Assembly (NCBI GenBank): GCA_902196205.1
Contig: CABIKM010000014.1
Coordinates: 1 to 64,000 of the forward strand
Source of the DNA: Candidatus Methylomirabilis lanthanidiphila
GTDB lineage: Bacteria; Methylomirabilota; Methylomirabilia; Methylomirabilales; Methylomirabilaceae
Reading direction: 5' to 3'
DNA: 64,000 nt
Positions 1-64,000 of the stretch are shown in pieces. The notes under the pieces are model-generated. The model saw only the letters and a program-made list of their open reading frames with translations, did no database searches and was not told where the DNA came from. The translations under genes were made by a program, and so were the position numbers. The first letter of the stretch is position 1. Every line of letters begins with the position of its first letter.

Positions 1-77
1 GTGACGCTCAGCAAAATCCCCCCAACCCCCTTTCAAAAGGGGGGAACGGGGGGATTTCGGGACCGGAGTGAGAGACT
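1..77. repeat. G/C-tract palindromic repeat, copy 1
   Basis: C-rich arm, short A/T centre and G-rich arm, flanked by gctcagc on the left and ccggagtgagaga on the right. A near-identical copy lies in inverted orientation at 46925-47005, and the flanks match as well as the palindrome. This makes it a defined repeat element, not just a chance palindrome. The window starts inside or at the edge of it. No gene lies between it and the stop of the GT39 gene on the minus strand. Confidence 0.8.
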
Positions 78-138
78 TTCTAACTAATGACAATTGTTGC
101 ATAACTGAGGAATGGTGCCTTCGGTGAGGGTAAGCTCT

Positions 139-1647
139 TCATCGTTTTTCAACGTACCAAATCCGCAAAGGCTCTACTTTCCATGGTGGATATCCGCGAT
201 CATCGAACTCCCTGAGCATTCTCCAATTTCGTGGCGGGACAAAATGCCCAAGATTCGGGATACAGCTAAAGCAACCATAATACGGCAACCTGGGTCCTCC
301 GGTCACAACGTATCCCGTTTCCACGCTCAAGAATTTTTGCTGCCATGCCTCTGGTGTTTCGGTATTGATCCATGCATGGAGCCTCGGGTCGCGTCTTCCC
401 CCATTCTCAAGCCGTTCGATCTTGGATATCAAATACCAATCGGAGTAGATGTCACCATTCTGATTTTTCAGATACGTAGTGGCGTCTCTCACCTCGCCAA
501 AAGCAATCCTGGCTATTCGAGTTGATTCATAAGACCAGGGAATAGAAAACGCTACATACACAGCAAAAGCGACGGCGAAAATGGTCTGATAGTTCTTTCT
601 GAATCTGTTCCAATAATAAGACACGAAAATAATTGAGGGGGGGACGACGATGACAAAGTATCTGAAGATACGTGGGATCGTATACGGAATAAAATCCCTC
701 ACCTTGTGCGGAAAAAATTCAACAAAGAAAAACATCACCAGAAACCACACTAAGACAGGGAAGATTTTCTCACAAACATTGTTTCTAACGCCAATCAATA
801 AGCACAGTACGACACCATAGAAATGATATCCGTGCAGGCTTTCACCGAATTCATTCTTAAAGAACATCTGATTCGGATATATCATCAGTTGGTATGCATC
901 GAGCGGTGCGATATGGGGCGGCTCTCGATTCTGACCAAAAATCGTGATGTAGGTGAACGGATCTCCCACCAGGAACCAGCAGGTTATAAATAAGATAAGA
1001 AACAAGACCATGAGAGATACCATGAACGTTAAGTATCTAGAAATCTTCCTGAGATCCCATCCCTCTCTCGCAAGATAAAATCCGAGAATAACCGGTAGAA
1101 TATAGGCGCCAAAAAGTTTATTTACAAAGGCCAAGAATATAAATAACGCTGACAGAACAAAATAGAAGGCGCTGTAATGTCTTTGCGCGACAACAAAGAA
1201 ATATACCGCCAATAGCATATACAGAGAAAGATTCACATCGGTGGATATTAATGTAGCGTTAAGCACTTCAAAGGGATTGACCGCCATTAATGTCGCGGCA
1301 ATGAGGCCTGTTTCGATATCAAACAGCTCTCTCCCGATTAAGTACACTACATAAATGCAGCCAATTGACGAAAGAAGTACAGGAAGAATAAATGTGAATT
1401 CGTTAATTCCAAAGATTTTCCAGATTACTATCTGTGGGATCCAGTAGGAAAACCTATAGTAGTACTGGCTATTGAACATTCGACCATCATAAATATTCTT
1501 GAATGCCGCAAAGTAATTGGGGTCGTCTCCTAAGCCATCACCACAAAACAATACTAATCTGAGGACTGAACCGAAAATCAGGATTGCTATGATGGAATAT
1601 TTGTTGATCATGCCATTCCTGAAACCGACCTGCTGAGCTGTGGTCAT
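139..1647 (-). CDS. GT39/ArnT-like membrane glycosyltransferase
   Basis: About 502 residues, predicted to be a polytopic inner-membrane enzyme that transfers a sugar from a polyisoprenyl phosphate to a lipid or protein acceptor on the periplasmic face. What is seen: a first membrane segment, then an acidic loop motif (GDGLGDDPNYF) as in GT39/ArnT-type enzymes, then eight or more hydrophobic segments up to about residue 370 and a soluble C-terminal domain. The start at 1647 overlaps the stop of the upstream GT2 gene as ATGA, so translation is probably coupled. An ATG at 1611 with AGGA five bases upstream is an alternative. The ORF is open to 1689, but that start would overlap the GT2 gene more. 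It is the last gene of the minus-strand operon that begins at 6104. AT content is higher than in its neighbours. The substrate is unknown. Confidence 0.75.
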   Translation of the reverse strand: MTTAQQVGFRNGMINKYSIIAILIFGSVLRLVLFCGDGLGDDPNYFAAFKNIYDGRMFNSQYYYRFSYWIPQIVIWKIFGINEFTFILPVLLSSIGCIYVVYLIGRELFDIETGLIAATLMAVNPFEVLNATLISTDVNLSLYMLLAVYFFVVAQRHYSAFYFVLSALFIFLAFVNKLFGAYILPVILGFYLAREGWDLRKISRYLTFMVSLMVLFLILFITCWFLVGDPFTYITIFGQNREPPHIAPLDAYQLMIYPNQMFFKNEFGESLHGYHFYGVVLCLLIGVRNNVCEKIFPVLVWFLVMFFFVEFFPHKVRDFIPYTIPRIFRYFVIVVPPSIIFVSYYWNRFRKNYQTIFAVAFAVYVAFSIPWSYESTRIARIAFGEVRDATTYLKNQNGDIYSDWYLISKIERLENGGRRDPRLHAWINTETPEAWQQKFLSVETGYVVTGGPRLPYYGCFSCIPNLGHFVPPRNWRMLREFDDRGYPPWKVEPLRIWYVEKR

Positions 1648-2393
1648 CTCCTGGCCACCCGATCGCGTTTCGTACGCACCTGAAGCCACAGGAGGAACAG
1701 ACTGCCGAATCGGTAGAGGCCCTCGTGGAGGAGGTTGAACTTGCTTCGCCGGCGATCATCGCACCAGACCGGAATCTCCGCGATGGCGGCGCCTTCACGG
1801 TGGCCCCACGCGATGAGTTGCACCACATACGCGCTTCCGTCGGCGAGGGCGGGAAGGTGTGAGATGACGGCCGACCGTCGGTAGGCCTTTGCGCCGATGG
1901 AATAGTCGGTGAACTCCAGGCCCAGCAAATGGCGGGTACAGGCGATAAACGAGGCGCTCGCCAGCCGCCGGAACAACGAGCGCTGTTGCGCACCGGTTTG
2001 CTTGGAGCCGATGACGATATCGGCGGTTGCGAGTACGGCCGCGGCTGATTCGATAAACGCCAGATCAATAGTCAGGTCGAGATCCAGGCAGATCACTCGG
2101 TCGTGTTGCGCGCGTCGGATCCCCTCTTTGAACGCGCGGCCTACGCCGCGGCGGTCCAGCGCAATGACCCGCAGATCATCGCGACCCAGCGCGCTCGCCT
2201 CGGCTATTTCAACGGTTCGGTCTGTAGAACCGTTGCTGACAAGAATTATCTCGTACTGCTCAATATCCCGCTCTTTCAGGAAGGCTCGCAGGCGGTCGAT
2301 GCTGGCGCGCAGAATGGCTTCCTCGTTGTACGCGGGGATCAGGAAGGTCAGCGGGTCCCGGTTTGACTGAGGTCCTGCGGGGGCATGAGACAT
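1644..2393 (-). CDS. GT2 dolichol-phosphate-mannosyltransferase-like glycosyltransferase
   Basis: About 249 residues. GT-A fold of family GT2: N-terminal FLIPAYNEEAIL, then ILVSNGSTDRT and a DLDLTID stretch in the place of the usual DxD metal site. This matches polyprenyl-phosphate hexosyltransferases, which would make the lipid-linked sugar donor for the downstream GT39 protein; that pairing is inference from synteny. There is no clear membrane segment. I chose ATG 2393, 12 bases after the radical SAM stop. Longer in-frame starts up to 2483 would run well into the upstream gene and have no domain support. The 3' end overlaps the GT39 start by 4 bases. Confidence 0.8.
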   Translation of the reverse strand: MSHAPAGPQSNRDPLTFLIPAYNEEAILRASIDRLRAFLKERDIEQYEIILVSNGSTDRTVEIAEASALGRDDLRVIALDRRGVGRAFKEGIRRAQHDRVICLDLDLTIDLAFIESAAAVLATADIVIGSKQTGAQQRSLFRRLASASFIACTRHLLGLEFTDYSIGAKAYRRSAVISHLPALADGSAYVVQLIAWGHREGAAIAEIPVWCDDRRRSKFNLLHEGLYRFGSLFLLWLQVRTKRDRVARR

Positions 2394-2404
2394 AGCAGGG
2401 GCGG

Positions 2405-3766
2405 TTATCCGAAGAGCGCCGGTCGCACGAAGTCCAGGAATAGGGCAGCCTGCCGGCGCCATAGCCGAAGGTCCATTCGGCACAGCCTGGACCAGAGCAC
2501 GGCCGGTCGCAGATAGAATTGCTGGAACGCCCGGTTTACGATTCCCTGGAGGATGTCGGAATCATGCTCCTTGCTGAATACCTCAGGGAACAGCTCATCT
2601 GATCCGCTCATCTCATAGAGCGTGGTCCCTCGGTACGGGCTGACGGCATGGAAGGAGGCATATGTCGGATTCAGGCGCTTGGCAAAGGTGATGGTCGCGT
2701 CCATATCCTCTTGTGTCTCCCCGGGGAATCCGAACATAAAAAAGCAGACCTGATCGATTCCTGCCTGCTTGGCTTCCACAACGCCCCGCTCAATCTGCTC
2801 AAGCGTAATCCGCTTGTTGGTCGCGGCCAGCACCCGAGCCGAACCGCTTTCAACGCCGAAGTGGATCAGCCGGCAGCCGGCGCGCTTCATCAGGTTCAGG
2901 AGCGGTCCGTCCACATAATCGGCCCTCGTCTGACACGCCCACTCGAAGGGTAGCCCGGCCACGATCAGTCGCTCGCATAGATCCCAGACATACTCCCGCG
3001 CTGCCGTGAACTCCAGATCGATAAAGTATCCGGTCCTGGCGCCCGCTTCCCCGACCAGATACGTCACCTCGCGGACAACCTGATCGGGATCTTTCCTCCG
3101 ATAGCCCTTCCCGTACATTTTGAGAAGACAGAAATGACATCGGTAGTGGCACCCGCGCGTCGTTTCCAGCAGGGCAAACCGGTCGCCGAGAATCTCGTAC
3201 CGATAGTAACCGAAGTCGAGGAGACGGAAGGCGGGCATCGGAAGGCTCGTCAGATCGAGCGCCGGCCCTTCCGGGTTATTGAGGATCGCACCCTCCCGGA
3301 GATAGGTGGCACCCGGTACCTCGGAAAGGTCTTTACCCTCGCAGAGCGCCCGGACGGCCAGTTCAGGCTCGCCGCGGATCACCGCCCGCGCCCGCGTCAT
3401 AGTGAGCAGCTCGCCGGGCGCAACGGTCCCATGCGCGCCCATCACGTGCAGCTTCTCATGGTCCACCAGGTTTGTGACGGCCAGGAATGGGTCCAGATCG
3501 AGATTGGGGCATTGCCACCGGTCGATGGGAGACGAGGTCACGAAGACCAGATCGGCCTGTGCCGCAGCCTCTCGAATGGCGTTCAGCGGGGTGGGGATGG
3601 CGCGGGCATCGATGAGGCTGGCGCTCAGCCCGTCCTGCTCCAGGATCGCCGCGCAGTTGAGCAGATCGAGCGGCGGCCAGGCGCGGTTGAACCGCTGCCC
3701 CTTTCGGCTTACCAGCCCGTCCCAGCTCGGATTGACCAGCAGGACTTTCAGTTGCCTTCCCGACAC
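2405..3766 (-). CDS. B12-binding-domain radical SAM protein
   Basis: 453 residues. The N-terminal part (about 1-150) resembles a cobalamin-binding Rossmann domain (LLVNPSWDG, VFVTSS, VMGAHGT, though without a clear DxHxxG). A radical SAM core follows, with the cluster motif CHYRCHFC near residue 205 and conserved segments ending near residue 360 (VCFFMFGFPGET). Family members methylate or rearrange lipids, antibiotics and cell-surface sugars. With glycosyltransferases on both sides, a lipid or glycan modification is likely; the substrate cannot be told. It lies 20 bases after the stop of the upstream gene fragment (3787) and 12 bases before the next start, so it is inside the operon. Confidence 0.85.
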   Translation of the reverse strand: MSGRQLKVLLVNPSWDGLVSRKGQRFNRAWPPLDLLNCAAILEQDGLSASLIDARAIPTPLNAIREAAAQADLVFVTSSPIDRWQCPNLDLDPFLAVTNLVDHEKLHVMGAHGTVAPGELLTMTRARAVIRGEPELAVRALCEGKDLSEVPGATYLREGAILNNPEGPALDLTSLPMPAFRLLDFGYYRYEILGDRFALLETTRGCHYRCHFCLLKMYGKGYRRKDPDQVVREVTYLVGEAGARTGYFIDLEFTAAREYVWDLCERLIVAGLPFEWACQTRADYVDGPLLNLMKRAGCRLIHFGVESGSARVLAATNKRITLEQIERGVVEAKQAGIDQVCFFMFGFPGETQEDMDATITFAKRLNPTYASFHAVSPYRGTTLYEMSGSDELFPEVFSKEHDSDILQGIVNRAFQQFYLRPAVLWSRLCRMDLRLWRRQAALFLDFVRPALFG

Positions 3767-3786
3767 GTTGAAACCACCCTAGCCTC

Positions 3787-4416
3787 TCATAAAGGCCGAC
3801 TATACCGTTTCCTCGACAGTAAGACAAGCCCTTCCGCAAGGAGCCACGCGATCCCGACCCCGGTGGCGACCCACCCCGCATAATCGGGCCAGCGATTGCC
3901 AAAGACGAGTCGGACGTGCGTGGTCGTGGGATACACCAGCATGAAGGCCGGTGACACCAGGTAGATCCGATCGGCGCCCTCAACGCGCCATTTCGGATGG
4001 TAGGACACTTTGACCAAGTGCGGGCGACCGGGACAGTCGGTCTCGAACCGGACCTCCTCATTGCCTACAGCGTCTTTCACGTGGCATTCCGAGGGGAACA
4101 GTCGTTTCTCCGGCACATCCTCCAGACCTGTAAAGGGTGGCGCGGCCTTTGGCGCCGGTTCGCCCGTGCGCAGAAAGATGAGCGGGACATCCAGCCACTC
4201 CGGTTTCTGGAACCAGTCATAGGCCAGCCGCTTCCAGTCACCATCGGTCGCCATCATCGGTTGGTACCGAAGCGGGACAACGTACTGGCCGCTTCCTTGA
4301 CGGACCCCGAAGATTTTGTATGGTCCGATCTCCCCTTTCTCACGGTACCCTGAGCTTGACGCCAGCGCCGCCTTGACCTTGTCCGTGACGGCAATCACCT
4401 CTTTCACATTGAACAA
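3787..4416 (-). CDS. C-terminal fragment of frameshifted PTPS-related membrane protein
   Basis: 209 codons opened by a TTG. The reading continues upstream in frame as ALAHLELFNVKEV, which is what should follow TTFDPER at the end of the next ORF (4404-6104). One base, most simply a G after CGG near 4435, is missing between them. The part seen here is a periplasmic beta-rich domain followed by one C-terminal membrane helix (about residues 180-200) and basic residues. I therefore read it as the tail of one roughly 770-residue protein and not as an independent gene. It may still be expressed separately if the shift is real, because the TTG lies inside the upstream ORF end. A sequencing error or programmed frameshift are other explanations. 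Confidence 0.6.
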   Translation of the reverse strand: MFNVKEVIAVTDKVKAALASSSGYREKGEIGPYKIFGVRQGSGQYVVPLRYQPMMATDGDWKRLAYDWFQKPEWLDVPLIFLRTGEPAPKAAPPFTGLEDVPEKRLFPSECHVKDAVGNEEVRFETDCPGRPHLVKVSYHPKWRVEGADRIYLVSPAFMLVYPTTTHVRLVFGNRWPDYAGWVATGVGIAWLLAEGLVLLSRKRYSRPL

Positions 4417-6104
4417 CTCCAGATGGGCGAGCGCCGTTCCGGGTCAAATGTCGTGCACTTGTACGGGAGAAAGGGGCAAGACGGGGTCTCCGTCAGCTCC
4501 GACTGGATATAGAACACGAACGGGGAGCTTGGAGAGGACTGCATGTACGCCCCTTCAAGCGTGGGACGGCCCGAGAAGAGCGGCAATGCCTCGAATGCCC
4601 TGATCGTGCCGACCTTGTCATGCAGAACCGAATGCTGATACACGACCCTCGGACTATGAGGGCCGCCGGCCAGGCCGATGGAACTTACGACAAGATAGTA
4701 TCGCCACCACGGTTTCTGCTCCATCCCTTCAAAGTTCCAACGAATCCATGTGGGGATAAACGAGACCTGAGGCGCGACCCACGCGATGACCAACACGCCG
4801 ATGACGGCCGGCGCGGCTCGCCTGAGCGACTGCGGCAGCCGTGTCAGCACACGACCGAGACCGGCCGCGGCCAGCAACGTTAGAAAGAATTGGGCAAAGG
4901 CCAGGAACCTGACATCTACGAGGTTCAGTCGGGGCGAGACAAAGTAGAGCACGACGGAGAAGACGACAGGATAGGTCAGGTAGTAGACGATACGAAGCCA
5001 CGCTGTATCCGTCCGCTTTCGCAAGACCTCGGGCACCGTCGGAGCGCTCATAGGCATGGACGTCGTCGCCCCCTCACCTACATCCTCTCCCCCAGGTTGG
5101 GGAGAGGAGTTCTTTTTGCTGCCCCTCGCCCCCCTTTGGAGGGAGAGGGCGGGGGTGAGGGGAAACTTACCGGGCAATAACGCCGAGCCGACTGTGGCCG
5201 CTGCTATGACGACAACAGGCCATAGTATGACCGGGATAATTTCCAAAGGGGATGTGAACGCCCATGTGATGGGGAATCCGGTCGTATAGTGAAGATGCGC
5301 GACGAGCGGCACCAGCCAGAACCCCAGCAGCAACCCGCCAAGCGCATACACCCGCACCAGATACAGGAGGGTGCCTCGAAAATCGGACTCTACGGCAAGA
5401 AAGTAGAGTCCAAACCCCGCCGCCATCACCATTCCGTAGCCATGGGCCAGACCGACCAGGGCGAACAGTACGGCACACCAGCCGACGTGGCGTCGCTCAG
5501 TCACACCCCGATAGAGCGCACCCACGAATAACACGAGCAGAGTCAATGACAGACTGTGAGAGAATTCACCGGCCAGTGTGCTTGGGAGGTTCCCACCCCA
5601 CATGCTGTTGCCCGCATTAAACAAGAATGGAAGCGTGAGAACAGCGCCAAGGGCCGGTATCGGAAACGGGCAGCCGATCCAGCGAAGGGCAACCAGCGAG
5701 GCGATCGGAAGGCCGAACGTCCCGGCGACGGTGCCCAGCTTAAACGCGACGGGGAATGAGACGACAAGACTCAAGCCCGCAATCAGCAGAAAGGCGAGGG
5801 GGAAATAGAAGAGAAAGAGGGGATACCCGGCGAAGTTTCCCGGCATCCAGCCGACGAGCTTTCCATAAGGGAGCAGGTAATCCCGCAGATACCTTGCCGC
5901 CACATAATGAGCGATCGTGTCGCCCCCACCGGTGATCGTCGGAGTCAGAAGGAGGGAGGGTGTGAAGTACCAGAACAGGAACCCGTGGGTTAACGCGAGA
6001 ACGACCAGCGTACTCGACCGTTCGATCCAGACTTGGCGCCTCCCCGTCGGAAGGTGGTCCGACTCCGCCGGCACCGTATCCGGCGATGCGCGAACGTCAG
6101 ACAT
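4404..6104 (-). CDS. PTPS-related polytopic membrane protein (N-terminal part, frameshifted)
   Basis: About 566 residues with ten or more membrane helices. After the first helix comes GGDTIAHYVAARYLRD and then a GWMPGNFAGYPLF segment, the pattern of the '6-pyruvoyl-tetrahydropterin synthase-related' membrane family. That name is historical; the proteins look like polyprenyl-sugar-dependent glycosyltransferases. ATG 6104 is chosen because GGAG sits 6 bases upstream; the TTG at 6116 lies in a terminator T-tract. The C-terminal reading (after TTFDPER) goes out of frame near 4435, and the rest of the protein is at 3787-4416. Residues encoded by about 5066-5165 are a palindromic repeat insertion (LTPALS, SSPQPGGEDVGEG) in a loop between helices. 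First gene of the operon running down to 139. Confidence 0.7.
   Translation of the reverse strand: MSDVRASPDTVPAESDHLPTGRRQVWIERSSTLVVLALTHGFLFWYFTPSLLLTPTITGGGDTIAHYVAARYLRDYLLPYGKLVGWMPGNFAGYPLFLFYFPLAFLLIAGLSLVVSFPVAFKLGTVAGTFGLPIASLVALRWIGCPFPIPALGAVLTLPFLFNAGNSMWGGNLPSTLAGEFSHSLSLTLLVLFVGALYRGVTERRHVGWCAVLFALVGLAHGYGMVMAAGFGLYFLAVESDFRGTLLYLVRVYALGGLLLGFWLVPLVAHLHYTTGFPITWAFTSPLEIIPVILWPVVVIAAATVGSALLPGKFPLTPALSLQRGARGSKKNSSPQPGGEDVGEGATTSMPMSAPTVPEVLRKRTDTAWLRIVYYLTYPVVFSVVLYFVSPRLNLVDVRFLAFAQFFLTLLAAAGLGRVLTRLPQSLRRAAPAVIGVLVIAWVAPQVSFIPTWIRWNFEGMEQKPWWRYYLVVSSIGLAGGPHSPRVVYQHSVLHDKVGTIRAFEALPLFSGRPTLEGAYMQSSPSSPFVFYIQSELTETPSCPFLPYKCTTFDPERRSPIWSCSM
5066..5165. repeat. Palindromic repeat inserted in frame in a coding sequence
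   Basis: Inverted arms of the type cccctcacc ... ggtgagggg with internal C-rich and G-rich blocks (ctctcccccaggttggggagag and cccctttggagggagaggg). Translated on the minus strand without a stop it gives the low-complexity loop LTPALS...PGGEDVGEG, as known for this widespread bacterial repeat type. A related element is found in frame at 24236-24300 and between genes at 26250-26315. Confidence 0.75.
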
Positions 6105-6114
6105 GGGCTGCTCC

Positions 6115-6149
6115 AAAAAACGAGAACGGGGCTGAACGCCCCGTTCTCG
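6115..6149 (-). terminator. Rho-independent terminator
   Basis: Perfect 12-bp stem (cgagaacggggc, 6121-6132, with 6138-6149), 5-base loop, followed on the minus strand by six T (6120-6115). It lies about 35 bases after the stop of the IPTL-CTERM gene. The T-tract directly abuts the GGAG ribosome site of the next gene (ATG 6104). Confidence 0.9.
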
Positions 6150-6184
6150 TACGTGTCACTTTATAAAATGTGTCGGATTGCCGA

Positions 6185-7135
6185 CTATGAGATGTGAGCT
6201 CTGCGGGCTTTGAGCATCCAGGCCATCGCGCCCAGGAACGCCACACCCAACATCGCCATACCCCACGGACCGACCGTCGGAATCACGGTTGTCGTGCTCG
6301 TCGTGCTCGTCGTGGTCGTGGTCGTGGTTGTCGTGGTTGTCGTGGTTGTCAGGAATACTGAAGTATTATCCTGCTTCGCGGCGGAAGCACATGCTGTGCC
6401 AGTCGCGCACTGCGAGTCACCAGGAGCCATTTTGGCAAGGAACCCTGACACCGCGCCGGCACCCTCAAGTGTCGATCCCGGGGTCAGCAACGACGAGCTA
6501 TTCAGGGCGAACACCACGCACTTGCCAATTACCACGAGACCCGGTGCCGTCCCAATACCGTCTGTAGGGAGCGCAGTGCCCAAGGCGACGCTGGTTGTTG
6601 GGGCGACTCCTCCGAATCGATATTTAGTCCCAAGCGTGTTGTCCGCGGCAGGGACGTTGCCGCCTCCACCGCTCAGGGTATTTGGAAGGCGGGTATTACC
6701 TGAGAGAGAGATTACGCCTCCCACATCATCTCCCACATCCCAGCTACCAAAGCCACCATTGGCATTGGCGTTGAAATCTCCCGGGAGAGTACATCCGCTC
6801 AGAAGGCCTGTGTGCCGGACACTGGCTGCAGGGAATAGTGAGTCGATTGCGACATTAGCCTGCAGGGGGTCCCCAGGGTTTGCTGTGGTTGTAGCGCTGA
6901 CGCCGCCATCAGCAGACCTTCTGGCGCCGAGGGCGAGGCCGGTGACTTGGACCGGATCACCGGTTGCTCCATCATCCCTGAAAGCAAAATAGCCAGTCCC
7001 GTTACTCGACATGAAGAAGTTCGACTGGAACCCCGCCTCGGTTATTGGGACGAGCACCCAGCTTACAAGCGAGATAGAGACTGAGAGGGAGAGCAGAACT
7101 CTCTTCCTTCGCAGAACCCTTGCTCCAGAAATCAT
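6185..7135 (-). CDS. Secreted protein with IPTL-CTERM-type sorting tail
   Basis: 316 residues. An N-terminal signal peptide (basic RVLRRKR, then a hydrophobic core ending near ITEA). A beta-rich body of about 230 residues with no recognised catalytic motif. A threonine tract of about 20 residues. A C-terminal IPTVGPWGM, hydrophobic helix and basic end (KARRAH). The last block is the IPTL-CTERM sorting signal, a variant of PEP-CTERM read by exosortase/archaeosortase-type transpeptidases at the inner membrane, so the protein is probably exported and handed to the cell surface. No sortase gene is in this window. The start at 7135 has AAGGAGGA 8-12 bases upstream; the ORF is open to 7168. A strong terminator follows. 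The function of the body is unknown. Confidence 0.75.
   Translation of the reverse strand: MISGARVLRRKRVLLSLSVSISLVSWVLVPITEAGFQSNFFMSSNGTGYFAFRDDGATGDPVQVTGLALGARRSADGGVSATTTANPGDPLQANVAIDSLFPAASVRHTGLLSGCTLPGDFNANANGGFGSWDVGDDVGGVISLSGNTRLPNTLSGGGGNVPAADNTLGTKYRFGGVAPTTSVALGTALPTDGIGTAPGLVVIGKCVVFALNSSSLLTPGSTLEGAGAVSGFLAKMAPGDSQCATGTACASAAKQDNTSVFLTTTTTTTTTTTTTTSTTSTTTVIPTVGPWGMAMLGVAFLGAMAWMLKARRAHIS
6294..6352 (-). repeat. Threonine-codon microsatellite
   Basis: Imperfect trinucleotide/hexanucleotide run (units gtggtc, gtggtt, gtcgtg on the plus strand), read on the minus strand as consecutive ACN threonine codons with two serines. It forms the linker before the IPTL-CTERM helix. Runs like this change length by slippage and can be glycosylated in the protein; both are general knowledge, not shown here. 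Confidence 0.8.
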
Positions 7136-7482
7136 CCTTGCTCCTCCTTGCCCCACCTGGTAGGGCATAATCGAACGTTGTGGTAACGACCTTATAGTGC
7201 GATCTTGATCTCTGATCGATTAGCTCTAAGGGCCGTACGCTGCCCTTCTTCCACTCTCTCGCCTCCCTTCGCCCCCCCAGATGTATTAACGATCTATGGC
7301 ACACTAGCAATGATCCAAAGCCGGCAAAGCTGAAATTTGGCTATCTTTAGCATGCCGTCCTTTTGCTTGTCAAGTATTTTTTCATATCTGTATGTTGTCG
7401 TCACGCCTGAGGGGTAAGCGGGCTGGCAGGTTGATTTTTGATGGCCTAACCGCTACAGTGGCACTCTGAGGACCCGCGATAA
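7136..7482. other. Intergenic region between divergent genes
   Basis: Divergent promoter region for the IPTL-CTERM gene (minus) and the GT4 gene (plus). It is more AT-rich around 7340-7395 (ctttttt, catatctgtatgttg). I could not assign -35/-10 pairs with confidence and saw no structured RNA. Confidence 0.4.
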
Positions 7483-8610
7483 ATGAACATCTGTCTGATC
7501 GGCCCTATGCACCCTCTCCGAGGCGGAATCGCCCACTACAACGCGCAACTCGCGCTGGAGCTGAAGAAACGCCACGAGATCGCGATGATCTCGTTTTCGC
7601 GCCAGTATCCGGCCGTACTGTTCCCGGGGCGCACGCAGTTTGATCCGGGTCCGCCGCCTTCCGGACTCATCGCAGAACCGCTCCTCGACTCTATCAATCC
7701 GGTAAGCTGGTTGCGGACCGGTCGTCGGATCGCTGAAATCGCACCAGACCTAACCGTCGTTCACTGGTGGCATCCGTTCTTCGGCCCATGCCTCGGAGCA
7801 GCCGTACGCGTGTCCAGGAGGCGATTCGGCGCCCGCGTGATCTTCATCTGCCACAATGTGGTTCCGCACGAACCGTTTCCCGCGGCAGACAGCCTGACAA
7901 GGTTTGCCTTGGCCACAGGCCATGCGTGGCTCGTCCAGTCCGAGACCGACCAACGGCACCTGGAGTTGTTCAATCTGCGAGGTCCTGCTCTTCTGGCCCC
8001 TCACCCTCCAGGGCAAGGGTTCGGCGAGCCGATCGATCAAGAGGAGGCCAAGCGGCGTCTTGGCCTGACCGGAACGATCCTTCTCTTCTTCGGCTTGATC
8101 CGCCGGTACAAGGGACTGCCATGCTTACTCGAAGCCATGGCCCTCGTCCTCCAACAGGTGGATTGTACGCTCCTGGTTGTTGGAGAATTTTATGACGGAA
8201 AAGACCAGTGCCTGCGTCTCATCAACACACTGGGCCTGGCATCAAGAGTCCGGGTCATCGATCGTTTCATTCCGGACGACGAGGTCAGTCTCTACTTCTG
8301 CGCCGCCGATCTGGTCGTCCTCCCCTACGAGTCCGCTACCCAAAGCGGTATTGTCCCGATCGCGTATGCCTTCGAGCGTCCGGTCGTCGTCACTGCCGTG
8401 GGCGGGCTGCCGGAGGCTGTCCAGGACGGCGAAACCGGTCTGCTGGTCGAGCCCCGAAATCCCACCGCCTTAGCAGCAGCCATCATTCGCTTTTTCGAAG
8501 AACGACTCGGGCCGGCGTTCAGTCGCAACATTTCGCAGCGCACACGATTCTCGTGGACAGATCTGGCCCGAACCCTTGAGCTCGCGGCGAACCACCCCGC
8601 GACATACTGA
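7483..8610 (+). CDS. GT4-family glycosyltransferase
   Basis: 375 residues, GT-B fold. N-terminal glycine-rich acceptor loop (CLIGPMHPLRGGIAHYN), linker, then a donor-binding C-terminal domain with LFFGLIRRYKGL, LLVVGEF and the E-x7-E-like region PYESATQSGIVPIAYAFERP followed by VVTAVGGLPE. This is typical of cytoplasmic glycosyltransferases that use UDP- or GDP-sugars to build lipid-linked oligosaccharides. It stands as a plus-strand gene 278 bases ahead of the nucleotide-sugar dehydrogenase and may serve the same polysaccharide. Acceptor and sugar are unknown. Confidence 0.85.
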   Translation: MNICLIGPMHPLRGGIAHYNAQLALELKKRHEIAMISFSRQYPAVLFPGRTQFDPGPPPSGLIAEPLLDSINPVSWLRTGRRIAEIAPDLTVVHWWHPFFGPCLGAAVRVSRRRFGARVIFICHNVVPHEPFPAADSLTRFALATGHAWLVQSETDQRHLELFNLRGPALLAPHPPGQGFGEPIDQEEAKRRLGLTGTILLFFGLIRRYKGLPCLLEAMALVLQQVDCTLLVVGEFYDGKDQCLRLINTLGLASRVRVIDRFIPDDEVSLYFCAADLVVLPYESATQSGIVPIAYAFERPVVVTAVGGLPEAVQDGETGLLVEPRNPTALAAAIIRFFEERLGPAFSRNISQRTRFSWTDLARTLELAANHPATY

Positions 8611-8888
8611 TAGTGGAGATCAACGGATAAGAAGCGGCTCGGACCGCCTGAAGGCAGCACGCTCATTTCTCTCGGTGGCAGCGACATCAATGCTGTTACA
8701 GCAGACGGCTCTCGCACATGAGTCACAAGAGCCGTAACACTCGCAGCGTGTGTCATTGCCGGCCTCTCGATTCTGTGTTATCCTCACCGCGGTCATTCTC
8801 CGCCGCGTATAATCACCGGACGCTTCATGCAAGCATGTGGCCTCCACGATACCGCTGATGGCGATCGTGTCGTGAGGCGAAAGGATTC

Positions 8889-10214
8889 ATGATGGCATCA
8901 CATATCTCGCATCTGAAGGATCGCATCGGACGCCGGGACTACACGGTGGGCATCATCGGCCTGGGATATGTGGGGTTGCCGGCGGTCTTGCGTTTCTGGG
9001 AGGTGGGTTTTCGGGTGTTGGGGTTCGACATCGATCCCCACAAGGTCAAGCGGCTGAACGCGGGCGAAAGCTACATCCGGCACCTTCCATCGGATCGGAT
9101 CGCCTCCCTGTCCCACTCGGGTCGATTTGAGGCGACCGGCGACTTCGCCCGCCTTGGCGAGGCCGACGCACTGCTCGTCTGTGTCCCGACGCCGTTAACG
9201 CGCCATCGCAACCCGGACCTCCAGTATGTGATACAGACCGCAGACGCCATTGCCCGGACCCTCCGACCGGGCCAGCTTATCTGCCTGGAGAGCACCACCT
9301 ATCCGGGGACGACTGAGGAACTCCTCCTGCCGCGCTTTGAGGCAAAAGGACTGACGGTGGGGGAGGATTTCTTTCTGGTGTTCTCGCCGGAGCGGGAAGA
9401 CCCGGGCAATGCGCGCTTCGGATTGGCCGTCATCCCCAAGGTCCTCGGAGGGGTCTCAGACGCCTGCGGCGAGTTGGGGGAGGCGCTCTACGCGACGATT
9501 GTCTCTAGAGTGATCCGGGTCGCCTCGCCCAAGGTGGCCGAAATGACCAAGCTCCTCGAGAATATCTACCGCGCCATCAACATCGCGCTGGTCAATGAGC
9601 TCAAGATGCTGTCAGACCGCATGGGGATCAACATCTGGGAAGCGATTGACGCCGCGGCCACTAAACCATTCGGCTTTCAGCCTTTCTATCCGGGGCCAGG
9701 CCTTGGAGGGCACTGTATTCCTATCGATCCCTTCTATCTCACCTGGAAAGCCCGCGAGTACGGCATGACGACGCACTTCATCGAACTGGCCGGCGAGATC
9801 AACCACGCCATGCCGGCCTGGGTGGTGGGAAAGGTTATAGAGGCGCTGAACACAAGGGGTACGTCGCTGAACGGCGCCAAGGTCCTGGTCCTGGGGGTGG
9901 CCTACAAACCGGACATTGACGATCAGCGGGAAAGCCCGGCGTTAGAGATCCTGACGCTGCTCCGGCAACAGGGCGCTCATGTCAACTACGCCGATCCCCA
10001 CGTCCCACGGTGCTACGGCCATCGTCACTACCCCGACCTCGATCTGACCGCCCTACCCCTGACGGCTGAGACCATCCAGGCGCAGAATGCGGTCATCCTG
10101 GTAACCAATCACGCCGCGTTTGACCTCGAGTTGATCCGCCGACACGCCCCCCTGATCGTGGATACCCGAAACGCCTTCAAGGGCATCCCCCCAGACAAGG
10201 TTGTCAAGGCGTAA
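8889..10214 (+). CDS. UDP-N-acetyl-hexosamine / nucleotide-sugar 6-dehydrogenase
   Basis: 441 residues. NAD-binding GIIGLGYVGLP near residue 25, central dimerisation helices (KLLENIYRAINIALVNEL), and catalytic cysteine in GLGGHCIPIDPFYL near residue 275. C-terminal UDP-binding domain starts with VLVLGVAYKPDIDD. Enzymes of this WecC/WbpA/TviB type oxidise the C6 hydroxyl of a UDP-hexosamine in two steps to the uronic acid. The sequence does not decide between GlcNAc and ManNAc substrates. Two consecutive ATGs are at 8889 and 8892; AAAGGA is 6 bases before the second, so 8892 may be the true start. It supplies a uronic acid probably used by the exopolysaccharide locus further on. Confidence 0.9.
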   Translation: MMASHISHLKDRIGRRDYTVGIIGLGYVGLPAVLRFWEVGFRVLGFDIDPHKVKRLNAGESYIRHLPSDRIASLSHSGRFEATGDFARLGEADALLVCVPTPLTRHRNPDLQYVIQTADAIARTLRPGQLICLESTTYPGTTEELLLPRFEAKGLTVGEDFFLVFSPEREDPGNARFGLAVIPKVLGGVSDACGELGEALYATIVSRVIRVASPKVAEMTKLLENIYRAINIALVNELKMLSDRMGINIWEAIDAAATKPFGFQPFYPGPGLGGHCIPIDPFYLTWKAREYGMTTHFIELAGEINHAMPAWVVGKVIEALNTRGTSLNGAKVLVLGVAYKPDIDDQRESPALEILTLLRQQGAHVNYADPHVPRCYGHRHYPDLDLTALPLTAETIQAQNAVILVTNHAAFDLELIRRHAPLIVDTRNAFKGIPPDKVVKA

Positions 10215-10359
10215 GCGGGCGCCAATCGCGGAGAAGGTCGTGGACGATGCAAGGTCTGCGAGCTGAGCGGGCTTGGCTAAGCCCCGCCCTGCCCTAACTC
10301 TCCTACTGCCAGTCCAGAAGAGATCGGACGCCTGAAGTCTCCGCGTCGGGGATTTCATC

Positions 10360-10388
10360 TTGACTCTGACGTCACCCCAGCATATCAT
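10360..10388 (+). promoter_or_regulatory. Sigma-70-type promoter of the toxin-antitoxin operon
   Basis: TTGACT (10360-10365), 17-base spacer, TATCAT (10383-10388). It lies 33 bases before the antitoxin start, which has a strong AGGAGGTG ribosome site at 10410-10417. Confidence 0.55.
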
Positions 10389-10421
10389 CATACTAAGTGT
10401 AAGCGTTTTAGGAGGTGTTAT

Positions 10422-10703
10422 ATGCCTACTGTGACCGCACGCGCTCCAAAATTCAAGGTGACTGTTACGCTGAGCCCCGATGTGGTCCACCAGCTTGATG
10501 CGATCCTCAGCTCCCCTGAAGCCGGCTCTCGAAGTCGACTCGTGGAGGAGGCGCTTCGCCAGTGGCTCCATGACCACGCTCGTCGGGAACTTGAACGGCA
10601 AATAGAGCAATATTACCGCTCTCTTTCTAAAGACGAGCGCAAAGAAGACCGGCAATGGTCCAGGCTGGCCGCCCGCTCGGCCGGACGCCTGTGGGATAAA
10701 TAG
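10422..10703 (+). CDS. Ribbon-helix-helix antitoxin (MazE-like partner)
   Basis: 93 residues. The N-terminal half has the RHH pattern: strand FKVTVTLSP, helix DVVHQLDAIL, turn with SRSRLVEEALRQWL. A charged C-terminal tail rich in Glu, Arg and Lys would wrap and neutralise the toxin. The gene for a MazF/PemK-type toxin starts 5 bases after its stop, the usual antitoxin-first order. The operon promoter is probably repressed by this protein or by its complex with the toxin, as in other type II systems (family knowledge). Which subfamily it belongs to was not determined. Confidence 0.8.
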   Translation: MPTVTARAPKFKVTVTLSPDVVHQLDAILSSPEAGSRSRLVEEALRQWLHDHARRELERQIEQYYRSLSKDERKEDRQWSRLAARSAGRLWDK

Positions 10704-10708
10704 CCCCC

Positions 10709-11053
10709 GTGTCATTTCCTCGGCGCGGAGAGATCTATCTGGTCCGGCTTCCTGGGCATCCTTCCGACAGCAAGGCGCGGCCCGCTCTCGTCGTCTCTAT
10801 GGATGTGCGCAACCGCCTCGCCAATGACGTGATCGTCGTGCCGCTCTCCACAACGCACCGCCCTGCGCCCACCCATGTTGAACTACCTGCTGGGGAGGGC
10901 GGTCTTCAGAACATCTCTATGGCCAAGTGTGAACAGGTCACCACGTTGGATAAAGCCTTTCTCCTGCGTGGTCCATTCGCCGGAATAATCAGCCCGCCTC
11001 TCATGCGAGACATCGAAAGAGCCGTTCAAATCGCCATCGGAATCCTGCCCTAG
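10709..11053 (+). CDS. MazF/PemK-family endoribonuclease toxin
   Basis: 114 residues, GTG start. Family motifs: RGEIYLVRLPG at the N-terminus (strand-turn with the catalytic Arg region), ARPALVVS, VIVVPLSTTHRP and a late CEQVTTLDK. These fit the MazF/PemK barrel that cuts mRNA at short sites when released from its antitoxin. Length is normal for the family and no key segment is missing, so the toxin looks intact. It follows the RHH antitoxin gene by 5 bases. Confidence 0.88.
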   Translation: MSFPRRGEIYLVRLPGHPSDSKARPALVVSMDVRNRLANDVIVVPLSTTHRPAPTHVELPAGEGGLQNISMAKCEQVTTLDKAFLLRGPFAGIISPPLMRDIERAVQIAIGILP

Positions 11054-11144
11054 TGAAGCGGGTTCGCCCAGCCTTGATTGCACGTGGGGTGCGTGCTACA
11101 CTTATTTGCGTGTAAAGGGTTGAGGAACCAGAAAGGGGGCTATA

Positions 11145-11378
11145 ATGGGACAAAATATCACCTTACGTTTAGACAAGGAGTTGATCCGAAAGGCCAAGGT
11201 TCTGGCCGCACAGCAGGGGACCTCGGTAAGCGGCCTTTTGACGCGGCACCTCGAACAGCTCATTAACGAAGAGGGGGTGTACGAGACCTCCAGACAATAT
11301 GCGCTCGCCTTGCTGGAGCGCGGACTTCATCTCGGCGGGAAGATTCCCTGCCCCCGCGAGCAGTGGCATGACCGGTAA
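11145..11378 (+). CDS. VapB-like / DUF6364-type antitoxin
   Basis: 77 residues. N-terminal strand ITLRLDKELIRKAKVLAAQ and helix TSVSGLLTRHLEQLI look like the RHH or DUF6364-type DNA-binding antitoxins that accompany PIN-domain toxins. Ribosome site GAAAGGGGG lies about 6 bases before ATG 11145. The end overlaps the ATG of a PIN-toxin remnant (11368), the normal arrangement of vapBC pairs. Because the toxin is deleted internally, this antitoxin is probably an orphan. Confidence 0.7.
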   Translation: MGQNITLRLDKELIRKAKVLAAQQGTSVSGLLTRHLEQLINEEGVYETSRQYALALLERGLHLGGKIPCPREQWHDR

Positions 11379-11500
11379 GGTCTTTGGCTGGTTGTGCCGT
11401 AAAGATCCTATCCGAAGATCTCCAGCCCGATAAAAAGATTGAGGGTGTCTTGATCGTAAATCCGTTCGTCGTGTCCCCCGCTTCTTCCGAGCCCAGCTAG
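11368..11500 (+). pseudogene. VapC PIN-domain toxin remnant (internal deletion)
   Basis: From ATG 11368 the reading is MTGKVF, the common first residues of PIN toxins just before the catalytic VDTN. It then jumps directly to AGCAVKILSEDLQ and ends IEGVLIVNPF..., the usual C-terminus of the family, in another frame (stop 11498-11500). The roughly 100 central residues, with all the metal-binding acids but the last, are gone. The junction is near 11386. Position and overlap with the antitoxin gene support the identity. Confidence 0.7.
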
Positions 11501-11670
11501 GGCCGCGCCCCCTAGCATCGTCGATCGCGCAAGACTGTGAAGCCGCTTCACTGAGGAAGTCAGATGCCATGGTAGGTTTTACAGACGGCGTTCGGTCAAG
11601 GGATGATCCTTGACGCCGCCGAAGGAACGGACGTATAGTAGGCGCACAAGAGGCAAAGGGGAGAATTAGG

Positions 11671-11961
11671 ATGGGAACAATAGAGATCAGCACGCCTGAG
11701 CGGGAAAAGGCTCTGGCTGTCCTCTTGGATGCTGTCGAACGGCAAAAGCGCCTTCTCTCACAGAGTATTGGTCGAACACAGGAGAGGATTCAGCGCTTGG
11801 CGGCTTCCCTCCAGGTGAACCCTGATCTTCTGCTGGCTGGGGAGGTGCCCCGTCCGGAGGCGCAGGACATGGACCTGTTGGAGCTGGAAGGCGAGCTGGA
11901 CTTGCTTCGCCATTTGCGCGACCAGCTCGCAAGCCTTGAACACCTGACGATATGCTCCTGA
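11671..11961 (+). CDS. Small coiled-coil protein of unknown function
   Basis: 96 residues, acidic, almost entirely helical, with heptad-like leucines (ALAVLLDAVERQKRLL and LLELEGELDLLRHLRDQL). No membrane segment or signal peptide. ATG 11671 is preceded by AAAGGGGAG. It lies downstream of the toxin-antitoxin cluster but 170 bases from the VapC remnant, so it is probably its own unit. I do not recognise a family. Confidence 0.55.
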   Translation: MGTIEISTPEREKALAVLLDAVERQKRLLSQSIGRTQERIQRLAASLQVNPDLLLAGEVPRPEAQDMDLLELEGELDLLRHLRDQLASLEHLTICS

Positions 11962-12393
11962 GAGACTCCGGCTGCACAGCCTTCTCTCAGCCTGGTGCTC
12001 CAAGAGATTGGCTCACACCTGAAGGTGCCATAAAGTCGCCGCAGTTCCCCTCATTTCCCCTTACGCTTTACATCCCCCGGCAGCGGACCGCCTCAGGCGC
12101 CTCGGTTCTCGGGTAGTATCCCGAGTCAGAAGTTCGGTGAAGAGGTCGGCGCTCCATGTATCGTCCTTCCTGCAAAAGCGGGAATCTAGAACTCCTATTA
12201 TTCCTCTGGATGCTGGCTCACGCCCGCAATGCGGGCCTGGCCGGAATAACATAATGAGCACTTTTTACAATCCGAGCGATGCAGTTCCTACCTTGTCTCC
12301 AGAGCTATAAACCGACTCTCCGCTCCTTCGCAGTCCGACCTCATTCCCTAACTTCCTAATACAACGGCCTCCGCGACTATTCCCGCCGGGTGA
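11962..12393. other. Intergenic region with a degenerate repeat
   Basis: No convincing coding sequence in this 430-base gap. It holds a degenerate repeat at about 12161-12250 (listed separately). The remainder shows no terminator with a T-tract and no recognised RNA. Confidence 0.4.
12161..12250. repeat. Degenerate MITE-like palindromic repeat
   Basis: Inner blocks cctgcaaaagcgggaatctaga and tggatgctggctcacgcccgc followed by atgcgggcctggccggaata resemble the common bacterial repeat built on 'cccgcgaaagcgggaatccag ... ctggatgcccgc'. Arms are imperfect, so this is an old copy. Confidence 0.5.
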
Positions 12394-12672
12394 CTACCCC
12401 GCTGGCATCGTACTTGCCTTTTCGCATACCGGCACATATGGCGCGGCACCGCTTTTCGAGGTAGAGCAGACGTCTATTGTCACCTGCGTGACAGGATTTT
12501 TCACGTCGGGCTGCAGCGTCTTGCATTGCCAGGCCGGATCAGACCGCCAGCCGACATATTCCACTGTCAGATATCGATGCAACGTATTGAAAATGGTGGC
12601 CTTGTATCTAATAGTGCATAAGTCTTGTTCTGACGACCTTCTGGCACACTCATTGCACTCATTTTGTGGCAT
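12394..12672 (-). CDS. Possible small cysteine-rich protein
   Basis: Open frame of 92 residues from ATG 12672 with AAAGGA six bases upstream. Six cysteines, including CNEC at the N-terminus, and an ordinary amino-acid mix (RYKATIFNTLHRYL, WRSDPAWQC). No family recognised. It is divergent from the riboswitch-controlled gene and its ribosome site lies on the complement of the riboswitch P1 strand. Coding status is uncertain: the same region is also open on the plus strand (12488-12832). Confidence 0.3.
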   Translation of the reverse strand: MPQNECNECARRSSEQDLCTIRYKATIFNTLHRYLTVEYVGWRSDPAWQCKTLQPDVKNPVTQVTIDVCSTSKSGAAPYVPVCEKASTMPAG

Positions 12673-12678
12673 CGAAGG

Positions 12679-12771
12679 TTCCTTTCCGATAAACGCAAAC
12701 CAGTCGCGAGGCTGGGACGCAAAGCCACCGGTCAGCAAACGGGCTGACAGCGGGGTTACCGAAGAAAGGAA
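12679..12771 (+). promoter_or_regulatory. c-di-GMP-I (GEMM) riboswitch aptamer
   Basis: Contains the conserved core acgcaaacc, a hairpin ccagtc-GCGA-ggctggg with GNRA tetraloop, gggacgcaaagcc, a second hairpin and agcggggttaccga. P1 closes perfectly: ttcctttc (12679-12686) with gaaaggaa (12764-12771). Class and core motif are established knowledge for GEMM-I; the pairings are read directly. The downstream gene at 12829 encodes a secreted DUF4091 protein. Confidence 0.9.
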
Positions 12772-12786
12772 GGGCGGTACCACCCA

Positions 12787-12827
12787 CCGCTCCTTTCGGA
12801 AAGCAACCTTCCGGAAGGAGCGGTTTT
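12787..12827 (+). terminator. Riboswitch expression platform (terminator / SD-sequestering hairpin)
   Basis: 15-bp stem with one G-U pair (12787-12801 with 12809-12823), 7-base loop, then TTTT. The 3' arm contains ggaaggag, the ribosome site of ATG 12829. A competing helix pairs 12764-12778 with 12786-12797 (12 bp, 3-base bulge). That helix shares bases with both P1 and this hairpin, so ligand binding should favour the terminator (OFF). Confidence 0.8.
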
Positions 12828-12828
12828 C

Positions 12829-14805
12829 ATGAAGACCACAGTTGCTTTCGCCCTGGCCCTCACAGTAGCCTTCACCGGAATCGTTGGAAATCACGCCGAA
12901 GCCGCCAAGGCAAAGCCCGATCTGATCGTCTCCGCCGTCAGCGCCCCGCCCTCAACCTCCCCAGGCGCGACTATCGTCGTATCCGGTACCATTAAGAATC
13001 AAGGCAAGGCTAGCTCGAAAGCCTTCAGTGTTGCGTACTATCTTTCCCCGAGCGCTTCCAGCACCAGCGGTGCGGCTGTGCTGGGGACTCAGAACGTATC
13101 GGGTCTCGCAGCCGGCGCCAGCGTGGCCCTCAGCAATTCATTTACTGTTCCCGCCTCAACCACAAGCGGCACATTCTATGTCGTGGGGGTCGCCGATTCG
13201 ACCAAGGTCATCAGCGAGAGCAACGAGAGCAACAATGCCCGCGCCTCCGGCGGTATCGTCATCCAGTCTGCGGCGTCAACTCCGGTATCGGATAATCAGA
13301 TAACGGTCTGGGTCACCGATGCCCTTACCCGCATCCAACCCACTGATCCTACCGGAACTACCGCCGCCGCCGCGATCAAGGCCGCTCGAAATGAATACGA
13401 GACCTTCCAAGTCATCGTGCGAGCACCTGATACGACCGACCTATCGGGCGTTAATGTTACCATATCTGACCTGGTCGGCCTCGGGACGATTGCTAAAAGC
13501 AACATCGCCCTTTATCGTACTCACTATATTCCTGTTACGGCGAAGTCTCAATTCTCGAGTAATGGCTGGTACTCGCCCAATCAGCCCGGCGACTGGCCAG
13601 ATGCCCTTGTTCCCTCTTCCGTACCTGGAGGAACCTATCAGTCGTTCCCATTCTCGGTTCAGGCCGGGAAGAATCAGCCGGTACTGGTAGAGGTGTTCGT
13701 TCCCAAGGAGAGCCCGGCAGGAACCTATACCGGCACGTTGACTATTACCGCTACCGGGCAATCGCCGGTGACGATGCCTATCATCTTAACGGTATGGGGT
13801 TTTACTCTACCCGACAAGCCGGCCCTAGCCTCGGACTTCTGGGGCTATGACCTGTGGATGACCACCAACTACTCTTACTCCGCGGGGGCAGATCGACTTA
13901 CCCTCAGAAATAATCTCTACACCGATCTGCGACGGCATCGGATCGGCTTTGGCTTGACAGACAGTACGGGGCCTTTCCCGAACGCATCCCTCGATGCTGT
14001 TCTGCAACAGCAGGCACGGATCCAGTCTCCCTGGAACATGACGGATGTCAATCTCCAAGAGCTGGTGGGTGCGTACGGAGCAGATCAACTCTTTGGGCAG
14101 CATTACGATGAACCGCAGACAGTCTCACAAATTAACGCAATCAACGATCCGAACGGCGAAGTTCAACGATATCGGCGAAATGGCGTCCCAGAGCTGCTGA
14201 CCGTGTCGTGGTCATCCGAGCTGATCAACGGCGAATATGCCGGCTGGAGCGCCAATGTCGACATCTTCGCCGGCGTTCACTACGCTCTGATCCCCTTCTC
14301 AAACGCGCAGAAGAAGTTAAACGAAGGGAAGGCCGTCTGGAGCTATTCGGCAGGGATGCAGCCGAATGAGGCCCCCACCTGGCTCCTCGACTATAACCTC
14401 GTCCACTTCCGGATGGTCCCGTGGTTGGACTACTCGACCGGTCTTACTGGATTTCTGTACTGGACACCCGTCAACTGGTGCGGCGGCGACCCGTGGACCA
14501 ACAGTGGAATACCCGGCAGCGGATGTGAGAGCAACCGCAACATGGACGGGGTTTTCTATTTCCCTGGAGATAAGGTGGGCGCCCCGAATGCTGCGATCCC
14601 CTCCGCTCGTCTCAAAGCTATCCGGGATGGTGTAGAGGACTACGACTATCTGGCGCTGCTCGCCAACCTTGGCGATCCGATCCTTGCGAAGAGCTTAGCC
14701 AAGGCACTGGCCCCGGCGTTCGATTCCTGGAACCATGATCCGGCGGCGGTCGTCGCGGCGCGGGAGCAGGCGGCGGCGCGGATTGTGGCGCTGGGGGGCA
14801 ACTAG
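12829..14805 (+). CDS. Secreted CARDB + DUF4091 (GH123-like) protein
   Basis: 658 residues. Signal peptide (MKTTVAFALALTVAFTG, cut near AEA). A CARDB-type immunoglobulin-like domain at about 28-145 (KPDLIVSAVSAPPS, GTIKNQGKAS). Then a beta-sandwich linker domain (VWVTDALTRIQPTD, AARNEYETFQVIV) and a catalytic-like barrel ending in DUF4091, with signature LKAIRDGVEDYDYLALL near residue 600. DUF4091/GH123-like proteins are putative glycoside hydrolases, so this one may trim or bind an exopolysaccharide outside the cell; the substrate is unknown. Expression appears controlled by the upstream c-di-GMP riboswitch, predicted OFF at high c-di-GMP. A paralogue without CARDB follows 70 bases downstream, probably in the same transcript. 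Confidence 0.8.
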   Translation: MKTTVAFALALTVAFTGIVGNHAEAAKAKPDLIVSAVSAPPSTSPGATIVVSGTIKNQGKASSKAFSVAYYLSPSASSTSGAAVLGTQNVSGLAAGASVALSNSFTVPASTTSGTFYVVGVADSTKVISESNESNNARASGGIVIQSAASTPVSDNQITVWVTDALTRIQPTDPTGTTAAAAIKAARNEYETFQVIVRAPDTTDLSGVNVTISDLVGLGTIAKSNIALYRTHYIPVTAKSQFSSNGWYSPNQPGDWPDALVPSSVPGGTYQSFPFSVQAGKNQPVLVEVFVPKESPAGTYTGTLTITATGQSPVTMPIILTVWGFTLPDKPALASDFWGYDLWMTTNYSYSAGADRLTLRNNLYTDLRRHRIGFGLTDSTGPFPNASLDAVLQQQARIQSPWNMTDVNLQELVGAYGADQLFGQHYDEPQTVSQINAINDPNGEVQRYRRNGVPELLTVSWSSELINGEYAGWSANVDIFAGVHYALIPFSNAQKKLNEGKAVWSYSAGMQPNEAPTWLLDYNLVHFRMVPWLDYSTGLTGFLYWTPVNWCGGDPWTNSGIPGSGCESNRNMDGVFYFPGDKVGAPNAAIPSARLKAIRDGVEDYDYLALLANLGDPILAKSLAKALAPAFDSWNHDPAAVVAAREQAAARIVALGGN

Positions 14806-14875
14806 ACCGGGGAGCCCGCCTAAGGTACGGAATTCCTTTGCCTACAGTGAGACGAAAACAATATAATGACACAAG

Positions 14876-16459
14876 ATGGTGAAATGGGGCGTCGTACTCG
14901 GATCATTCCTCGTGTGTGCAGCGTGTACACACTCGCCTCCGCCTTACTCCGCACAACAGTGGACTGTGTGGGTGGAAAGCAGCCTCACCCGCATCCAACC
15001 CACCGATTCCCCTCAAACCAATACCGTCGCCGCTATTCAGGCCGCCCGCAACGAGGCTGAAGCGTTTCAGGTCATCGTCCGGGCTCCGGCGACCCAGATG
15101 TTGCGGAACGTTGATGTGGCGACGTCTGACCTTGTGGGACCCGCAACGATCAGCCAAAGCAACATCACTTGCTACCGTGAACAGTACGTACCCGTTCATG
15201 TGCGGAGCGCCCATCCGCATAACAGGTGGTACGCTCCCCACCCATCGGGACAGTGGCCAGACGCCCTGATCCCATCCGGCGTGCCTGGCGGAATCTATTC
15301 GTCGTTCCCGTTCGTAGTCCCAGCAAGCCACAACCAACCCGTATGGATTGAGATCTACGTCCCACAGGGGACGCCGGCCGGGACCTATACGGGAACCATC
15401 ACGGTTACCGCCGACCACGTCGCGCCGGTCACAATTCCACTGACGCTTACAGTTTGGGATTTCACGCTCCCGGATCGCCCAGCACTTGCCTCAGCGTTCG
15501 GTAGCTATGACTACTCCTTCTCCATCGCACACCAATACTCGGCCGGGTCCGATCAGAGCGCTCTCAAGGCCAACCTGTATGCGGCGTTGCGTGCGCACCG
15601 ACTGGGAGTCGGGATAGCGGACCGGACCACGGCGACCACCAATGCCATGTTACAGCAGCGGGCTATCGAGGTAAGTTCCGACGATTCGGACGTCACACTC
15701 GCGGAAATCAAGACACTATTTGTAGACAACGGCTGGAACGACGGGCTGGTGGTGTTCCCTGTCGATGAGCCCTCGACCGACGGACAGTACCGGGCGATCA
15801 ATCGGCTGGCTTCGCGATTTCAGGCCTTGGGTATCCCTCTGCTCGCTACGATTCAGAATTCGACGGCCTGGACGGCCGTTAATGGCTCAGTAGATATCTG
15901 GGTGCCCGTCTTTTATGAGTGCATCTCCAATACCGCCCAGATCCGCGCAAAACTGGCACAAGGGAATCGGGTCTGGAGCTACGCAGCGGGTGTACAGCCG
16001 AATAAGGCCCCGACATGGCTCCTGGATTACGACCTTATTCATTACCGGATTCCGGCTTGGCTCAACTATAGTCACGGCCAGACCGGGTTGCTGTACTGGA
16101 CCACCGCCTATTGGGAGGCCGGCGATCCATGGACCAATGCGGCCAATGTCAGTCCCGACACCGGCAATGGCGAGGGAGTACTATTCTACCCGGGGGATAA
16201 GGTGGGGGCGGCCAATGCGGCTATCCCCTCGCTTCGGCTCAAGGCGATTCGGGATGGGGTCGAGGACTACGACTACCTTGTCCTCCTGGCTCAGCTCGGG
16301 GATCCGGCGTTCGCCGCATCGCTGGCTCAGGCGCTGGCTCCGACATGGGATCGCTGGAGTCACGATCCGACGGCGCTGGTCGCGGCCCGGGCGCAGGCGG
16401 CAACACGGATTATCGCGTTAGGAACAGGCCTACCGACGTACCCGAATCGCACCCGCTAA
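14876..16459 (+). CDS. Putative lipoprotein with DUF4091 (GH123-like) domains
   Basis: 527 residues. Short N-terminal hydrophobic segment followed by LVCAAC, a plausible lipobox with Cys17. From VWVESSLTRIQPTD onward it follows the upstream protein nearly segment by segment (AARNEAEAFQVIV, GTPAGTYTGTITVTA, LKAIRDGVEDYDYLVLL), but lacks the CARDB domain. The pair looks like a tandem duplication, one copy secreted and one lipid-anchored. A conserved VDEPSTDGQYRAIN segment could hold catalytic acids, compared with YDEPQTVSQINAIN in the first copy. No promoter or riboswitch seen in the 70-base gap, so it is probably cotranscribed. Confidence 0.75.
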   Translation: MVKWGVVLGSFLVCAACTHSPPPYSAQQWTVWVESSLTRIQPTDSPQTNTVAAIQAARNEAEAFQVIVRAPATQMLRNVDVATSDLVGPATISQSNITCYREQYVPVHVRSAHPHNRWYAPHPSGQWPDALIPSGVPGGIYSSFPFVVPASHNQPVWIEIYVPQGTPAGTYTGTITVTADHVAPVTIPLTLTVWDFTLPDRPALASAFGSYDYSFSIAHQYSAGSDQSALKANLYAALRAHRLGVGIADRTTATTNAMLQQRAIEVSSDDSDVTLAEIKTLFVDNGWNDGLVVFPVDEPSTDGQYRAINRLASRFQALGIPLLATIQNSTAWTAVNGSVDIWVPVFYECISNTAQIRAKLAQGNRVWSYAAGVQPNKAPTWLLDYDLIHYRIPAWLNYSHGQTGLLYWTTAYWEAGDPWTNAANVSPDTGNGEGVLFYPGDKVGAANAAIPSLRLKAIRDGVEDYDYLVLLAQLGDPAFAASLAQALAPTWDRWSHDPTALVAARAQAATRIIALGTGLPTYPNRTR

Positions 16460-16579
16460 CCGTGATCTACCGGAAAAACTCTGTCCCCATCGATAACGAT
16501 GGCGATCGACACCGACAGGGCCTCCGGGTGTTCTATTCCGGTTTTGTCCCGCTGGAGGTGAGTTAATCGTACTCCTCCG

Positions 16580-17458
16580 TCAGCTCTTGCCGCGCATCAC
16601 GAAACCCCACGCCTTTTGATAGGTTCGCACAACCGCCCGGTAAGAGGTGAACTGCCTGTACGGACGCGTATGGCGCAACAGATCAACGGTCGCCGCGTCA
16701 TGAGGATGTTCGGTCGCCGCTTGCAACAGTCCTTGCACACGACATACTTCCCGATCGCTTATCGTCCAAAGAAACAGTCGACTGTACACCTCTTTATGAT
16801 TTAAAATTAGTCGGTTGATCAGATGGGGTCGCTGTGATCGAATTCGAGCCAGCATACTATTTTCACGCTTTCGATACCATGCATAGACGTCATGCACCTT
16901 GAGAAAACGAACCCCATTCTTATATAACTTGATCCAGAAATCCCAATCCGCGTGTCCCGGCATGGCGTCAAACCCACCATACACTTCAATCACGCGTCGA
17001 CGAATGAGTGAACAGTACTGGAGATAGTTATCGAAATACAACTCGCCCGCGAACAGGAATGGGCCGGTATACCACATCCCGGAGACCTGCCCGAAAAGCT
17101 TGACGTCCGTGAATGCAACGCCACAATCCTGGCGCCGTCTCAATCCATCGAGAGTGGTCGTGAGAAAACGCTCTCCAAGTACGTCGTCAGCGTCTACGAA
17201 CAGAATAAAGTCTCCGGACGACCTCGCAAAGCCGGCATTTCGCGCCAAACCGACGTTACGATGCGCCACCCGCACGACAGAGATCCCTCGATACGTTTCG
17301 GGTAGGCGAGACAGAACCTCCAGCGTATAAGGATCAGTAGATCCGTCATCAACAACAATGATCTCCATGTCGGCGATATCCTGCGCAACAACGGACTCGA
17401 TGCACTCGTCAAGGAACTCCCCAATATTGTGGCACGGAATGATCACCGATACGTCCAC
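16580..17458 (-). CDS. GT2 glycosyltransferase
   Basis: 292 residues. GT-A family 2: VSVIIPCHNIGEFLDECI at the N-terminus, IIVVDDGSTD near 35, FILFVDADD (DxD metal site) near 90, and GHADWDFWIKL in the acceptor region near 170. No membrane helix, so cytoplasmic. It probably adds one sugar to the lipid-linked repeat unit of the exopolysaccharide. It is the last gene of the EPS locus, but 400 bases separate it from the flippase gene, so it may have its own promoter. Confidence 0.85.
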   Translation of the reverse strand: MDVSVIIPCHNIGEFLDECIESVVAQDIADMEIIVVDDGSTDPYTLEVLSRLPETYRGISVVRVAHRNVGLARNAGFARSSGDFILFVDADDVLGERFLTTTLDGLRRRQDCGVAFTDVKLFGQVSGMWYTGPFLFAGELYFDNYLQYCSLIRRRVIEVYGGFDAMPGHADWDFWIKLYKNGVRFLKVHDVYAWYRKRENSMLARIRSQRPHLINRLILNHKEVYSRLFLWTISDREVCRVQGLLQAATEHPHDAATVDLLRHTRPYRQFTSYRAVVRTYQKAWGFVMRGKS

Positions 17459-17858
17459 TGCCTAATCCTCCCTGCAATGGCGAGGTTACCGATGAAGCGG
17501 ATCATATAGTCCGGCAACATTCCGCCTCACCCCTCTTGGATCGAGTCGGCATGGTCCGCGTACCTTGTAACCGTTCCTCGGAAAAGTCGGAAGGCACCGC
17601 CGCACCGGTCCCGATTAGTCTCTCGGCAGATCGGACAATGAAGGCCGTCGATCAGGCTGACCCGTTTCGCAAGCAAGGCAGGCCGCAGCCGGGCGGAGAG
17701 TTTTTATTCACCGATAGAGAATGTGCCGACAAGATCGAGTAAAACCAGGTCAACCTGATCCTCGAAAAGAGCCTAGTAGCACTCCTGAACCGCAAGATAC
17801 ATAACATTCTCGTCCGGAGCGACGGGGTCTGATCCCTGCACCCTGAAGTGATCGTCAG
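17459..17858. other. Intergenic region
   Basis: 400 bases between two minus-strand genes. Short open frames here have no recognisable protein content or ribosome site. I see no terminator with a T-tract and no repeat. Confidence 0.35.
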
Positions 17859-19412
17859 TTAGCCGTCGGCCCACATCGATGCTTCGGTTTCTCCAGCTTT
17901 CCATCGAAGCCAGCCGCGCAACCTTTGATAAGGTATCCGGTGAGCAAGTTGAATGAGCAAGTCTGTCATATCCGGTCCAAGCCAGCGCGTCGGAAGTGCA
18001 ACCACGCCTCCAAGGCAGCCCGATAGGATCAGCGCCAGCCTTATCGATGGAGGCAGCTCCAGCATCCGTCCCAGCGCAGATCCCATCGCGCCCCCCGCTC
18101 CAACACCAAGCGCGACCAAGAGAGCGGGCAGATGCGTCCCAAGAAACCAGCGCCAACTGTTTTCCAGGAAGTGAACGCTTAACTGAGACATCAGAATACT
18201 TATCAGGGCAAGCGCCGCTACAACGCCGATCGATACGCCTGTCAGACCCCACGCCATACCCACCAGCGAGCCACCGAACACTGTAACCGCGTACAGTATG
18301 TATCGTACGGCCTGCTGGTAAACCATACCGCCCGCCTTGGTCAACGACCCCGCAAGGTTATATACCGCACGGAACAGGCCGCCAACGCAAAGGATTTGCA
18401 ACGGCAGAATAACCCCGGCCCATCGGTCTCCGAGGACGACCGGGACCAGTTCCGGAGCGCTGATCGCAATAGCGACAGAGGCAGGAAGTACGATCGCGCT
18501 GACCAACACCAATGCCCGGCGATAGGCCAACTGCAACCTCTCCGGCTCACCCCTGATCATAGCCAGCGCCGGAAAGAGGACAAGGGAGAGTTCGGCCGTC
18601 ACAAAGGTAGTGGGAAGGTAGGCAATCTGATACGCGTATCGGTAAAACCCTAAGGCCTCGGTTCCCAACCAGGTCCCAACTACAAAATAATCGGCGTTTG
18701 TAGCGGCATAACTCGCCAACATCGTCAGGCTCACGCCGAAACCGAAGCGCAAGATCTCTGCAGCCTCACGACGAGCCAGCGACAAACCTCCGGAGAGCGG
18801 GGCCATGAAGAGAAGCGTCATGGATGTGGCGAGGCTTCCTGCGACCAATCCGACCGCTAAACCCCACACTCCGTAGCCGAGAAGAACCAAACCGACACTC
18901 ACCCCCGCATACCCCACGAGATTTCCGGTTGCGTCCGCCCAGAATTGACGCTTGAAGTCGAGTTTGCGGAGAAGAAGGGACCGGGATACGACTCCTATAT
19001 TTTCCGAGATGGAGCACAACGAAAGGAGACGTAGAACAGACGCCATCTCGGGATATTGAAAGAAGCCGGCAACAGTGGGAGCTGTCGTCCACACCACCGC
19101 CGTCGCCAGGATGCCGGCAATCAACGAAAGGGTAAAACCAACCCGGATGTGAATCTGGGCCAGGTTCAACCGCTGAACCAGCGCTGCACCAATTCCGACA
19201 TCCGAAATCGTGCTGACAAGCGCGGCGACGACTACAGCCAACCCTAGAAGCCCTAAATCCTTCGGGTCAAGCAGACGCGCCACAATGACCGCGACAACGA
19301 GTTGGACCACAAGTCTAAGGCCTGACGAGGCGATACGCCACCGGACCCCCTCAAATACCAAAGTCGATGTCGGAGTCGAACTCACACCCCGATGCCTTTC
19401 AGATCGGTTCAT
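17859..19412 (-). CDS. MOP-superfamily polysaccharide flippase (Wzx-like)
   Basis: About 517 residues with 12-14 predicted membrane helices. Typical early motif (ARLLDPKDLGLLGLAVVV) and ISDVGIGAALVQR as in Polysacc_synt_3/WzxC-like translocases, which flip lipid-linked repeat units across the inner membrane. ATG 19412 is chosen; it overlaps the end of the upstream glycosyltransferase by 14 bases, while the longer frame to 19478 would overlap by 80. The last 60 residues form a basic cytoplasmic tail. Its place next to the polymerase/ligase and glycosyltransferases supports the assignment. Confidence 0.85.
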   Translation of the reverse strand: MNRSERHRGVSSTPTSTLVFEGVRWRIASSGLRLVVQLVVAVIVARLLDPKDLGLLGLAVVVAALVSTISDVGIGAALVQRLNLAQIHIRVGFTLSLIAGILATAVVWTTAPTVAGFFQYPEMASVLRLLSLCSISENIGVVSRSLLLRKLDFKRQFWADATGNLVGYAGVSVGLVLLGYGVWGLAVGLVAGSLATSMTLLFMAPLSGGLSLARREAAEILRFGFGVSLTMLASYAATNADYFVVGTWLGTEALGFYRYAYQIAYLPTTFVTAELSLVLFPALAMIRGEPERLQLAYRRALVLVSAIVLPASVAIAISAPELVPVVLGDRWAGVILPLQILCVGGLFRAVYNLAGSLTKAGGMVYQQAVRYILYAVTVFGGSLVGMAWGLTGVSIGVVAALALISILMSQLSVHFLENSWRWFLGTHLPALLVALGVGAGGAMGSALGRMLELPPSIRLALILSGCLGGVVALPTRWLGPDMTDLLIQLAHRIPYQRLRGWLRWKAGETEASMWADG

Positions 19413-20544
19413 ATACCGTAATTCGCTGACGTCGCACAACCTTGAGCAACCCGGCGGCAAAGCCGGCGTTCCATGCACAAAAGCTCATGGGCACTCGGAA
19501 CACCGCTATCGCAGAGCCCGCTTTTCCGATCACCAGACCAACGAAGGCGAACAGGTAGAACAGCACCTGGATTACGAAAGCGCTACGGTACAACGGCTCC
19601 ATCGCCAAGATGGTGCTTGACAGGAAAGCGCCACACGCCAGGACGGGCGTCAGGTACCGCAAGATGCGATGGGAGAGGAGCGCCACAGCCGCCTTTGGAA
19701 AACGGAACGGGTTAAGGAGCGCACCTCGCCGCAAGAGAGCGGTTAAACAGAGTACGGTCATCCGGGCCCTTGCCAGGATTTCATCTCGTAATGTGGACGG
19801 CGCCACATCAAAGACAACGGCATCTCGTACGAAGACGATCCGATGTAGACCCAGCAGCAGATCCAACGGTACCGCATCATCAACGTCTTCATCAGGCTGC
19901 AGTGTCCTGAACAGTTGTTTGCGTACGGCCATACAGCAGCCGCTTCCGGCAGTAAGAAGCCCTGCAGCACTCTCCCACTCCCGCAATCTGGTTTCGTACG
20001 TCCAATACCGACCCGTATCCTCGGCCACCGTATGGCGGTCCGTCGCATACACGAGTCGCCCCACCGCGCACCCCACCCGAGGGTCGGAAAAATGACCGAG
20101 AATAGCGGAAAGAAAATCGGCCCGGAAAGAGGTGCGCGCATCGGTAAATACCAGAATATCGCCCCTCGCGATCTCGGCTGCGCGATTGTGGGCCATCGCC
20201 CTGCCGCCACGCGGTAAGGTTAGCAGCCTCACCTTTGGATCAGACCACGCAGCCACGATCTCGTTGGTGCTATCGGTCGACCCATCGGAGGCCACAATGA
20301 CCTCAACCGTCGCCCTGATCGGAACATCCAGTGCTGCGATGTTGTTCAGACGATCGGCAATAGCATCGCCTTCATTGTGCGCGGCCACGATCACCGTCAC
20401 ACTCACCGGCACATCCTGTTTGACGCCTTCTTCCCTCCGACAAATCAGAGCGAGGATTTTGACCAGAACAGGGTAACCCACATACGCATAAAGAAAAAGC
20501 GTTGCACAGCACCAGAGCGTAATCTTTGCAACGACTATCGCCAT
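19399..20544 (-). CDS. Membrane-anchored GT2 glycosyltransferase
   Basis: 381 residues. One N-terminal helix (LWCCATLFLYAYVGYPVLV), GT2 catalytic domain with VTVIVAAHNEGDAI, VIVASDGSTDST and ILVFTDART, the TAGSGCCMAVRK segment in place of an acceptor loop, and about three C-terminal helices. The topology resembles processive and polyprenyl-linked GT2 enzymes (cellulose-synthase or IcaA type), but the QxxRW motif is not seen, so single-sugar transfer is more likely. Overlaps the upstream GT4 gene by 10 bases and the flippase by 14; translational coupling is likely. Confidence 0.85.
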   Translation of the reverse strand: MAIVVAKITLWCCATLFLYAYVGYPVLVKILALICRREEGVKQDVPVSVTVIVAAHNEGDAIADRLNNIAALDVPIRATVEVIVASDGSTDSTNEIVAAWSDPKVRLLTLPRGGRAMAHNRAAEIARGDILVFTDARTSFRADFLSAILGHFSDPRVGCAVGRLVYATDRHTVAEDTGRYWTYETRLREWESAAGLLTAGSGCCMAVRKQLFRTLQPDEDVDDAVPLDLLLGLHRIVFVRDAVVFDVAPSTLRDEILARARMTVLCLTALLRRGALLNPFRFPKAAVALLSHRILRYLTPVLACGAFLSSTILAMEPLYRSAFVIQVLFYLFAFVGLVIGKAGSAIAVFRVPMSFCAWNAGFAAGLLKVVRRQRITVYEPI

Positions 20545-21704
20545 GCTGGTGAGAAGGCCGAAAGACCTACCTCTACGTGCTTCCTTGTAGTTGCTTCAAG
20601 GCTGTATTCTCGAGCAATTTCATATCCCCGCCGGATGAGACTGATGCGAAGATCGGAGTCATTAATGGCTCTCAAAACGGCCTCAGCTACTTCTTGTGGC
20701 GATTCAGGGGGAACAAGTAGCGCATCCCGACCGTCCTTCACAATATCCGGAATCCCGCCCACCGGGGTAGCAATGACCGGGAGCCCGCGAGCCATCGCTT
20801 CAAAAATAACCCTCGGAAAACCCTCGGCATAGGTTGGGAAGACAAACAAGTCGGCGGCATCATACTCCCGTATGAGCTCTACCTCGTCGTAAATCCCCCC
20901 CGTCAGCTTCACGTGTTCCGATAAGCCGGCATCCTGCACCCGTCGGGTCAGTTCATCGACACCGGGTCCCGTCCCGACGAACGTCACTTTGAAGTTGTCG
21001 ATTTGCCCTCTCAGAAGCTTCACGGCCTCCAGCAGCACAAAGATTCCCTTTTTCTCCAGGAGCGTACCGACGAACAGTAACTGGATACAGGAACCCCGGC
21101 AAGTATCCGGCCGATCTGCAATTTGTTCCTCCGGAATAGGCGACCACAAGATATTGAGGATGCGGTTGCCGTTCCGCTTGTACTTCCTGTACAAGGCTTC
21201 GCCTTGAGTAATCACCACAGCGTGCTTCACCATCCAACGGGTCAGACCCTCGAAAAGCTTTACGGCAGCCCGGGCCGCCACCTTTGAGAGCCCTCGATAG
21301 CGGCCCTGCTCATATTGTGCCTCCAGGTCTCCTACTACGTACAGCACAACGGGAATCTTCCGCGCAACAGCGCTGAGATAGCCGATGATCCCGAGGGGAC
21401 TCGGAAGCCTGATATAGAGAAGGTCCCAGGACCGTGATGCACGCCAGATCTTGTGCGCACATCCAGGAAACACAGGGAACGAGCTGGTTACCCCGCTAAA
21501 ATACGGTAATATCTCGAGAGAGATATTGGTCGCGCGGGGCTCATATCGTGCTTGCGGTATATCGAATGTCGCCACCGGGTTACACACTACAACCTGTTCA
21601 AAGTATTCGGCCAGCGCATCGACCTCCACACCATAGGTCCGATCCATCTTGAAACGGTCGCCTCTAAGCGAAACCGGAGCGTCATACAGCAGGACGGTCT
21701 TCAT
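20535..21704 (-). CDS. GT4-family glycosyltransferase
   Basis: 389 residues, GT-B fold. C-terminal donor domain with LLFVGTLLEKKGIFVLLEA, KVTFVGTGPG and the signature FVFPTYAEGFPRVIFEAMA followed by GLPVIATPVGGIPDIV. The N-terminal half is more divergent (GVEVDALAEYF). Cytoplasmic, acting on undecaprenyl-linked glycan. Start ATG 21704 overlaps the upstream ligase stop as ATGA, and its own 3' end overlaps the next gene by 10 bases, so it lies in a tightly coupled block. Confidence 0.88.
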   Translation of the reverse strand: MKTVLLYDAPVSLRGDRFKMDRTYGVEVDALAEYFEQVVVCNPVATFDIPQARYEPRATNISLEILPYFSGVTSSFPVFPGCAHKIWRASRSWDLLYIRLPSPLGIIGYLSAVARKIPVVLYVVGDLEAQYEQGRYRGLSKVAARAAVKLFEGLTRWMVKHAVVITQGEALYRKYKRNGNRILNILWSPIPEEQIADRPDTCRGSCIQLLFVGTLLEKKGIFVLLEAVKLLRGQIDNFKVTFVGTGPGVDELTRRVQDAGLSEHVKLTGGIYDEVELIREYDAADLFVFPTYAEGFPRVIFEAMARGLPVIATPVGGIPDIVKDGRDALLVPPESPQEVAEAVLRAINDSDLRISLIRRGYEIAREYSLEATTRKHVEVGLSAFSPAWR

Positions 21705-23182
21705 GCACCACCCCCACCGGCCCCAATCGAGTGCTCTTCGCTGATATGAGAATGCGGCCGGACTCGGACAGCGATCTGCGACTCCTGCAAGCCCCTATGC
21801 TCAACCTCCGCAGCATGATCAGCCCAAATATGTGCCGAACTCACGGCGACACCCAAAATGGTCCACGCCAGGATGTGATTAAAGTCGTCCAAGAAAAACA
21901 TCTGAGCGCACAATGAAACGAGTGACCCCAGCCCACCCCTCAGCAGGTTCTCCCCTGTGGGATGCGTCGTCTCTCGCAGGCTTCGCACGACACGGCGTAT
22001 CGTGAAGTAGAGAACGCCAAGCAGCCCGACAAATGCCAGAATCCCCCCTTCGGCCCAAGTCGTCAGGTAGAAGTCGTGTGGATTCTTGTCGGCATATGCG
22101 ACGGTCCCGGGGACATTTAACGCAAAGTTGCCGAGGCCCACACCCAAGAGGGGATGCTCCAGGATCTCCTGGAGCCCCCGCAGTTGTAATTCCAGCCGGA
22201 GTGCGTTGGTGATATCACGATGCCTGACATCCTCCTCAAGCGAGAAAATGCTCCAAAACCGATCCACTACCTCTTGTGGCCCCACGTATCCCAAAACGAG
22301 AATGCATAGCCCGACTAGCGAGAGAGCAACCGTGCGTCGCCTGCTGGCTCCAAGAACAAAGAAACCCAGCAGAACCCCCAGCCATGCAGCTCGATTAAAG
22401 GTGAAGAGCAGAGCGACAAGGGACAGTCCAACCGACGACCACACCGAAAGGCGAGCCAGTGTCGAGAGCGCAGGAACCAGACCAAGGCCCACCGCCAGAG
22501 GCAACACGAGCGCAAGATGTTGACCCGTCGCTGTCCTTGTCCCTATACCGGCGTAAATATTCAGATCATAAGAAGAACCATGTATATAGCCGGACAGGCC
22601 GTAGGCGCTAAGCCCTCCCGTCACGAGAACAAGTGTAAGGAGTGTCCGGACATGCCACACTCTGTCTCGAAAGGACATCAGAAAGGCAAACAGCAGAGAG
22701 TGAAAAAACCATTTCGCGAGGAGCGGCGCGCCGACCTCTGGCGCTTTCGCCACTATTAATGACAGCGTATTACCAAAAAGAAGCAGAGCCACAGATATCG
22801 CAATGTCACGATCTTCTATCTTCACATCACGGGTTACCAGAGACCGTAGACATATGATCCCAATCGGTAGCACACTGAACAATGCGGAAAGGGGTATCAT
22901 AAGCGTCCCAACCGCTATTCGAAGCGTACCGAACGGTAGAAGGGCCAAACTCGCAACAAACAAGACCCACAGTATGCCTGTGCGCTGTGGTTCCAGCGCC
23001 CACAATACGGTAAAACACAGCAACAGAAAAAGCCCGAGGGCAATTAGGCCGACTGAGTCGAACAGATACGTGACAGTCCCTACCCCCAGGATGCCTCCGA
23101 TGAGCCCAACCGCACCCCATCGAGAGACGGGTATCCCCCTCGATCTGCCCGTGACATCTACGTCAGTTGCTGTATCGAACAT
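21701..23182 (-). CDS. O-antigen ligase / Wzy-like polymerase family protein
   Basis: 493 residues with about 12 membrane helices and one large periplasmic loop (about 290-380) containing LELQLRGLQEILEHPLLGVGLGN and DKNPHDFYLTTWAEGG, the Wzy_C/WaaL pattern with conserved Arg and His. Such proteins join or polymerise lipid-linked repeat units on the periplasmic side. In an exopolysaccharide locus with a Wzx-like flippase, Wza and Wzc, a polymerase role is more likely than lipopolysaccharide ligation; that is inference. It begins 32 bases after the triple-fusion gene. Confidence 0.85.
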   Translation of the reverse strand: MFDTATDVDVTGRSRGIPVSRWGAVGLIGGILGVGTVTYLFDSVGLIALGLFLLLCFTVLWALEPQRTGILWVLFVASLALLPFGTLRIAVGTLMIPLSALFSVLPIGIICLRSLVTRDVKIEDRDIAISVALLLFGNTLSLIVAKAPEVGAPLLAKWFFHSLLFAFLMSFRDRVWHVRTLLTLVLVTGGLSAYGLSGYIHGSSYDLNIYAGIGTRTATGQHLALVLPLAVGLGLVPALSTLARLSVWSSVGLSLVALLFTFNRAAWLGVLLGFFVLGASRRRTVALSLVGLCILVLGYVGPQEVVDRFWSIFSLEEDVRHRDITNALRLELQLRGLQEILEHPLLGVGLGNFALNVPGTVAYADKNPHDFYLTTWAEGGILAFVGLLGVLYFTIRRVVRSLRETTHPTGENLLRGGLGSLVSLCAQMFFLDDFNHILAWTILGVAVSSAHIWADHAAEVEHRGLQESQIAVRVRPHSHISEEHSIGAGGGGA

Positions 23183-23214
23183 CGGACACCCGGATTCCTG
23201 TACCTACTTGGTCT

Positions 23215-26200
23215 CTACGCTGAATTGGTATTCATTGAAATAGCAGGCAAGGCCGGATGAACCGTACTCGCTCGCCTCAGCACGGCTTCGATCCTTGCGC
23301 GCAGTTCCTCCAACTTGAAGGGCTTGCGGAGGTAATCGTCTGCGCCGGACTGTAGCGCAGGAATCGCGTCGACCTCTTCCCCGTATCCTGTGATCATGAT
23401 GATTGGGATACGGCTGTACACGGGGTGCGCGCGAAGCTGCTGACACAGTTCGAGGCCGCTCCTATCCGGCAGTTTCACATCAAGAAGGATCAGATGAGGA
23501 GCCTCGGCCATGATCCGGTCAAATCCCTCACGGGCGGTGTGGGCTGTCGTCACGATAAACATGTCGTTCACGGCCAAGAACTCTTTTAACAGCTCGCACA
23601 TCTGCTTATTATCGTCAACCACCACCACACGATATTGTTCGGCGGCCTCAGCAAGCGCAGAGAGTGGCGCCTCCTCAGGTGGAGTATAACTCGGCACAAC
23701 CTCCTGGACCTTTCGAAGAAGGCGAGCAAAGTTGCCGGACATCGCGAGGTGTTCCATCTCATCGACAAGTGCTTCGATCTCGAACAGCAGTTTCGGTCGC
23801 TGTCGAATGGCAAAGATCCTCCCGTGACCCAGCGCCAGCACCTCTTCACTGTCTTCCCAGAGCGCCTCATGCATCTTTTCTCCAGGCCGTAACCCTACAT
23901 GCTCCTGGACAACTTCGGTTGGAGACAGGCCAAGCGATATCACCAAGTTGTGAGCAAGCTCGGTGATTTTTATGGGACCACCCATATTCAAAACAAAAAC
24001 ATCACCCCTTTTTTCTAACGTTGTGCTTTCCAGGACAAGGCCGACCGCTTCAGGGATCGTCATGAAGAAACGTGTGGCGCCGGGATCGGTGATGTGGATG
24101 GAGCCCCCGTTTTCTACCTGCCGCTCAAACAACGGGACAACGCTTCCTGCGCTGCCGAGCACGTTACCGAACCTCACGATTCGGAATTGCGTCGCGTGAG
24201 AGTTATTCGAACAAAAATCCGTAATCTTAGTGAGAACGTCCCCCTCACCCGAACCCTCTCCCCCAAATGGGGGCGAGGGGGAAAAAAAGCTTTCATGTCT
24301 ATGGGGTACGCTACCGGCGCATGGGGTATTGCTCAGCGCTGTAATATACATCTCGCAAATCTTTTTGGTTGCCCCCATAAGATTGCCCGGATTGACCGCC
24401 TTGTCCGTCGAGATAAAGACGAACGTCTCTGCGGCATATCGCCTCGCCAGGTCGATCAGTCGTTTCGTCCCAACGACGTTATTCATCACCGCCTCTGCCG
24501 GATGTCCCTCCAGGATCGGCACGTGCTTATAGGCCGCGGCGTGGAATATGACCTGCGGCCTGGTCCGTTCGAATATCTCAGACATGCGCGGAATATGCTT
24601 AATATCAGCCAGGGCCGCCACCACCGTAACATCAGCACAGCGTTCCTTGATCTCCAGTGAAATTTCGTGCAAGGCGTTCTCGGCACGTTCGACCATGATG
24701 AGCGACTCGACGCCATACCCGATCAGTTGCCGGCACAGTTCTGAGCCGATAGATCCCCCTGCTCCCGTGACCACAACGCGCTTCCCGCGAAGAAACGCGG
24801 TAATCGTCTCCCTATCGACGGATACCGGTTCCCGCGTAAGCAAGTCATCACTATGCACCTTACGCAGATAGCGCAGTTTCCCTTCGCCCCTTACAAGTTG
24901 GGTAAACGAAGGAAGGGTCTTGAACGGCAGACCGGCTTGTGCGCACATACCGCTGACGCGGCGCATCACGTTGCCGTTTGCAGTCGAAATCGCGACAACC
25001 GCTTCGTCGATTGCATGCGCCTTCGCAAGGTCAGGAAGCTCATCAATGGCGCCGAGGACAGGTCGGCTATGAATGGTCGCATCCTGCTTCTGAGGATCAT
25101 CATCGACAAATCCAATAAGGTTATAATCCAGTGACGGATTGCCGAGGATTTCTCTTGCAATCGCTTCACCGGTTTCCCCGGCCCCGACAATGACAACGTT
25201 GCGGCGGCCATGTGTCGAAGGTACGGAAGTCTCTCGCCTCTCAGCACGCAATCGCACAAGCAGCCGCGTACCTCCCGTCAGCAGAACGATCAGAGGTGCG
25301 GTCAAGACGAGAACCGATCTCGGATAGCTGTGCCATCCCAGCAGGATTAGCGCAAAGCCGTGTAGGCCTACCCCCAGGGTCGATGCCTTGATGATCTGTC
25401 TCAGATCCTCTATGCCGGCGAACCTCCAGATACTCTTATGAGTTCGCAGGACCAGAAACGATAGCAGGTAGACCGCGCAGACGACGGGAAGGCCGTAGAG
25501 GAGGTGCCACACCTCTTTCTCCGGCAGTGCCCAGTCAAAGCGGAGCATGAAGGCCCACAGGTTTGCAGCAACAATGGTAAGACAATCCAGCGTCAGCCTT
25601 GCGCATTGTTGCAAGGTAGAGGGCGGGTTGACTGCCGCGACAATCCGCCGCCCTATTGTCACAGACGTAAGCATGACGTACCAAAGGTCACGCCCGATTG
25701 ACCGTGTACGAACATACTCCAGGTCACTCTTCAGCTTCTCCTGAATGAACTGCTTGGTATAGTGTTCAATGGTGTCCACCCCAACAGGAAATTTGTCCGA
25801 TTCATCGATCCACGCCAGTTGGGTCGGACCGGTGATGCCCGGTTTAACCTCCAGGATTTCGCGTTGTGTCGCCGTATACTGTTGAACGATCGAAGGAATC
25901 TCGGGGCGAGGCCCAACCAGGCTCATGTCGCCTGTCAGGACATTGATGAACTGGGGCAACTCGTCGAGCTTAAGCCGTCTCAGCCATCCACCTACCCGCG
26001 TCACACGCGGATCGGCGCTTCCAGTTAAGGGCGGTCCCAGTCGCTCTGCATCTGCGACCATGGATCTGAATTTGAGAACCCTGAAACTCTTTCCGCGCCG
26101 CCCGGCCCGCTCCTGAGTGTAGAAGACCGGACCCGGCGAATCGAGCTTAATGGCAACAGCAACGAGGAGAAAGATGGGAAGCAGCAATGCCAGCGCTACC

Positions 26201-26235
26201 AGGGACAGAACAAGATCGATTGCCCGCTTGAGCAT
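23215..26235 (-). CDS. Fusion: sugar-1-phosphate transferase + WbpM/CapD 4,6-dehydratase + receiver domain
   Basis: 1006 residues in three parts. Residues 1-195: bacterial sugar transferase (WbaP/PglC type) with FRVLKFRSMVADAE, LDELPQFINVLTGDMSLVGPRP; it starts the repeat unit by moving a sugar-1-phosphate to undecaprenyl phosphate. Residues about 210-850: a complete WbpM/CapD protein with four helices, a nucleotide-binding domain (VVIVGAGETGE, near 352) and an SDR domain (VVVTGAGGSIGSELC near 488, FISTDKAVNPGNLMGATKK), a UDP-sugar 4,6-dehydratase. Residues about 870-1000: a full receiver domain (VVVDDN, LILLDVKLP, MITGYG, LRKPF). A palindromic repeat (24236-24300) adds a loop (FFSPSPPFGGEGSGEGD) between the catalytic lysine helix and RIVRFGNVLGSAG. 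All key residues are present. It may couple synthesis of the first sugar to phosphorylation signals. No kinase is adjacent. Confidence 0.85.
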   Translation of the reverse strand: MLKRAIDLVLSLVALALLLPIFLLVAVAIKLDSPGPVFYTQERAGRRGKSFRVLKFRSMVADAERLGPPLTGSADPRVTRVGGWLRRLKLDELPQFINVLTGDMSLVGPRPEIPSIVQQYTATQREILEVKPGITGPTQLAWIDESDKFPVGVDTIEHYTKQFIQEKLKSDLEYVRTRSIGRDLWYVMLTSVTIGRRIVAAVNPPSTLQQCARLTLDCLTIVAANLWAFMLRFDWALPEKEVWHLLYGLPVVCAVYLLSFLVLRTHKSIWRFAGIEDLRQIIKASTLGVGLHGFALILLGWHSYPRSVLVLTAPLIVLLTGGTRLLVRLRAERRETSVPSTHGRRNVVIVGAGETGEAIAREILGNPSLDYNLIGFVDDDPQKQDATIHSRPVLGAIDELPDLAKAHAIDEAVVAISTANGNVMRRVSGMCAQAGLPFKTLPSFTQLVRGEGKLRYLRKVHSDDLLTREPVSVDRETITAFLRGKRVVVTGAGGSIGSELCRQLIGYGVESLIMVERAENALHEISLEIKERCADVTVVAALADIKHIPRMSEIFERTRPQVIFHAAAYKHVPILEGHPAEAVMNNVVGTKRLIDLARRYAAETFVFISTDKAVNPGNLMGATKKICEMYITALSNTPCAGSVPHRHESFFSPSPPFGGEGSGEGDVLTKITDFCSNNSHATQFRIVRFGNVLGSAGSVVPLFERQVENGGSIHITDPGATRFFMTIPEAVGLVLESTTLEKRGDVFVLNMGGPIKITELAHNLVISLGLSPTEVVQEHVGLRPGEKMHEALWEDSEEVLALGHGRIFAIRQRPKLLFEIEALVDEMEHLAMSGNFARLLRKVQEVVPSYTPPEEAPLSALAEAAEQYRVVVVDDNKQMCELLKEFLAVNDMFIVTTAHTAREGFDRIMAEAPHLILLDVKLPDRSGLELCQQLRAHPVYSRIPIIMITGYGEEVDAIPALQSGADDYLRKPFKLEELRARIEAVLRRASTVHPALPAISMNTNSA
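24236..24300. repeat. Palindromic repeat inserted in frame in the triple-fusion gene
   Basis: cccctcacccgaaccctctcccccaaatgggggcgaggggg type element, related to 5066-5165 and 26250-26315. Read on the minus strand it keeps the frame open and encodes a Ser/Pro/Gly-rich loop in the SDR domain. Confidence 0.7.
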
Positions 26236-26249
26236 TGTCTATCTCCGGT

Positions 26250-26320
26250 TCACCTGCTCACCCCTCATCCTATCCTTCCCCCGCAAGGGGGGAAGGGATA
26301 TCCGGGAGGAGAGCTGTCTG
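26250..26320. repeat. Palindromic repeat, intergenic copy
   Basis: cacccctcatcctatccttcccccgcaaggggggaagggata: C-rich and G-rich arms around 'gcaa', same family as the two in-frame copies. Lies between the aminotransferase and the triple-fusion gene. Only the repeat and the ribosome site are seen in this 100-base gap. Confidence 0.6.
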
Positions 26321-26339
26321 CAAGTTGTCACCATGAGCC

Positions 26340-27515
26340 CTATCTCCGAAGGGCATGGAGTGTGTTGCGTACAGACTCGATCACTCGCCCAACGTCGGCA
26401 TCCGTCATCCCCGGATAGATCGGGAGTGAGATCGCGCGCTCGAAGATTCGCTCGGAGACCGGAAAGGCTCCCCAAGAGTAGCCACATCTCTTCTGATAAA
26501 CGGGATGTAGGTGCAGGGGAATGAAGTGGACCGAGGTCCCGATGCCGTGCTCTCCCAGAGAACGAATCACCTCGTTTCGTCCGCCAGCCAAAGTAGCAAG
26601 GTTAAGCTGCAAGATGTAGAGATGCCAGGCGTGAGTCCCGTAGTCGGCCTCCTGAGGGATCACGCACGCCTCCACACCTGAAAAGCCCTCATTGTACATT
26701 CTGGCGATCTCTCGGCGGCGCTTATACAAATCATCAGATCTCCTGAGCTGTTGGATTCCCAACGCTGCAGCGAGATCGGTCAGATTGTACTTAAAGCCGA
26801 AATCGAGGATCTCGTAATACCAGTGCCCCTTATCCGAGTACCGGTTCCAGGCATCACCGCTCAGACCATGGAGACTCATCCGCTTGATTCTGGACGCATA
26901 ATCGTCTCGCTCTGTCGTCACCATTCCGCCTTCCCCAGTGGTTATCGGCTTGGTGGCATAGAAACTGAACGCGGTAAGATCACTGATGGTCCCGACCATC
27001 TTTCCTTTATAGGTGGCAGGCAGGGCGTGAGCGGCGTCCTCAATCACGTGAAGCCCACGTGCTTTGGCAAGCTCCATGATCGGGTCCATGTCACACGGCT
27101 GGCCTGCGATGTGCACAGGGATGATGGCCTTGGTCTTCGGGGTAATCAGCGGCTCGATGGTCGTCACATCAATGTTGAATGTGTCCGGACGGCAATCGGT
27201 CAGGACCGGATGGGCTCCGAGGTATGCGACCACCTCCCCGGTAGCGGCAAACGTATAGGTGGGCAGGATCACCTCGTCGCCAGGACCGATACCAACCGCT
27301 TCAAGTGCCAGATGGAGCGCGGCCGTACCGGAGTTGACGGCGATGGCATGTCGAGCGCCGACATAGGCCGCAAACATCTCCTCAAATCTCCTGACCTTCG
27401 GACCGGTCGTAAGCCAACCGGACCGAAGCGTCTCGACGACTTCGGCGATCTCTTCTTCACCGATGGATGGGAGGTGAAACGGGATTCTCTGATACCGCCC
27501 ATCCTCAGTGTTCAT
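26340..27515 (-). CDS. DegT/DnrJ/EryC1/StrS-family PLP sugar aminotransferase
   Basis: 391 residues. AVNSGTAALHLALEAVG and PTYTFAATGEVVAYLGA (cofactor and substrate sites), DAAHALPATYKGK, and SFYATKPITTGEGG with the PLP lysine near residue 180. These fit a full-length sugar aminotransferase, which would turn the 4-keto-6-deoxy sugar made by the neighbouring WbpM-type dehydratase into an amino sugar; the pathway link is inference from synteny. ATG 27515 has GAGGA upstream; the longer frame begins with TTG 27530. The 5' neighbour ends 44 bases upstream. Confidence 0.9.
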   Translation of the reverse strand: MNTEDGRYQRIPFHLPSIGEEEIAEVVETLRSGWLTTGPKVRRFEEMFAAYVGARHAIAVNSGTAALHLALEAVGIGPGDEVILPTYTFAATGEVVAYLGAHPVLTDCRPDTFNIDVTTIEPLITPKTKAIIPVHIAGQPCDMDPIMELAKARGLHVIEDAAHALPATYKGKMVGTISDLTAFSFYATKPITTGEGGMVTTERDDYASRIKRMSLHGLSGDAWNRYSDKGHWYYEILDFGFKYNLTDLAAALGIQQLRRSDDLYKRRREIARMYNEGFSGVEACVIPQEADYGTHAWHLYILQLNLATLAGGRNEVIRSLGEHGIGTSVHFIPLHLHPVYQKRCGYSWGAFPVSERIFERAISLPIYPGMTDADVGRVIESVRNTLHALRR

Positions 27516-27559
27516 ATCCGGTATCCTCAAGTCTCATCGGTCATTTGCGCGGGGGCGCT

Positions 27560-28840
27560 TTAATGAATTTTCTGGAGAGAGACCTGATCGATCCAGGCGG
27601 TTCCTCCGGTAAGATTATCGAGCTTCTGACTGGCGTCTCGTCGGATCTTGAGAACGACAGCATGGGTCTGGGCGGATACCTGAAATGGTATGCGCAACTG
27701 GGACCACGGGTGGTCGCCGATGTAGCTCTCGCTGACGGCGTACCGTCTGCCGTCGAGAAAATCTGCAACCTCCAGATAGGGGCCGCTTGAGGTTGTGATG
27801 CCTGTCGTCTTGATGGAACTACTCAGCAGGTAGCGACTTCCCGGCGTCACCGGAACCACCTGAGACGCGGCGGTCAGTCCAGGGTTGTGAGCGCCGTCAA
27901 AGACGATCTTGAGCGACCGCGCCCCCTCCGTAGAACTCGACGTACTCACGCCAACCTCTACCCCAGTACTCCGCCCAACCCGCCAATCGAATCCGCCCCC
28001 CCACGTCTCGTCGCGCTCGAACCCGGCATTCCACACCAGGTTGCCGAGGCTATCCGCTCTCCCGCCAATCCCCCGCAATCGCAACAGCAGGCCCCAGGCC
28101 GATACCGCCTCCGACAGGTCCCGATGTTCAAGCATCATATTGACATATGATAAGGCCACGCGAGGATCGAGTACTGAAGGATGGAGGTCTGTAAGCCGCC
28201 GCCACACCACCTTTCCGTTCTCAACCTCTTCCTGTCTGATCAGGTAGTCCAGATAGTCCGATACGATTCCGGTCTCAGCGGGTAGGGCGGTCTCGATAAA
28301 ATCTGCCGGTCGCATAAGGGTATGAATAAGGGTGAAATAGGTCCGGCGCTGATAAGGCTCGGTCATCACCAGATGTCGCAGGTTGGTAATCGCGCCCTCG
28401 TAGTCTTCAAGCTGGATCTGGAACAGGGCGGCCTCCCAACGCAGTCTCGAACTGCTGGGATTGAATCGCAACGCAAGCCCCAAGGCGTCCCTGGCCTCTT
28501 TGTCCTGCCCCAGCCACCAGTGGACCCGTGCCGAATCGAACCAGGTCCGGCTTGAGAGGGGATTTGCTCCGAGGGCCATTCGATATTCCTTCAAGGCCTC
28601 CTGATAGTCCTGCACGCCCACGCTGTATTGGCGGATCCGCCCTATATGCTGGTGCCGGTACTGAGGGTGTTCGGGGTGAAACCGCCAGGCGCGCAGTAAC
28701 TCAGGATCGTGGGGAAGTTGAGGGATCGCAAAGGCAGCCGCCCATGGGCGAACGATCATCCAGGCGAGCAGCATGGCGAGGCTTGAAAGCAGGAGGAGCG
28801 CGACGATCTTGTCTCGCGACGTTCTCAACTCGATAACCAT
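27560..28840 (-). CDS. Membrane-anchored TPR protein with carbohydrate-binding-like domain
   Basis: About 426 residues. An N-terminal helix (VALLLLSSLAMLLAWMIV) anchors it, facing the periplasm. Tetratricopeptide-like helical pairs cover about 55-250 (YQEALKEYRMALGANPLS, ARDALGLALRFNPSSS). A C-terminal jelly-roll-like region from about 275 (NLVWNAGFERDETWGGGFDWRV ... AWIDQVSLQKIH) looks like a CBM4/9-type module. This combination suggests a periplasmic scaffold that touches the growing polysaccharide. ATG 28840 has GGAG upstream; the frame is open to 28867. No enzymatic motif. Confidence 0.7.
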   Translation of the reverse strand: MVIELRTSRDKIVALLLLSSLAMLLAWMIVRPWAAAFAIPQLPHDPELLRAWRFHPEHPQYRHQHIGRIRQYSVGVQDYQEALKEYRMALGANPLSSRTWFDSARVHWWLGQDKEARDALGLALRFNPSSSRLRWEAALFQIQLEDYEGAITNLRHLVMTEPYQRRTYFTLIHTLMRPADFIETALPAETGIVSDYLDYLIRQEEVENGKVVWRRLTDLHPSVLDPRVALSYVNMMLEHRDLSEAVSAWGLLLRLRGIGGRADSLGNLVWNAGFERDETWGGGFDWRVGRSTGVEVGVSTSSSTEGARSLKIVFDGAHNPGLTAASQVVPVTPGSRYLLSSSIKTTGITTSSGPYLEVADFLDGRRYAVSESYIGDHPWSQLRIPFQVSAQTHAVVLKIRRDASQKLDNLTGGTAWIDQVSLQKIH

Positions 28841-28910
28841 AACACTCCGTCTCCCCCATCGCACCACTCAACCCAAAAAACCCAATGAACCTAATTAACT
28901 TAACCCGACC

Positions 28911-31217
28911 TTAGGAGTCGCGGTGGGACATCACCGAATCGCGTCGCTCCGATTTCCGGTGGTAGTAGTCGTGATAGTCGCGATAGTATGAATAGCCGTT
29001 GCCATGGATTTCCAGGTTGTTCAGGACCACGCCCAGAATTTTCGCGTTGACGGCGTCGAGCGTTCTCACCGCCCGTTGCGCGGCATCGCGAACCGTTTTA
29101 CCTGCGCGGATCACCAGCAGGGTGCCGTCAGCAAATGTCGACAGCAGGACACTGTCAGTAAACCCCAGCACCGGCGGCGAGTCGATGATCACATGTTTGA
29201 ACTGCTGGCACAGCAGGTCCACAGCCGCCTTCATCCGCTCGGAACCGAGCAGTTCCGCCGGGTTCAACGGCGATTGTCCTGCCGGCAGCAGATAGAGGTT
29301 GGGGATCGTCGTCGGTTTGATGGCGGCGCTGAGCTCTGCGTCTCCCACAAGGAAGTTCGACAATCCGGGCGCCCGATCCTGCTCCAACAGTCGGTGACAA
29401 TCGGGATAGCGCATATCCGCATCGATCAGCAGAACATCGCCGCCGAGTTGCGACAGCGCAATGCTCAGATTGATCGACACCGATGTTTTACCGTCGCCCG
29501 GTTCCGCGCTCGTCACAAGTAGCAGCTTCGGAGGGTTGTCCGGAAGCGAAAAGAGCAGCGAGGTCCGGATGTTCCGGATGGCCTCGCTGACCAGCGAGGA
29601 TTGATCATGATGCATGACCAGCTCAAACGATTCGATGGCCTGGCCGTTGGTCGTTCCTTTCAGGCGCTTCCGTCGTTCGACGGAGGCTAATGCCGGCACA
29701 GCCCCCAGTATCGGCAGCGCAAACGTCGATTCGACCTCTTCGATCTTATTGACCGTATTGTCAAGGTAGTCGGCAAAGAAGGCGAGACCGATCCCCAGGC
29801 TCAAACCAAGAACAATCCCAAGTGTCAAGTTGAGCAGCTTCTTGGGGCGATCAGGCCAGAGGGGGATCTTTGCCCGATCGGTGACCTGAATATTCGTGGA
29901 ATCCAGCCCCGCCGACACCGCTGTCTCCTTCATGCGCTGCAACAGGCCGGCATACAGTTCGCGGTTGATGTCCACCTCTCGCTTCAGGATGTTGTACTGA
30001 ATGGAATCATCATTCGTCTTCAGCGCGACCTGCTTCTGCTTATCAACCGAGACCTGTAACAGATGTTCCGTTTTCACAGCCGCCTCATAGCTCGACCGAA
30101 GCCCGTCGACAATTCTTTGGACCTCGCCGTCGAGCCGCCCCTTCACCTCCTCGACATTACTCTTCAGGGCGATCATAGTGGGATAGTCCGGAAGGAACTT
30201 TTCAGACAGCTTCCTGTATTCCGCTTGCAGACGGTAATACTCTTTCTTCAAGTCAACGATCAGCGCATTTTCCAACACCGATGGGATCGATTGGAAGTCC
30301 TGTCCCTGGGTCTGTCGATACAGCCCCTCTTTCGCCAATCGATCACTGCGCGCCTTCATCAGGGCATCGGTCAGCAGCGAGAGCTGCTTGGTTGTCTGCT
30401 CCTGTTTTTCATCGAGCACCAGATATTGTTTCTGCTTCGCAAACTTTTGGAGCAGCTCATCGGAGCCCTCGAGCTTCGCCCTTACGTCCTGGATCTGTTT
30501 CGCCAGAAAGTCGCCGGCGTATTTTGTCGCGCCCACTTTTTGCTCGATGCTGTGCTCGATAAAGCCTTCCGCCATCGCATTGGCCACCTGGGCGGACAGC
30601 TCCGGCGAGGCGCTCAGAAAAGAAATCTTTACAAGACGGGTATTCTTGACGGGTTCGATCTCCAGCTTTTTCAGGAAGCTCTTCACGACGGGTGACTCGG
30701 TCGTTGAGGTCTCGCCAGGGGATAGCTGTGCTGGCGGTTGATGATAAACGGAGCCAACAAGGTCCACAAGCCACGTCCACGTTGGAGAGGCCGGACCTGC
30801 TGCGCCCTTTCCTGAGAACTCCGGATTGGCGTCAAGTCTGAGCAGCTTGACAATCCGCTCCGCCAGGGAATAGCTTGTCAGCAGCTTGTATTGCGTCTGA
30901 TAATAGTCGTCGGTTTCCTTGTCGGCCGTTGGTGAGACTTGATCGAACTTCAGGATATTGGGTTCTGCCTTGTCGATCTGGAGAGTCGCGGTAGCCTTAT
31001 AGATCGACTGTTGCACAAACGTTGCCGTCGCCACGGTGATCACCGTGACAAGGAAACAGGTCAGCACGATCCAGCGATGCTTATAGAGCACGTGCCAGTA
31101 ATCTCTGAGGTGCGGCTCTTTCTTATCCTCAGGAAACGCCCTGACAGGCCATAGCTGCGGTTTCGCCAGATCTACATTGCCGTCCTTGGCTTTTACAAGC
31201 GCATTATCAGATTCCAT
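28911..31217 (-). CDS. Wzc/GumC-type chain-length regulator with BY-kinase domain
   Basis: 768 residues. Wzz domain with first helix (WIVLTCFLVTVITVATATF) near 60, long periplasmic coiled coil to about 460, second helix LNLTLGIVLGLSLGIGLAFF, then a tyrosine autokinase. Walker A EPGDGKTSVSINLS, Walker A' DVLLIDADMR, Walker B HVIIDSPPVLG. The C-terminus is a tyrosine cluster (YSYYRDYHDYYHRK), the usual autophosphorylation tail. It sets polymer length and drives export together with Wza. The Wza-like gene lies 34 bases upstream in the same direction. Everything needed for a BY-kinase is visible. Confidence 0.92.
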   Translation of the reverse strand: MESDNALVKAKDGNVDLAKPQLWPVRAFPEDKKEPHLRDYWHVLYKHRWIVLTCFLVTVITVATATFVQQSIYKATATLQIDKAEPNILKFDQVSPTADKETDDYYQTQYKLLTSYSLAERIVKLLRLDANPEFSGKGAAGPASPTWTWLVDLVGSVYHQPPAQLSPGETSTTESPVVKSFLKKLEIEPVKNTRLVKISFLSASPELSAQVANAMAEGFIEHSIEQKVGATKYAGDFLAKQIQDVRAKLEGSDELLQKFAKQKQYLVLDEKQEQTTKQLSLLTDALMKARSDRLAKEGLYRQTQGQDFQSIPSVLENALIVDLKKEYYRLQAEYRKLSEKFLPDYPTMIALKSNVEEVKGRLDGEVQRIVDGLRSSYEAAVKTEHLLQVSVDKQKQVALKTNDDSIQYNILKREVDINRELYAGLLQRMKETAVSAGLDSTNIQVTDRAKIPLWPDRPKKLLNLTLGIVLGLSLGIGLAFFADYLDNTVNKIEEVESTFALPILGAVPALASVERRKRLKGTTNGQAIESFELVMHHDQSSLVSEAIRNIRTSLLFSLPDNPPKLLLVTSAEPGDGKTSVSINLSIALSQLGGDVLLIDADMRYPDCHRLLEQDRAPGLSNFLVGDAELSAAIKPTTIPNLYLLPAGQSPLNPAELLGSERMKAAVDLLCQQFKHVIIDSPPVLGFTDSVLLSTFADGTLLVIRAGKTVRDAAQRAVRTLDAVNAKILGVVLNNLEIHGNGYSYYRDYHDYYHRKSERRDSVMSHRDS

Positions 31218-31251
31218 CTGTGTCTCTATCCTTTACGCATACGCATTTACA

Positions 31252-32340
31252 TCAAAACGACGCGCCGACGCCAAATCGGATGAATTCGAGGAAACCGAAC
31301 CAGGCCGACTTGAAGCCGTTACTGCTGACCAGAATGACATCATTCTTCATGACAAGCGGGCCTTTCTGGCCCTGCTCCATCTCATTGAGACTGACCTCAA
31401 TGAGCTGCTTCTTTTGCCCTTTATTCTCGCGGAATATCTTGACACCCTCAAAATCTGCCACCCGGGTAACGCCACCGGCCTCGATGATCGCCTGATCGAC
31501 CGTGACCTCCCTGCCCTTCAGGAGATAGGAGCCGGGTTTCGTCACGGCTCCTCCTACGAAGAAGCTCCCTGCCTTTGGAACGTGGACGACATCTCCGGAC
31601 TGCAGGGGAGCGTTCAACTCATCCCTCCCATTGACCAGCATCTCCTCCAGATTAATTTCGAGTACCGCCTCCTGGGCGGATTTGCCATTCGATGTAGCCG
31701 GAGGTTGCAAGCCGGGCGGTTCAGACGCGGTCGGCGACTTTGTCGCCTTGCGGATCAGATACACGACTTGATCGGACTGCTCGGTAAGTCCTTCAGCCAT
31801 TGCCAGCATATCGACGACCGAACGCGGTCCGCTGACCTCGAAGACACCCGGCTTTTTGACGGCCCCGAGGACGCTGATCCGGTGGCTGTGATGTTCGAGT
31901 ACGAAGACGCTGATTTGAGGATCACGGACGTACTTTGAGCCAAGCGCCGTCTTTATGGTCTCCTCGAGCGCTATCGCACTTTTCCCACCAGCAGACACGG
32001 TGCCCGCCAAGGGGAGTGTGATAAACCCTTCCGAGCTGACTCGAGCCTTGATCTTACTGAGCTCCTCAATGCCGAATACGGAGATCTCCAGGAGATCGCC
32101 TTGCCCCAACGTGTAGTCGCCGGCCAGACTGTCCGGATTTGCCATGGCGAGGATTCGGCTGTTCAGGGCAAGGTTATCCTTCGTTTCGCCACGGGTCATG
32201 CTGGCGATCAAGGCTTCGGTCTTTGAAACCCCGGAACTCGTCGCGCAACCCGAGCCGAACAGCATCATTATCACCCCAAACGACAGGATCGGGATAACGG
32301 CCACTGTTTCCCTGCCGGGTACGATTCTCCAGTCTGACAT
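31252..32340 (-). CDS. Wza-type polysaccharide export lipoprotein
   Basis: About 362 residues. Lipobox MLFGSGCATSS shows a lipoprotein. Poly_export domain from about 75 (YTLGQGDLLEISVFGI) followed by SLBB-type segments (ISVLGAVKKPGVFEV, FFVGGAVTKPGSYLL), ending in a short segment that may cross the outer membrane (SAWFGFLEFIRFGVGASF). Forms the outer-membrane exit channel and partners the Wzc-type kinase encoded next. ATG 32340 is chosen; a GTG at 32355 is possible but has a poorer ribosome site. Confidence 0.9.
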   Translation of the reverse strand: MSDWRIVPGRETVAVIPILSFGVIMMLFGSGCATSSGVSKTEALIASMTRGETKDNLALNSRILAMANPDSLAGDYTLGQGDLLEISVFGIEELSKIKARVSSEGFITLPLAGTVSAGGKSAIALEETIKTALGSKYVRDPQISVFVLEHHSHRISVLGAVKKPGVFEVSGPRSVVDMLAMAEGLTEQSDQVVYLIRKATKSPTASEPPGLQPPATSNGKSAQEAVLEINLEEMLVNGRDELNAPLQSGDVVHVPKAGSFFVGGAVTKPGSYLLKGREVTVDQAIIEAGGVTRVADFEGVKIFRENKGQKKQLIEVSLNEMEQGQKGPLVMKNDVILVSSNGFKSAWFGFLEFIRFGVGASF

Positions 32341-32400
32341 TGTATGATCTTTCACCTTTTCCCGCTATTGCAGCGCACAGAGTGCCTGTCGCCCCGCTGA

Positions 32401-32437
32401 ACACCCCTCTGTCCTCAGAACCAAGACAGAGGGGTGT
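32401..32437 (-). terminator. Strong hairpin after FecR-domain gene
   Basis: 13-bp perfect stem (acacccctctgtc, 32401-32413, with 32425-32437), 11-base loop. It follows the stop codon of the FecR-domain gene within a few bases on the minus strand. It lacks a clear T-tract, so it may stabilise the mRNA or terminate weakly. It separates the regulators/FecR part from Wza onward. Confidence 0.55.
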
Positions 32438-32440
32438 CGC

Positions 32441-33754
32441 CTATTTGGGAGCGACGTCACTGGCTACGGGGTCATCCCCACCACCCGTTAAGGTTGCGGG
32501 AACCACGCTAGCGGCGCCGACGGTCGCACCGCCAATCACCAACCCCGCAATCCCTGATCCTGCCGGAACAAAGAACGCTGCGGCCAGACCGCATTCCTCA
32601 ACCACTACCCATCGTTTTTCAGGTTTCTCTTCCCAGGCCCAGCCAAAGCCACGATACAACTCTTGTTCGGGCCGAGGCGGATCGGCAGGCGGAGAGCCGA
32701 GCTGCACCTCTTGCCATCCGCCCCACACATCCGGGGGGTTCGATGGATGCCACGCCCACACATGCTCCGCCTTGGCCGATTGGGATGGCGGATCGACCGG
32801 CGGCGGGAGCTTGGCTTCGTCGCTGGAAGCCCGGCGGAACCCCGCAAACTGTCCGCACTCTCGCTTAGCAACGACCCATTGATCCTTCCACGCCCACGCA
32901 AAGCCTTCGCGAACCTCTTGCTCAGGCGTCGGCGGGGTAGTCGGCGGTACGCCGAGTCTCATCTCCTGCCACCCACCCTGAACCTCCTGAGGATAAGAGG
33001 GGTGCCATGTCCAGACATGCTCAGCCTTCGGCGCCTGGCTGGGCGGATCGGTCGGTGGAGGGGCTTGCTGTCCTCCGGGCTGCGCAGCAGCGTACTGTTT
33101 CAATGGGACCGTCCGGGACGACTGAGCGGACAGTGTCCGCACCTGCCCTTCTCGTAACCGCTCTGTGACGGAGCCGTTCTGTGAGATCATCACCGCCTCG
33201 CCAGACACGATACGGACCCGAGGCACCCCCACCCTTTGAGCCGTAATGACACCAAGGGTATCGCGATGACCTTGCGTCGTCGCTCTGACGCGGGCCGATG
33301 GGATTCGATCGGCACGGCCGCTCCAGGTGTCGGCGCTTTGGATAACGCCCCCAGGCATCGCAATCCGTACAGATGAAGCAGGACGCAATCTAAACAGGAC
33401 ATTACCCTCTACCACGCGTACGATCGTGGACGATTCCATCCGGGAGATAACCAGCTCTGTCGTAGGGCTGGCTTCCAGCCGACTACCGTCGGTCAGGGTC
33501 AGGGCAAACACTCCTGATCGGGCCCTGATCAGCATCTTGTCGAGCGCAGGGAGCGTTCCCGAACCTAACGGGATCCAATTTTTCCCGTCAACGGAGACCT
33601 GCGCCGGCGCCTTCCCATGGACTTCACCGAGCGGTCGATTGAACGGGGGCGCGCCTGCGATCGCCTTCGACGTCATCACCGATAAGGCAATCAGTAAGAG
33701 CGCCGCCGCTATGCGACTCATACAACCTCTGCGACCTACACCCGAGGCAAACAT
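32441..33754 (-). CDS. Secreted FecR-domain protein with duplicated Trp-rich module
   Basis: 437 residues. Signal peptide (MSRIAAALLLIALSVMTSKAIAG region). FecR domain about 40-210 (LTLTDGSRLEASPTTELVI, VRVVEGNVLFRL). Then two copies of a roughly 85-residue module, each with KAEHVW.WHPS.P, GGWQE..LG.PP, PEQE...GF.WAW and WVV..ECG, joined by PPPTDPPSQ linkers. A Gly/Ala-rich hydrophobic tail follows. FecR domains outside siderophore sensing occur in surface and polysaccharide loci. The Trp-rich modules are unknown to me and could bind glycan. ATG 33754 has GGAGG 8 bases upstream; the frame is open to 33862. Confidence 0.7.
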   Translation of the reverse strand: MFASGVGRRGCMSRIAAALLLIALSVMTSKAIAGAPPFNRPLGEVHGKAPAQVSVDGKNWIPLGSGTLPALDKMLIRARSGVFALTLTDGSRLEASPTTELVISRMESSTIVRVVEGNVLFRLRPASSVRIAMPGGVIQSADTWSGRADRIPSARVRATTQGHRDTLGVITAQRVGVPRVRIVSGEAVMISQNGSVTERLREGQVRTLSAQSSRTVPLKQYAAAQPGGQQAPPPTDPPSQAPKAEHVWTWHPSYPQEVQGGWQEMRLGVPPTTPPTPEQEVREGFAWAWKDQWVVAKRECGQFAGFRRASSDEAKLPPPVDPPSQSAKAEHVWAWHPSNPPDVWGGWQEVQLGSPPADPPRPEQELYRGFGWAWEEKPEKRWVVVEECGLAAAFFVPAGSGIAGLVIGGATVGAASVVPATLTGGGDDPVASDVAPK

Positions 33755-33786
33755 TACCGTTACCTCCCCTCTAAACCATCGTGTGG

Positions 33787-34281
33787 TTACTGAATCGGCT
33801 TGACAAAGCATGGCGCAGGTGCAAATTCTCCTTCTTCCTGAAATGCCAGACTGGCGAGACACACCAACCGGTCAAGCAGGCGCGCCACAACTCGTCGTCT
33901 GGCCCATACCTCCCCACGCTGTACAGCTCGAACCACCTTGATCATGTCGATCCCGTCGTCCTTGACGATATATCCCCGCGCCCCAAGATCGAGCGCTTCC
34001 AGAACGGTTGCCTCGTCGTCGCAGCCCGAGAGGACGATCACCTTTGTGTTCGGGCTACACCATCTGATAACCGGGAGGATCTCTAGCCCGCCGATACCCG
34101 GCGACTCTCTATCTATCGTCAGGATATCCGGTCTGAGTCGTTCTACAGCGGCGATCACCTCACGTCCGTTGTGTACGTGCCCTACAACTTCACAATCCGA
34201 CGCCGAGCTGAACCGTTTACGGCAGACCTCGAACAATTCTGAGTCATCCTCGGCAATAAGAATACGTATTACTGATGACAT
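33787..34281 (-). CDS. Stand-alone response regulator receiver (lost HTH)
   Basis: 164 residues. Receiver domain 1-125 with ILIAEDDSELF, phospho-acceptor Asp57 in ILTIDRESPG, VIVLSGCDDE and YIVKDD, so phosphorylation is possible. After the receiver comes RGEVWARRRVVARLLDRLV, matching the linker GEMWAGRKLLAGILESL of the neighbouring NarL-type regulator. It then ends after about 20 unrelated residues, with no LuxR helix-turn-helix. It looks like a paralogue truncated before the DNA-binding domain. It may act as a phosphate sink or by protein contact. 33 bases before the FecR-domain gene. Confidence 0.75.
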   Translation of the reverse strand: MSSVIRILIAEDDSELFEVCRKRFSSASDCEVVGHVHNGREVIAAVERLRPDILTIDRESPGIGGLEILPVIRWCSPNTKVIVLSGCDDEATVLEALDLGARGYIVKDDGIDMIKVVRAVQRGEVWARRRVVARLLDRLVCLASLAFQEEGEFAPAPCFVKPIQ

Positions 34282-34589
34282 GCTCTACTTCCTCCCGACT
34301 CAGTCCAACCCGTTGCGATTCTCACGGGACATCGCCACAGCGTTACTAACGCAACCGTCGTGCCGTATCGCACCTCGCCTCGACGGCCGTCCCGGACGTT
34401 CCTCTCGGATACTGCCTCGTAGCCGGCCCTGCGCTCCAATCCTTGGGGTCCTTCCATACCACAAACTCTTCCTGCATAAGATAGAAGCGTGAGACCCTGT
34501 TCGTCAATCGGCCATATGGCGTATTGTCACGAAAAAAAAGGACCTACGACTGCAGAATAGTTCAGGATGGGATAACGGCAGGCGAGCGG

Positions 34590-35258
34590 TTAATCTGTTA
34601 GCTCTACGATCCGGTAAAGAGCAAGCTGTAACCGTCGGTTAATTTTTAACTTGCTGAAAATATTGCTTAGATGCGCCTTGACGGTCTTGTCGCTGATCTC
34701 GAGCTGAGCGGCTATTTGCTTGTTTGTCATACCCCGGATGACCCACCTCACGATCTCTTGCTCCCGAATTGTCAGGGTGCTCTGCGTCTCTGAGAATGGT
34801 TGATTTATCTCTTGCGTCTTCTGACGCAAGCTTTCCAATATGCCAGCCAGCAGCTTGCGCCCCGCCCACATCTCTCCGGCATAAATAGTCCACAGCGCTT
34901 TTACAAGATCCTTATAGTCGACTGTTTTCGATACACACCCTTTGGCCCCCAATTGTAAGGCGTTGCCTATGAACTCGTCGTCAGATTCTTCAGAGAGGAT
35001 CAACACATGGGTGTTAGGTGATTGCTTACGGATCACAGGGAGTGTATCGAGTGCAGCCTGCCCAAGCCTGCTCACGGCCAAGAGCAGGATATCGGGTCGA
35101 AGGGCTTCCGTGACGCCGGCAGCCTGATGGCCATCTACCGCTCCGACCACCACAATGGCGGTCTCTCGAGCCAACGCCATTCGAAGTTCTTCTCGAAAGA
35201 GCGCTGAGTCGTCGGCAATGAGGACTGATATCGGGCTCACGGGACCATCGTCTCGCAT
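34590..35258 (-). CDS. NarL/FixJ-type regulator with degenerate receiver
   Basis: 222 residues. Receiver domain with ADDS acidic pair near 15-17, but the phospho-acceptor position is Ala61 (ILLLAVSRLG) where Asp is expected, so it probably cannot be phosphorylated in the normal way. The LuxR-type helix-turn-helix is complete: LTIREQEIVRWVIRGM, NKQIAAQLEISDKTVKAHL, NIFSKLKI. It probably regulates the EPS locus by binding DNA without phosphorylation, or through another signal. It has a good sigma-70 promoter at 35320-35347. It lies 308 bases upstream of the truncated paralogue. Confidence 0.85.
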   Translation of the reverse strand: MRDDGPVSPISVLIADDSALFREELRMALARETAIVVVGAVDGHQAAGVTEALRPDILLLAVSRLGQAALDTLPVIRKQSPNTHVLILSEESDDEFIGNALQLGAKGCVSKTVDYKDLVKALWTIYAGEMWAGRKLLAGILESLRQKTQEINQPFSETQSTLTIREQEIVRWVIRGMTNKQIAAQLEISDKTVKAHLSNIFSKLKINRRLQLALYRIVELTD

Positions 35259-35603
35259 GACACCGCAAACTCCATCCGTTACCTGCCAAAGATGGGAGAT
35301 GCTACATAACTATTTGCTCATATTAGCGATATTGATCTATTTGTCAAGAATCGTTTCCGCTTCTCTAGCCCGCCATGCTCACAACTACCAATATGTCAAT
35401 ACAGTTGATATATATTGTCATTCCTCGACGCCTACATCCTCGAGGATACCGACCACAACCTGAATGGGACGACAATTGCCGTACCGCCATCAGATTTTCT
35501 TGCCATTTCTTACTCTCTTTGCGTATCGTTATGCTGAGACAGCTATTCAGGTAGAAAGGCTGAAGGCTGAAGGCTTAAAGGGTTGTATCATGCGTGACGA
35601 CAC
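35259..35603. other. Divergent intergenic region
   Basis: Contains the sigma-70 promoter for the minus-strand regulator (35320-35347), an AT-rich stretch (gttgatatatattgtca, 35404-35420) and a short gaaggctgaaggctt repeat just before the AsmA-like gene. I could not assign a plus-strand promoter with confidence. Confidence 0.45.
35320..35347 (-). promoter_or_regulatory. Sigma-70 promoter of the NarL-type regulator
   Basis: On the minus strand: TTGACA (35347-35342), 16-base spacer, TAATAT (35325-35320). The -35 is a perfect match and the -10 is close. Predicted leader about 55 bases to ATG 35258. Confidence 0.65.
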
Positions 35604-38600
35604 ATGAGAAAGCTCGCATCGACACTGATCGTTCTACTGCTGGGGCTCACGACCGTTATCGTCGTCGGCCTGCTGCTGCTCACGCTCTTTCTCCCCACCC
35701 TCCTTCAGCGGTTCGGCTGTACGCCGTACGGGATTCGCTGCGCCATCGGGCAGGCCCATATCCGCCCCCGCCAGAACCTGACCGCGGATCTTGTCCTTGA
35801 CCACCTCGTTGTGTTTGACCCTGATGGCCAAGGCGTGGCGCTGCGGGTCAAGCGTCTTGCTGCTACACTGAACCTTTCATCGCTCATCCGTACGCGTCAG
35901 GGCATGCCGATAGAAGTACGGATCGAGAGGCCGGAACTGTTGGTCAGACAACTTGACGATGGCCGGTGGAATATTCCGGCATTGGCCCAGGAGGCACAGC
36001 GGCGCCTGCAGCCTGCCGCACGGCCCACCACATGGCAGTTTCCTCGGGTCTCAATTGTGGACGGCGCGTTCCAGATCGGCAGCTACCGGGCGACTGATGT
36101 AAGCGTGACGCTGGAATCGAAGGCTGATCCGATGCTGGTTGAGATGCAGGCACGGGTCGTTGCCGGCAGACGATCGATTCGGATCAGCGGCGCCTTGCGG
36201 AATGTGCGTGATGGGCAGATTCTGGCGCAGATCCAGGAAGACCATCTGCAAGGCGTGGTGCGGTTTCAACTTGATCATCCGGATCGCGCCATAACCATTT
36301 CCGAATGGTCATTTGAAACGGATGGAGCGCTGGCTCGCGGGAAGGCCGCTATTCGATACGCCGACTGGCCGCCTGCCTATACGCTCACTATCGAGCAGTG
36401 GCACGCGGACCTTAGCGTATTGGCGCAGCAATTCTCTCTTCCGTGGCTCTCCCCCTTTACGGGGGTATTGGACGGCCAGCCGACCACACTACAAGGCCGG
36501 TGGCCCAACCTGCCTGACGGGCAGGTTGCGGCCACGATGAAAGACGGCGAAGTAGCGCTCCCCGCCCACCAGTCGCAGGTGACCGAGCTTATCGGAGGCC
36601 TAAGCCTTCAGTCCGCTGGGAGCCGGCTGCGGCTGCAAGGGGCACTGCGCGGCAAGACTGTCCTGCTGTTCGGGCAGCGGTACAACGACCCCTCACTCTT
36701 AGTCTCCTTCAGCGCCGATCCGACAACCGGTGATGTGACCGCCGAGGATCTGCGCGCGTCGATCTCCGGCGGGAGAATCGGCGTCAAAGGAGGCGGACGT
36801 CGATGGGGACGTGACGGTCTCGACCTGGCGACGACTGAATTGCGAATCGAACCGGCCATCCTCACCCACCTCTCCCGTTGGACCGGCACAGGCATGACGA
36901 TCACAAGAGCTATCGATCCCTCAATCCGCCTCTGGTGGTTAGGAGCTGGCCGCCCATGGAACGCAGAGATCAGCGGCCGATCGATCGAGCTGCATGCGAC
37001 CACCGCAGACGTCAGGACAACGCTACAGGATCCTGTAATGACCGTCCGGGGCGTTGGTGTGTCGGAGTATGATCTTGAAGGGACACTGGGCGTCAGACAG
37101 GCCGACCTCGGTGGTCGACGCCTGCGCTCACTCACGGTTAGGTTCGATCTCGGCCCTCATCATGTTCGAATCTCGGAGTTTCATGTTGCCGTCGGTAATG
37201 GGGATATCCAGGGCCACGTCTCCTTCTTCAAAGCTGCTCCCCTGCAGGAGGTGCGCGTGGCGCTTTCGGTGCGCGGCCTTCGTCCGCAGTCGCTGTTTAC
37301 CCCTGCTGAACAGTCTACTCAGACGCCTGGAGTCGCACTCAATGCCGAGATCTCTGCCGATGCAACATTCAGCGGGTCGCAGCCCCGTATCGGCAGCGGC
37401 AGGGTCACAATTCGAGACCTTTCATTCAATCTGGCACGACAGGCGGTTAGGTCGGCGGCACCTGTCATGAGGTTGCGAGGCTCAATCCCCTTTGCGCTCG
37501 GTCAAGGCCTGCTGACCATTCCTGAGACGACGCTTCATGAGGATGGGGGACTTGCGCTCATCCTCACAGGCAGTCTACCGCTTGGCCATAGCAACTCCCA
37601 TGTCGCCCGCGCTCGCCTCTCCGTCCCATGGACGGAGGTCTCAGCACTCCGCTCAACACTCACCGCCATGACGGGAGACCGTCCCGAGACGGCTCGCCTT
37701 GTCGGTCAGTTTCGAACCGATCTGGAGATCAGCGACAAGAATTATCGCGGGACACTCGCCATGCGGAACGTCGGCATAGAATCGAACTTCTTTCGTGTCG
37801 ATAACGTGACCGGCGTGATCCCCCTGCACGGCCGGACCGATTCGACAAGTGTTCGGCGGGTCGATCAGGGCTCGGCCGCTCTCACCGATCCGGTATCACC
37901 CGTGGAGCGCATTGGCCGGCGTCGCCTATCAGAACAGGACTACCAGGCGGCCATCGCACATCTGTCGATGATACCGACTCAGGCTCCCGCCTCGCTGACG
38001 ATCAGTTCACTCCGCTACGATCCGATTGAGCTCCGCAACATCGAGGTTGCCCTCGCGTCGTCTGAAGGTCGAATCGCCATACAGCGGTTTGCCTTCAAAG
38101 CCTGGGACGGACGATGGGGCGGATGGGGCGCGGTCGAGCCGTTCGGAAGGGGGATCGCCATGACTATTCTCACCGAGGGGCTCAGCCTGCGCGCGATTTG
38201 TAATGCCTTTCCGCCCATCAAGGGGTATATTAGCGGTCGGATCAACGGCATAGCCGACCTCTCGATTCCGCGCCTGGCCCTCAGTCAGGCGGAAGGCAAG
38301 GCGCGTTTCTGGGTCGTGGATTCCCCGCAAGAGGGGCGAAAGATCAGTCGCGCCCTGATCGAGCGGCTGGCCGGGCAACAAATCCGTTATTTCAGCCTAT
38401 TTGGAGTGCCCCGTCGCTATGACCGTGGCGTGTTGGATGTGGCCTTGAAAGCGGGCGACCTGAGCTTTCATGAACTCGAGATCTCCCATACGACCCCGTG
38501 GTCCAAGGATCTCAACGTTCAAGTCTCGCCGACCTTCAATAAGATCGGGTTAGCTCATCTGCTCGAGAGTATCAACGAGGCAATCGAGCGGATCAGGGCT

Positions 38601-38621
38601 GGAGCCGAGTCTAATCAGTGA
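35604..38621 (+). CDS. AsmA/YdbH-like inner-membrane-anchored protein
   Basis: 1005 residues. One N-terminal helix (TLIVLLLGLTTVIVVGLLLL), then a very long periplasmic region of repeating beta strands typical of AsmA-like proteins. The C-terminal part (about 780-1000: LSMIPTQAPASLTISSLRYD, GLSLRAICNAFPPIKGYISGRINGIADL, FSLFGVPRRYDRGVLDVALKAG) resembles the YdbH/AsmA_2 end domain. These proteins form hydrophobic grooves that carry phospholipids between the two membranes (family knowledge). The gene 40 bases downstream is a DUF1318/YdbL-like protein, as in the ydbH-ynbE-ydbL operon of E. coli, which supports the YdbH assignment. No YnbE gene is seen. Confidence 0.75.
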   Translation: MRKLASTLIVLLLGLTTVIVVGLLLLTLFLPTLLQRFGCTPYGIRCAIGQAHIRPRQNLTADLVLDHLVVFDPDGQGVALRVKRLAATLNLSSLIRTRQGMPIEVRIERPELLVRQLDDGRWNIPALAQEAQRRLQPAARPTTWQFPRVSIVDGAFQIGSYRATDVSVTLESKADPMLVEMQARVVAGRRSIRISGALRNVRDGQILAQIQEDHLQGVVRFQLDHPDRAITISEWSFETDGALARGKAAIRYADWPPAYTLTIEQWHADLSVLAQQFSLPWLSPFTGVLDGQPTTLQGRWPNLPDGQVAATMKDGEVALPAHQSQVTELIGGLSLQSAGSRLRLQGALRGKTVLLFGQRYNDPSLLVSFSADPTTGDVTAEDLRASISGGRIGVKGGGRRWGRDGLDLATTELRIEPAILTHLSRWTGTGMTITRAIDPSIRLWWLGAGRPWNAEISGRSIELHATTADVRTTLQDPVMTVRGVGVSEYDLEGTLGVRQADLGGRRLRSLTVRFDLGPHHVRISEFHVAVGNGDIQGHVSFFKAAPLQEVRVALSVRGLRPQSLFTPAEQSTQTPGVALNAEISADATFSGSQPRIGSGRVTIRDLSFNLARQAVRSAAPVMRLRGSIPFALGQGLLTIPETTLHEDGGLALILTGSLPLGHSNSHVARARLSVPWTEVSALRSTLTAMTGDRPETARLVGQFRTDLEISDKNYRGTLAMRNVGIESNFFRVDNVTGVIPLHGRTDSTSVRRVDQGSAALTDPVSPVERIGRRRLSEQDYQAAIAHLSMIPTQAPASLTISSLRYDPIELRNIEVALASSEGRIAIQRFAFKAWDGRWGGWGAVEPFGRGIAMTILTEGLSLRAICNAFPPIKGYISGRINGIADLSIPRLALSQAEGKARFWVVDSPQEGRKISRALIERLAGQQIRYFSLFGVPRRYDRGVLDVALKAGDLSFHELEISHTTPWSKDLNVQVSPTFNKIGLAHLLESINEAIERIRAGAESNQ

Positions 38622-38661
38622 ACCACGCTCAGTCAGGACCTTAACCAGAAGGAGGAGGTGG

Positions 38662-39333
38662 ATGCGCAACTACCGAGGACTGCTCGCGATGGTCGCCTGG
38701 GGCGCTCTACTCAGCTTTGCGGCATGCGCGAACATTACGGTTAACATCTATTTTCCGGAAAAGGATGTCAAGTCTGCATACAAGTCGCTGGAGGAGGAGT
38801 TGCTGCAGACTCCAAAGAAAGAGCAGCAGGAGACCCCGACTCAACCCTCAACGTCCAGCATGCGGCAACAACAGCGATCGCTGCTGACGGTGGTCCGCGC
38901 GTGGCGAATGACGCTGGTGACCGAAGCGATGGCCCAGGATGATCTCTCGCGGCGGATTACAGACGAGATTAAAGGCTATCCTGAGGTGATCGCCGCCTAC
39001 AAAAGGATCGGTCAGCGGCTCGCCCGATTAAATCAGCTTCGAGATCAAGGGTTGGTAGGCGAGGCAAATGACGGGAAGGCGACCTTCCGCGCGAATCCGC
39101 CGCAGGTTGGCGAGGCGGACGTGGCGCTGTTGCGGGAGGAGAACAGAGACCGGGAGGTGATAATCAACGGGATGGCCAGGGCGATTCTCACGCTTACCAA
39201 GCAGGAGGGAACATCTGCGAACCTGGCAAAGGTAAGGACAGAGGCCGCCGAAACCTTTGCGTCGATCCGCCGTGACGCGGCTCACCCGGGCTGGTGGATA
39301 CAGCTTCCGAACGGCACCTGGACGCGCAAATGA
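38662..39333 (+). CDS. DUF1318 / YdbL-like periplasmic protein
   Basis: 223 residues. Signal segment with LLSFAACAN, a possible lipobox (AAC). The mature N-terminus NITVNIYFPEKDVKSA is the family's first strand. An about 45-residue Gln/Ser/Thr-rich insert follows, then the DUF1318 core (RITDEIKGYPEVIAAYKRIG, QGLVGEANDGK, NRDREVIINGMARAI) and a C-terminal extension with GWWIQLPNGTW. In E. coli YdbL helps the YdbH-YnbE lipid-transfer bridge. Strong ribosome site AGGAGGAGG. Same operon as the AsmA-like gene. Size is about twice that of E. coli YdbL because of the insert and tail. Confidence 0.75.
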   Translation: MRNYRGLLAMVAWGALLSFAACANITVNIYFPEKDVKSAYKSLEEELLQTPKKEQQETPTQPSTSSMRQQQRSLLTVVRAWRMTLVTEAMAQDDLSRRITDEIKGYPEVIAAYKRIGQRLARLNQLRDQGLVGEANDGKATFRANPPQVGEADVALLREENRDREVIINGMARAILTLTKQEGTSANLAKVRTEAAETFASIRRDAAHPGWWIQLPNGTWTRK

Positions 39334-39362
39334 CCCCAGGCCGATTGATCACATCCTGAGCG

Positions 39363-41312
39363 TTACTGTTCGTCGTACTTGGTCTTGAGGTCGGCCACGA
39401 CATTCGCGTCGGCCAGTGTCGTGGTATCGCCCAACGCCCGACCTTCGGCAATATCACGAAGCAGGCGACGCATGATCTTGCCGCTCCGGGTTTTGGGCAG
39501 TTCGGCCGTCAGGATCAGGTCGTCCGGCCTGGCGAAGGCGCCGATCTTCTTGACGACATGCGCCTTAATCTCCGCCTCGAGCTCTGGAGTGGGCCTGACG
39601 CCGTCCCGGATGGTCACGAAGGCGGCGACGGCCTGCCCCTTGATCTCATGGGTTCGGCCGATGACGGCCGCCTCAGCGACGCCTGGGTGATCCACGAGGG
39701 CCGACTCGACCTCCGCCGTCGACACGCGATGTCCGGAGACGTTCATCACGTCATCGACTCGACCCAGCAGCCAGAAATCTCCATCCTTGTCCCGGCTGGC
39801 CCCATCACCGGTGAAGTAGATCCCCTTGTACTTCGACCAGTACTCCCTGGCGAAGCGGTCTGAATCGCCCCAGATCCCGCGGAGCATACCGGGCCAAGGC
39901 TGACGGAGTACGAGGTAGCCGGTCGCAGCGGGCCTGCCGTTCTCATCCACGACCTCCGCGTCGATCCCCGGGAAGGGGCGGGCAGCCGAGCCGGGCTTGA
40001 GCGTGGTAATCCCCGGAAGCGGCGTGATCAGGATGTGGCCGGTTTCTGTCTGCCACCAGGTATCCACCACGGGGCATCGGCCGCCCCCGATCACCTGCCA
40101 ATACCAGACCCACGCTTCCGGATTGATCGGCTCGCCGACGGAACCGAGCAGACGAAGACTCGAGAGATCGCAACGCTTCGGATACTCGTCACCCCACTTC
40201 ATAAAGGTACGGATAGCCGTCGGCGCCGTGTAGCAGATCGTGATCCCGTGCTTTTCGACAATGCGCCAGAAGCGATCCTTGTCGGGATAGTCGGGGCTTC
40301 CCTCATACATGATGGTGGTGGCCCCGTTGGCCAGCGGCCCGTAGACGACGTAGGAATGACCCGTGACCCAGCCCACGTCGGCGGTGCACCAGTAGACGTC
40401 GTTGTCCTGGATATCGAACACCCACTTGTGCGTGGCAACTACTCCGGTCAGATAGCCTCCTGTCGTATGGATGATCCCTTTCGGTTTTCCGGTCGACCCG
40501 GAGGTATAGAGCAGAAAGAGCATGTCCTCAGCGTCCATGATCTCAGGGGCGCACCCGGCCGGCGCATCCCTGATGAAATCGGACCACCAGATATCCCGGC
40601 CCGGCTGCATCTCGATCGCCTGCCCGGTCCGCTTGACCACCACCACCGTCTTCACGCCCGGACACGCCTGCAGCGCAATGTCGGTATTCTGCTTCAGCGG
40701 CACCACGGCGCTGCGACGGAAGCCGCCGTCGGCCGTAATCACAAGGGCCGAGTCGGCGTCGAGAATCCGATCCCGGACCGCCTCCGGCGAGAAGCCGCCG
40801 AAGATGACGCTGTGGGGCGCGCCGATGCGCGCGCACGCCAGCATCGCGATGGCGACCTCCGGAATCATCGGCATATAGATGGTGACCCGATCGCCTTTCC
40901 TGACACCGTGCCGTTTGAGGGCCGCCGCGAAGCGGTTGACCTCGCGATACAGATCCCAGTAGGTAAAGGTCCGGGTGTCGCCGGGTTCCCCCTCCCAGAT
41001 GAGGGCGGCCTTAGTGCGCAGCGGGCCATTGATATGACGATCCAGACAGTTGTAGGCTACGTTGAGCTTGCCGCCTATAAACCATTTGGCGTGCGGGGCC
41101 TTCCACTGCAGCGCTCGCTTCCACGGTTTGAACCAGTGAAGGGCCTTGGCCTGGCGCTCCCAGAACGGGACCGGATCTTGTAGCGCCTCTTTGTAGACGG
41201 ACGGGTTATCGACCAGTGCGCGCTTGGTAAACGCCTTCGGTGGCGGGAACTTTCGTCGCTCTTGCAGAAGGCTCGTAATAGGGATATCGCCTCGGCTCTT
41301 AGTCATCACCAT
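39363..41312 (-). CDS. acsA: Acetyl-coenzyme A synthetase
   Basis: 649 residues, normal length. ANL-superfamily signatures: P-loop-like [18 protein letters not shown] near 270, [16 protein letters not shown] near 420, [20 protein letters not shown] near 510 and the C-terminal [15 protein letters not shown], where the lysine is the usual acetylation switch. Converts acetate, ATP and CoA to acetyl-CoA. Convergent with the DUF1318 gene, 30 bases apart. Two ATGs (41312 and 41306) could be starts. Single gene, own transcript likely. Confidence 0.95.
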
Positions 41313-41337
41313 AGTTATTACTCAGAACACAGAATAG

Positions 41338-41372
41338 CCACACCCCCCTTTTCCAAAGGGGGAGGCTATTGA
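41338..41372. repeat. Short G/C palindrome
   Basis: cacccccctt ttccaaaggg ggaggc: half-size relative of the element at 1-77, upstream of the acetyl-CoA synthetase gene. Confidence 0.45.
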
Positions 41373-41412
41373 GATGCCGGGCAACCGTGCAATCTATTTC
41401 GTACTCTCCTTA

Positions 41413-42222
41413 CTATCGCGTACCGGGATTCTGGCGGTAGTACTGTGACACCTCGGGAAGCCAAGCCTCGATCTGCTTGATGCGGGTTGACTCCGACGGG
41501 TGAGTCGAGAGGAACTCCGGGGGACGGTCATGGCCTTTGGATGCCTCAGCCATACGGATCCACAGATCGCGGGCTGCGCTGGGGTTGTACCCCGCCTTGG
41601 CCATGTAGATGAGCCCCAAGTGATCGGCTTCGGATTCCTGCGAGCGACTCCAGGGAAGCGTCAGCCCGACAGCCGCGCCGGCGCCCAGCAACGCACCCAC
41701 CGTCTGGACCGTCTTCGGATCACCCTTGGAGAACGCTGCCATCGTGCCGGCCAGTCCTAACTGTACAAGCAGGCCTTGGCTCATACGTTCGGCGCCGTGC
41801 CGCGCGACGGCATGGGCGACCTCATGCCCAAGGACGGCCGCCAAGCCCGCCTCATCCTTGGTGATAGGCAGAATGCCGGTATATACCGCTACCTTACCGC
41901 CAGGCAGCGCAAACGCGTTGGCCTGCCGATCGTCGATCACGACGAACTCCCAGGGGAGGTCCGTCCGACCGGTCGCCGACGCGATGCGCGTCCCAACCCG
42001 CTTGACCAGATCGTTGGCCGCCAGGTCTGTCGAGAGCTTGGACTTCTGCACCACCTCTCGGTACGATTGGATCCCCATCTGCATCTCGTCGGCTTCTGAG
42101 AGCAGCAGGAGCTGAGATCGACCCGTAAAAGGAACGGTCTGACAGGCAGCGATACCGATGCACGCCAGCACGATAATGCAGGACGTCACTAGCCATTTTC
42201 TCAAAGGATAGTGTTCAACCAT
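41413..42222 (-). CDS. M48-family metallopeptidase lipoprotein
   Basis: 269 residues. Signal peptide with lipobox CIGIAAC (Cys27), so lipid-anchored in the periplasm. Peptidase M48 domain with zinc motif LGHEVAHAVARHG near residue 135 and the third ligand in QESEADHLGLIYMAKAGY near 200. THPSE near 245 is the last family motif. Related BepA/LoiP proteins degrade misassembled outer-membrane proteins; that role is inference. Its neighbours are metabolic genes, so no functional link is evident. Confidence 0.88.
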   Translation of the reverse strand: MVEHYPLRKWLVTSCIIVLACIGIAACQTVPFTGRSQLLLLSEADEMQMGIQSYREVVQKSKLSTDLAANDLVKRVGTRIASATGRTDLPWEFVVIDDRQANAFALPGGKVAVYTGILPITKDEAGLAAVLGHEVAHAVARHGAERMSQGLLVQLGLAGTMAAFSKGDPKTVQTVGALLGAGAAVGLTLPWSRSQESEADHLGLIYMAKAGYNPSAARDLWIRMAEASKGHDRPPEFLSTHPSESTRIKQIEAWLPEVSQYYRQNPGTR

Positions 42223-42238
42223 CAGTGCCTGGCAGTTA

Positions 42239-42335
42239 GGGACTTAGGCTGAAGACTGAAGGCTTTCGGGGAAAACCCCTTGCGCAACTTCGGTCTTCAG
42301 CCTTCAGCCTATCGACCTTCAGCCTATCCACCTGC
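42239..42335. repeat. GAAGGCTGAAGG-type inverted repeat
   Basis: taggctgaagactgaaggct on the left and cttcagccttcagcctatc twice on the right, with a gaaaacc spacer block. The same motif family occurs at 35560-35577, 55948-56020 and, as cagctga/cagcgctcag forms, 46447-46555. Confidence 0.6.
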
Positions 42336-42340
42336 ATGGG

Positions 42341-43018
42341 TCAACAATCACTTCTCGGACTATTCAAGGCGGTCCGAAACTGGCCTATGGTGGCGACGTA
42401 GTCCGGAGTGCCGAAGATGGCGGAACCTGCCACGAAGGTATCCGCTCCGGCCTCGGCAACGCGGCGTACGTTGTCTACCTTCACGCCCCCATCCACCTCC
42501 AGATCGATCGCCTTTCCGGTTGCGTCGATACGCCGACGAATGGCCGTGATTTTCGGCAGCACATAGTCGATGAAGCTCTGACCGCCAAATCCGGGGTTCA
42601 CGCTCATGACCAGCACCAGATCCAGCCGCTCCAGCACATAGTCCAGCCAGGCGATGGGACTGGCCGGATTCAGGGAGACGCCCGCACGACAGCCGAGGCT
42701 CTTGATGAGCTGGAGGGTCCGGTCCAGATGGCGGGTGGCCTCCGGGTGGACGGTGATGATGTCGGCGCCGCTTTTCGCAAAATCTGGAATAATCGGGTCC
42801 ACCGGCTCAATCATCAGGTGCACATCCAACGGCTTTCTGGTGTGGGGTCGGATGGCCGACACCACAAGCGGCCCGATGGTGAGATTCGGTACGAAGTGAT
42901 TATCCATCACATCGACGTGGATGTAGTCGGCGCCGGCCGCATCCACAGCGCGAATCTCTTCGCCCAGCCGGGCAAAGTCGGCGGATAGAATCGACGGCGC
43001 GATCTTATACGTAGTCAC
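42341..43018 (-). CDS. rpe: Ribulose-phosphate 3-epimerase
   Basis: 225 residues, TIM barrel of normal length. [37 protein letters not shown] (catalytic Asp and metal His), [20 protein letters not shown] and VDGGVKVDN. Interconverts ribulose-5-phosphate and xylulose-5-phosphate. It starts 4 bases from the aldolase stop. With aldolase and GlpX it forms a Calvin-Benson-Bassham/pentose phosphate operon. Confidence 0.96.
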
Positions 43019-43021
43019 GGG

Positions 43022-44086
43022 CTAGTTGACGCGCGGGTCAAGCTCGCCCTTGGCATAGCGGTGCGCCATATCATCCAGCGAGATCGGCCGAATCTTGCCG
43101 GCGTGACCGGCACTCCCCAACTGTTCATAGCGCTCTTTGCAGATCTGCCGCATCGCCTTGGTGGCCGCCGTTAAAAACTTACGCGGATCAAAGTTTTTCT
43201 TATTCTGCGCCAGATCCCGTCGAATAGCGCCGGTAGCCGCCAGACGCAGATCGGTGTCGATGTTGACCTTCCGCACGCCGTGCCTGATCCCAAGCTGGAT
43301 CTCTTCAATCGGCACTCCGTAGGTCTGCGGCATGTCTCCGCCGAACTCCCGGATAACATCCAGCCACTCCTGGGGCACGCTGGACGAGCCGTGCATGACC
43401 AGGTGGGTATCCGGGATGCGCGCATGGATCTCTTTGACCCGTTCCATCACCAGGACGTCGCCCTTCGGCTTCTGGGAAAATTTGTAGGCGCCGTGGCTGG
43501 TCCCGATAGCAATGGCGAGGGCATCCGCCTTGGTCGCCTTGACGAACCGGGCGGCCTGTTCCGGGTCGGTTAGCAGTTGATCCCGGGACAGCGTCCCCTC
43601 GGCGCCGTGGCTGTCTTCCTTCTCACCGGTACCGGTTTCGAGAGAACCGAGGCAACCGAGCTCTCCTTCCACCGACACACCGATCGCGTGGGCAACCTCG
43701 ACAATATGCGCCGTTGTCGCAACATTATACTCATACGACGACGGGGTTTTGCCGTCGGCCAGGAGCGAGCCGTCCATCATGACGCTGCTGAAGCCTGAGC
43801 GGATCGATGCGATACACACCGCTGGAGATGCGCCGTGATCCTGGTGGACCACTACCGGGATGTCGGGATACATCTCGGCCGCCGCCAGAAACAGATGGCG
43901 GAGGAACGGTTCACCGGCGTACTTGCGCGCGCCGGCCGAGGCCTGCATGATGACAGGACTGTCTACCTCATGCGCCGCCTCCATGATGGCCTGAATCTGT
44001 TCCATATTGTTCACGTTGAACGCGGGAACGCCGTACCCATGCTCGGCGGCGTGATCGAGTAGCTGTCGCATCGAAACGAGTGCCAT
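43022..44086 (-). CDS. fba: Class II fructose-1,6-bisphosphate aldolase
   Basis: 354 residues. Class II zinc aldolase of the CbbA/FbaA-like type: [27 protein letters not shown] (Asp/His for catalysis and zinc), [19 protein letters not shown], and [14 protein letters not shown]. Joins GAP and DHAP to FBP, and in the Calvin cycle also E4P and DHAP to SBP. Located between glpX and rpe in the same direction, 37 and 3 bases apart. Confidence 0.95.
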
Positions 44087-44123
44087 GCCTTCCTCCTATC
44101 TCTCTGTATGTCCTGTGCCTGTC

Positions 44124-45137
44124 CTAAATCTGGTGACACAACCTGACAGTCTTCAGTTCATTCGGGCCGTGCTCTGCCTGAATCACACGCCTGGTCCGGC
44201 TCTTGCCGCGCATGACGATCGAGTGAGTGGTCGAGCCGCTGTCGGCATACCGCACGCCCTGCATCAGGAGGCCGTCAGTAATGCCGGTCGCCGCGAACAA
44301 CACATCATCGCTGCACACAAGATCGCGCTCAGTGAGAACCCGGTCGAGATCGAGGCCGGCCGCAAGCAATGCCTCGCGTTCACCGGGTTTCTGGGGGGCC
44401 AGTTGGCCCAGCATCGCCCCGCCCAACGCGCGCACCGCGCAGGCGGCAATGACGCCTTCCGGCGTCCCGCCGATACCCATCAGGACATCCACCCCGGAGC
44501 CGGGCGTCGCAGCCATCAGCGCGCCCGCCACATCGCCATCGGTGCGCGTCAGGACGCGCGCGCCCGCGGTCCGAAGCGCGCTGATCAGCTCAGCATGCCT
44601 GGGCTTATCGAGCACGAATACCGTGAGGTCTGTCACGGCCTTATGCTTTGCTGCGGCAATGGCCGCAAGCGTGTCGGCCACCGGCGCGGTAAGGCTCAGG
44701 GGCGAGATGGCCTCCCGCGCCTCCCGTCCGACAACCAGCTTGTTCATGTAAAAGCCGGGACCGGGGGACCACATCGTGCCGCGAGGCGCGACGCCGATCA
44801 CGGCGATCGAATCCGGCCGACCATGCGCCAGCAGACTGGTCCCCTCCACCGGGTCCACCGCGATGTCCACGGCGGGTCCTTGACCGGTCCCAACCGCCTC
44901 GCCATTGAACAGCATGGGCGCCTCATCTTTCTCGCCCTCGCCGATGACCACCACACCGTTGATATCGACCGTCCTCAGCATTGCCCGCATCGCATGGACG
45001 GCCGCCTCGTCGCCTGCGTCCTTTTGCCCGCGCCCCATCCACCGCCCCGCAGCTAATGCGGCGGCCTCGGTCACACGGACCAGTTCGAGCGTTAAGTCGC
45101 GCCCCAGGCATCCATTCATTGTTAACCCGCTGCTCAT
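44124..45137 (-). CDS. glpX: Class II fructose-1,6-bisphosphatase
   Basis: 337 residues. GlpX family: VVIGEGEKDEAPMLF, VDIAVDPVEGTSL and the late GGTPEGVIAACAVRALGG. Hydrolyses FBP (and often SBP) to the monophosphate. ATG 45137 has GAGGGGA 6 bases upstream; the longer frame to 45191 lacks a ribosome site. First gene of the glpX-fba-rpe operon, which suggests gluconeogenic or autotrophic carbon flow. Ribulose-bisphosphate carboxylase is not in the window. Confidence 0.93.
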   Translation of the reverse strand: MSSGLTMNGCLGRDLTLELVRVTEAAALAAGRWMGRGQKDAGDEAAVHAMRAMLRTVDINGVVVIGEGEKDEAPMLFNGEAVGTGQGPAVDIAVDPVEGTSLLAHGRPDSIAVIGVAPRGTMWSPGPGFYMNKLVVGREAREAISPLSLTAPVADTLAAIAAAKHKAVTDLTVFVLDKPRHAELISALRTAGARVLTRTDGDVAGALMAATPGSGVDVLMGIGGTPEGVIAACAVRALGGAMLGQLAPQKPGEREALLAAGLDLDRVLTERDLVCSDDVLFAATGITDGLLMQGVRYADSGSTTHSIVMRGKSRTRRVIQAEHGPNELKTVRLCHQI

Positions 45138-45241
45138 AGGCGTCCCCTCTATTCTATGGTGTGAGAACCTACCAAGGCTGGATTCAAACAAAAACGCCGT
45201 CAGAGGTCAAGAGACCAGGGAAGGCGTGTTATTGCGGGAGA

Positions 45242-45270
45242 AATATTTCATACGCGCCTGGTAATGTCAA
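45242..45270 (-). promoter_or_regulatory. Possible promoter of glpX-fba-rpe
   Basis: Minus strand: TTGACA (45270-45265), 17-base spacer, AATATT (45247-45242). Perfect -35, weak -10. About 105 bases upstream of glpX. Confidence 0.4.
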
Positions 45271-45302
45271 CTGTTTCTCGCGTCCTCAAACATAGACATT
45301 GG

Positions 45303-45503
45303 GGTGCGTCATTGTGAGCGTCGCGAAGCACTCTTTTTGTCATTGCGAGGAGCCGGAGCGTAGCGAAGGGGACGAAGCAATCTCACCGTTCTTACCTGTG
45401 TCATACGGGATTGCTTCGCCTGCGGCTCGCAACGACACTCCGTGTCGGATTTCCGCGCACCCTTCGGGTGCTCGCAATGACAGAAAAATGAATGGGTGAC
45501 GCG
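45303..45503. repeat. MITE-like 'cattgcgaggagc' repeat
   Basis: Blocks cattgcgaggagccgga, gcgtagcgaag and acgaagcaatctc, then the inverse ggattgcttcgcctgcggctcgcaacgac and ttcgggtgctcgcaatgac. This is the well-known intergenic repeat type spread through many bacterial genomes. It can fold on itself almost over the whole length. It sits between convergent-side ends of a small gene and the glpX promoter. Confidence 0.7.
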
Positions 45504-45533
45504 GACCACCCCATTTTAAAGATTCTAAAGAGG

Positions 45534-45758
45534 TTATCCGACGGTGGCAGCCGCGTCTCTGTAGTGTGCATCCACCCAGTAGCGCGGCAGGCACTCGCCG
45601 GAGGGGAAGATCAGATCGGACTTGTCAAAGCCGGCAGGATCCTGCATCTCCTCTCCGGCATGGATTCGGCCCATGACAACCGACTGAAGTGGATCAAACA
45701 GCCCAGGAAGGTCAATGACCTCTACCAGGTGACCGCTCTGTTTGTCTTTCAGAAACAT
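45534..45758 (-). CDS. Small conserved-looking protein of unknown function
   Basis: 74 residues, acidic, soluble: FLKDKQSGHLVEVIDLPGLF, HAGEEMQDPAGFDKSDLIF, then PRYWVDAHYRDA. No family recognised. The evidence that it is real: ideal ribosome site AAGGAGGAG in front of ATG 45758, and coupling to the upstream membrane protein gene (TGAAATG, one base between stop and start). Probably cotranscribed with it. Confidence 0.7.
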   Translation of the reverse strand: MFLKDKQSGHLVEVIDLPGLFDPLQSVVMGRIHAGEEMQDPAGFDKSDLIFPSGECLPRYWVDAHYRDAAATVG

Positions 45759-45759
45759 T

Positions 45760-46347
45760 TCAACTCCTCCTTATTACATCATAGATACGTTCTGTTGTAG
45801 CAACCGAAAAGGGGAATAGGCCAAGCAGCATGATCAGCCAGACGATGGCACAGCCGACCGTAACGAGCGCCGCTATTACGGCCACGAGAAGGAGAGGTCC
45901 GCTGAGCACGGGGCGCGATGTCCCGACCGAAACCGAACTGACATACTCAACGCGAACCTCCCGATCAGGTTCAATCCGGCCTTGAAGAGCCTTCGCAAAA
46001 TCATAGGCCTGTTCGCGATGCCAAGGCCAACCCTTCATAATCTCTCGTTTCCCATCAGTGGTGTTGACAATAACAGTTGGGGTCCCCTTGAGGAGGCAGT
46101 AGCCAAACAGGATAAAGATAACCCCGACAAGAACCACTATCGCGGGTACCCCAATGACAATAAGAAGGATCCCATTGATGAGGCTGCGGGATATTACGAA
46201 TTCGACCGACGCAATATGACCAAGGGGCACATCCTCCCTGTCCCCTTCGGTTAACCAACCTCTGTTCGGGTGGTAAACGACCCTTTGGTCCGTCACGACC
46301 CCGAATATGTTGTCAACGTAGGTTGTCTCCGCTTCCGTCTCGGACAT
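45760..46347 (-). CDS. Membrane protein with PH-like domain, unknown function
   Basis: 195 residues. N-terminal part VDNIFGVVTDQRVVYHP, GWLTEGDREDVPLGHIASVEF resembles a bacterial PH-like/DUF domain that starts with a strand pair. It is interrupted by two helices (INGILLIVIGVPAIVVLVGVIF) and ends in a third and fourth helix (LLLVAVIAALVTVGCAIVWL and LGLFPF). A conserved TDGKREIMKGWPWHREQAYDFA segment sits between. Function unknown. It is translated with the 74-residue protein. Confidence 0.6.
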   Translation of the reverse strand: MSETEAETTYVDNIFGVVTDQRVVYHPNRGWLTEGDREDVPLGHIASVEFVISRSLINGILLIVIGVPAIVVLVGVIFILFGYCLLKGTPTVIVNTTDGKREIMKGWPWHREQAYDFAKALQGRIEPDREVRVEYVSSVSVGTSRPVLSGPLLLVAVIAALVTVGCAIVWLIMLLGLFPFSVATTERIYDVIRRS

Positions 46348-46446
46348 ACATCAACCCCCCTTTACCCGACAGGACCATCGCCCCGCTAGTTTCGTGGCGG
46401 ATCAATTGATAACGGCTGCATTTTCCAGCCTCTCAGCGGACTTGTC

Positions 46447-46555
46447 AAGATTCAAAAGACAGCGCTCAGCCGTCAGCGCTCAGCTATCAGCCTCAGATGA
46501 AAGTGGGGAACGGATCAGAAACAGCTGACAACTGACTGCTGAAAGCTGATCGCTT
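46447..46555. repeat. CAGCTGA/CAGCGCTCAG short repeats
   Basis: cagcgctcagccgtcagcgctcagctatcagc and, inverted, agctgacaactgactgctgaaagctga. Same style as the GAAGGCTGA elements. Just downstream of the DUF4242 gene stop. Confidence 0.5.
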
Positions 46556-46830
46556 TATCCTTCAGCGGTTGTGGGATCGATCACTGACCTGATCTCCGAC
46601 ACACGGTTCGCCGGAAAACCGCCATTACGGGCGTGTTCCAGAACCATTTCCGCGTTCGGCGCAATGTAGACACAATAGACCTTCTCATCGGTGACATAGC
46701 TGTGGACCCACTGGATTTGCGGCCCAAGCTGATTAAGTATGCCGCACGACTTCTGCGAAATCGCCTGAAGCTCCTGAGGCGATAGCTTACCCGCCCCGGG
46801 AATATCACGCTCAATCAGATACTTTGGCAT
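46555..46830 (-). CDS. DUF4242 / SCO4226-like small protein
   Basis: 91 residues, ferredoxin-like fold. MPKYLIERDIPGAGKLSPQE at the N-terminus, WVHSYVTDEKVYCVYIAPN in the centre and late VSEIRSVIDPTTA are the DUF4242 family pattern. The one characterised relative binds nickel (family knowledge); whether this one does is unknown. GAGGAG lies before ATG 46830. It stands alone between repeats. Confidence 0.8.
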   Translation of the reverse strand: MPKYLIERDIPGAGKLSPQELQAISQKSCGILNQLGPQIQWVHSYVTDEKVYCVYIAPNAEMVLEHARNGGFPANRVSEIRSVIDPTTAEG

Positions 46831-46924
46831 GGACGATCTCCTCTCTTTTCCGGTGCTGTACTCTGTCCTGTTATAGGCAAGCTACACATATCGTCGCAAC
46901 TCATAGCAGCGGTATTGGTTAGAA

Positions 46925-47005
46925 CGTCTCTTACTCCGGTTCCGAAATCCCCCCGTTCCCCCCTTTTAAAAATGGGGGTTGGGGGGGGATTGTGCTGAGC
47001 GTTAC
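46925..47005. repeat. G/C-tract palindromic repeat, copy 2 (inverted)
   Basis: Reverse complement matches 1-77 over about 80 bases, including both flanks (gctcagc and ccggagt.agaga). Differences are mainly in the length of the C and G runs. Confidence 0.8.
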
Positions 47006-47045
47006 ACCTTTCATCCCCATGGGCGCGCGGGAGGCGCACGCGGTA

Positions 47046-48023
47046 TTATTTCGGGATCGCGACGCCAAACGGCATCTTACCGACCGGGACAGTGGCGATC
47101 ACCTTCTCAGCGGCGACGTCGATCACCGCGACAGCATCGCTGCGGCCACAGGCGACATACAGACGCTGCTCGTCCGGCGTAAAGGCCAGATACCAGGCCC
47201 GCTGGCCTACAGGAATCTGTGTGGTGATGGTCAAGGTGCGGGCATCGATCACATACACGGCATTGCTCCGGCCATGCGCCACATAGAGCTTGCGGCCGTC
47301 CCGCGACACCACCACTCCGACCGGCCGTTCACCGACCGGGATGCTCTTGATCACCTTATGGCGAGCCACCTCGATCACCGACAGCACGCCGGGCTCGATC
47401 TGCTCACTTGTCACGTAGGCATATCGGCCGTCGGGGCTGAAGGCAATCCCTCGCGGATTTTTTGCAACCGGAATGTTCGCCACCACCTTGAGGGCCGCAG
47501 TATCGATAACCGAAATAGTATTGGATGTCTCGTTGGACACGTAAGCAATCTGTCCATTGGGACTGATCGCGATCGACTCCGGCTCTACCTGGACTTCGAT
47601 GGTGGCCATCGCCGTACCGGTCTTGGTATCAAGTACCGTAACCGTTCCGCCGTTCTCGTTCACGGCATACAGACGGGTCCCGTCAGGACTGAGCGCCAGG
47701 CCCTCGGGATCCACTCCAGCGGGCCATGTCGCTACAACCTTTCCGGTCGCGGCGTCGATGACGCTAATGTCGTCGGAGTTTCCGTTGGCAACATAGACAC
47801 GAGATCGATCCGGTAAGATCGCAACCCCTCGTGGTCGTTTGCCCACGGCGACCGTACGGACAACGGCGTTGGTTGCGGTATCAATGATCGACACGTCATC
47901 CGATTTTTCATTCGCCACATACGCCATCGATCCGGCTGAGGCAGCCGACGAGATACTGCCACACCACCATAGAAGCGCTACGACAAGGGACCAGCAGCTT
48001 CGACGACCTGTTTTCGGCATCAT
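47046..48023 (-). CDS. Secreted YVTN-family beta-propeller protein
   Basis: About 325 residues. Signal peptide (SLVVALLWWCGSISSAASA), then about seven repeats of the YVTN pattern (MAYVANEKSDDVSIIDTAT, RVYVANGNSDDISVIDAAT, LYAVNENGGTVTVLDT, AYVSNETSNTISVIDTA), each closing with a SPDG turn. Forms a periplasmic propeller. Relatives accompany periplasmic quinoprotein or metal-linked systems, and I cannot say which here. ATG ATG at 48023/48020 are likely starts; the frame is open to 48089 without a ribosome site. Transcription unit alone. Confidence 0.8.
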   Translation of the reverse strand: MMPKTGRRSCWSLVVALLWWCGSISSAASAGSMAYVANEKSDDVSIIDTATNAVVRTVAVGKRPRGVAILPDRSRVYVANGNSDDISVIDAATGKVVATWPAGVDPEGLALSPDGTRLYAVNENGGTVTVLDTKTGTAMATIEVQVEPESIAISPNGQIAYVSNETSNTISVIDTAALKVVANIPVAKNPRGIAFSPDGRYAYVTSEQIEPGVLSVIEVARHKVIKSIPVGERPVGVVVSRDGRKLYVAHGRSNAVYVIDARTLTITTQIPVGQRAWYLAFTPDEQRLYVACGRSDAVAVIDVAAEKVIATVPVGKMPFGVAIPK

Positions 48024-48842
48024 CTCCCGTACTCTCCCTTCGACGCTGTGTTGCGTTGGTAGCGACCCTTCCGCAAGACACAAGATCACAACGTAAGGAT
48101 ATAACGATGTCCTACCACAGATCGTGAGGGATGTCCATCACGAAGGCATGTCAGCAAGCCGCCTGAATCATGCCGTTATCGGCCGCATTCGGGCTGGCCG
48201 CGTCCAATCCCACCACGCCCGCAAACGGCCAAGGAACCTGACGGGGGAGACGCCTGCCCGAGGCTCACCTTGTCGTGCCGACGAATACCGCTCGAATAGC
48301 AATTACCTTGACTCATAATTCATTATACTGATACTCTCCATCGCCATAAGTGTGACTTTCGTCAATATAATTGACTGATCGTAATCCATAATTTTAAGTG
48401 ATGAAATAAGTTATATGTGAGAATTACGTATATGGGAAGGGACGCTGGTGCGGTATAGTCATCAATCTCGTCCAATGCTCCCGCGGTTCGAAGTTAGACC
48501 ATATACGCCAAAAAGCGTATTGACGGTATAAAATCTCTCTGATTAACTCAATGGCTGCTGTGCCCTGCTAAGAATAGTGTCGAGAAGTGTAAACCATTCG
48601 GTTGCCATTAGAGGTAATCAACAGGTGCGCAGCAATCTCAGCACCGAAAAATGGTGTTGGCAAGCCTGCTGGTCGACCCGATCCCGCGCGGGTTGACGCG
48701 GTCCCAGGATTCGGCCCACCATGAACCGAGAAAGGAGGGATAGCGAGAGAACGAGAGAAGCTGTTGCAGAGCATAGTACGACCGAAACGCGAGGATGTGA
48801 CCGTCATGCACTTCACACACACAACAGGAGGGGAATAGCAAC
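48024..48842. other. Long intergenic region upstream of a secreted protein gene
   Basis: About 820 bases without a supported gene. 48310-48480 is notably AT-rich for this genome (aattcattatactg, tcaatataattgactg, gatgaaataagttatatg) and should hold the promoters of the propeller gene (minus) and of the gene at 48843 (plus). No pair of boxes stands out. No recognised RNA family. aacaggagggga before 48843 is the ribosome site. Confidence 0.4.
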
Positions 48843-49589
48843 ATGTGGAGCGTCAAACGTGGCAAGGTGTTATTCGGTGCTGTAGCAGCGTTGCTGGGGA
48901 CTCTGGCGTTTACGTCGAGCGCTCTGGCTAAGGATAACAAGTGTGACGGTTTGCCGTCACATGACCAACTGCGGACGGCGTTGCAAGCCGCGGTGGCTGC
49001 AGGCGGCGGAGGGTTCGGGCTCAACATGTGGGGAACGGTCGTCAATCGGGACGGCATCGTATGCGCCGTTGCGTTCACCGGCGCGAGCAGGGGCGATCAG
49101 TGGCCAGGCAGCCGGGTCATCTCCGCGCAAAAGGCCAATACCGCCAATGCCTTCAGTCTGCCAGGTCTTGCCCTCTCTACGGCAAACCTCTACTCGGCAG
49201 TACAAGATGGCCAGAGCCTCTTTGGCTTGCAGTTCAGTAACCCGGTGGACACCAAGGCGGCGTACAGCGGCAACTCCGCCAATAATGGCCAGTCGAACGA
49301 TCCGATGGTGGGCGACAAGATCGGGGGCGTCAATGTGTTTGGTGGTGGCCTGGGACTCTATACGGCGGGTGGGACCCTCATCGGGGGGATCGGTGTCAGC
49401 GGCGATACCTCCTGCCGCGACCATTGGATCGCCTGGGAGACCCGCAAGGGCTTGAGCCTGAATAATACCCCAACTAACGATAACATTATCTACGACCTCA
49501 CCGTCGATCCCATAACGGGCCACACCACAAGCGCCAGCGGCTTTGGCCATCCGGCATGTAACCCGACTTCCCCCACCCCAGCGTCCTAA
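48843..49589 (+). CDS. Secreted GlcG/HbpS-family (DUF336) protein
   Basis: 248 residues. Signal peptide (VLFGAVAALLGTLAFTSSALA). Then the HbpS/GlcG fold: LPSHDQLRTALQAAVAA, GTVVNRDGIVCAVAFTG, and WPGSRVISAQKANTANAFS; later GGGLGLYTAGGTLIGGIGVSG, SCRDHWIAWETRKGL. Secreted members bind haem and take part in redox sensing (family knowledge). Four cysteines here (CDG, VCA, SCRD, ACN) could form disulfides. It is followed by a 13-bp hairpin at 49708 and is probably monocistronic. Confidence 0.8.
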   Translation: MWSVKRGKVLFGAVAALLGTLAFTSSALAKDNKCDGLPSHDQLRTALQAAVAAGGGGFGLNMWGTVVNRDGIVCAVAFTGASRGDQWPGSRVISAQKANTANAFSLPGLALSTANLYSAVQDGQSLFGLQFSNPVDTKAAYSGNSANNGQSNDPMVGDKIGGVNVFGGGLGLYTAGGTLIGGIGVSGDTSCRDHWIAWETRKGLSLNNTPTNDNIIYDLTVDPITGHTTSASGFGHPACNPTSPTPAS

Positions 49590-49707
49590 GAGGCATATAC
49601 GGCGCGTGCGTGGATCTGATCGAATCACAATGTGGCCCACACGGCCGCGGTTAACACCAACACACTGTGCCACGGCCAATGGTTTGGAACGCACAGGGGT
49701 GATCGTG

Positions 49708-49739
49708 AGTAAGGGCTGCCCGTGGTGGCAGCCCTTACT
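49708..49739 (+). terminator. 13-bp hairpin after the HbpS-like gene
   Basis: agtaagggctgcc (49708-49720) pairs perfectly with ggcagcccttact (49727-49739), loop of 6. No T-tract; 118 bases downstream of the stop. Either a weak terminator or an mRNA end stabiliser. Confidence 0.5.
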
Positions 49740-49861
49740 GCACCCGCACCAAACCCGGAAGAGCCATCATCCTACCTGCCTCAACAATTTCACGAATTCC
49801 ACTGACGGCGGCTCCATCGAGGGCAACTGATCCACCACTCATAGTGGTCTCAACGTTTCTC

Positions 49862-49904
49862 TTGACCTCCCCCACCGCTTCTGGTACGGTCCTTTACCGG
49901 ATAG
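49862..49904 (+). promoter_or_regulatory. Shared promoter-like motif, copy B
   Basis: TTGACC, 17-base spacer, TACGGT, ending with cggatag. Matches copy A (53386-53429) at ttgacctccc, ccgcttc, the ta of the -10 and cggatag, with one indel. Upstream of the small secreted protein at 50007. Confidence 0.55.
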
Positions 49905-50006
49905 ACCCTGGGGATAGACTCCCTTTGAGCAGCGAAGCATGACAAGGCAAACAGCGTGAATCCTGATGCGAAATAATCACATGCACCGAGAACAAGGAGA
50001 GAGCCA

Positions 50007-50327
50007 ATGAAGAGGCTGGGGTTTCTGGCAGTTGCGGCGCTCGCCGCTGTCGCGTGGCCCACGTTGACACAGGCGCAGAGCACGCCCCGCATCGACCAGC
50101 GTCAGGCGAATCAGGACCGCCGGATCGACCAGGGGGTAGCGTCCGGACAATTGACCGAGCGGGAGGCCGCGCGGCTCGAAAAGGGCCAGAATCGGGTGCA
50201 GCAGGTGGAAAACCACGCGCTCGCCGACGGTACAATGACCAAACGGGAGCGCGCCAAGATTGAACGCGCGCAAAACAGGCAGAGTCGGAAGATCGCCCGC
50301 CAGAAGCACGACCGACAGCACAAGTAG
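50007..50327 (+). CDS. Small secreted basic protein of unknown function
   Basis: 106 residues. Signal peptide (LGFLAVAALAAVAWPTLTQA). The mature part is very basic and Gln/Arg/Asn-rich, with two similar halves: RIDQRQANQDRRIDQGVASG, then LTEREAARLEKGQNRVQQ and MTKRERAKIERAQNRQSR. Predicted helical. The pattern occurs in other bacteria as uncharacterised periplasmic protein; I know no function. Its promoter-like motif is shared with the DUF542-NnrS gene, so it may belong to the same response. Confidence 0.65.
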   Translation: MKRLGFLAVAALAAVAWPTLTQAQSTPRIDQRQANQDRRIDQGVASGQLTEREAARLEKGQNRVQQVENHALADGTMTKRERAKIERAQNRQSRKIARQKHDRQHK

Positions 50328-50493
50328 GCGACCGCTCGTCAAGTCCGCGAAACCATATTAAGGATCAGCGAAGGGAACGACCGCTGCGCCCCGTCTCGGC
50401 TGCGTGACCGGTCCCTCTTGGAATAATCAGCTTACGTAGCCCCCTCCCGGATGCGCCAGCAGGACGACTCGGGGTACATTCGATACTTCAACG

Positions 50494-50523
50494 TTGCCAA
50501 TTGGGTACAGTGACTATTATAAT
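50494..50523 (+). promoter_or_regulatory. Sigma-70 promoter of the peroxiredoxin gene
   Basis: TTGCCA (50494-50499), 18-base spacer, TATAAT (50518-50523, perfect -10). Leader about 43 bases to ATG 50573. It overlaps upstream in-frame starts, ruling those out. Confidence 0.65.
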
Positions 50524-50572
50524 GCGTCACTGTATCGGTATCCTGGAATCAACCTACAGACATGGAGGAGTG

Positions 50573-51175
50573 ATGAGCGTACTCGTAGGCAAGTCCGCAC
50601 CAGATTTTACCGCAACCGCCGTCATGCCGGACGGCAGCTTCAAAGACAACTTCACGTTGTCCGACTACCGGGGCAGCAAGTACGTGGTGCTCTTCTTCTA
50701 TCCCCTCGATTTCACCTTCGTCTGTCCTTCGGAGATTATCGCCTTTGATCATCGTGTGGCCGAGTTCGAGAAGCGCGGCGTACAGGTGATCGGTTGCTCG
50801 GTGGATTCGCACTTTACCCATTGCGCGTGGCGCGGTACCCCCGTCAACAAGGGCGGCATCGGTCCGGTAGCATATCCGCTGGTGGCCGATCTGACAAAGG
50901 ACATCGCCCGCGAATATGACGTCCTGCTGTCGGGAGGAGTGACCCTGCGCGGCTCCTTTCTGATCGACAAGAACGGCATCGTGCAGCACCAGGTCGTCAA
51001 CAACCTGCCGCTCGGACGGAATGTGGATGAGATGCTTCGCATGGTAGATGCGCTCCAGTTCCACGAGACGCATGGAGAGGTCTGCCCGGCCGGGTGGACT
51101 CAGGGCGCCAAGGGGATGCAGCCGACTAAAGAGGGTGTGGCCAGCTACCTCGCCAGCGAGGCAGGAAAACTGTAA
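50573..51175 (+). CDS. AhpC/Prx1-type 2-Cys peroxiredoxin
   Basis: 200 residues. FFYPLDFTFVCPSEIIAFD has the peroxidatic cysteine near 48; the late GEVCPAGW holds the resolving cysteine near 170. GCSVDSHFTHCAW and GGVTLRGSFLIDKNG are family motifs. Reduces hydrogen peroxide, organic peroxides and peroxynitrite. ATG 50573 has GGAGGAG just upstream. It heads a set of plus-strand genes with NnrS-like and cytochrome proteins, which fits defence against nitrosative or oxidative stress. Confidence 0.92.
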   Translation: MSVLVGKSAPDFTATAVMPDGSFKDNFTLSDYRGSKYVVLFFYPLDFTFVCPSEIIAFDHRVAEFEKRGVQVIGCSVDSHFTHCAWRGTPVNKGGIGPVAYPLVADLTKDIAREYDVLLSGGVTLRGSFLIDKNGIVQHQVVNNLPLGRNVDEMLRMVDALQFHETHGEVCPAGWTQGAKGMQPTKEGVASYLASEAGKL

Positions 51176-51320
51176 AGATCATGGTGATCGGGGTGGTCGC
51201 GCTGCGCATGACGGTAATCGCTCGTGTCGGCCACCCCGAACGTCCTTATGCTCATGCTGCAGGATAACCCCGTCCCGCCTCGCTATCCTGTCGCTGCCCA
51301 CCGATAAGGTACACCTCAGG

Positions 51321-52793
51321 GTGAAGCACTATGCCGAGTTTCACTCCGGCTTTATCTGGACATCGCTGACAACGGCGATCCTCGGCGGATTTGCGTTCGG
51401 CGCCTACCTGGCTGTCGTAATCGGCTACGGTTTTCCCGCGGGGCAGGGTTTCTACGCGCTCATTCAGACACACGGGCATCTGCAGCTCATCGGCTGGGCA
51501 GGCGTATTCATTATGGGTATCAGCCTGCATTTCATTCCGCGGCTGGCCAGCTTCCCCCTGCCTCACCCCGAATGGATGAGCCGAATCCTCTGGTTGATGG
51601 TTCCAGGGCTGTTGCTCCGGGCGCTTGGAGGGACCGTATTGGCCTTCCTCGACGGGAGTCCGATCTTCGTTCCCCTCAGTTGGCTGCTGGGCGCCTCCGG
51701 GGTGTTGGAAGGAGGCGCGATCATCCTGTACGTATCGCTGCTGATTGGGACCATGCGCGGAAGCGTCAAAACCGGCAGGCTTCCGGCGTTGAGCGCGGTG
51801 AAACCATATTTTGGCATGATGGCGGCCGGCTGGGTCCTCTATGCGTGTCTCAACCTGTTCTTGCTGCTTCATATGATCCTGATCGGCGCCACTGTCGTAG
51901 ACTCCGCCTGGAACGAAGTGGCCGTTCATGCCTTTATCAGTCTTGTGCTGTTACCTGTGGCCTTCGCGCTTTCGGTCCGCCTCTTTCCGCTGTATCTGGC
52001 GCTGCCGGCTCCCGATTGGCCGGTCTACGGTATCGGATGTGCGTATCTCCTGTCTGTATTGCTGCAACTGATCCCCGCGGCGCCTCCCCTGGCTGGGCTT
52101 GCGCCGGACGTCACCAGATTAATCATCGCGCTGGGAACGTCGCTGAAGGGGGGCGTCATCCTCTGGTACGTGTGGCAACTGGATCTGCTGACCCGCCGCC
52201 GACCCCTGGGGCGCCATGCCCGCTTTCTTGACGCCGGACCGGACCGCCCGCCCACACGACCCGGCCTACCGGATTATGGAGAGTTTGGCCGGTTCGAACG
52301 CCTGATCTATGCCGCCTATACGTGGCTCGTTTTTGCCGCGTTCGTCGAACTCCTCAGCGGCGCGGCTATCTGGCTGGGCTATTCGATCCCGGTCGCTACG
52401 GACGCGATCCGTCACATGTATCTCCTTGGCTTTATCACTCACCTGGTGTTCGGAGCGTCGGTTCGGATGCTGCCCGGCTTCATCAGAAGAAAACGGGTCG
52501 CCAGCGCCGCATTAGTCGATGCCACGTTTTGGCTGGGGAGTGCGGCGGCGGTCTGTCGTGTTCTGCCGTTACTTTCGCCGTCATGGTTGTTCGATCTGCT
52601 GCCGGCCGGCGACATGCTTGTCCAGACGATCTTCGCGATCTCAGGGATATTCGGATGGGGAGCCGTCGTCTGTCTGGCGATCAATCTGCGGCAGACCGCG
52701 AATGCTCCGATGAAACAGGTCTCGGAAAGCCACTGGATGGTGTCCATGGCCCACTCTCCCGGCCCGGAAAACACCCCGAATAGCGGAGGGTAA
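51321..52793 (+). CDS. NnrS-like polytopic membrane protein
   Basis: About 490 residues, about 12 helices. Motifs THGHLQLIGWAGVFIMGIS then LHFIPRL, VAVHAFISLVLLPVAFALS and IRHMYLLGFITHLVFGASVRM are the NnrS pattern, with histidines on helices that could bind haem or metal. NnrS proteins protect cells against nitric oxide stress (family knowledge). The start is unsure: the frame has no ATG, GTG or TTG between the peroxiredoxin stop and GTG 51321. A short ATG frame (51249) ends at a TAA just before, so a frameshift in the 5' end is possible. A second, diverged homologue is at 53479. Confidence 0.75.
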   Translation: MKHYAEFHSGFIWTSLTTAILGGFAFGAYLAVVIGYGFPAGQGFYALIQTHGHLQLIGWAGVFIMGISLHFIPRLASFPLPHPEWMSRILWLMVPGLLLRALGGTVLAFLDGSPIFVPLSWLLGASGVLEGGAIILYVSLLIGTMRGSVKTGRLPALSAVKPYFGMMAAGWVLYACLNLFLLLHMILIGATVVDSAWNEVAVHAFISLVLLPVAFALSVRLFPLYLALPAPDWPVYGIGCAYLLSVLLQLIPAAPPLAGLAPDVTRLIIALGTSLKGGVILWYVWQLDLLTRRRPLGRHARFLDAGPDRPPTRPGLPDYGEFGRFERLIYAAYTWLVFAAFVELLSGAAIWLGYSIPVATDAIRHMYLLGFITHLVFGASVRMLPGFIRRKRVASAALVDATFWLGSAAAVCRVLPLLSPSWLFDLLPAGDMLVQTIFAISGIFGWGAVVCLAINLRQTANAPMKQVSESHWMVSMAHSPGPENTPNSGG

Positions 52794-52894
52794 TCAGGGC
52801 GCCGAATCGGACCTCATCAGTTGTAGGAAGAGCGGCCCTATGTGATAACTACCGGTGTAAGGTGGGACAAAGCGAGAAGGGTGAAAAGGAGGTC

Positions 52895-53368
52895 ATGGTA
52901 AGCATGAGGGTGGCATCGATCGGGATCGTTGTAGGCATAATCGGGATCATCGTCCTCGGAATCTTCAACAGCTCTTTCGCTGCTGAACCCCACGAATTGT
53001 CCGTCGACACGCGGCAACGCCTGGTCCTTGCCCCAGCCCAGCGATATATGATGCTTGCAGAGATGCGCCAGATGCTCGGGTCCGTCAACGGGATCCTTCA
53101 GGGCTTGGCGACCGGCGATCTCCCTGTGGCGGAAAAGGCGGCTCGCGCAACGGGCATGACGGGATCCGTCGACGTGAATCCCCACATCAAGGCACGGCTC
53201 CCCCAACAGTTCCTGGAGTGGGCCATGCGCACCCATCGGGGGTTCGATATGCTGGCCGACCGGATTCACGCGGGTAGCAGCCAAACCGACATCATTCGTG
53301 AACTTGCGACGCTGACCGGCAATTGCGTGGCCTGTCACGCCATCTACCGGCTTGATGAAGCCCGCTGA
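52895..53368 (+). CDS. Cytochrome c'-like class II c-type cytochrome
   Basis: 157 residues. N-terminal signal/anchor (VGIIGIIVLGIFNSSFAA), then a four-helix-bundle-like body (APAQRYMMLAEMRQMLGSV, EWAMRTHRGFDMLADRI) with the single haem motif CVACHAIYR at the very end, typical of cytochromes c' and c556. Cytochrome c' binds NO (family knowledge), fitting its place between two NnrS-like genes. ATG 52895 follows AAGGAGGTC closely; ATG 52904 is an alternative. Confidence 0.8.
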   Translation: MVSMRVASIGIVVGIIGIIVLGIFNSSFAAEPHELSVDTRQRLVLAPAQRYMMLAEMRQMLGSVNGILQGLATGDLPVAEKAARATGMTGSVDVNPHIKARLPQQFLEWAMRTHRGFDMLADRIHAGSSQTDIIRELATLTGNCVACHAIYRLDEAR

Positions 53369-53385
53369 ACATAGCGACGTTTGCC

Positions 53386-53429
53386 TTGACCTCCCTTGCC
53401 GCTTCAGCTATATTTTTTCTAACGGATAG
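53386..53429 (+). promoter_or_regulatory. Shared promoter-like motif, copy A
   Basis: TTGACC (53386-53391), 17-base spacer, TATATT (53409-53414), then cggatag (53423-53429). Good sigma-70 spacing. Closely similar to 49862-49904, including segments outside the -35/-10 boxes, so a common regulator site may overlap it. Confidence 0.6.
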
Positions 53430-53478
53430 GATATATGCGTAGACTGCTTCGCGATCCGACTGCACGATGAGCTGCTAA

Positions 53479-55275
53479 ATGGCCGCACACCAGTTTACAA
53501 GCGTAACGACGGTTGATGATGTCGTGCACACCGACCCGGCCCTCAGTCGGGTCCTGAATGCGCACGGGATCGACACCTGTTGTGGAGGCAGCGCAACGCT
53601 CGCCGAGGCCGCACACGTCCGGGGTATCGACCTCGACAAGCTACTCACGGCTTTGAACCAGAATGGTAAGCCGCGCACACAGCCCGCCACCGTTGCAGCA
53701 GAACCTGTTCGTCCTTGCGCCTCACCGGCCTGTGAGGTCTCGACGCCGCTTGCGCAGCCGCCGCGCGCGGCGGTCGTCGTTCCCGCCGTTCCCCGGCCGA
53801 CACGCTACGTCCGCTTCTTCGCCGCCAGCCTACTCTTTGCGCTGACCTTCGGCAGTACGCTCGGCGCACTGACCCTTGCCACGCTCACGCTTCCCTGGAA
53901 TTTCCTTGGCGGACTGTCGACGGACTCCGCCAGACTGGCGCACGGGTACACGCAGGTTTTCGGCTTCGCCGCCCTGTTCATTATGGGTGTCGCCTATCAT
54001 GTGATTCCGCGTTTCAAGGCGGCGCCGCTTGCCGCACCGGGCGCGGCCTCGGCATCGTTCTGGTTGCAAACGGGCGGCGTGCTCGTCGTCGCCATCGGCG
54101 TGCTCGTCGGGCCGCCGATGGTCGGGCCGACACAGTTCGTGGGGGCCAGCACGCTGCTTGCGGCGGCGTTGGCCTTCGGATGGGTGATCCATCGTAGTTT
54201 GGATGCCGGCGCGCCGACCCCGGAGCGCTTTGAGCGCTATCTACGCGCCGGCTGCGGATGGCTGGTGGTTGCAGCCGCCTTGGCCGTCGTTACGGCTGCC
54301 GGGGTCGATCCGCTCCAGCCGGCAGTGTGGGAGGCGGCACTGTGGGGCTTCGCGGGCTCATGGATTCTTGGTATGGGTCTACGCATCATACCGGTCTTCC
54401 TGGGTCTGTCGCTTCCATCTCCACGGACCAACACTGTACTATTCGCCGGCTATCAACTGGCCGCGTTGGCATGGATACTCGTAGCCGTCATCGAGACATG
54501 GGTACCGCTCCCAGGTCTACGCGCGCTGTCCGGGATTACGCTGTCGTTGACGGTGGGGATGTTCGTCCTGCAACTTGGCATTCTGGGGCCGTGGGAGAAT
54601 CAGACGACAGTCGGCGACCGTGGCTACGAAAAGTTTCTGATTGCCGCCTATGCATGGTTGCTTGTCGCGTCGGCATTTATGCCCATGTGGAGCGCAGTGT
54701 CGGCGCTTGCGGGCGATCCAATGCCGGCGCTGGTTCTGGACTTCGGCCGCCACGCATTTACCCTCGGCTTTCTGACGCAGATCATCGTCGGCGTTGCCGC
54801 GCGCCTTATCCCGGTATTCGCCGGGACGCCACTCTGGAGCACAGGCTGGCGCGACACAACCTTCTATCTGCTCAACGCGGCGATCGCCACACGCGGTCTC
54901 GAACTGTTGGTTGAGGTGGCCGGTCTGGCAGGCGTATGGCCATATATCTCCGTCTCCGGTGTGTTTGGCGTGGGCGCGTTTGCGGCCTTTGCGGTCAACG
55001 TCATCATGACCGTGCGCGCATACCCGACGGCCACTACACTCGCCTCGACAGCGAGAGAACCGATGGCGGACAACTTTGTCGCCGATCTGCTCATCATCCC
55101 GGGTGCCCTTGAACTGCTCGTGAGCCGCGGTTTGCGCCCGCTCCAGAATCCGGAAATGCGCGCAGCGATGGCCCCCACTGTCACGTTACGACAGGCGTGC
55201 CGGATTCATAGCATCGAACTTGAACCGCTGCTGGCCGAGCTGGGTAAGCTGGCGGCAATATCCCGTCAAGCATAA
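53479..55275 (+). CDS. DUF542 (RIC)-NnrS-DUF1858-like fusion membrane protein
   Basis: 598 residues. Residues 1-60: DUF542/ScdA-N domain with ALSRVLNAHGIDTCCGGS, the N-terminal part of RIC proteins that repair NO-damaged iron-sulfur centres. A Pro/Ala linker, then about 110-520: 12 helices with NnrS motifs (LAHGYTQVFGFAALFIMG, AYHVIPRF, GRHAFTLGFLTQIIVGVAARL). Residues about 530-595: a DUF1858-like tail (NPEMRAAMAPTVTLRQACRI). Domains and membrane part suggest sensing or relief of nitric oxide stress at the membrane. Own promoter-like motif upstream. The FmdE-like gene follows by 17 bases. Confidence 0.8.
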   Translation: MAAHQFTSVTTVDDVVHTDPALSRVLNAHGIDTCCGGSATLAEAAHVRGIDLDKLLTALNQNGKPRTQPATVAAEPVRPCASPACEVSTPLAQPPRAAVVVPAVPRPTRYVRFFAASLLFALTFGSTLGALTLATLTLPWNFLGGLSTDSARLAHGYTQVFGFAALFIMGVAYHVIPRFKAAPLAAPGAASASFWLQTGGVLVVAIGVLVGPPMVGPTQFVGASTLLAAALAFGWVIHRSLDAGAPTPERFERYLRAGCGWLVVAAALAVVTAAGVDPLQPAVWEAALWGFAGSWILGMGLRIIPVFLGLSLPSPRTNTVLFAGYQLAALAWILVAVIETWVPLPGLRALSGITLSLTVGMFVLQLGILGPWENQTTVGDRGYEKFLIAAYAWLLVASAFMPMWSAVSALAGDPMPALVLDFGRHAFTLGFLTQIIVGVAARLIPVFAGTPLWSTGWRDTTFYLLNAAIATRGLELLVEVAGLAGVWPYISVSGVFGVGAFAAFAVNVIMTVRAYPTATTLASTAREPMADNFVADLLIIPGALELLVSRGLRPLQNPEMRAAMAPTVTLRQACRIHSIELEPLLAELGKLAAISRQA

Positions 55276-55292
55276 AGGAGGATCCAACCGTT

Positions 55293-55934
55293 ATGAGTAT
55301 GGCTAAGTCGACACCGCGTGAACAACTTGCACTCTCGTTGCGAGTACGTCCCGAACCGATTGTGGTGCGCGATCCTTTTCTCGAATTTCTGGGACTGGTC
55401 GGTCCCGGAGAGGCGATCGCAGTCAGCTTTGATGAGCTCGTGAAAGCGGCCGGCCATATGTGTCCGACTGTGGCCGGCGCGTACCTGGTCCTGCGGCACG
55501 GTCTCAAGGCCTTGTACGGCGATGAGCCGGCCGTTCGGGGCGACGTGCGGGTGACGGCATACGGCGGCCCGACCGATTTCGGGTATGGACCGATCTCGCA
55601 ACTGGTGAATGTGGCTATCGGCGCCGCGCCTGAAACCGGTTTTGGAGGGTTGGGCGCCGGACGCTTTCGCCGGCGCGACCTGTTTGTCTTTCGGACCGAT
55701 GATCTGCGCCACAGCGAGTTTGACTTTGAGCGTCTCGACACCGGGCGCACTGTCCATGTCACATACGAGCCGAACGTAGTACCGACTTCCAAAGACCTCC
55801 CGGCAGCTATCGGCCCCGCGCTCTCCAATGGCGACCCTGCCTCGGTCGCTCGTTTCCGCTCCCTCTGGAACGCGCGTGTAGAAGATATCCTCGAGGCCGA
55901 CGCGCGCGTCGTTCGCGTTCAGGCGGTAAAGTAG
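55293..55934 (+). CDS. FmdE-family protein
   Basis: 213 residues. Core AAGHMCPTVAGAYLVLRHG near 50, VTAYGGPTDFGYGPISQ, and later FGGLGAGRFRRRDLFVF fit the FmdE family. Those proteins were named after a formylmethanofuran dehydrogenase operon but occur widely and bind metal through the N-terminal His/Cys. The usual C-terminal zinc ribbon is absent. GGAGGA upstream. Immediately after the DUF542-NnrS gene, so probably one transcript. Function here unknown; metal or redox role in NO response is inference. Confidence 0.75.
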   Translation: MSMAKSTPREQLALSLRVRPEPIVVRDPFLEFLGLVGPGEAIAVSFDELVKAAGHMCPTVAGAYLVLRHGLKALYGDEPAVRGDVRVTAYGGPTDFGYGPISQLVNVAIGAAPETGFGGLGAGRFRRRDLFVFRTDDLRHSEFDFERLDTGRTVHVTYEPNVVPTSKDLPAAIGPALSNGDPASVARFRSLWNARVEDILEADARVVRVQAVK

Positions 55935-55944
55935 CTGTTAGGGG

Positions 55945-56025
55945 CGTAGACTGAAGGCTGACGGCCGGGAAAGGAACGGAACTGTGCCAAACAATCCTTC
56001 AGCCTTCAGTCTCTCTCCCTGCAGC
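55945..56025. repeat. GAAGGCTGA inverted repeat
   Basis: agactgaaggctgacggcc and, inverted, ccttcagccttcagtctc, arms about 14 bases with 35-base loop. Sits between convergent genes and could end transcription from both sides, without T-tracts. Confidence 0.6.
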
Positions 56026-56043
56026 CTTGTTCCCGGAGGTACG

Positions 56044-58008
56044 TTAAAAAAATGCCTGGATCGTGAACAGCGCGTCGTTATCATGATCCCTGTGATTATA
56101 ATCGAGCCGCAGCGCCCAGTTTTGCGACAGCGTGTAGCGTGATCCGACGAACCACCGAATGTCATCAGACTTCTCACCCAACGCATATTTCAGGTACGTA
56201 CCCGTAGCCATAAATTTCCAACTCGTAGTCAGGTCGGCCAGCATCCCCGCGGTCCCGCCGCCGCCGACACGATGCCGCTCTTCGTAGGCTCGACTATAAT
56301 TCCCCTCTGCTTCCGCAAAGACGAACAGCACTTCCCGCTTTAACAATCGGGATTCGACGGCGGCCCCAATACCTCCGTTGAGCACCCCATTGCGACATAG
56401 TCGACAGTCATGGCGTGTGATGGTCTGCATGCCGGCATGAATCTTCCACGATGGAGCATAGGTCACTGAATCGATCGGCGAGAGGGACAACACATCGGCG
56501 AGTATCGCCCGCTCAAATCGCGTCTCACCGGCTCGGTTGTAATGACGGGCCGTCACCGACGCGATTTCAATCTGAGCATCAGGGGTATAACCGACCTCCG
56601 GATCAAGCAGATCGTGGTAGCCCGCCCGCACGGTGACTTCTTCAAACGTATCGTGATTTCGCCAACCTGTTCCTACACTGATACGGGAGGTCCTGTGCCC
56701 CAACTCCGGCTGCTTCGCAAACGGTGCCACCATGAAATCCTCGGACGGTAGCCGGAGTCGGCTGCGGGCGGTCAATAGCGCCCGGTTTCGTTCTTTGAAT
56801 TCAGACGGTGGCTCGCCAGTGGTATCGATCCGATATCGCAAATAGTCCGAAGCGAGATCGAGCAGAAACGCTTGGCGCGGAGGACTCAATCGGACAAAAG
56901 CCGGCGACGTCAGCCCACTTGGATCCTGTGTGATCCGGTAAGCCAATGCGCGATCCTCCGGCAATAACGATTCGCGTTTTCGGCGGATGATGTTGCTGCG
57001 GGCGGGACGATATGTGACTTCCGACACCAATCCGGGTTTGGACGCGATCAGTCGAACCGTATCGGCCGGGACGGTCCAGAAAAGAAACTCATCCGTAAGA
57101 TGTAGTGACGGGTCCGCATAATCGAGCAGCGTCAGCAGATGATAGGAACAGTTCTCTTTGAAAAAAAAATAATCGAAATAGGCATTCCCCAATTCCCATG
57201 CGTGCATCAAGAGGCGCTGTACTTGCTGCTGGGTGAAATTAAGACGGTACTCCCAGATATCACGGTCTTCGATGTCCCGATATTCCTGCACCTTCAGGTA
57301 GTATGGAATCGTCGAAAAATATCCCTTGTAGAGTCCGAAGATGCCGCGAATCGGATAGGCGATGCCGGCGTCCGGCGGTACGTCGGCCGCATAATTGATG
57401 GTGTAGGCAAGGATTCGCGTCTGTTCGGTCTGGCCCCTCTGGTCGACTCGCAGCAAGGTATGTCCGAACATTGATGCCGGATTGTTCATAAAAGCCGAGG
57501 GGAAAATCAGCGTAATAGACCGGGCTTCAAAATCCGCAAACCACCGATCGTACCGTTCGCATACCGCCTTCGGCATGTGCGAGTCGCCGAACTGTAGTTT
57601 CTGCCTCAACCAGTGATAGCGGGCAATGAACGCGCATTGCGCCGGCTGCTGAGAGCGTCCCACCAACTCCGGCGAGAAAAATTGCGCCAGCGTCGCATCG
57701 AGCTCTGCTTGCGGATCGGTCTTCCCTTCCGACGACATAAAAAATCCGGGATCGTCTTGTTCACTTTCGAATCCACCAAAAAGGCTGGGGCGATAATGGA
57801 GGAGTAAATGCCACTCGCGGTCATCAGCGAGTTTATGGGCACGCGCCTTGGCTTGCAGTTCGGACAAATAGGTGTCGGCGGTGAGAGGCTCGGCGCCAGC
57901 GTGTAAAGAGGCCAAACAGACGAGGACAACAATGAGCCAACCGGACAGAGACGATGTTCGGAGGAAAAAACAGAACGGGCTCTGACCGGAAGGCCAGAGC
58001 CCGTTCAT
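56044..58008 (-). CDS. DUF4105 (Lnb-like) protein with C-terminal barrel-like domain
   Basis: About 654 residues. Signal segment (SGWLIVVLVCLASLHAGA), then the DUF4105 periplasmic domain with PASMFGHTLLRVDQ (catalytic His region) near 190 and FKENCSYHLLTLLD (catalytic Cys) near 285, as in Lnb lipoprotein N-acyltransferases. From about 450 to the end, alternating strands ending in WALRLDYNHRD and a terminal Phe suggest an outer-membrane beta-barrel. ATG 58008 means that the first residues (NGLWPSGQSPFCFF) are encoded by a terminator hairpin; no later ATG exists before the hydrophobic segment. The true start is therefore unclear. Upstream gene is a DUF3015 protein. Confidence 0.7.
   Translation of the reverse strand: MNGLWPSGQSPFCFFLRTSSLSGWLIVVLVCLASLHAGAEPLTADTYLSELQAKARAHKLADDREWHLLLHYRPSLFGGFESEQDDPGFFMSSEGKTDPQAELDATLAQFFSPELVGRSQQPAQCAFIARYHWLRQKLQFGDSHMPKAVCERYDRWFADFEARSITLIFPSAFMNNPASMFGHTLLRVDQRGQTEQTRILAYTINYAADVPPDAGIAYPIRGIFGLYKGYFSTIPYYLKVQEYRDIEDRDIWEYRLNFTQQQVQRLLMHAWELGNAYFDYFFFKENCSYHLLTLLDYADPSLHLTDEFLFWTVPADTVRLIASKPGLVSEVTYRPARSNIIRRKRESLLPEDRALAYRITQDPSGLTSPAFVRLSPPRQAFLLDLASDYLRYRIDTTGEPPSEFKERNRALLTARSRLRLPSEDFMVAPFAKQPELGHRTSRISVGTGWRNHDTFEEVTVRAGYHDLLDPEVGYTPDAQIEIASVTARHYNRAGETRFERAILADVLSLSPIDSVTYAPSWKIHAGMQTITRHDCRLCRNGVLNGGIGAAVESRLLKREVLFVFAEAEGNYSRAYEERHRVGGGGTAGMLADLTTSWKFMATGTYLKYALGEKSDDIRWFVGSRYTLSQNWALRLDYNHRDHDNDALFTIQAFF
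57965..58006 (-). terminator. Rho-independent terminator of the DUF3015 gene
   Basis: 12-bp perfect stem (gaacgggctctg, 57973-57984, with 57995-58006), 10-base loop, followed on the minus strand by six T (57970-57965). It starts 7 bases after the DUF3015 stop and lies inside the 5' end of the DUF4105 frame. Confidence 0.85.
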
Positions 58009-58012
58009 CGCA

Positions 58013-58525
58013 CTATCGGGGAGAGGCTTTGGCGAGCACCGGATGACCGGCAATGGCTTCATTGATCGCCTTCACCATAGCCACCGGAGAGGTTTCACCC
58101 GCCTTCACCAGCGAGGTGTAGCGCTCCTGTGTCATAGCGAAGAAGACGCCGTGCTGATCGGCCGGTATCCCCATCAAGGTCGCCAGCGAGGCGAGATGCT
58201 CCCCCTGACCACGCGCCATCTCCTGAGAGAGATTCTCAAAATTCAACTCTGCAAACATCGTTGTCTTGCTGTCGCCCATGATCTTGCCATCATTGGTACA
58301 GCCTGAGGTCCCTGAGCTGATCCCGAACGTCGTGCTGCCGAAGGTCCCGTTGGTCGTCGCCATCATGACCTGCGGGGCAATATCCTTCTGTCTCTGGTAA
58401 TCGGACCAGGCGAGCTTGCCCAAACCGCATCCTGGACCCGTATCGGGATTCGGCGCCGCCATCGCCAGGCCTGCCTGCATCCCACACAGCACTGCAACCG
58501 ATAATATGGCCGCCTTCTTCACCAT
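58013..58525 (-). CDS. DUF3015-family periplasmic protein
   Basis: 170 residues. Signal peptide (AAILSVAVLCGMQAGLAMAA). GPGCGLGKLAW, MMATTNGTFGSTTFGISSGTSGC, and LNFENLSQEMARGQGEHL are the DUF3015 family pattern, with two conserved cysteines likely paired. Function unknown. AAAGGAGGACCT before ATG 58525. It is ended by a strong terminator at 57965-58006 that abuts the DUF4105 gene. The two are probably functionally linked by proximity only (inference). Confidence 0.85.
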   Translation of the reverse strand: MVKKAAILSVAVLCGMQAGLAMAAPNPDTGPGCGLGKLAWSDYQRQKDIAPQVMMATTNGTFGSTTFGISSGTSGCTNDGKIMGDSKTTMFAELNFENLSQEMARGQGEHLASLATLMGIPADQHGVFFAMTQERYTSLVKAGETSPVAMVKAINEAIAGHPVLAKASPR

Positions 58526-58667
58526 AGGTCCTCCTTTTTGTGAGTGTACAACGACTCGCCGTACGATCGACGCGACGTGCGCATTATAGCTGAAACACCT
58601 CGTGATGTTGAGACAAATTATACATCAAGGGGAGTACTGAATAGATTGCACCGTTGCACTACATCTC

Positions 58668-58765
58668 AAACAACCTCCCCCTTTGGAAAAGGGGGATTGA
58701 GGGGGATTTCCTGATCGTTCAAATCCCCCACGCCCCCCTTTGCGAAAAGGGGGGGATGCAAGCTA
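58668..58765. repeat. Paired G/C-tract palindromes
   Basis: Two hairpins in tandem: cctccccctttggaaaagggggatt and aatcccccacgcccccctttgcgaaaagggggg, joined by gagggggatttcctgatcgttc. Same family as 1-77. Occupies most of the gap between the DUF3015 gene and the thiamine-diphosphate enzyme gene; nothing else seen there. Confidence 0.65.
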
Positions 58766-58818
58766 GGTTAGGCTCTGAGTAATAAGTCTCCCCATCGGAT
58801 TGCCTTACACTCTTTCCC

Positions 58819-60444
58819 TCAGGCCAGATCCGGCGGGACCTGCAAGACTGCGGGCACCTCAATTACGGTGAGTCTATTCCGCGTAAGCGCCTCCAGCAGG
58901 GCGTCGCCTACCGCGTCAAGCGAATCCACCTTCACCGCATCCGCTCCAAACGACTTCGCTAAGGCGATAAAGTCCGGGTTGCTGAGCGCTTCGTCGCCAA
59001 ACAGGTGCCCCGCCTTTCGTTCGACGTAGTCGACGACGCCGAAGGCGTTGTCGTTAAAGAGTAAGACAACGATGGCGAGCCGGTGCTTGACGGCGGTCGC
59101 CAGCTCCTGACAGGAGAAGAGGAATCCGCCGTCACCGCACAGCGCCAGGACTTGGCTCTCGGGCTTCGCGAGCTTCGCGCCGATAGCGGCCGGCAGCCCG
59201 AATCCGATCGTCCCGCTTCCCATCGCCCAGAGGAATGACCTGGGTTCGTAGACCTCGAAGTATCTGCGGGTCCAATACGCCGCGACGGTAGAATCATTGG
59301 CTATAATAGCGTCGCGCCGCAACGCGCTTCGAATGACCTCAAGGAGCTGCACCTCGGTCGGGTAGTTCGTCCTCAGTCTGTCGAGGGTCTGCCGTTTGGT
59401 CCTGAGGATTGTCGACCTCTCGAAGCCTTGCGGGCGTGACGGCTGCTGCTCAAATCGTACAAGAATGTGCTCTAAAGCTGTGCGAGCGTCTGCCACCAAC
59501 TCGACGATCTCGCGCCCTTGAATGTGTGGATGGGTCTTATCGAACTGCCGCTCGTCGAGATCAATCCGGACCCATCGTGGAGGCAGCCGCAACGACCACT
59601 TGCCGGTTGATCGGTTGCTGAACCGTGTGCCGACCACTACAGCGAGATCGGCCTCTGTAAGGAGCGCCTGAACTGGCTCCTCGGTCCCTAAGTTACCGAG
59701 CGACAGATCATGATCCTCCGGAATCACCCCTTTGCCTTTGATGCTGGTAAGGACCGGGGCGTGAAGTAATTCAGCCAATCGTGTAATGGCATGACCTGCA
59801 TCAGGCGCGATCGCGCCGCCTCCGGCATAGATAACAGGCCGTCTTGCCTGAGCGATCATTTCGACTGCTTCTTCCAGCCTCGCTTCGCCAGGCAGCTTTG
59901 GTGTGCGCACAGCAGGCTGATAAAAGAAAGGCGCATTAAGCTCCTCTTTCAGGATGTCCGCCGCAATTTCGAGGCCGTACGGTCTTGGCCTTTCACCTTG
60001 CATCCCGGAGAAAATCTCGTGCAGGCAGTGGGGGATGTCCGATGCACTCTTCACATCATAACAGGCCTCAGTCACATTCGAAATCAGACCGTGCTGATCC
60101 TTCACCTCATGGACGTCTCCCCATCCCTTGTGCAGGTGCGCCTGTTCGATCTGACTGGCGAGGAGCAGTATCGGCGAGGAACTGCAGTAGGCCTCCTGGA
60201 TCCCGACCATCGTGGCGGCAGTACCGGCACCCGTCCCAGCCAGCACCACCCCAATCCTGCCGGTCGCCCTGGCATAGGCATCGGCCATGAAGGCTGCGGA
60301 CTGCTCGTTGCGGACCTCAATGAATCGAAGCCCCCGCTTTTTGACGGCGGCAGCCACAGGCGTGATGTGCAGACCGCGTATCCCAAAGATCAGCTCAATC
60401 CCTTGAGCCTTCAGACATTCGGCAACCGCTTCTGCCCCAGTCAT
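58819..60444 (-). CDS. Thiamine-diphosphate-dependent enzyme (acetolactate-synthase-like)
   Basis: 541 residues. Three domains: PYR with FIEVRNEQSAAFMADAYARATG (catalytic Glu), central domain (ARRPVIYAGGGAIAPDAG), PP domain with LCGDGGFLFSCQELATAV then NDNAFGVVDY (cofactor site). The closest broad family is acetolactate synthase/benzoylformate decarboxylase; the substrate is unknown. Start ATG 60444 overlaps the aminotransferase stop as ATGA; the frame open to 60981 has only shadow translation. Last gene of a four-gene operon. It may decarboxylate the keto acid made by the upstream aminotransferase, which is inference. Confidence 0.85.
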   Translation of the reverse strand: MTGAEAVAECLKAQGIELIFGIRGLHITPVAAAVKKRGLRFIEVRNEQSAAFMADAYARATGRIGVVLAGTGAGTAATMVGIQEAYCSSSPILLLASQIEQAHLHKGWGDVHEVKDQHGLISNVTEACYDVKSASDIPHCLHEIFSGMQGERPRPYGLEIAADILKEELNAPFFYQPAVRTPKLPGEARLEEAVEMIAQARRPVIYAGGGAIAPDAGHAITRLAELLHAPVLTSIKGKGVIPEDHDLSLGNLGTEEPVQALLTEADLAVVVGTRFSNRSTGKWSLRLPPRWVRIDLDERQFDKTHPHIQGREIVELVADARTALEHILVRFEQQPSRPQGFERSTILRTKRQTLDRLRTNYPTEVQLLEVIRSALRRDAIIANDSTVAAYWTRRYFEVYEPRSFLWAMGSGTIGFGLPAAIGAKLAKPESQVLALCGDGGFLFSCQELATAVKHRLAIVVLLFNDNAFGVVDYVERKAGHLFGDEALSNPDFIALAKSFGADAVKVDSLDAVGDALLEALTRNRLTVIEVPAVLQVPPDLA

Positions 60445-61658
60445 CGGGCACCCTCGGACGAGGCCGCTACTTGTGCCATCTGGTTGATGGCGCCCTCCAG
60501 AATGACCATCGCCTGATCCACCTCTGACCGGCCAATAATCAGCGGGGGCATAAATCGGATCGTTTGGGGCGGAATCGGGTTGACCAGTAGACCACGTTCG
60601 CAGCAGGCTTGAGCCATCGCCAGCGCAACCGGCCTGGTAAACTCCACCGCCAGCAACAGGCCTCGGCCCCGAACCTCTTTTACGATGTCCCATTTCCCTC
60701 GCAGCGCCAGGAGCCGTTCCCGGAAATCGCCTCCCACCCGAGCTGCATGACCGACCAGGTCTTCCTTTAGGATAAATCTTAAAACCGCTGCGGCCACGGC
60801 AGAGCAGAGCGGGTTGCCGCCATAGGTGGAGCCGTGATCGCCTGGTCCAAAGCAGGCAGCCCGTTCGTTGGCCAGGAACGCAGCAATAGGAACACCGCCA
60901 CCCAGTCCCTTGCCAACCGTCATGATGTCGGGCCTGATGCCGGAATACTCGTGTGCCCATAGCGTTCCTGTTCGACCGCAACCCGTCTGTACCTCATCCA
61001 GGATCAACAGAATGCCCCGTTCGTCGCACAGGGCGCGGACCTCCTGCAAATAGTGCTCAGACGGGATCCTCACACCGCCCTCACCCTGGATCGGCTCCAG
61101 CAGGATTGCGCACGTCCGCTCACGGACAGCGGCCCGCAAGGCGGCGATGTCGTTGTATGGAACATTTGTAAATCCCTCAGGGAGCGGGGTAAAGGGCGCC
61201 TGATACTCCGGCTTACCTGTCGCCGCTACCATCGCCAACGTTCGACCATGGAAACTCTTCAGAGCCGAGATGACCTCGTACGCGCCACTCAGATGCAGCT
61301 TTCCGTATTTCCGGGCTAATTTCACCGCCCCCTCGTTCGCCTCGGCGCCGCTGTTACAGATGAAGATCTTCGCCAACCCGCTTGTCGACAGCAGCAGCTC
61401 TGCCAACTCAATCTGCGGGGTTGTATACACATCGAGGCTGGCCAGGATAAGACGCGACGCCTGCTCCCGAATCACCTCCTGAATGACAGGATGACAGTGA
61501 CCCAGGCTACAGGCAGCCCATCCGGCAATAAAGTCAAGGTACTCCCTCCCGGCATCATCCCAGACTCTCGCCCCTTCCCCTCGGACGAGCGTCACCTCGA
61601 GACGCCGGTGGCCGGTGTCCATGAAGTACCGCTTATCCAACTCTACCCAATGGTTCAT
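60441..61658 (-). CDS. Class III PLP aminotransferase (acetylornithine/ornithine type)
   Basis: 405 residues. FIAGWAACSLGHCHPVIQE, ICNSGAEANEGAVKLARK, SFHGRTLAMVAATG, LILDEVQTGCGRTGTLW and TVGKGLGGGVPIAA (PLP lysine near 250) are those of ArgD/RocD-like enzymes. It moves the terminal amino group of (acetyl)ornithine or a related diamine acid to 2-oxoglutarate. The neighbours (DDAH-like enzyme and aldehyde dehydrogenase) point to an ornithine catabolic role instead of arginine synthesis. Overlaps both neighbours by 4 bases. Confidence 0.88.
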   Translation of the reverse strand: MNHWVELDKRYFMDTGHRRLEVTLVRGEGARVWDDAGREYLDFIAGWAACSLGHCHPVIQEVIREQASRLILASLDVYTTPQIELAELLLSTSGLAKIFICNSGAEANEGAVKLARKYGKLHLSGAYEVISALKSFHGRTLAMVAATGKPEYQAPFTPLPEGFTNVPYNDIAALRAAVRERTCAILLEPIQGEGGVRIPSEHYLQEVRALCDERGILLILDEVQTGCGRTGTLWAHEYSGIRPDIMTVGKGLGGGVPIAAFLANERAACFGPGDHGSTYGGNPLCSAVAAAVLRFILKEDLVGHAARVGGDFRERLLALRGKWDIVKEVRGRGLLLAVEFTRPVALAMAQACCERGLLVNPIPPQTIRFMPPLIIGRSEVDQAMVILEGAINQMAQVAASSEGAR

Positions 61659-62461
61659 GTTGCCTCACGATCCAGGAACAGCGCCAGACACTTGGGCCCG
61701 CCCCCGGCTTTGAGAAACTCTGTCGTCTCAACCTCATGAACCTGATACCCGGCCTCGGCGAGCGTCCGGGCCAGGTGAGGACAGTCCGCATTCATGACCA
61801 CCGCCTGTCCAACCACGATCGCATTACAGGCAAAGCGCCTCGCCTCTACCTCCGTCACCGGGAAAAGCTCAGGGATCGTCTCTTTCAAGAGCCGCTGCGA
61901 GGCAGGACTGAACGCGTCCGGGTAGTATGCTGCCCGGCCTGGCTGAAGCGGGCATAAGCAGGTGTCCAGGTGGTAGAACCACGGATCAGCAAGCTCCAGG
62001 GAATGGACCGGCATCCCCACAAGCTCCGCGAGCAGGTGATGGGCCTGCAGTTCTGAACGAAAGCGGTACCCGGCGAACAGGCGATCTCCGCAGAAGAGCG
62101 CATCCCCTTCTCCTTCAAAAAGGGCGGGTTCCGGCAGACACGCGACCCGGTAATTCCGTTCCAGAAACCACTGCGTAAAATGAGGCACCTCCGCCTCACG
62201 CTCACGGTATCGGAAACGACTGCTTACAAATAAGTTGTCGACCAGGAGCCCGGCATTGGCCGTAAAGCAGAGATCAGGCAGCCCGGGAACAGAAGGCAGC
62301 AGTTCCACCTGGACCCGTAACGTTTCAGTAAGCAGTTGATACAGTACCTCCCACTGCCGCAGGGCGACTGTCCGGTCCGCCTGCCGGTTTCGATCCATCC
62401 AGGGATTGATCTCGTAGTAGATCCCGTAATGATCGGGACGACACATCAGCAGCCTGGTCAT
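61655..62461 (-). CDS. Amidinotransferase-superfamily hydrolase (DDAH / arginine dihydrolase-like)
   Basis: 268 residues. RLLMCRPDHYGIYYEINPWM at the N-terminus, LPDLCFTANAGLL, HLDTCLCPL (catalytic His) near 167 and FLKAGGGPKCLALFL (catalytic Cys) near 258. This is the five-bladed guanidine-hydrolase fold. It may be dimethylarginine hydrolase or, by resemblance to ArgZ/AgrE N-terminal domains, an arginine dihydrolase giving ornithine and ammonia. The downstream ornithine-type aminotransferase favours the second. ATG 62461 starts 2 bases after the upstream stop; the frame to 62662 is a shadow. Confidence 0.82.
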   Translation of the reverse strand: MTRLLMCRPDHYGIYYEINPWMDRNRQADRTVALRQWEVLYQLLTETLRVQVELLPSVPGLPDLCFTANAGLLVDNLFVSSRFRYREREAEVPHFTQWFLERNYRVACLPEPALFEGEGDALFCGDRLFAGYRFRSELQAHHLLAELVGMPVHSLELADPWFYHLDTCLCPLQPGRAAYYPDAFSPASQRLLKETIPELFPVTEVEARRFACNAIVVGQAVVMNADCPHLARTLAEAGYQVHEVETTEFLKAGGGPKCLALFLDREAT

Positions 62462-62463
62462 GT

Positions 62464-63954
62464 CTACACGTCGGCGCTCAGACCTTGCGCCATTTTGATT
62501 TCGTGGCTGTAACCGACGGTCCACGCCACCTTGTGCGTGACAAGATCCAGCAACGGCCAGGATGCCGGGACGCCTGTGCCGCTCTTCTTCAGTCCGCCGA
62601 ACGGCAGATGTACCTCTGCCCCGATGGTAGGCAGATTCCAATAGCCGACACCAAACTCGCACTCCTCTCGAAGACGACGGGCGATCCGGTAATCTTCGGT
62701 AAACACAGAGCAGGCCAAGCCGTACTCCACATCGTTGTGGATAGTCACGGCCTCTTCCAGCGTTCGGAAGGGGATCAGGGCGACATGGGGTCCAAAGACC
62801 TCCTCGTGGAGCACCCTGGCATCCTTTCGATGCGCCATGCGATAGATGAAGGGGCTGAAGAAGTAGCCCTGCCGATGGGCGCCTTCCTCCAGGCGCCCGC
62901 CGTCCAGCAATACCTGCGCCCCCTCCTGCTTTGCCAGCAGGTTATAGAAGTCGACCTTCTTCATCGCCGACTCGCTGATGAGCGGCCCCATGAAGACCTG
63001 AGGGTCGAGGGGATCGCCGATGACGATCCGCCGCGCCATAGCGACAAAGGCCGCTGCAAACTCCTCCATCCGACTCTCATGGACAAGGAGTCGAGAGGCC
63101 GACGTGCAGCGCTGCCCCGTCGTCTTGAAGGCGCTCAATATCGCTGCTCGGACGGCCAGATCAAGATCGGCATCCTGACAGATGATCATCGCATTCTTCC
63201 CGCCCATCTCGCAGGCGTACATCTTTCGATAGTCCTTAACGCACGCCTCCTTGATCCGTGATCCCACGTCGTAGGAACCGGTGAAGAGCACCACCTCGAC
63301 ATCGGGATGGGTCACCATGGGCCACCCCGCATCCTCTCCCGTACCGTGAACGAGATTCAAGACGCCTGGAGGCAGCTCGGCCCGCTCAAAGCACTCCACG
63401 ATCTTCTCCCCTACCAACGGGGTATTGCCGGACGGTTTGAAGACCACCGTGTTCCCTTCGAGCAGGGCCGGCGTGATCAGCCAGATGGGAATCGCAAAAG
63501 GGAAATTCCAGGGGCTGATCACCGCCACAACCCCTTTCGGCTTGCGGAACATGTAGGCATCTTTCTCGGCGATCTCCGAGGGGACGACCTGACCGGAAGA
63601 CAGCCGCGCGTGGCCGAACATATACTGCGCCATATGAATCCCTTCGACCACATCGGCTTTTGCCTCGTTATACGCCTTGCCGGCCTCCGATGCTACGAGA
63701 CGGGTGATCTCGTCAGTCTGAGCCTTGATCGCCTCAACGAAGCGATCCAGATACTCCCCTCTTTTCACCCTAGACAGCCCGCGCCAGTAGGGGAATGCCG
63801 TCTTGGCGGCCGCGACCGCCTGCTCCGCATCCTCCCGATTCGACAGGGCCACGGCGCCCAGTACCTGATCGAACCTGGCAGGATTGCGACTTTCAAACCT
63901 GGCCCCTCCGACCGCCTCCACCCAGCTCCCTGCGATATAATTCTTCCCGTTCAT
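62464..63954 (-). CDS. NAD(P)-dependent aldehyde dehydrogenase
   Basis: 496 residues. ISPWNFPFAIPIWLITPALL (cofactor site), FTGSYDVGSRI, EMGGKNAMIICQDADLDLA (Glu of EMGGKN near 260), FKTTGQRCTSASRL (catalytic Cys near 295) and EEVFGPHVALIPF near 390. Resembles semialdehyde dehydrogenases such as pyrroline-5-carboxylate or aminoadipate-semialdehyde dehydrogenase. AGGAGGTG lies 6 bases before ATG 63954. It is the first gene of the operon, and with the aminotransferase could convert ornithine via glutamate semialdehyde to glutamate. Confidence 0.9.
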   Translation of the reverse strand: MNGKNYIAGSWVEAVGGARFESRNPARFDQVLGAVALSNREDAEQAVAAAKTAFPYWRGLSRVKRGEYLDRFVEAIKAQTDEITRLVASEAGKAYNEAKADVVEGIHMAQYMFGHARLSSGQVVPSEIAEKDAYMFRKPKGVVAVISPWNFPFAIPIWLITPALLEGNTVVFKPSGNTPLVGEKIVECFERAELPPGVLNLVHGTGEDAGWPMVTHPDVEVVLFTGSYDVGSRIKEACVKDYRKMYACEMGGKNAMIICQDADLDLAVRAAILSAFKTTGQRCTSASRLLVHESRMEEFAAAFVAMARRIVIGDPLDPQVFMGPLISESAMKKVDFYNLLAKQEGAQVLLDGGRLEEGAHRQGYFFSPFIYRMAHRKDARVLHEEVFGPHVALIPFRTLEEAVTIHNDVEYGLACSVFTEDYRIARRLREECEFGVGYWNLPTIGAEVHLPFGGLKKSGTGVPASWPLLDLVTHKVAWTVGYSHEIKMAQGLSADV

Positions 63955-64000
63955 CGGTCCACCTCCTGCAAACGATAAGAGCAGGTCGCCCCCTGGCTTC

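What the first reader, a model, noticed from the sequence alone, without database searches (positions are those of the whole stretch)
12679..12827. c-di-GMP-I riboswitch with traceable OFF-type switching in front of a secreted DUF4091 protein
The GEMM-I core is complete with a GNRA tetraloop. Three helices compete on paper: P1 (12679-12686 with 12764-12771), an anti-terminator (12764-12778 with 12786-12797) and a terminator that also buries the ribosome site (12787-12801 with 12809-12823, then TTTT). Ligand-stabilised P1 frees the terminator, so high c-di-GMP should switch off a putative polysaccharide-degrading protein while exopolysaccharide is being made.
Basis: partly seen in the sequence, partly recalled or inferred. 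Interest (0 to 1): 0.78.

Follow-up and report, generated by a model that had tools for sequence, protein, structure and literature searches.

The report
Sigma54-driven c-di-GMP riboswitch, altered pocket base
A secreted sugar-polymer enzyme gene next to a slime-making gene cluster is preceded by a genuine c-di-GMP riboswitch that most likely blocks ribosome access when the signal is high; the riboswitch carries an unusual base in its ligand pocket and, like nearly all its relatives in this bacterial class, sits directly behind a sigma-54 promoter.

Summary
Four points change the reading.

(1) The core is complete but not canonical. Ligand-contact base 20 (Vc2 numbering; window 12694) is C, not G. 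It is the only C20 among 111 aptamers of its class. A sister genome has the identical 80-nt aptamer with G20. C20 aptamers recur in other phyla.

(2) The 'terminator' is better read as a ribosome-site sequestering hairpin. Its T-tract is short and not kept in relatives, but the anti-SD helix is.

(3) A fourth strand was missed: the RNA 5' end (12674-12687) can pair with the hairpin loop (12798-12811). In all 7 close copies the predicted balance tips away from P1 just before the SD emerges, then back (shuffled platforms: 1 of 42). This supports a co-transcriptional OFF switch.

(4) A perfect sigma54 site (12642-12657) precedes it, as in 96 of 110 class members (0 of 110 on the opposite strand).

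The genome has two canonical GGDEF proteins and no Hypr-type one, so c-di-GMP is the likeliest ligand. Binding, affinity and switching direction are untested.

The parts
12477..12494 (+). intrinsic-terminator-like hairpin upstream, likely insulating the unit from upstream transcription
12642..12657 (+). sigma54 -24/-12 promoter TGGCACACTCATTGCA; predicted +1 at about G12668 (12 nt after the -12 C)
   Evidence: exact consensus match, the only one in the window; same element at similar distance in 96 of 110 class members; genome encodes sigma54
12674..12687 (+). leader strand a (GAAGGUUCCUUUCC): 3' part is the P1 5' arm, whole strand can pair with loop strand d
   Evidence: sequence; pairing appears in the predicted folds of transcripts ending 12810-12815
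12684..12764 (+). GEMM-I (c-di-GMP-I) aptamer
12694..12694 (+). ligand-contact base 20 (Vc2 numbering), C instead of G
   Evidence: numbering checked against PMC3764141
12721..12721 (+). A47, intercalating base, conserved
12759..12759 (+). C92, Watson-Crick ligand contact, conserved
   Evidence: sequence; alignment
12764..12778 (+). strand b: P1 3' arm plus extension; pairs with c in the ligand-free alternative
12786..12797 (+). strand c: pairs with b (SD free) or with e (SD buried)
12798..12811 (+). strand d: loop-side strand complementary to leader a
12809..12824 (+). strand e: contains the Shine-Dalgarno AAGGAG (12815-12820); 3' arm of the sequestering hairpin
12829..14805 (+). exported protein: signal peptide, CARDB, GH123 N-terminal and catalytic (formerly DUF4091) domains, 658 aa
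14876..16459 (+). second GH123-like protein, probably co-transcribed

Best explanation
This is a c-di-GMP-I (GEMM-I) riboswitch transcribed from its own sigma54 promoter that controls translation of an exported GH123-type glycosidase as an OFF switch. Shown by sequence and computation: the aptamer, the sigma54 site, the SD-sequestering helix c.e, and the two competing helices a.d and b.c that exclude P1. Inferred: without ligand, the elongating RNA rearranges to a.d plus b.c just before the SD is made, leaving the SD open. With ligand bound, P1 (a.b) is locked, c and d stay free, and the SD is captured as soon as it emerges, so translation stops. The ligand is most likely c-di-GMP bound with reduced affinity, because base 20 is C. 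Transcription needs sigma54 and an activator, so expression needs two conditions: activator on and c-di-GMP low.
For: Rfam scores. Two canonical GGDEF proteins, both keeping the Asp that Hypr cGAMP synthases lose, so no sign of cGAMP synthesis by that route. Perfect sigma54 site and class-wide coupling: 87% against about 1% in shuffles, 0% on the reverse strand and 3% for C20 aptamers of other phyla. Anti-SD pairing is specific to each locus's own platform: mean duplex -16.9 against -13.2 kcal/mol when permuted, 0 of 20000 permutations. One concerted three-strand change in a relative (G010a: c C->U, b G->A, e G->A) keeps both alternative helices. The predicted P1 against no-P1 balance tips to no-P1 before the SD and back after it in 7 of 7 close copies, 1 of 42 shuffles. 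Cd1 with the equivalent base changed to C still binds c-di-GMP by NMR (PMC9262584). A GEMM-I OFF switch acting on translation is precedented by Vc2 (PMC7371385).
Against: Equilibrium folding of the complete leader keeps the SD closed whether or not P1 forms, so the ON state would be only kinetic. In Vc2, mutating G20 is reported to cost about 30,000-fold in affinity (cited in PMC4744006). The 7 close copies are related, not independent. The same double flip appears in only 23% of the other class members (1% of shuffles), so the four-strand exchange is well supported only in the genus. No transcript or binding data exist for this organism.
Confidence: 0.6

Rival explanations
1. The hairpin works as an intrinsic terminator: c-di-GMP favours P1, frees the terminator and stops transcription before the gene.
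For: 16-bp GC-rich hairpin of -28.5 kcal/mol followed by UUUU.
Against: Only four U, then CAUG; not reported by the terminator scan; the U-tract is replaced by GUGUUC, GUUGCC, GUUGUC or AUUGUC in the close relatives that keep the SD helix.
Confidence: 0.1
2. C20 has disabled the aptamer: the leader is a relic, and the gene is controlled only by sigma54 and a fixed SD hairpin.
For: C20 is unique among 111 class members; G20 mutation in Vc2 costs about 30,000-fold in binding; equilibrium folding leaves the SD closed.
Against: The aptamer is otherwise 79 of 80 identical to the sister while the protein is only about 62% identical; the platform keeps its competing helices; intact C20 aptamers, some in tandem, recur in many phyla.
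Confidence: 0.15
3. C20 marks a change of ligand: a different cyclic dinucleotide is sensed.
For: Base 20 is the known specificity base (G for c-di-GMP; A in the cGAMP-sensing variants). The genome carries a CBASS-like nucleotidyltransferase locus.
Against: Only canonical GGDEF enzymes were found; the Cd1 C mutant still binds c-di-GMP; neighbouring genes are ordinary c-di-GMP-type targets.
Confidence: 0.08
4. The element is an ON switch: ligand and P1 favour opening of the SD.
For: Riboswitches of extracellular or pilin genes can be ON switches (pilM, PMC9262584); in the other families of the class part of the leader pairing lies just outside P1.
Against: In the genus the anti-sequester strands a and b are the two arms of P1, so P1 and the SD-free fold exclude each other.
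Confidence: 0.07

Closest known systems
Vc2 c-di-GMP-I riboswitch upstream of tfoY, Vibrio cholerae
   Same: GEMM-I aptamer; ligand-bound form restricts translation (PMC7371385; Inuzuka 2018 cited there)
   Different: base 20 is G in Vc2; platform sequence unrelated; no sigma54 coupling that I know of
Cd1 c-di-GMP-I riboswitch, Clostridioides difficile
   Same: OFF switch; P1-type strand exchange; co-transcriptional competition
   Different: output is an intrinsic terminator, antiterminator formed by T, A and H strands (PMC9262584)
RF03167 c-di-GMP-I-GGC variant
   Same: scores above its cut-off (63.8 bits)
   Different: that model has G at position 47 and G at 20; here A47 and C20
Geobacter cGAMP-sensing GEMM-I (pilM type)
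   Same: same scaffold, base 20 differs from G
   Different: base 20 is A there and C here; ON switch; no Hypr GGDEF found in this genome

Membership tests
c-di-GMP-I riboswitch (RF01051) | covariance-model score above gathering cut-off, full length | tested here: met
   70.4 bits against 35, positions 1-87
c-di-GMP-I riboswitch (RF01051) | A47 and C92 ligand contacts, GNRA tetraloop, C44/G83 tertiary pair bases | tested here: met
   A12721, C12759, GCGA loop, C12718 and G12750
c-di-GMP-I riboswitch (RF01051) | G at position 20 (consensus, not invariant in nature) | tested here: not met
   C12694; of the 98 class members read automatically 93 have G, 4 have A, only the window has C; 13 more were not called by the script and read as G or A by eye
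c-di-GMP-I riboswitch (RF01051) | binds c-di-GMP | not testable with these tools
   no binding assay
c-di-GMP-I-GGC variant (RF03167) | G at position 47 in the model consensus | tested here: not met
   A47 in the window; model consensus GACGCGAA
cGAMP-sensing GEMM-I | A at position 20 and a Hypr-type GGDEF in the genome | tested here: not met
   C20; both GGDEF proteins canonical
intrinsic-terminator expression platform | stable hairpin followed by a U-rich tract, kept in relatives | tested here: not met
   UUUUC only; tract not kept
translational SD-sequestering OFF platform | SD paired in the state compatible with P1, freed in the exclusive alternative | tested here: met
   (computational only; not visible at equilibrium)
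sigma54 promoter | GG/GC elements at -24/-12 with consensus TGGCAC-N5-TTGCW; sigma54 gene present | tested here: met

The most novel reading that the evidence does not exclude
C20 GEMM-I RNAs are an unrecognised natural pocket subclass, spread over Paenibacillus, Burkholderiales, Chloroflexi and others, that senses a ligand other than c-di-GMP; this window holds a member that arose recently by a single G-to-C change inside a sigma54-coupled riboswitch regulon.
Probability: 0.08. Interest if true: 0.85.

Novelty: new variant of a known kind. Interest (0 to 1): 0.5.

Why it matters
It gives a natural one-base experiment. The sister genome has the same 80-nt aptamer with G20, and this one has C20, at the base known to set cyclic-dinucleotide specificity. 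Two short RNAs can therefore answer whether C20 retunes affinity, changes ligand or kills the switch. The class-wide pairing of GEMM-I with sigma54 promoters (96 of 110) implies that in these bacteria most c-di-GMP riboswitch genes, 67 of 82 of them with a hydrophobic (exported-type) N-terminus, need both an activator signal and the right c-di-GMP level. I found no held paper describing that.

Tried and rejected
Equilibrium accessibility of the SD with P1 forced or forbidden: no consistent direction over 88 loci (10 up, 6 down), so it was not used to argue OFF. Filing under RF03167 because it wins by E-value: rejected, A47 not G47. cGAMP as ligand: rejected for lack of A20 and of a Hypr GGDEF. 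Leader-platform pairing by permutation is significant (-16.3 against -14.9, 0 of 20000), but relatedness inflates it, so it is treated as support only. A census of C20 against G20 in the Paenibacillus family could not be run; a strict-pattern check of 20 C20-bearing genomes found 15 without a G20 copy. Kellenberger 2015 and Nelson 2015 are not held.

Full report
**What is there.** A full-length GEMM-I aptamer lies on the + strand at 12684-12764 (RF01051 70.4 bits, cut-off 35; RF03167 63.8 bits, cut-off 59). It is the only GEMM-I found in a genome of 3.05 Mb, 99.98% complete.

**Source.** The tools hide the organism. Sister genome G006 is a single contig of 2,752,854 bp, which I recall as the size of Candidatus Methylomirabilis oxyfera. 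The class would then be Methylomirabilia, with family f7 (G035-G091) probably Rokubacteria-like. This is inference from memory, not a test.

**Pocket base.** With numbering anchored on published positions (tetraloop 32-35, C44, G45-C22, A47, C92; PMC3764141), base 20 is C at 12694, while A47 (12721) and C92 (12759) are kept. Of 111 class aptamers, 93 read as G20 and 4 as A20; 13 were not called by the script and read as G, or A in L245, by eye. Only the window has C. The sister G006 aptamer differs at that base alone (79 of 80 identical), although the controlled proteins are about 62% identical over the first 391 residues.

**C20 elsewhere.** C20 aptamers are not artefacts in general. About 60 of the 80 fetched loci look like real GEMM-I by eye, and each of the 18 loci tested with Rfam holds at least one aptamer above its cut-off. 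In 20 C20-bearing genomes, 15 had no G20 copy under the same strict pattern. Published data pull both ways: Cd1 with C at the equivalent base still binds c-di-GMP (PMC9262584), while Vc2 is reported to lose about 30,000-fold on G20 mutation (PMC4744006). Starting from a wild-type Kd of 0.011 nM (PMC9049102), that loss would still leave sub-micromolar binding. A detuned c-di-GMP sensor is therefore my preferred reading.

**Ligand supply.** The genome has two GGDEF proteins with GGEEF and GGDEF motifs, both keeping the Asp of the GHxxGD motif, so neither looks like a Hypr cGAMP synthase (the Hypr signature is from my own knowledge). No EAL domain was found; HD-GYP was not searched. A SMODS-type nucleotidyltransferase sits beside a patatin-like and an E2-like gene, which resembles a CBASS locus.

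**Promoter.** TGGCACACTCATTGCA (12642-12657) is an exact sigma54 site, the only exact match in the window, and the genome has one sigma54 gene. It places +1 near G12668, just before the leader strand used in switching. Scanning 80 nt upstream of 110 class aptamers, 87% reach the score threshold of 19. The figure is 1% for dinucleotide shuffles, 0% for the reverse strand, 2% for windows 300 nt downstream, 1% for windows further upstream, and 3% for C20 aptamers of other phyla. The median distance from the -12 C to the aptamer is 29 nt. Searches of the held library found no paper joining sigma54 and GEMM riboswitches in this way, and none on riboswitches in Methylomirabilis or Rokubacteria. The library lacks most subscription papers.

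**Expression platform.** Strands in order: a (12674-12687, leader and P1 5' arm), b (12764-12778, P1 3' arm and extension), c (12786-12797), d (12798-12811), e (12809-12824, with the SD). State 1 is a.b plus c.e, SD buried. State 2 is a.d plus b.c, SD free. Over 82 loci, the SD pairs better with its own platform than with permuted ones (-16.9 against -13.2 kcal/mol, 0 of 20000). In G010a the c strand changes C to U together with G to A in both b and e, which keeps both alternative helices (read by hand from the sequences). The U-tract after the hairpin is not kept in the close relatives, and the terminator scan does not flag it. Output is therefore most likely translational.

**Switching.** At equilibrium the SD hairpin dominates regardless of P1. 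Following the growing transcript, however, the P1 state is favoured first. The no-P1 state is then favoured by about 8-11 kcal/mol (ensemble; about 9-13 by MFE) when the RNA ends roughly 10-20 nt before the start codon. P1 plus the closed SD is favoured, or at least level, once the SD is out. This holds in 7 of 7 close copies and 1 of 42 shuffled platforms. In other class members the full pattern is seen in 23% against 1% of shuffles, and the dip alone in 82% against 31%. A tightly bound ligand could supply the energy needed to hold P1 through that interval. This argues for a kinetic OFF switch. Limits: nearest-neighbour energies only, no tertiary contacts, related sequences, plain (mononucleotide) shuffles of the platform.

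**Target.** The gene encodes an exported CARDB plus GH123-type protein. It and the next gene both keep a DEP motif that matches the GH123 Asp-Glu dyad; the alignment shown supports this for the second protein, and for the first it is my reading of the sequence. Next to it lies a polysaccharide cluster: glycosyltransferases, Wzx- and Wzy-like proteins, chain-length/tyrosine kinase, export protein. Of the seven close copies, four precede CARDB proteins and three precede a lipoprotein-like gene. Class-wide, 67 of 82 first genes have a hydrophobic N-terminus. Examples include fibronectin/Ig-repeat proteins, a type II pilin-like protein, a response regulator and a glycosyltransferase. The physiological story, less glycosidase while polysaccharide is being made, is plausible but untested.

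Noticed in passing
loci L002-L031, L173-L253 (class-wide): 87% of GEMM-I aptamers in the class sit about 29 nt downstream of a sigma54 -24/-12 site, on the coding strand only
   Followed up: yes
L032-L111: GEMM-I aptamers with C at specificity base 20 occur in many phyla, some as neighbouring copies (L061, L043, L091)
   Followed up: partly
L270 (G000:C1, about 93870-94283 and flanks): CBASS-like locus: patatin-like, SMODS-type nucleotidyltransferase and E2-like proteins
   Followed up: no
23215-26235 (-): 1006-aa fusion of bacterial sugar transferase, Polysacc_synt_2 epimerase and a C-terminal response-regulator receiver domain
   Followed up: no
L010, L216, L232, L237, L245: A20 aptamers (the cGAMP-type base) in a few class members, worth checking for Hypr GGDEF enzymes
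   Followed up: no
L150 (G005) and L155 (G010): two similar riboswitch copies about 7 kb apart, one before a lipoprotein-like gene and one before a CARDB gene
   Followed up: partly

What the first reader, a model, noticed from the sequence alone, without database searches (positions are those of the whole stretch)
23215..26235. One polypeptide joins the initiating sugar transferase, a WbpM-type dehydratase and a receiver domain
Initiating transferase and UDP-sugar 4,6-dehydratase are usually separate proteins. Here they are fused and carry a C-terminal receiver with all phosphorylation residues. This suggests direct phospho-control of the first committed steps of exopolysaccharide synthesis, with substrate channelling from dehydratase to transferase possible.
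Basis: partly seen in the sequence, partly recalled or inferred. Interest (0 to 1): 0.8.

Follow-up and report, generated by a model that had tools for sequence, protein, structure and literature searches.

The report
Glycan-starting enzyme fused to phosphate-switch domain
A bacterium, probably of the methane-oxidising NC10 group, encodes in one protein a sugar-modifying enzyme, the enzyme that starts a surface polysaccharide, and a phosphorylation-sensing domain; the first two are often neighbours or fused, but the added sensing domain is rare and suggests a direct signalling switch on polysaccharide initiation.

Summary
One 1006-aa ORF (23215-26235, minus strand) carries, in order, a small monotopic phosphoglycosyl transferase (PGT), four membrane helices plus CoA_binding_3, a PglF-type UDP-sugar 4,6-dehydratase, and an OmpR/PhoB-type receiver. 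Each part keeps its defining residues. A 956-aa orthologue with the same architecture in a second species of the genus (67% identity) makes an assembly artefact very unlikely; the receiver is under purifying selection (dN/dS 0.17).

PGT-dehydratase fusion is not unique. It also occurs in one other species of the phylum and in Chloroflexota, and the two genes are commonly adjacent. The receiver was found only in these two species. PGT fusions to sugar-modifying enzymes and to receivers are already reported as classes. In Myxococcus a separate receiver, EpsW~P, activates the PGT EpsZ. The best reading is a cis version of that logic: a new variant of a known kind.

Direct channelling from dehydratase to transferase is unlikely: a DegT aminotransferase gene lies directly upstream, so amination probably comes between the two steps. 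No histidine kinase is nearby; phosphorylation and its effect are untested. This copy's dehydratase also carries an in-frame insertion of a dispersed palindromic repeat.

The parts
23215..26235 (-). 1006-aa PGT + 4TM/CoA_binding_3 + PglF-type dehydratase + receiver fusion
   Evidence: orthologue L035:8053-10923
25657..26235 (-). PGT domain, residues 1-193 (PF02397): re-entrant helix with D7/P20, K55, D91-E92, R110
25231..25620 (-). four transmembrane helices, residues 206-335
   Evidence: helices in AlphaFold model
24886..25215 (-). CoA_binding_3 (DUF) domain, residues 341-450
23866..24873 (-). PglF-type 4,6-dehydratase (SDR), residues 455-790, with T610-D611-K612, M620, K624
24233..24332 (.). 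in-frame copy of a dispersed palindromic repeat; makes most of the extra residues ~637-670 in the loop after the catalytic helix
   Evidence: pLDDT below 50 at residues 642-666; absent from G010 and the other relatives aligned
23641..23865 (-). variable linker, residues 791-865 (35% identity to G010)
23266..23640 (-). OmpR/PhoB-type receiver, residues 866-990; predicted phospho-acceptor D919 (codon 23479-23481)
26340..27530 (-). DegT aminotransferase (closest to PseC/ArnB models, below their cut-offs), directly upstream; 84% identical in G010
27560..28867 (-). TPR protein, conserved in G010 (75%)
28911..31217 (-). Wzc-like co-polymerase with tyrosine autokinase domain
31252..32355 (-). outer-membrane polysaccharide export (OPX) protein
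21701..23182 (-). Wzy-like polymerase / O-antigen ligase family protein
20535..21704 (-). GT4 glycosyltransferase
19399..20544 (-). GT2 glycosyltransferase
17859..19478 (-). Wzx-type flippase
16580..17458 (-). GT2 glycosyltransferase

Best explanation
The protein is a membrane-anchored bifunctional enzyme for the start of a Wzx/Wzy-dependent polysaccharide, with a built-in two-component receiver. The dehydratase domain converts UDP-GlcNAc (or a close relative) to the 4-keto-6-deoxy sugar; the DegT enzyme encoded next door aminates it; the N-terminal PGT transfers the finished sugar-1-phosphate to undecaprenyl phosphate. The two fused steps flank the aminotransferase step and share one 4TM/CoA_binding_3 module. 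Phosphorylation of D919 by a histidine kinase encoded elsewhere changes the receiver's surface or its dimerisation and so switches initiation, most likely up, through the CoA_binding_3 and catalytic domains: a cis version of EpsW~P acting on EpsZ. Shown: domain content, catalytic residues, conservation, selection, locus. Inferred: substrate, order of steps, phosphorylation, direction and site of control.
For: Domains and residues. Same architecture in G010 with receiver residues intact, REC 60% identity and dN/dS 0.17 while the linker drifts (35%, 0.37). The model folds all modules (mean pLDDT 87.7; complete (beta-alpha)5 receiver). The locus is a Wzx/Wzy system with OPX and Wzc. The gene order DegT then PGT-4TM-CoA_binding_3-SDR recurs in G000:C14, G010, G000:C19, G008 and G075, and within the genus close DegT homologues (above 50% identity) occur only in genomes with such fusions. 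Coupling of PGT and PglF recurs: a PGT nearby in 23 of 30 Chloroflexota PglF loci, fusions L106, L107, L108, and a non-homologous polytopic PGT (PF00953) fused to PglF in G068 (L069). Precedent for receiver control of an initiating PGT: PMC12802240.
Against: No kinase in or near the locus; the nearest HATPase match is about 60 kb away on the same contig. EpsZ is a large PGT with the opposite domain order, and its activation was modelled as dimerisation; small PGTs are reported to act as monomers (PMC12802240), so the mechanism may not transfer. Only two species carry the receiver. Relative domain placement in the model is uncertain (pTM 0.58). The repeat insertion in this copy could impair the dehydratase, although the ORF stays open.
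Confidence: 0.6

Rival explanations
1. The receiver is a docking or assembly module rather than an activity switch: phosphorylation-dependent dimerisation or partner binding places the enzyme at the export machinery, or brings protomers together, without changing intrinsic activity.
For: The receiver is OmpR/PhoB-type, a class that typically dimerises through alpha4-beta5-alpha5 on phosphorylation (general knowledge), and keeps the alpha5 end 'ELRARIEAVLRR' of that class; PglF-like enzymes and large PGTs work as dimers or higher oligomers (literature).
Against: The position matching the usual basic residue in alpha4 of PhoB-type receivers is Ala here and Val in G010 (my reading of the alignment), so the canonical interface is only partly kept.
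Confidence: 0.22
2. The receiver is an inert remnant of a chance fusion with a response-regulator gene and has no regulatory effect.
For: No cognate kinase nearby; found in only two species.
Against: All phosphorylation residues kept in both species and dN/dS 0.17, close to the enzymes, while the linker drifts.
Confidence: 0.12
3. The fusion's main purpose is substrate channelling from dehydratase straight to transferase.
For: PGT-dehydratase fusion or adjacency occurs in several lineages and with two unrelated PGT folds.
Against: A DegT aminotransferase gene sits before the fusion in each phylum case examined, so the dehydratase product is probably not the PGT donor; 4-keto sugars are not established PGT donors (general knowledge). 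A three-enzyme assembly remains possible.
Confidence: 0.05
4. The ORF is an assembly chimera or a read-through of separate genes.
For: The genome is in 90 contigs; separate PGT and PglF genes in one frame, one stop apart, exist in Chloroflexota.
Against: An independent same-genus assembly has the same three-part ORF; no in-frame stop; conserved start.
Confidence: 0.01

Closest known systems
Bifunctional and regulatory-domain monotopic PGTs (O'Toole et al. 2021 PNAS, as cited in PMC12802240 and PMC10942596)
   Same: PGT catalytic domain fused to a sugar-modifying enzyme and/or a receiver.
   Different: Here both additions sit in one chain, with the 4TM/CoA_binding_3 module between the enzymes. 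I could not read the 2021 paper to see whether this exact three-part order is listed.
Myxococcus xanthus EpsW-EpsZ (PMC12802240)
   Same: A receiver acting on the initiating PGT of a Wzx/Wzy polysaccharide; CoA_binding_3 present.
   Different: EpsW is a separate protein; EpsZ is a large PGT with order 4TM-CoA_binding_3-PGT and no dehydratase.
Campylobacter jejuni PglF and PglC (with PglE)
   Same: Dehydratase closest to PglF (33% identity, TM 0.93); PGT catalytic core as in PglC; DegT aminotransferase next door as PglE.
   Different: PglF and PglC are separate proteins without receivers; no PglD-type acetyltransferase was seen in this locus.
TIGR03025 exopolysaccharide polyprenyl glycosylphosphotransferase
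   Same: Passes the model cut-off (328 vs 295.6 bits) through two stretches.
   Different: The two halves are in the opposite order (PGT first), so the family name describes composition, not architecture.

Membership tests
Monotopic PGT (PF02397) | Bac_transf domain over cut-off | tested here: met
   199 bits vs 27, residues 3-193
Monotopic PGT (PF02397) | DX12P re-entrant helix, Asp-Glu dyad, conserved K and two R | tested here: met
   D7/P20, D91-E92, K55, R86, R110 in both orthologues; motif definitions from PMC12802240
Monotopic PGT (PF02397) | sugar-1-phosphate transfer to polyprenyl phosphate | not testable with these tools
   needs biochemistry
PglF/WbpM-type UDP-sugar 4,6-dehydratase | Polysacc_synt_2 over cut-off, with 4TM and CoA_binding_3 upstream | tested here: met
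   324 bits vs 20; four helices at 206-335
PglF/WbpM-type UDP-sugar 4,6-dehydratase | catalytic T-D-K and Met in place of SDR Tyr (PglF T395, D396, K397, M405) | tested here: met
   T610, D611, K612, M620 aligned to 5bju/5bjy
PglF/WbpM-type UDP-sugar 4,6-dehydratase | activity on UDP-GlcNAc, retention at C5 | not testable with these tools
   needs biochemistry
Two-component receiver (PF00072) | acidic pair, phospho-acceptor Asp, Thr/Ser, aromatic switch, Lys | tested here: met
   D874, D875, D919, T949, Y968, K971; conserved in G010
Two-component receiver (PF00072) | phosphorylated by a cognate histidine kinase | not testable with these tools
   26 HATPase matches over cut-off in the genome, none in the locus
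EpsW-EpsZ mechanism | receiver~P raises PGT activity through CoA_binding_3/catalytic contact and dimerisation | not testable with these tools
   model inter-domain placement not confident (pTM 0.58)
Large PGT (4TM-CoA_binding_3-PGT) | accessory domains N-terminal to the PGT domain | tested here: not met
   PGT is N-terminal and lies outside the group of large PGTs in the tree (97/91 support)

The most novel reading that the evidence does not exclude
A response regulator whose output is the initiating glycan machinery itself: one receiver simultaneously gates nucleotide-sugar supply (dehydratase) and commitment of the lipid carrier (PGT) through their shared 4TM/CoA_binding_3 module, giving phospho-control of two steps at once without transcription.
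Probability: 0.25. Interest if true: 0.72.

Novelty: new variant of a known kind. Interest (0 to 1): 0.5.

Why it matters
Undecaprenyl phosphate is shared with peptidoglycan synthesis, so how cells switch polysaccharide initiation on and off is an open question. A natural cis fusion of receiver and PGT would be independent support for the EpsW-EpsZ proposal that receivers directly regulate initiating PGTs, in a lineage far from myxobacteria. It also makes the question easy to test, because kinase-independent phosphorylation and single point mutants act on one polypeptide. The recurrent coupling of PglF-type dehydratases with both monotopic and polytopic PGTs suggests these steps are commonly held together at the membrane.

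Tried and rejected
Artefact or chimera: rejected by the G010 orthologue. Receiver as degenerate passenger: weakened by residues and dN/dS. Unique fusion: rejected, as PGT-PglF fusions without receiver occur in G075, G254, G405 and probably G264 (its ORF runs off the contig). Apparent fusions in G150, G271 and G210 turned out to be adjacent genes one stop apart; the Rhizobium plasmid hits are also adjacent separate genes. Other long PGT ORFs in the class (L134-L139) are large PGTs with N-terminal extensions that match no Pfam family and carry no receiver. The genome-contig scan found one unfused Caldilineae PglF. A plasmid record could not serve as a centre for a Pseudomonadota survey, so Myxococcota and Pseudomonadota chromosomes were not surveyed. 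The O'Toole 2021 papers are not held. The PGT tree does not settle how many times PGT-SDR fusions arose.

Full report
OBSERVATION. The minus-strand ORF 23215-26235 encodes 1006 aa without interruption. A plausible Shine-Dalgarno (GGAG) precedes the ATG here and in the orthologue (sequence). Pfam finds Bac_transf (3-193), CoA_binding_3 (270-428), Polysacc_synt_2 (487 onward, split in two stretches) and Response_reg (870-983), all far above cut-off.

IS IT REAL. A search of 60 relatives and then all 95 held genomes of the phylum found one other species of the same genus (G010) with the complete three-part protein: 956 aa, 67% identity. Identity by part: PGT 78%, TM region 67%, CoA_binding_3 73%, dehydratase 66-74%, linker 35%, receiver 60%. 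Pairwise dN/dS (Nei-Gojobori; dS 0.9-1.6, so rough) is 0.11 for PGT, 0.14 for dehydratase, 0.17 for receiver and 0.37 for linker. The receiver is thus held by selection at a level like the enzymes. An independent assembly with the same ORF makes a chimera very unlikely.

RESIDUES AND STRUCTURE. PGT: the DX12P motif (D7, P20), K55, R86, D91-E92 and R110 are present in both species (motif definitions in PMC12802240). Dehydratase: phmmer and Foldseek both put C. jejuni PglF first (5bjx TM-score 0.93, 33% identity). PglF's studied positions T395, D396, K397 and M405 correspond to T610, D611, K612 and M620. Receiver: D874, D875, D919, T949, Y968, K971; closest solved relatives are mostly OmpR/PhoB-family receivers such as PhoP, YycF and PhoB. 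An AlphaFold model from 55 sequences of this window and fetched loci has mean pLDDT 87.7: a re-entrant helix at 2-32, four long helices at 206-335, Rossmann-type domains, and a complete (beta-alpha)5 receiver. pTM is 0.58, so the placement of domains relative to one another is not reliable, and I draw nothing from it about receiver contacts.

THE INSERT. Residues of about 637-680 have no counterpart in G010 or the other relatives aligned. Bases 24233-24332 match a dispersed palindromic repeat with 54 matches (E up to 10) in this genome; the best other copy shares 81% over 94 bases. The insert is in frame, lies in the loop between the catalytic helix (619-636) and the next strand (683-689), and is predicted disordered (pLDDT below 50 at 642-666). 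By the general SDR topology this loop is on the side of the sheet away from the active site (inference), so activity may survive. A second in-frame copy sits between the anticodon and tRNA-binding domains of the methionyl-tRNA synthetase gene (L060). This resembles Rickettsia palindromic elements (from memory; not tested further).

LOCUS. Genes 16580-32355, all on the minus strand, form a Wzx/Wzy polysaccharide locus: OPX, Wzc-type tyrosine autokinase, TPR protein, DegT aminotransferase, the fusion, a Wzy-like protein, GT4, GT2, Wzx and GT2. In G010 the Wzc-TPR-DegT-fusion part is shared (75-85% for the neighbours) while the genes beyond the fusion differ: a conserved head and a variable tail. 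The DegT enzyme scores highest against PseC and ArnB models but below their cut-offs, so only 'UDP-4-keto-sugar aminotransferase-like' is claimed.

HOW COMMON. Within the phylum, PGT-4TM-CoA_binding_3-SDR fusions occur at G000:C14 and G010 (with receiver), G075 (857 aa, none), and G000:C19 and G008:C57 (831 and 825 aa, with an Epimerase-family SDR instead). A DegT gene lies just before each of them (56-84% identical to the window's; in G010 about 1.5 kb of small ORFs and repeats lies between), and within the genus close DegT homologues (above 50% identity) occur only in genomes with such fusions. G068 has two further pairings: a polytopic PGT (PF00953) fused to PglF, and PglF fused to DegT. 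In a sample of 400 Chloroflexota, fusions without receiver were seen in G254 and G405 and, cut by the contig end, G264; 23 of the 30 PglF loci fetched there have a PGT gene within about 1.5 kb (these loci were picked by similarity to the whole fusion, which may favour this slightly). Rhizobium plasmids carry the two genes side by side but separate. None of these has a receiver. So dehydratase-PGT coupling is recurrent; the receiver is the rare part. Myxococcota and Pseudomonadota chromosomes were not surveyed, so rarity is stated only for what was searched.

MECHANISM. Chemically, a PglF-type dehydratase makes a 4-keto-6-deoxy sugar that normally needs amination (PglE) or reduction before a PGT uses it (established knowledge of the Pgl and Wbp pathways). 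With a DegT gene next door, the fused steps most likely flank the aminotransferase step. Simple two-step channelling is therefore not the best reading; a three-enzyme assembly at the membrane is possible. For the receiver, the closest precedent is M. xanthus: phosphorylated EpsW, a single receiver, lies close to EpsZ in vivo and raises its activity in a heterologous host, with modelled contacts to the CoA_binding_3 and catalytic domains (PMC12802240). That paper also cites O'Toole et al. 2021 for small PGTs fused to sugar-modifying and receiver domains. The 4TM/CoA_binding_3 module is known to be shared by large PGTs and PglF-like dehydratases (PMC10942596), so a module with a suspected regulatory role lies between the two enzymes here. 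Receiver, CoA_binding_3 and PGT are in one chain, so a cis version of EpsW-type control is the most economical reading. Its direction and site are not known. The genome has 26 HATPase matches over cut-off, none in the locus (nearest about 60 kb away on the contig), so the kinase is presumably encoded elsewhere.

IDENTITY OF THE ORGANISM. No name is given. One pMMO/AMO subunit match and the shape of the group (95 held species, one dominant second family) fit Methylomirabilota (NC10), genus Methylomirabilis or near; this is inference.

VERDICT. Confirmed observation; interpretation partly supported; new variant of a known kind. The specialist interest is in a second, cis-encoded case for receiver control of an initiating PGT.

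Noticed in passing
window 24233-24332; L060:1501-1542: A dispersed palindromic repeat (54 matches in the genome) sits in frame inside the dehydratase domain here and inside methionyl-tRNA synthetase, behaving like Rickettsia palindromic elements.
   Followed up: partly
L036:8013-10508 (G000:C19) and L037:7961-10438 (G008:C57): A second fusion in the genus: PGT + 4TM/CoA_binding_3 + Epimerase-family SDR (831/825 aa), also directly after a DegT gene.
   Followed up: partly
L111:5255-8107 (G068:C255): A polytopic WecA-like PGT (PF00953) fused to a PglF-type dehydratase, i.e. coupling with an unrelated PGT fold; L113 and L116 join PF00953 to CoA_binding_3.
   Followed up: partly
L110:712-3696 (G068:C494): PglF-type dehydratase fused to a DegT aminotransferase in one ORF.
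   Followed up: partly
window 33787-34281: A 164-aa receiver without a recognisable output domain lies at the head of the polysaccharide locus, beside a NarL-type regulator (34590-35258); a possible EpsW-like partner or a truncated regulator.
   Followed up: no
window 5069-5162: Two copies of the same repeat in inverted orientation next to each other.
   Followed up: no
L035:10924-12480 (G010): In G010 about 1.5 kb of small ORFs and repeats separates DegT from the fusion, whereas in the window the gap is about 100 bases.
   Followed up: partly
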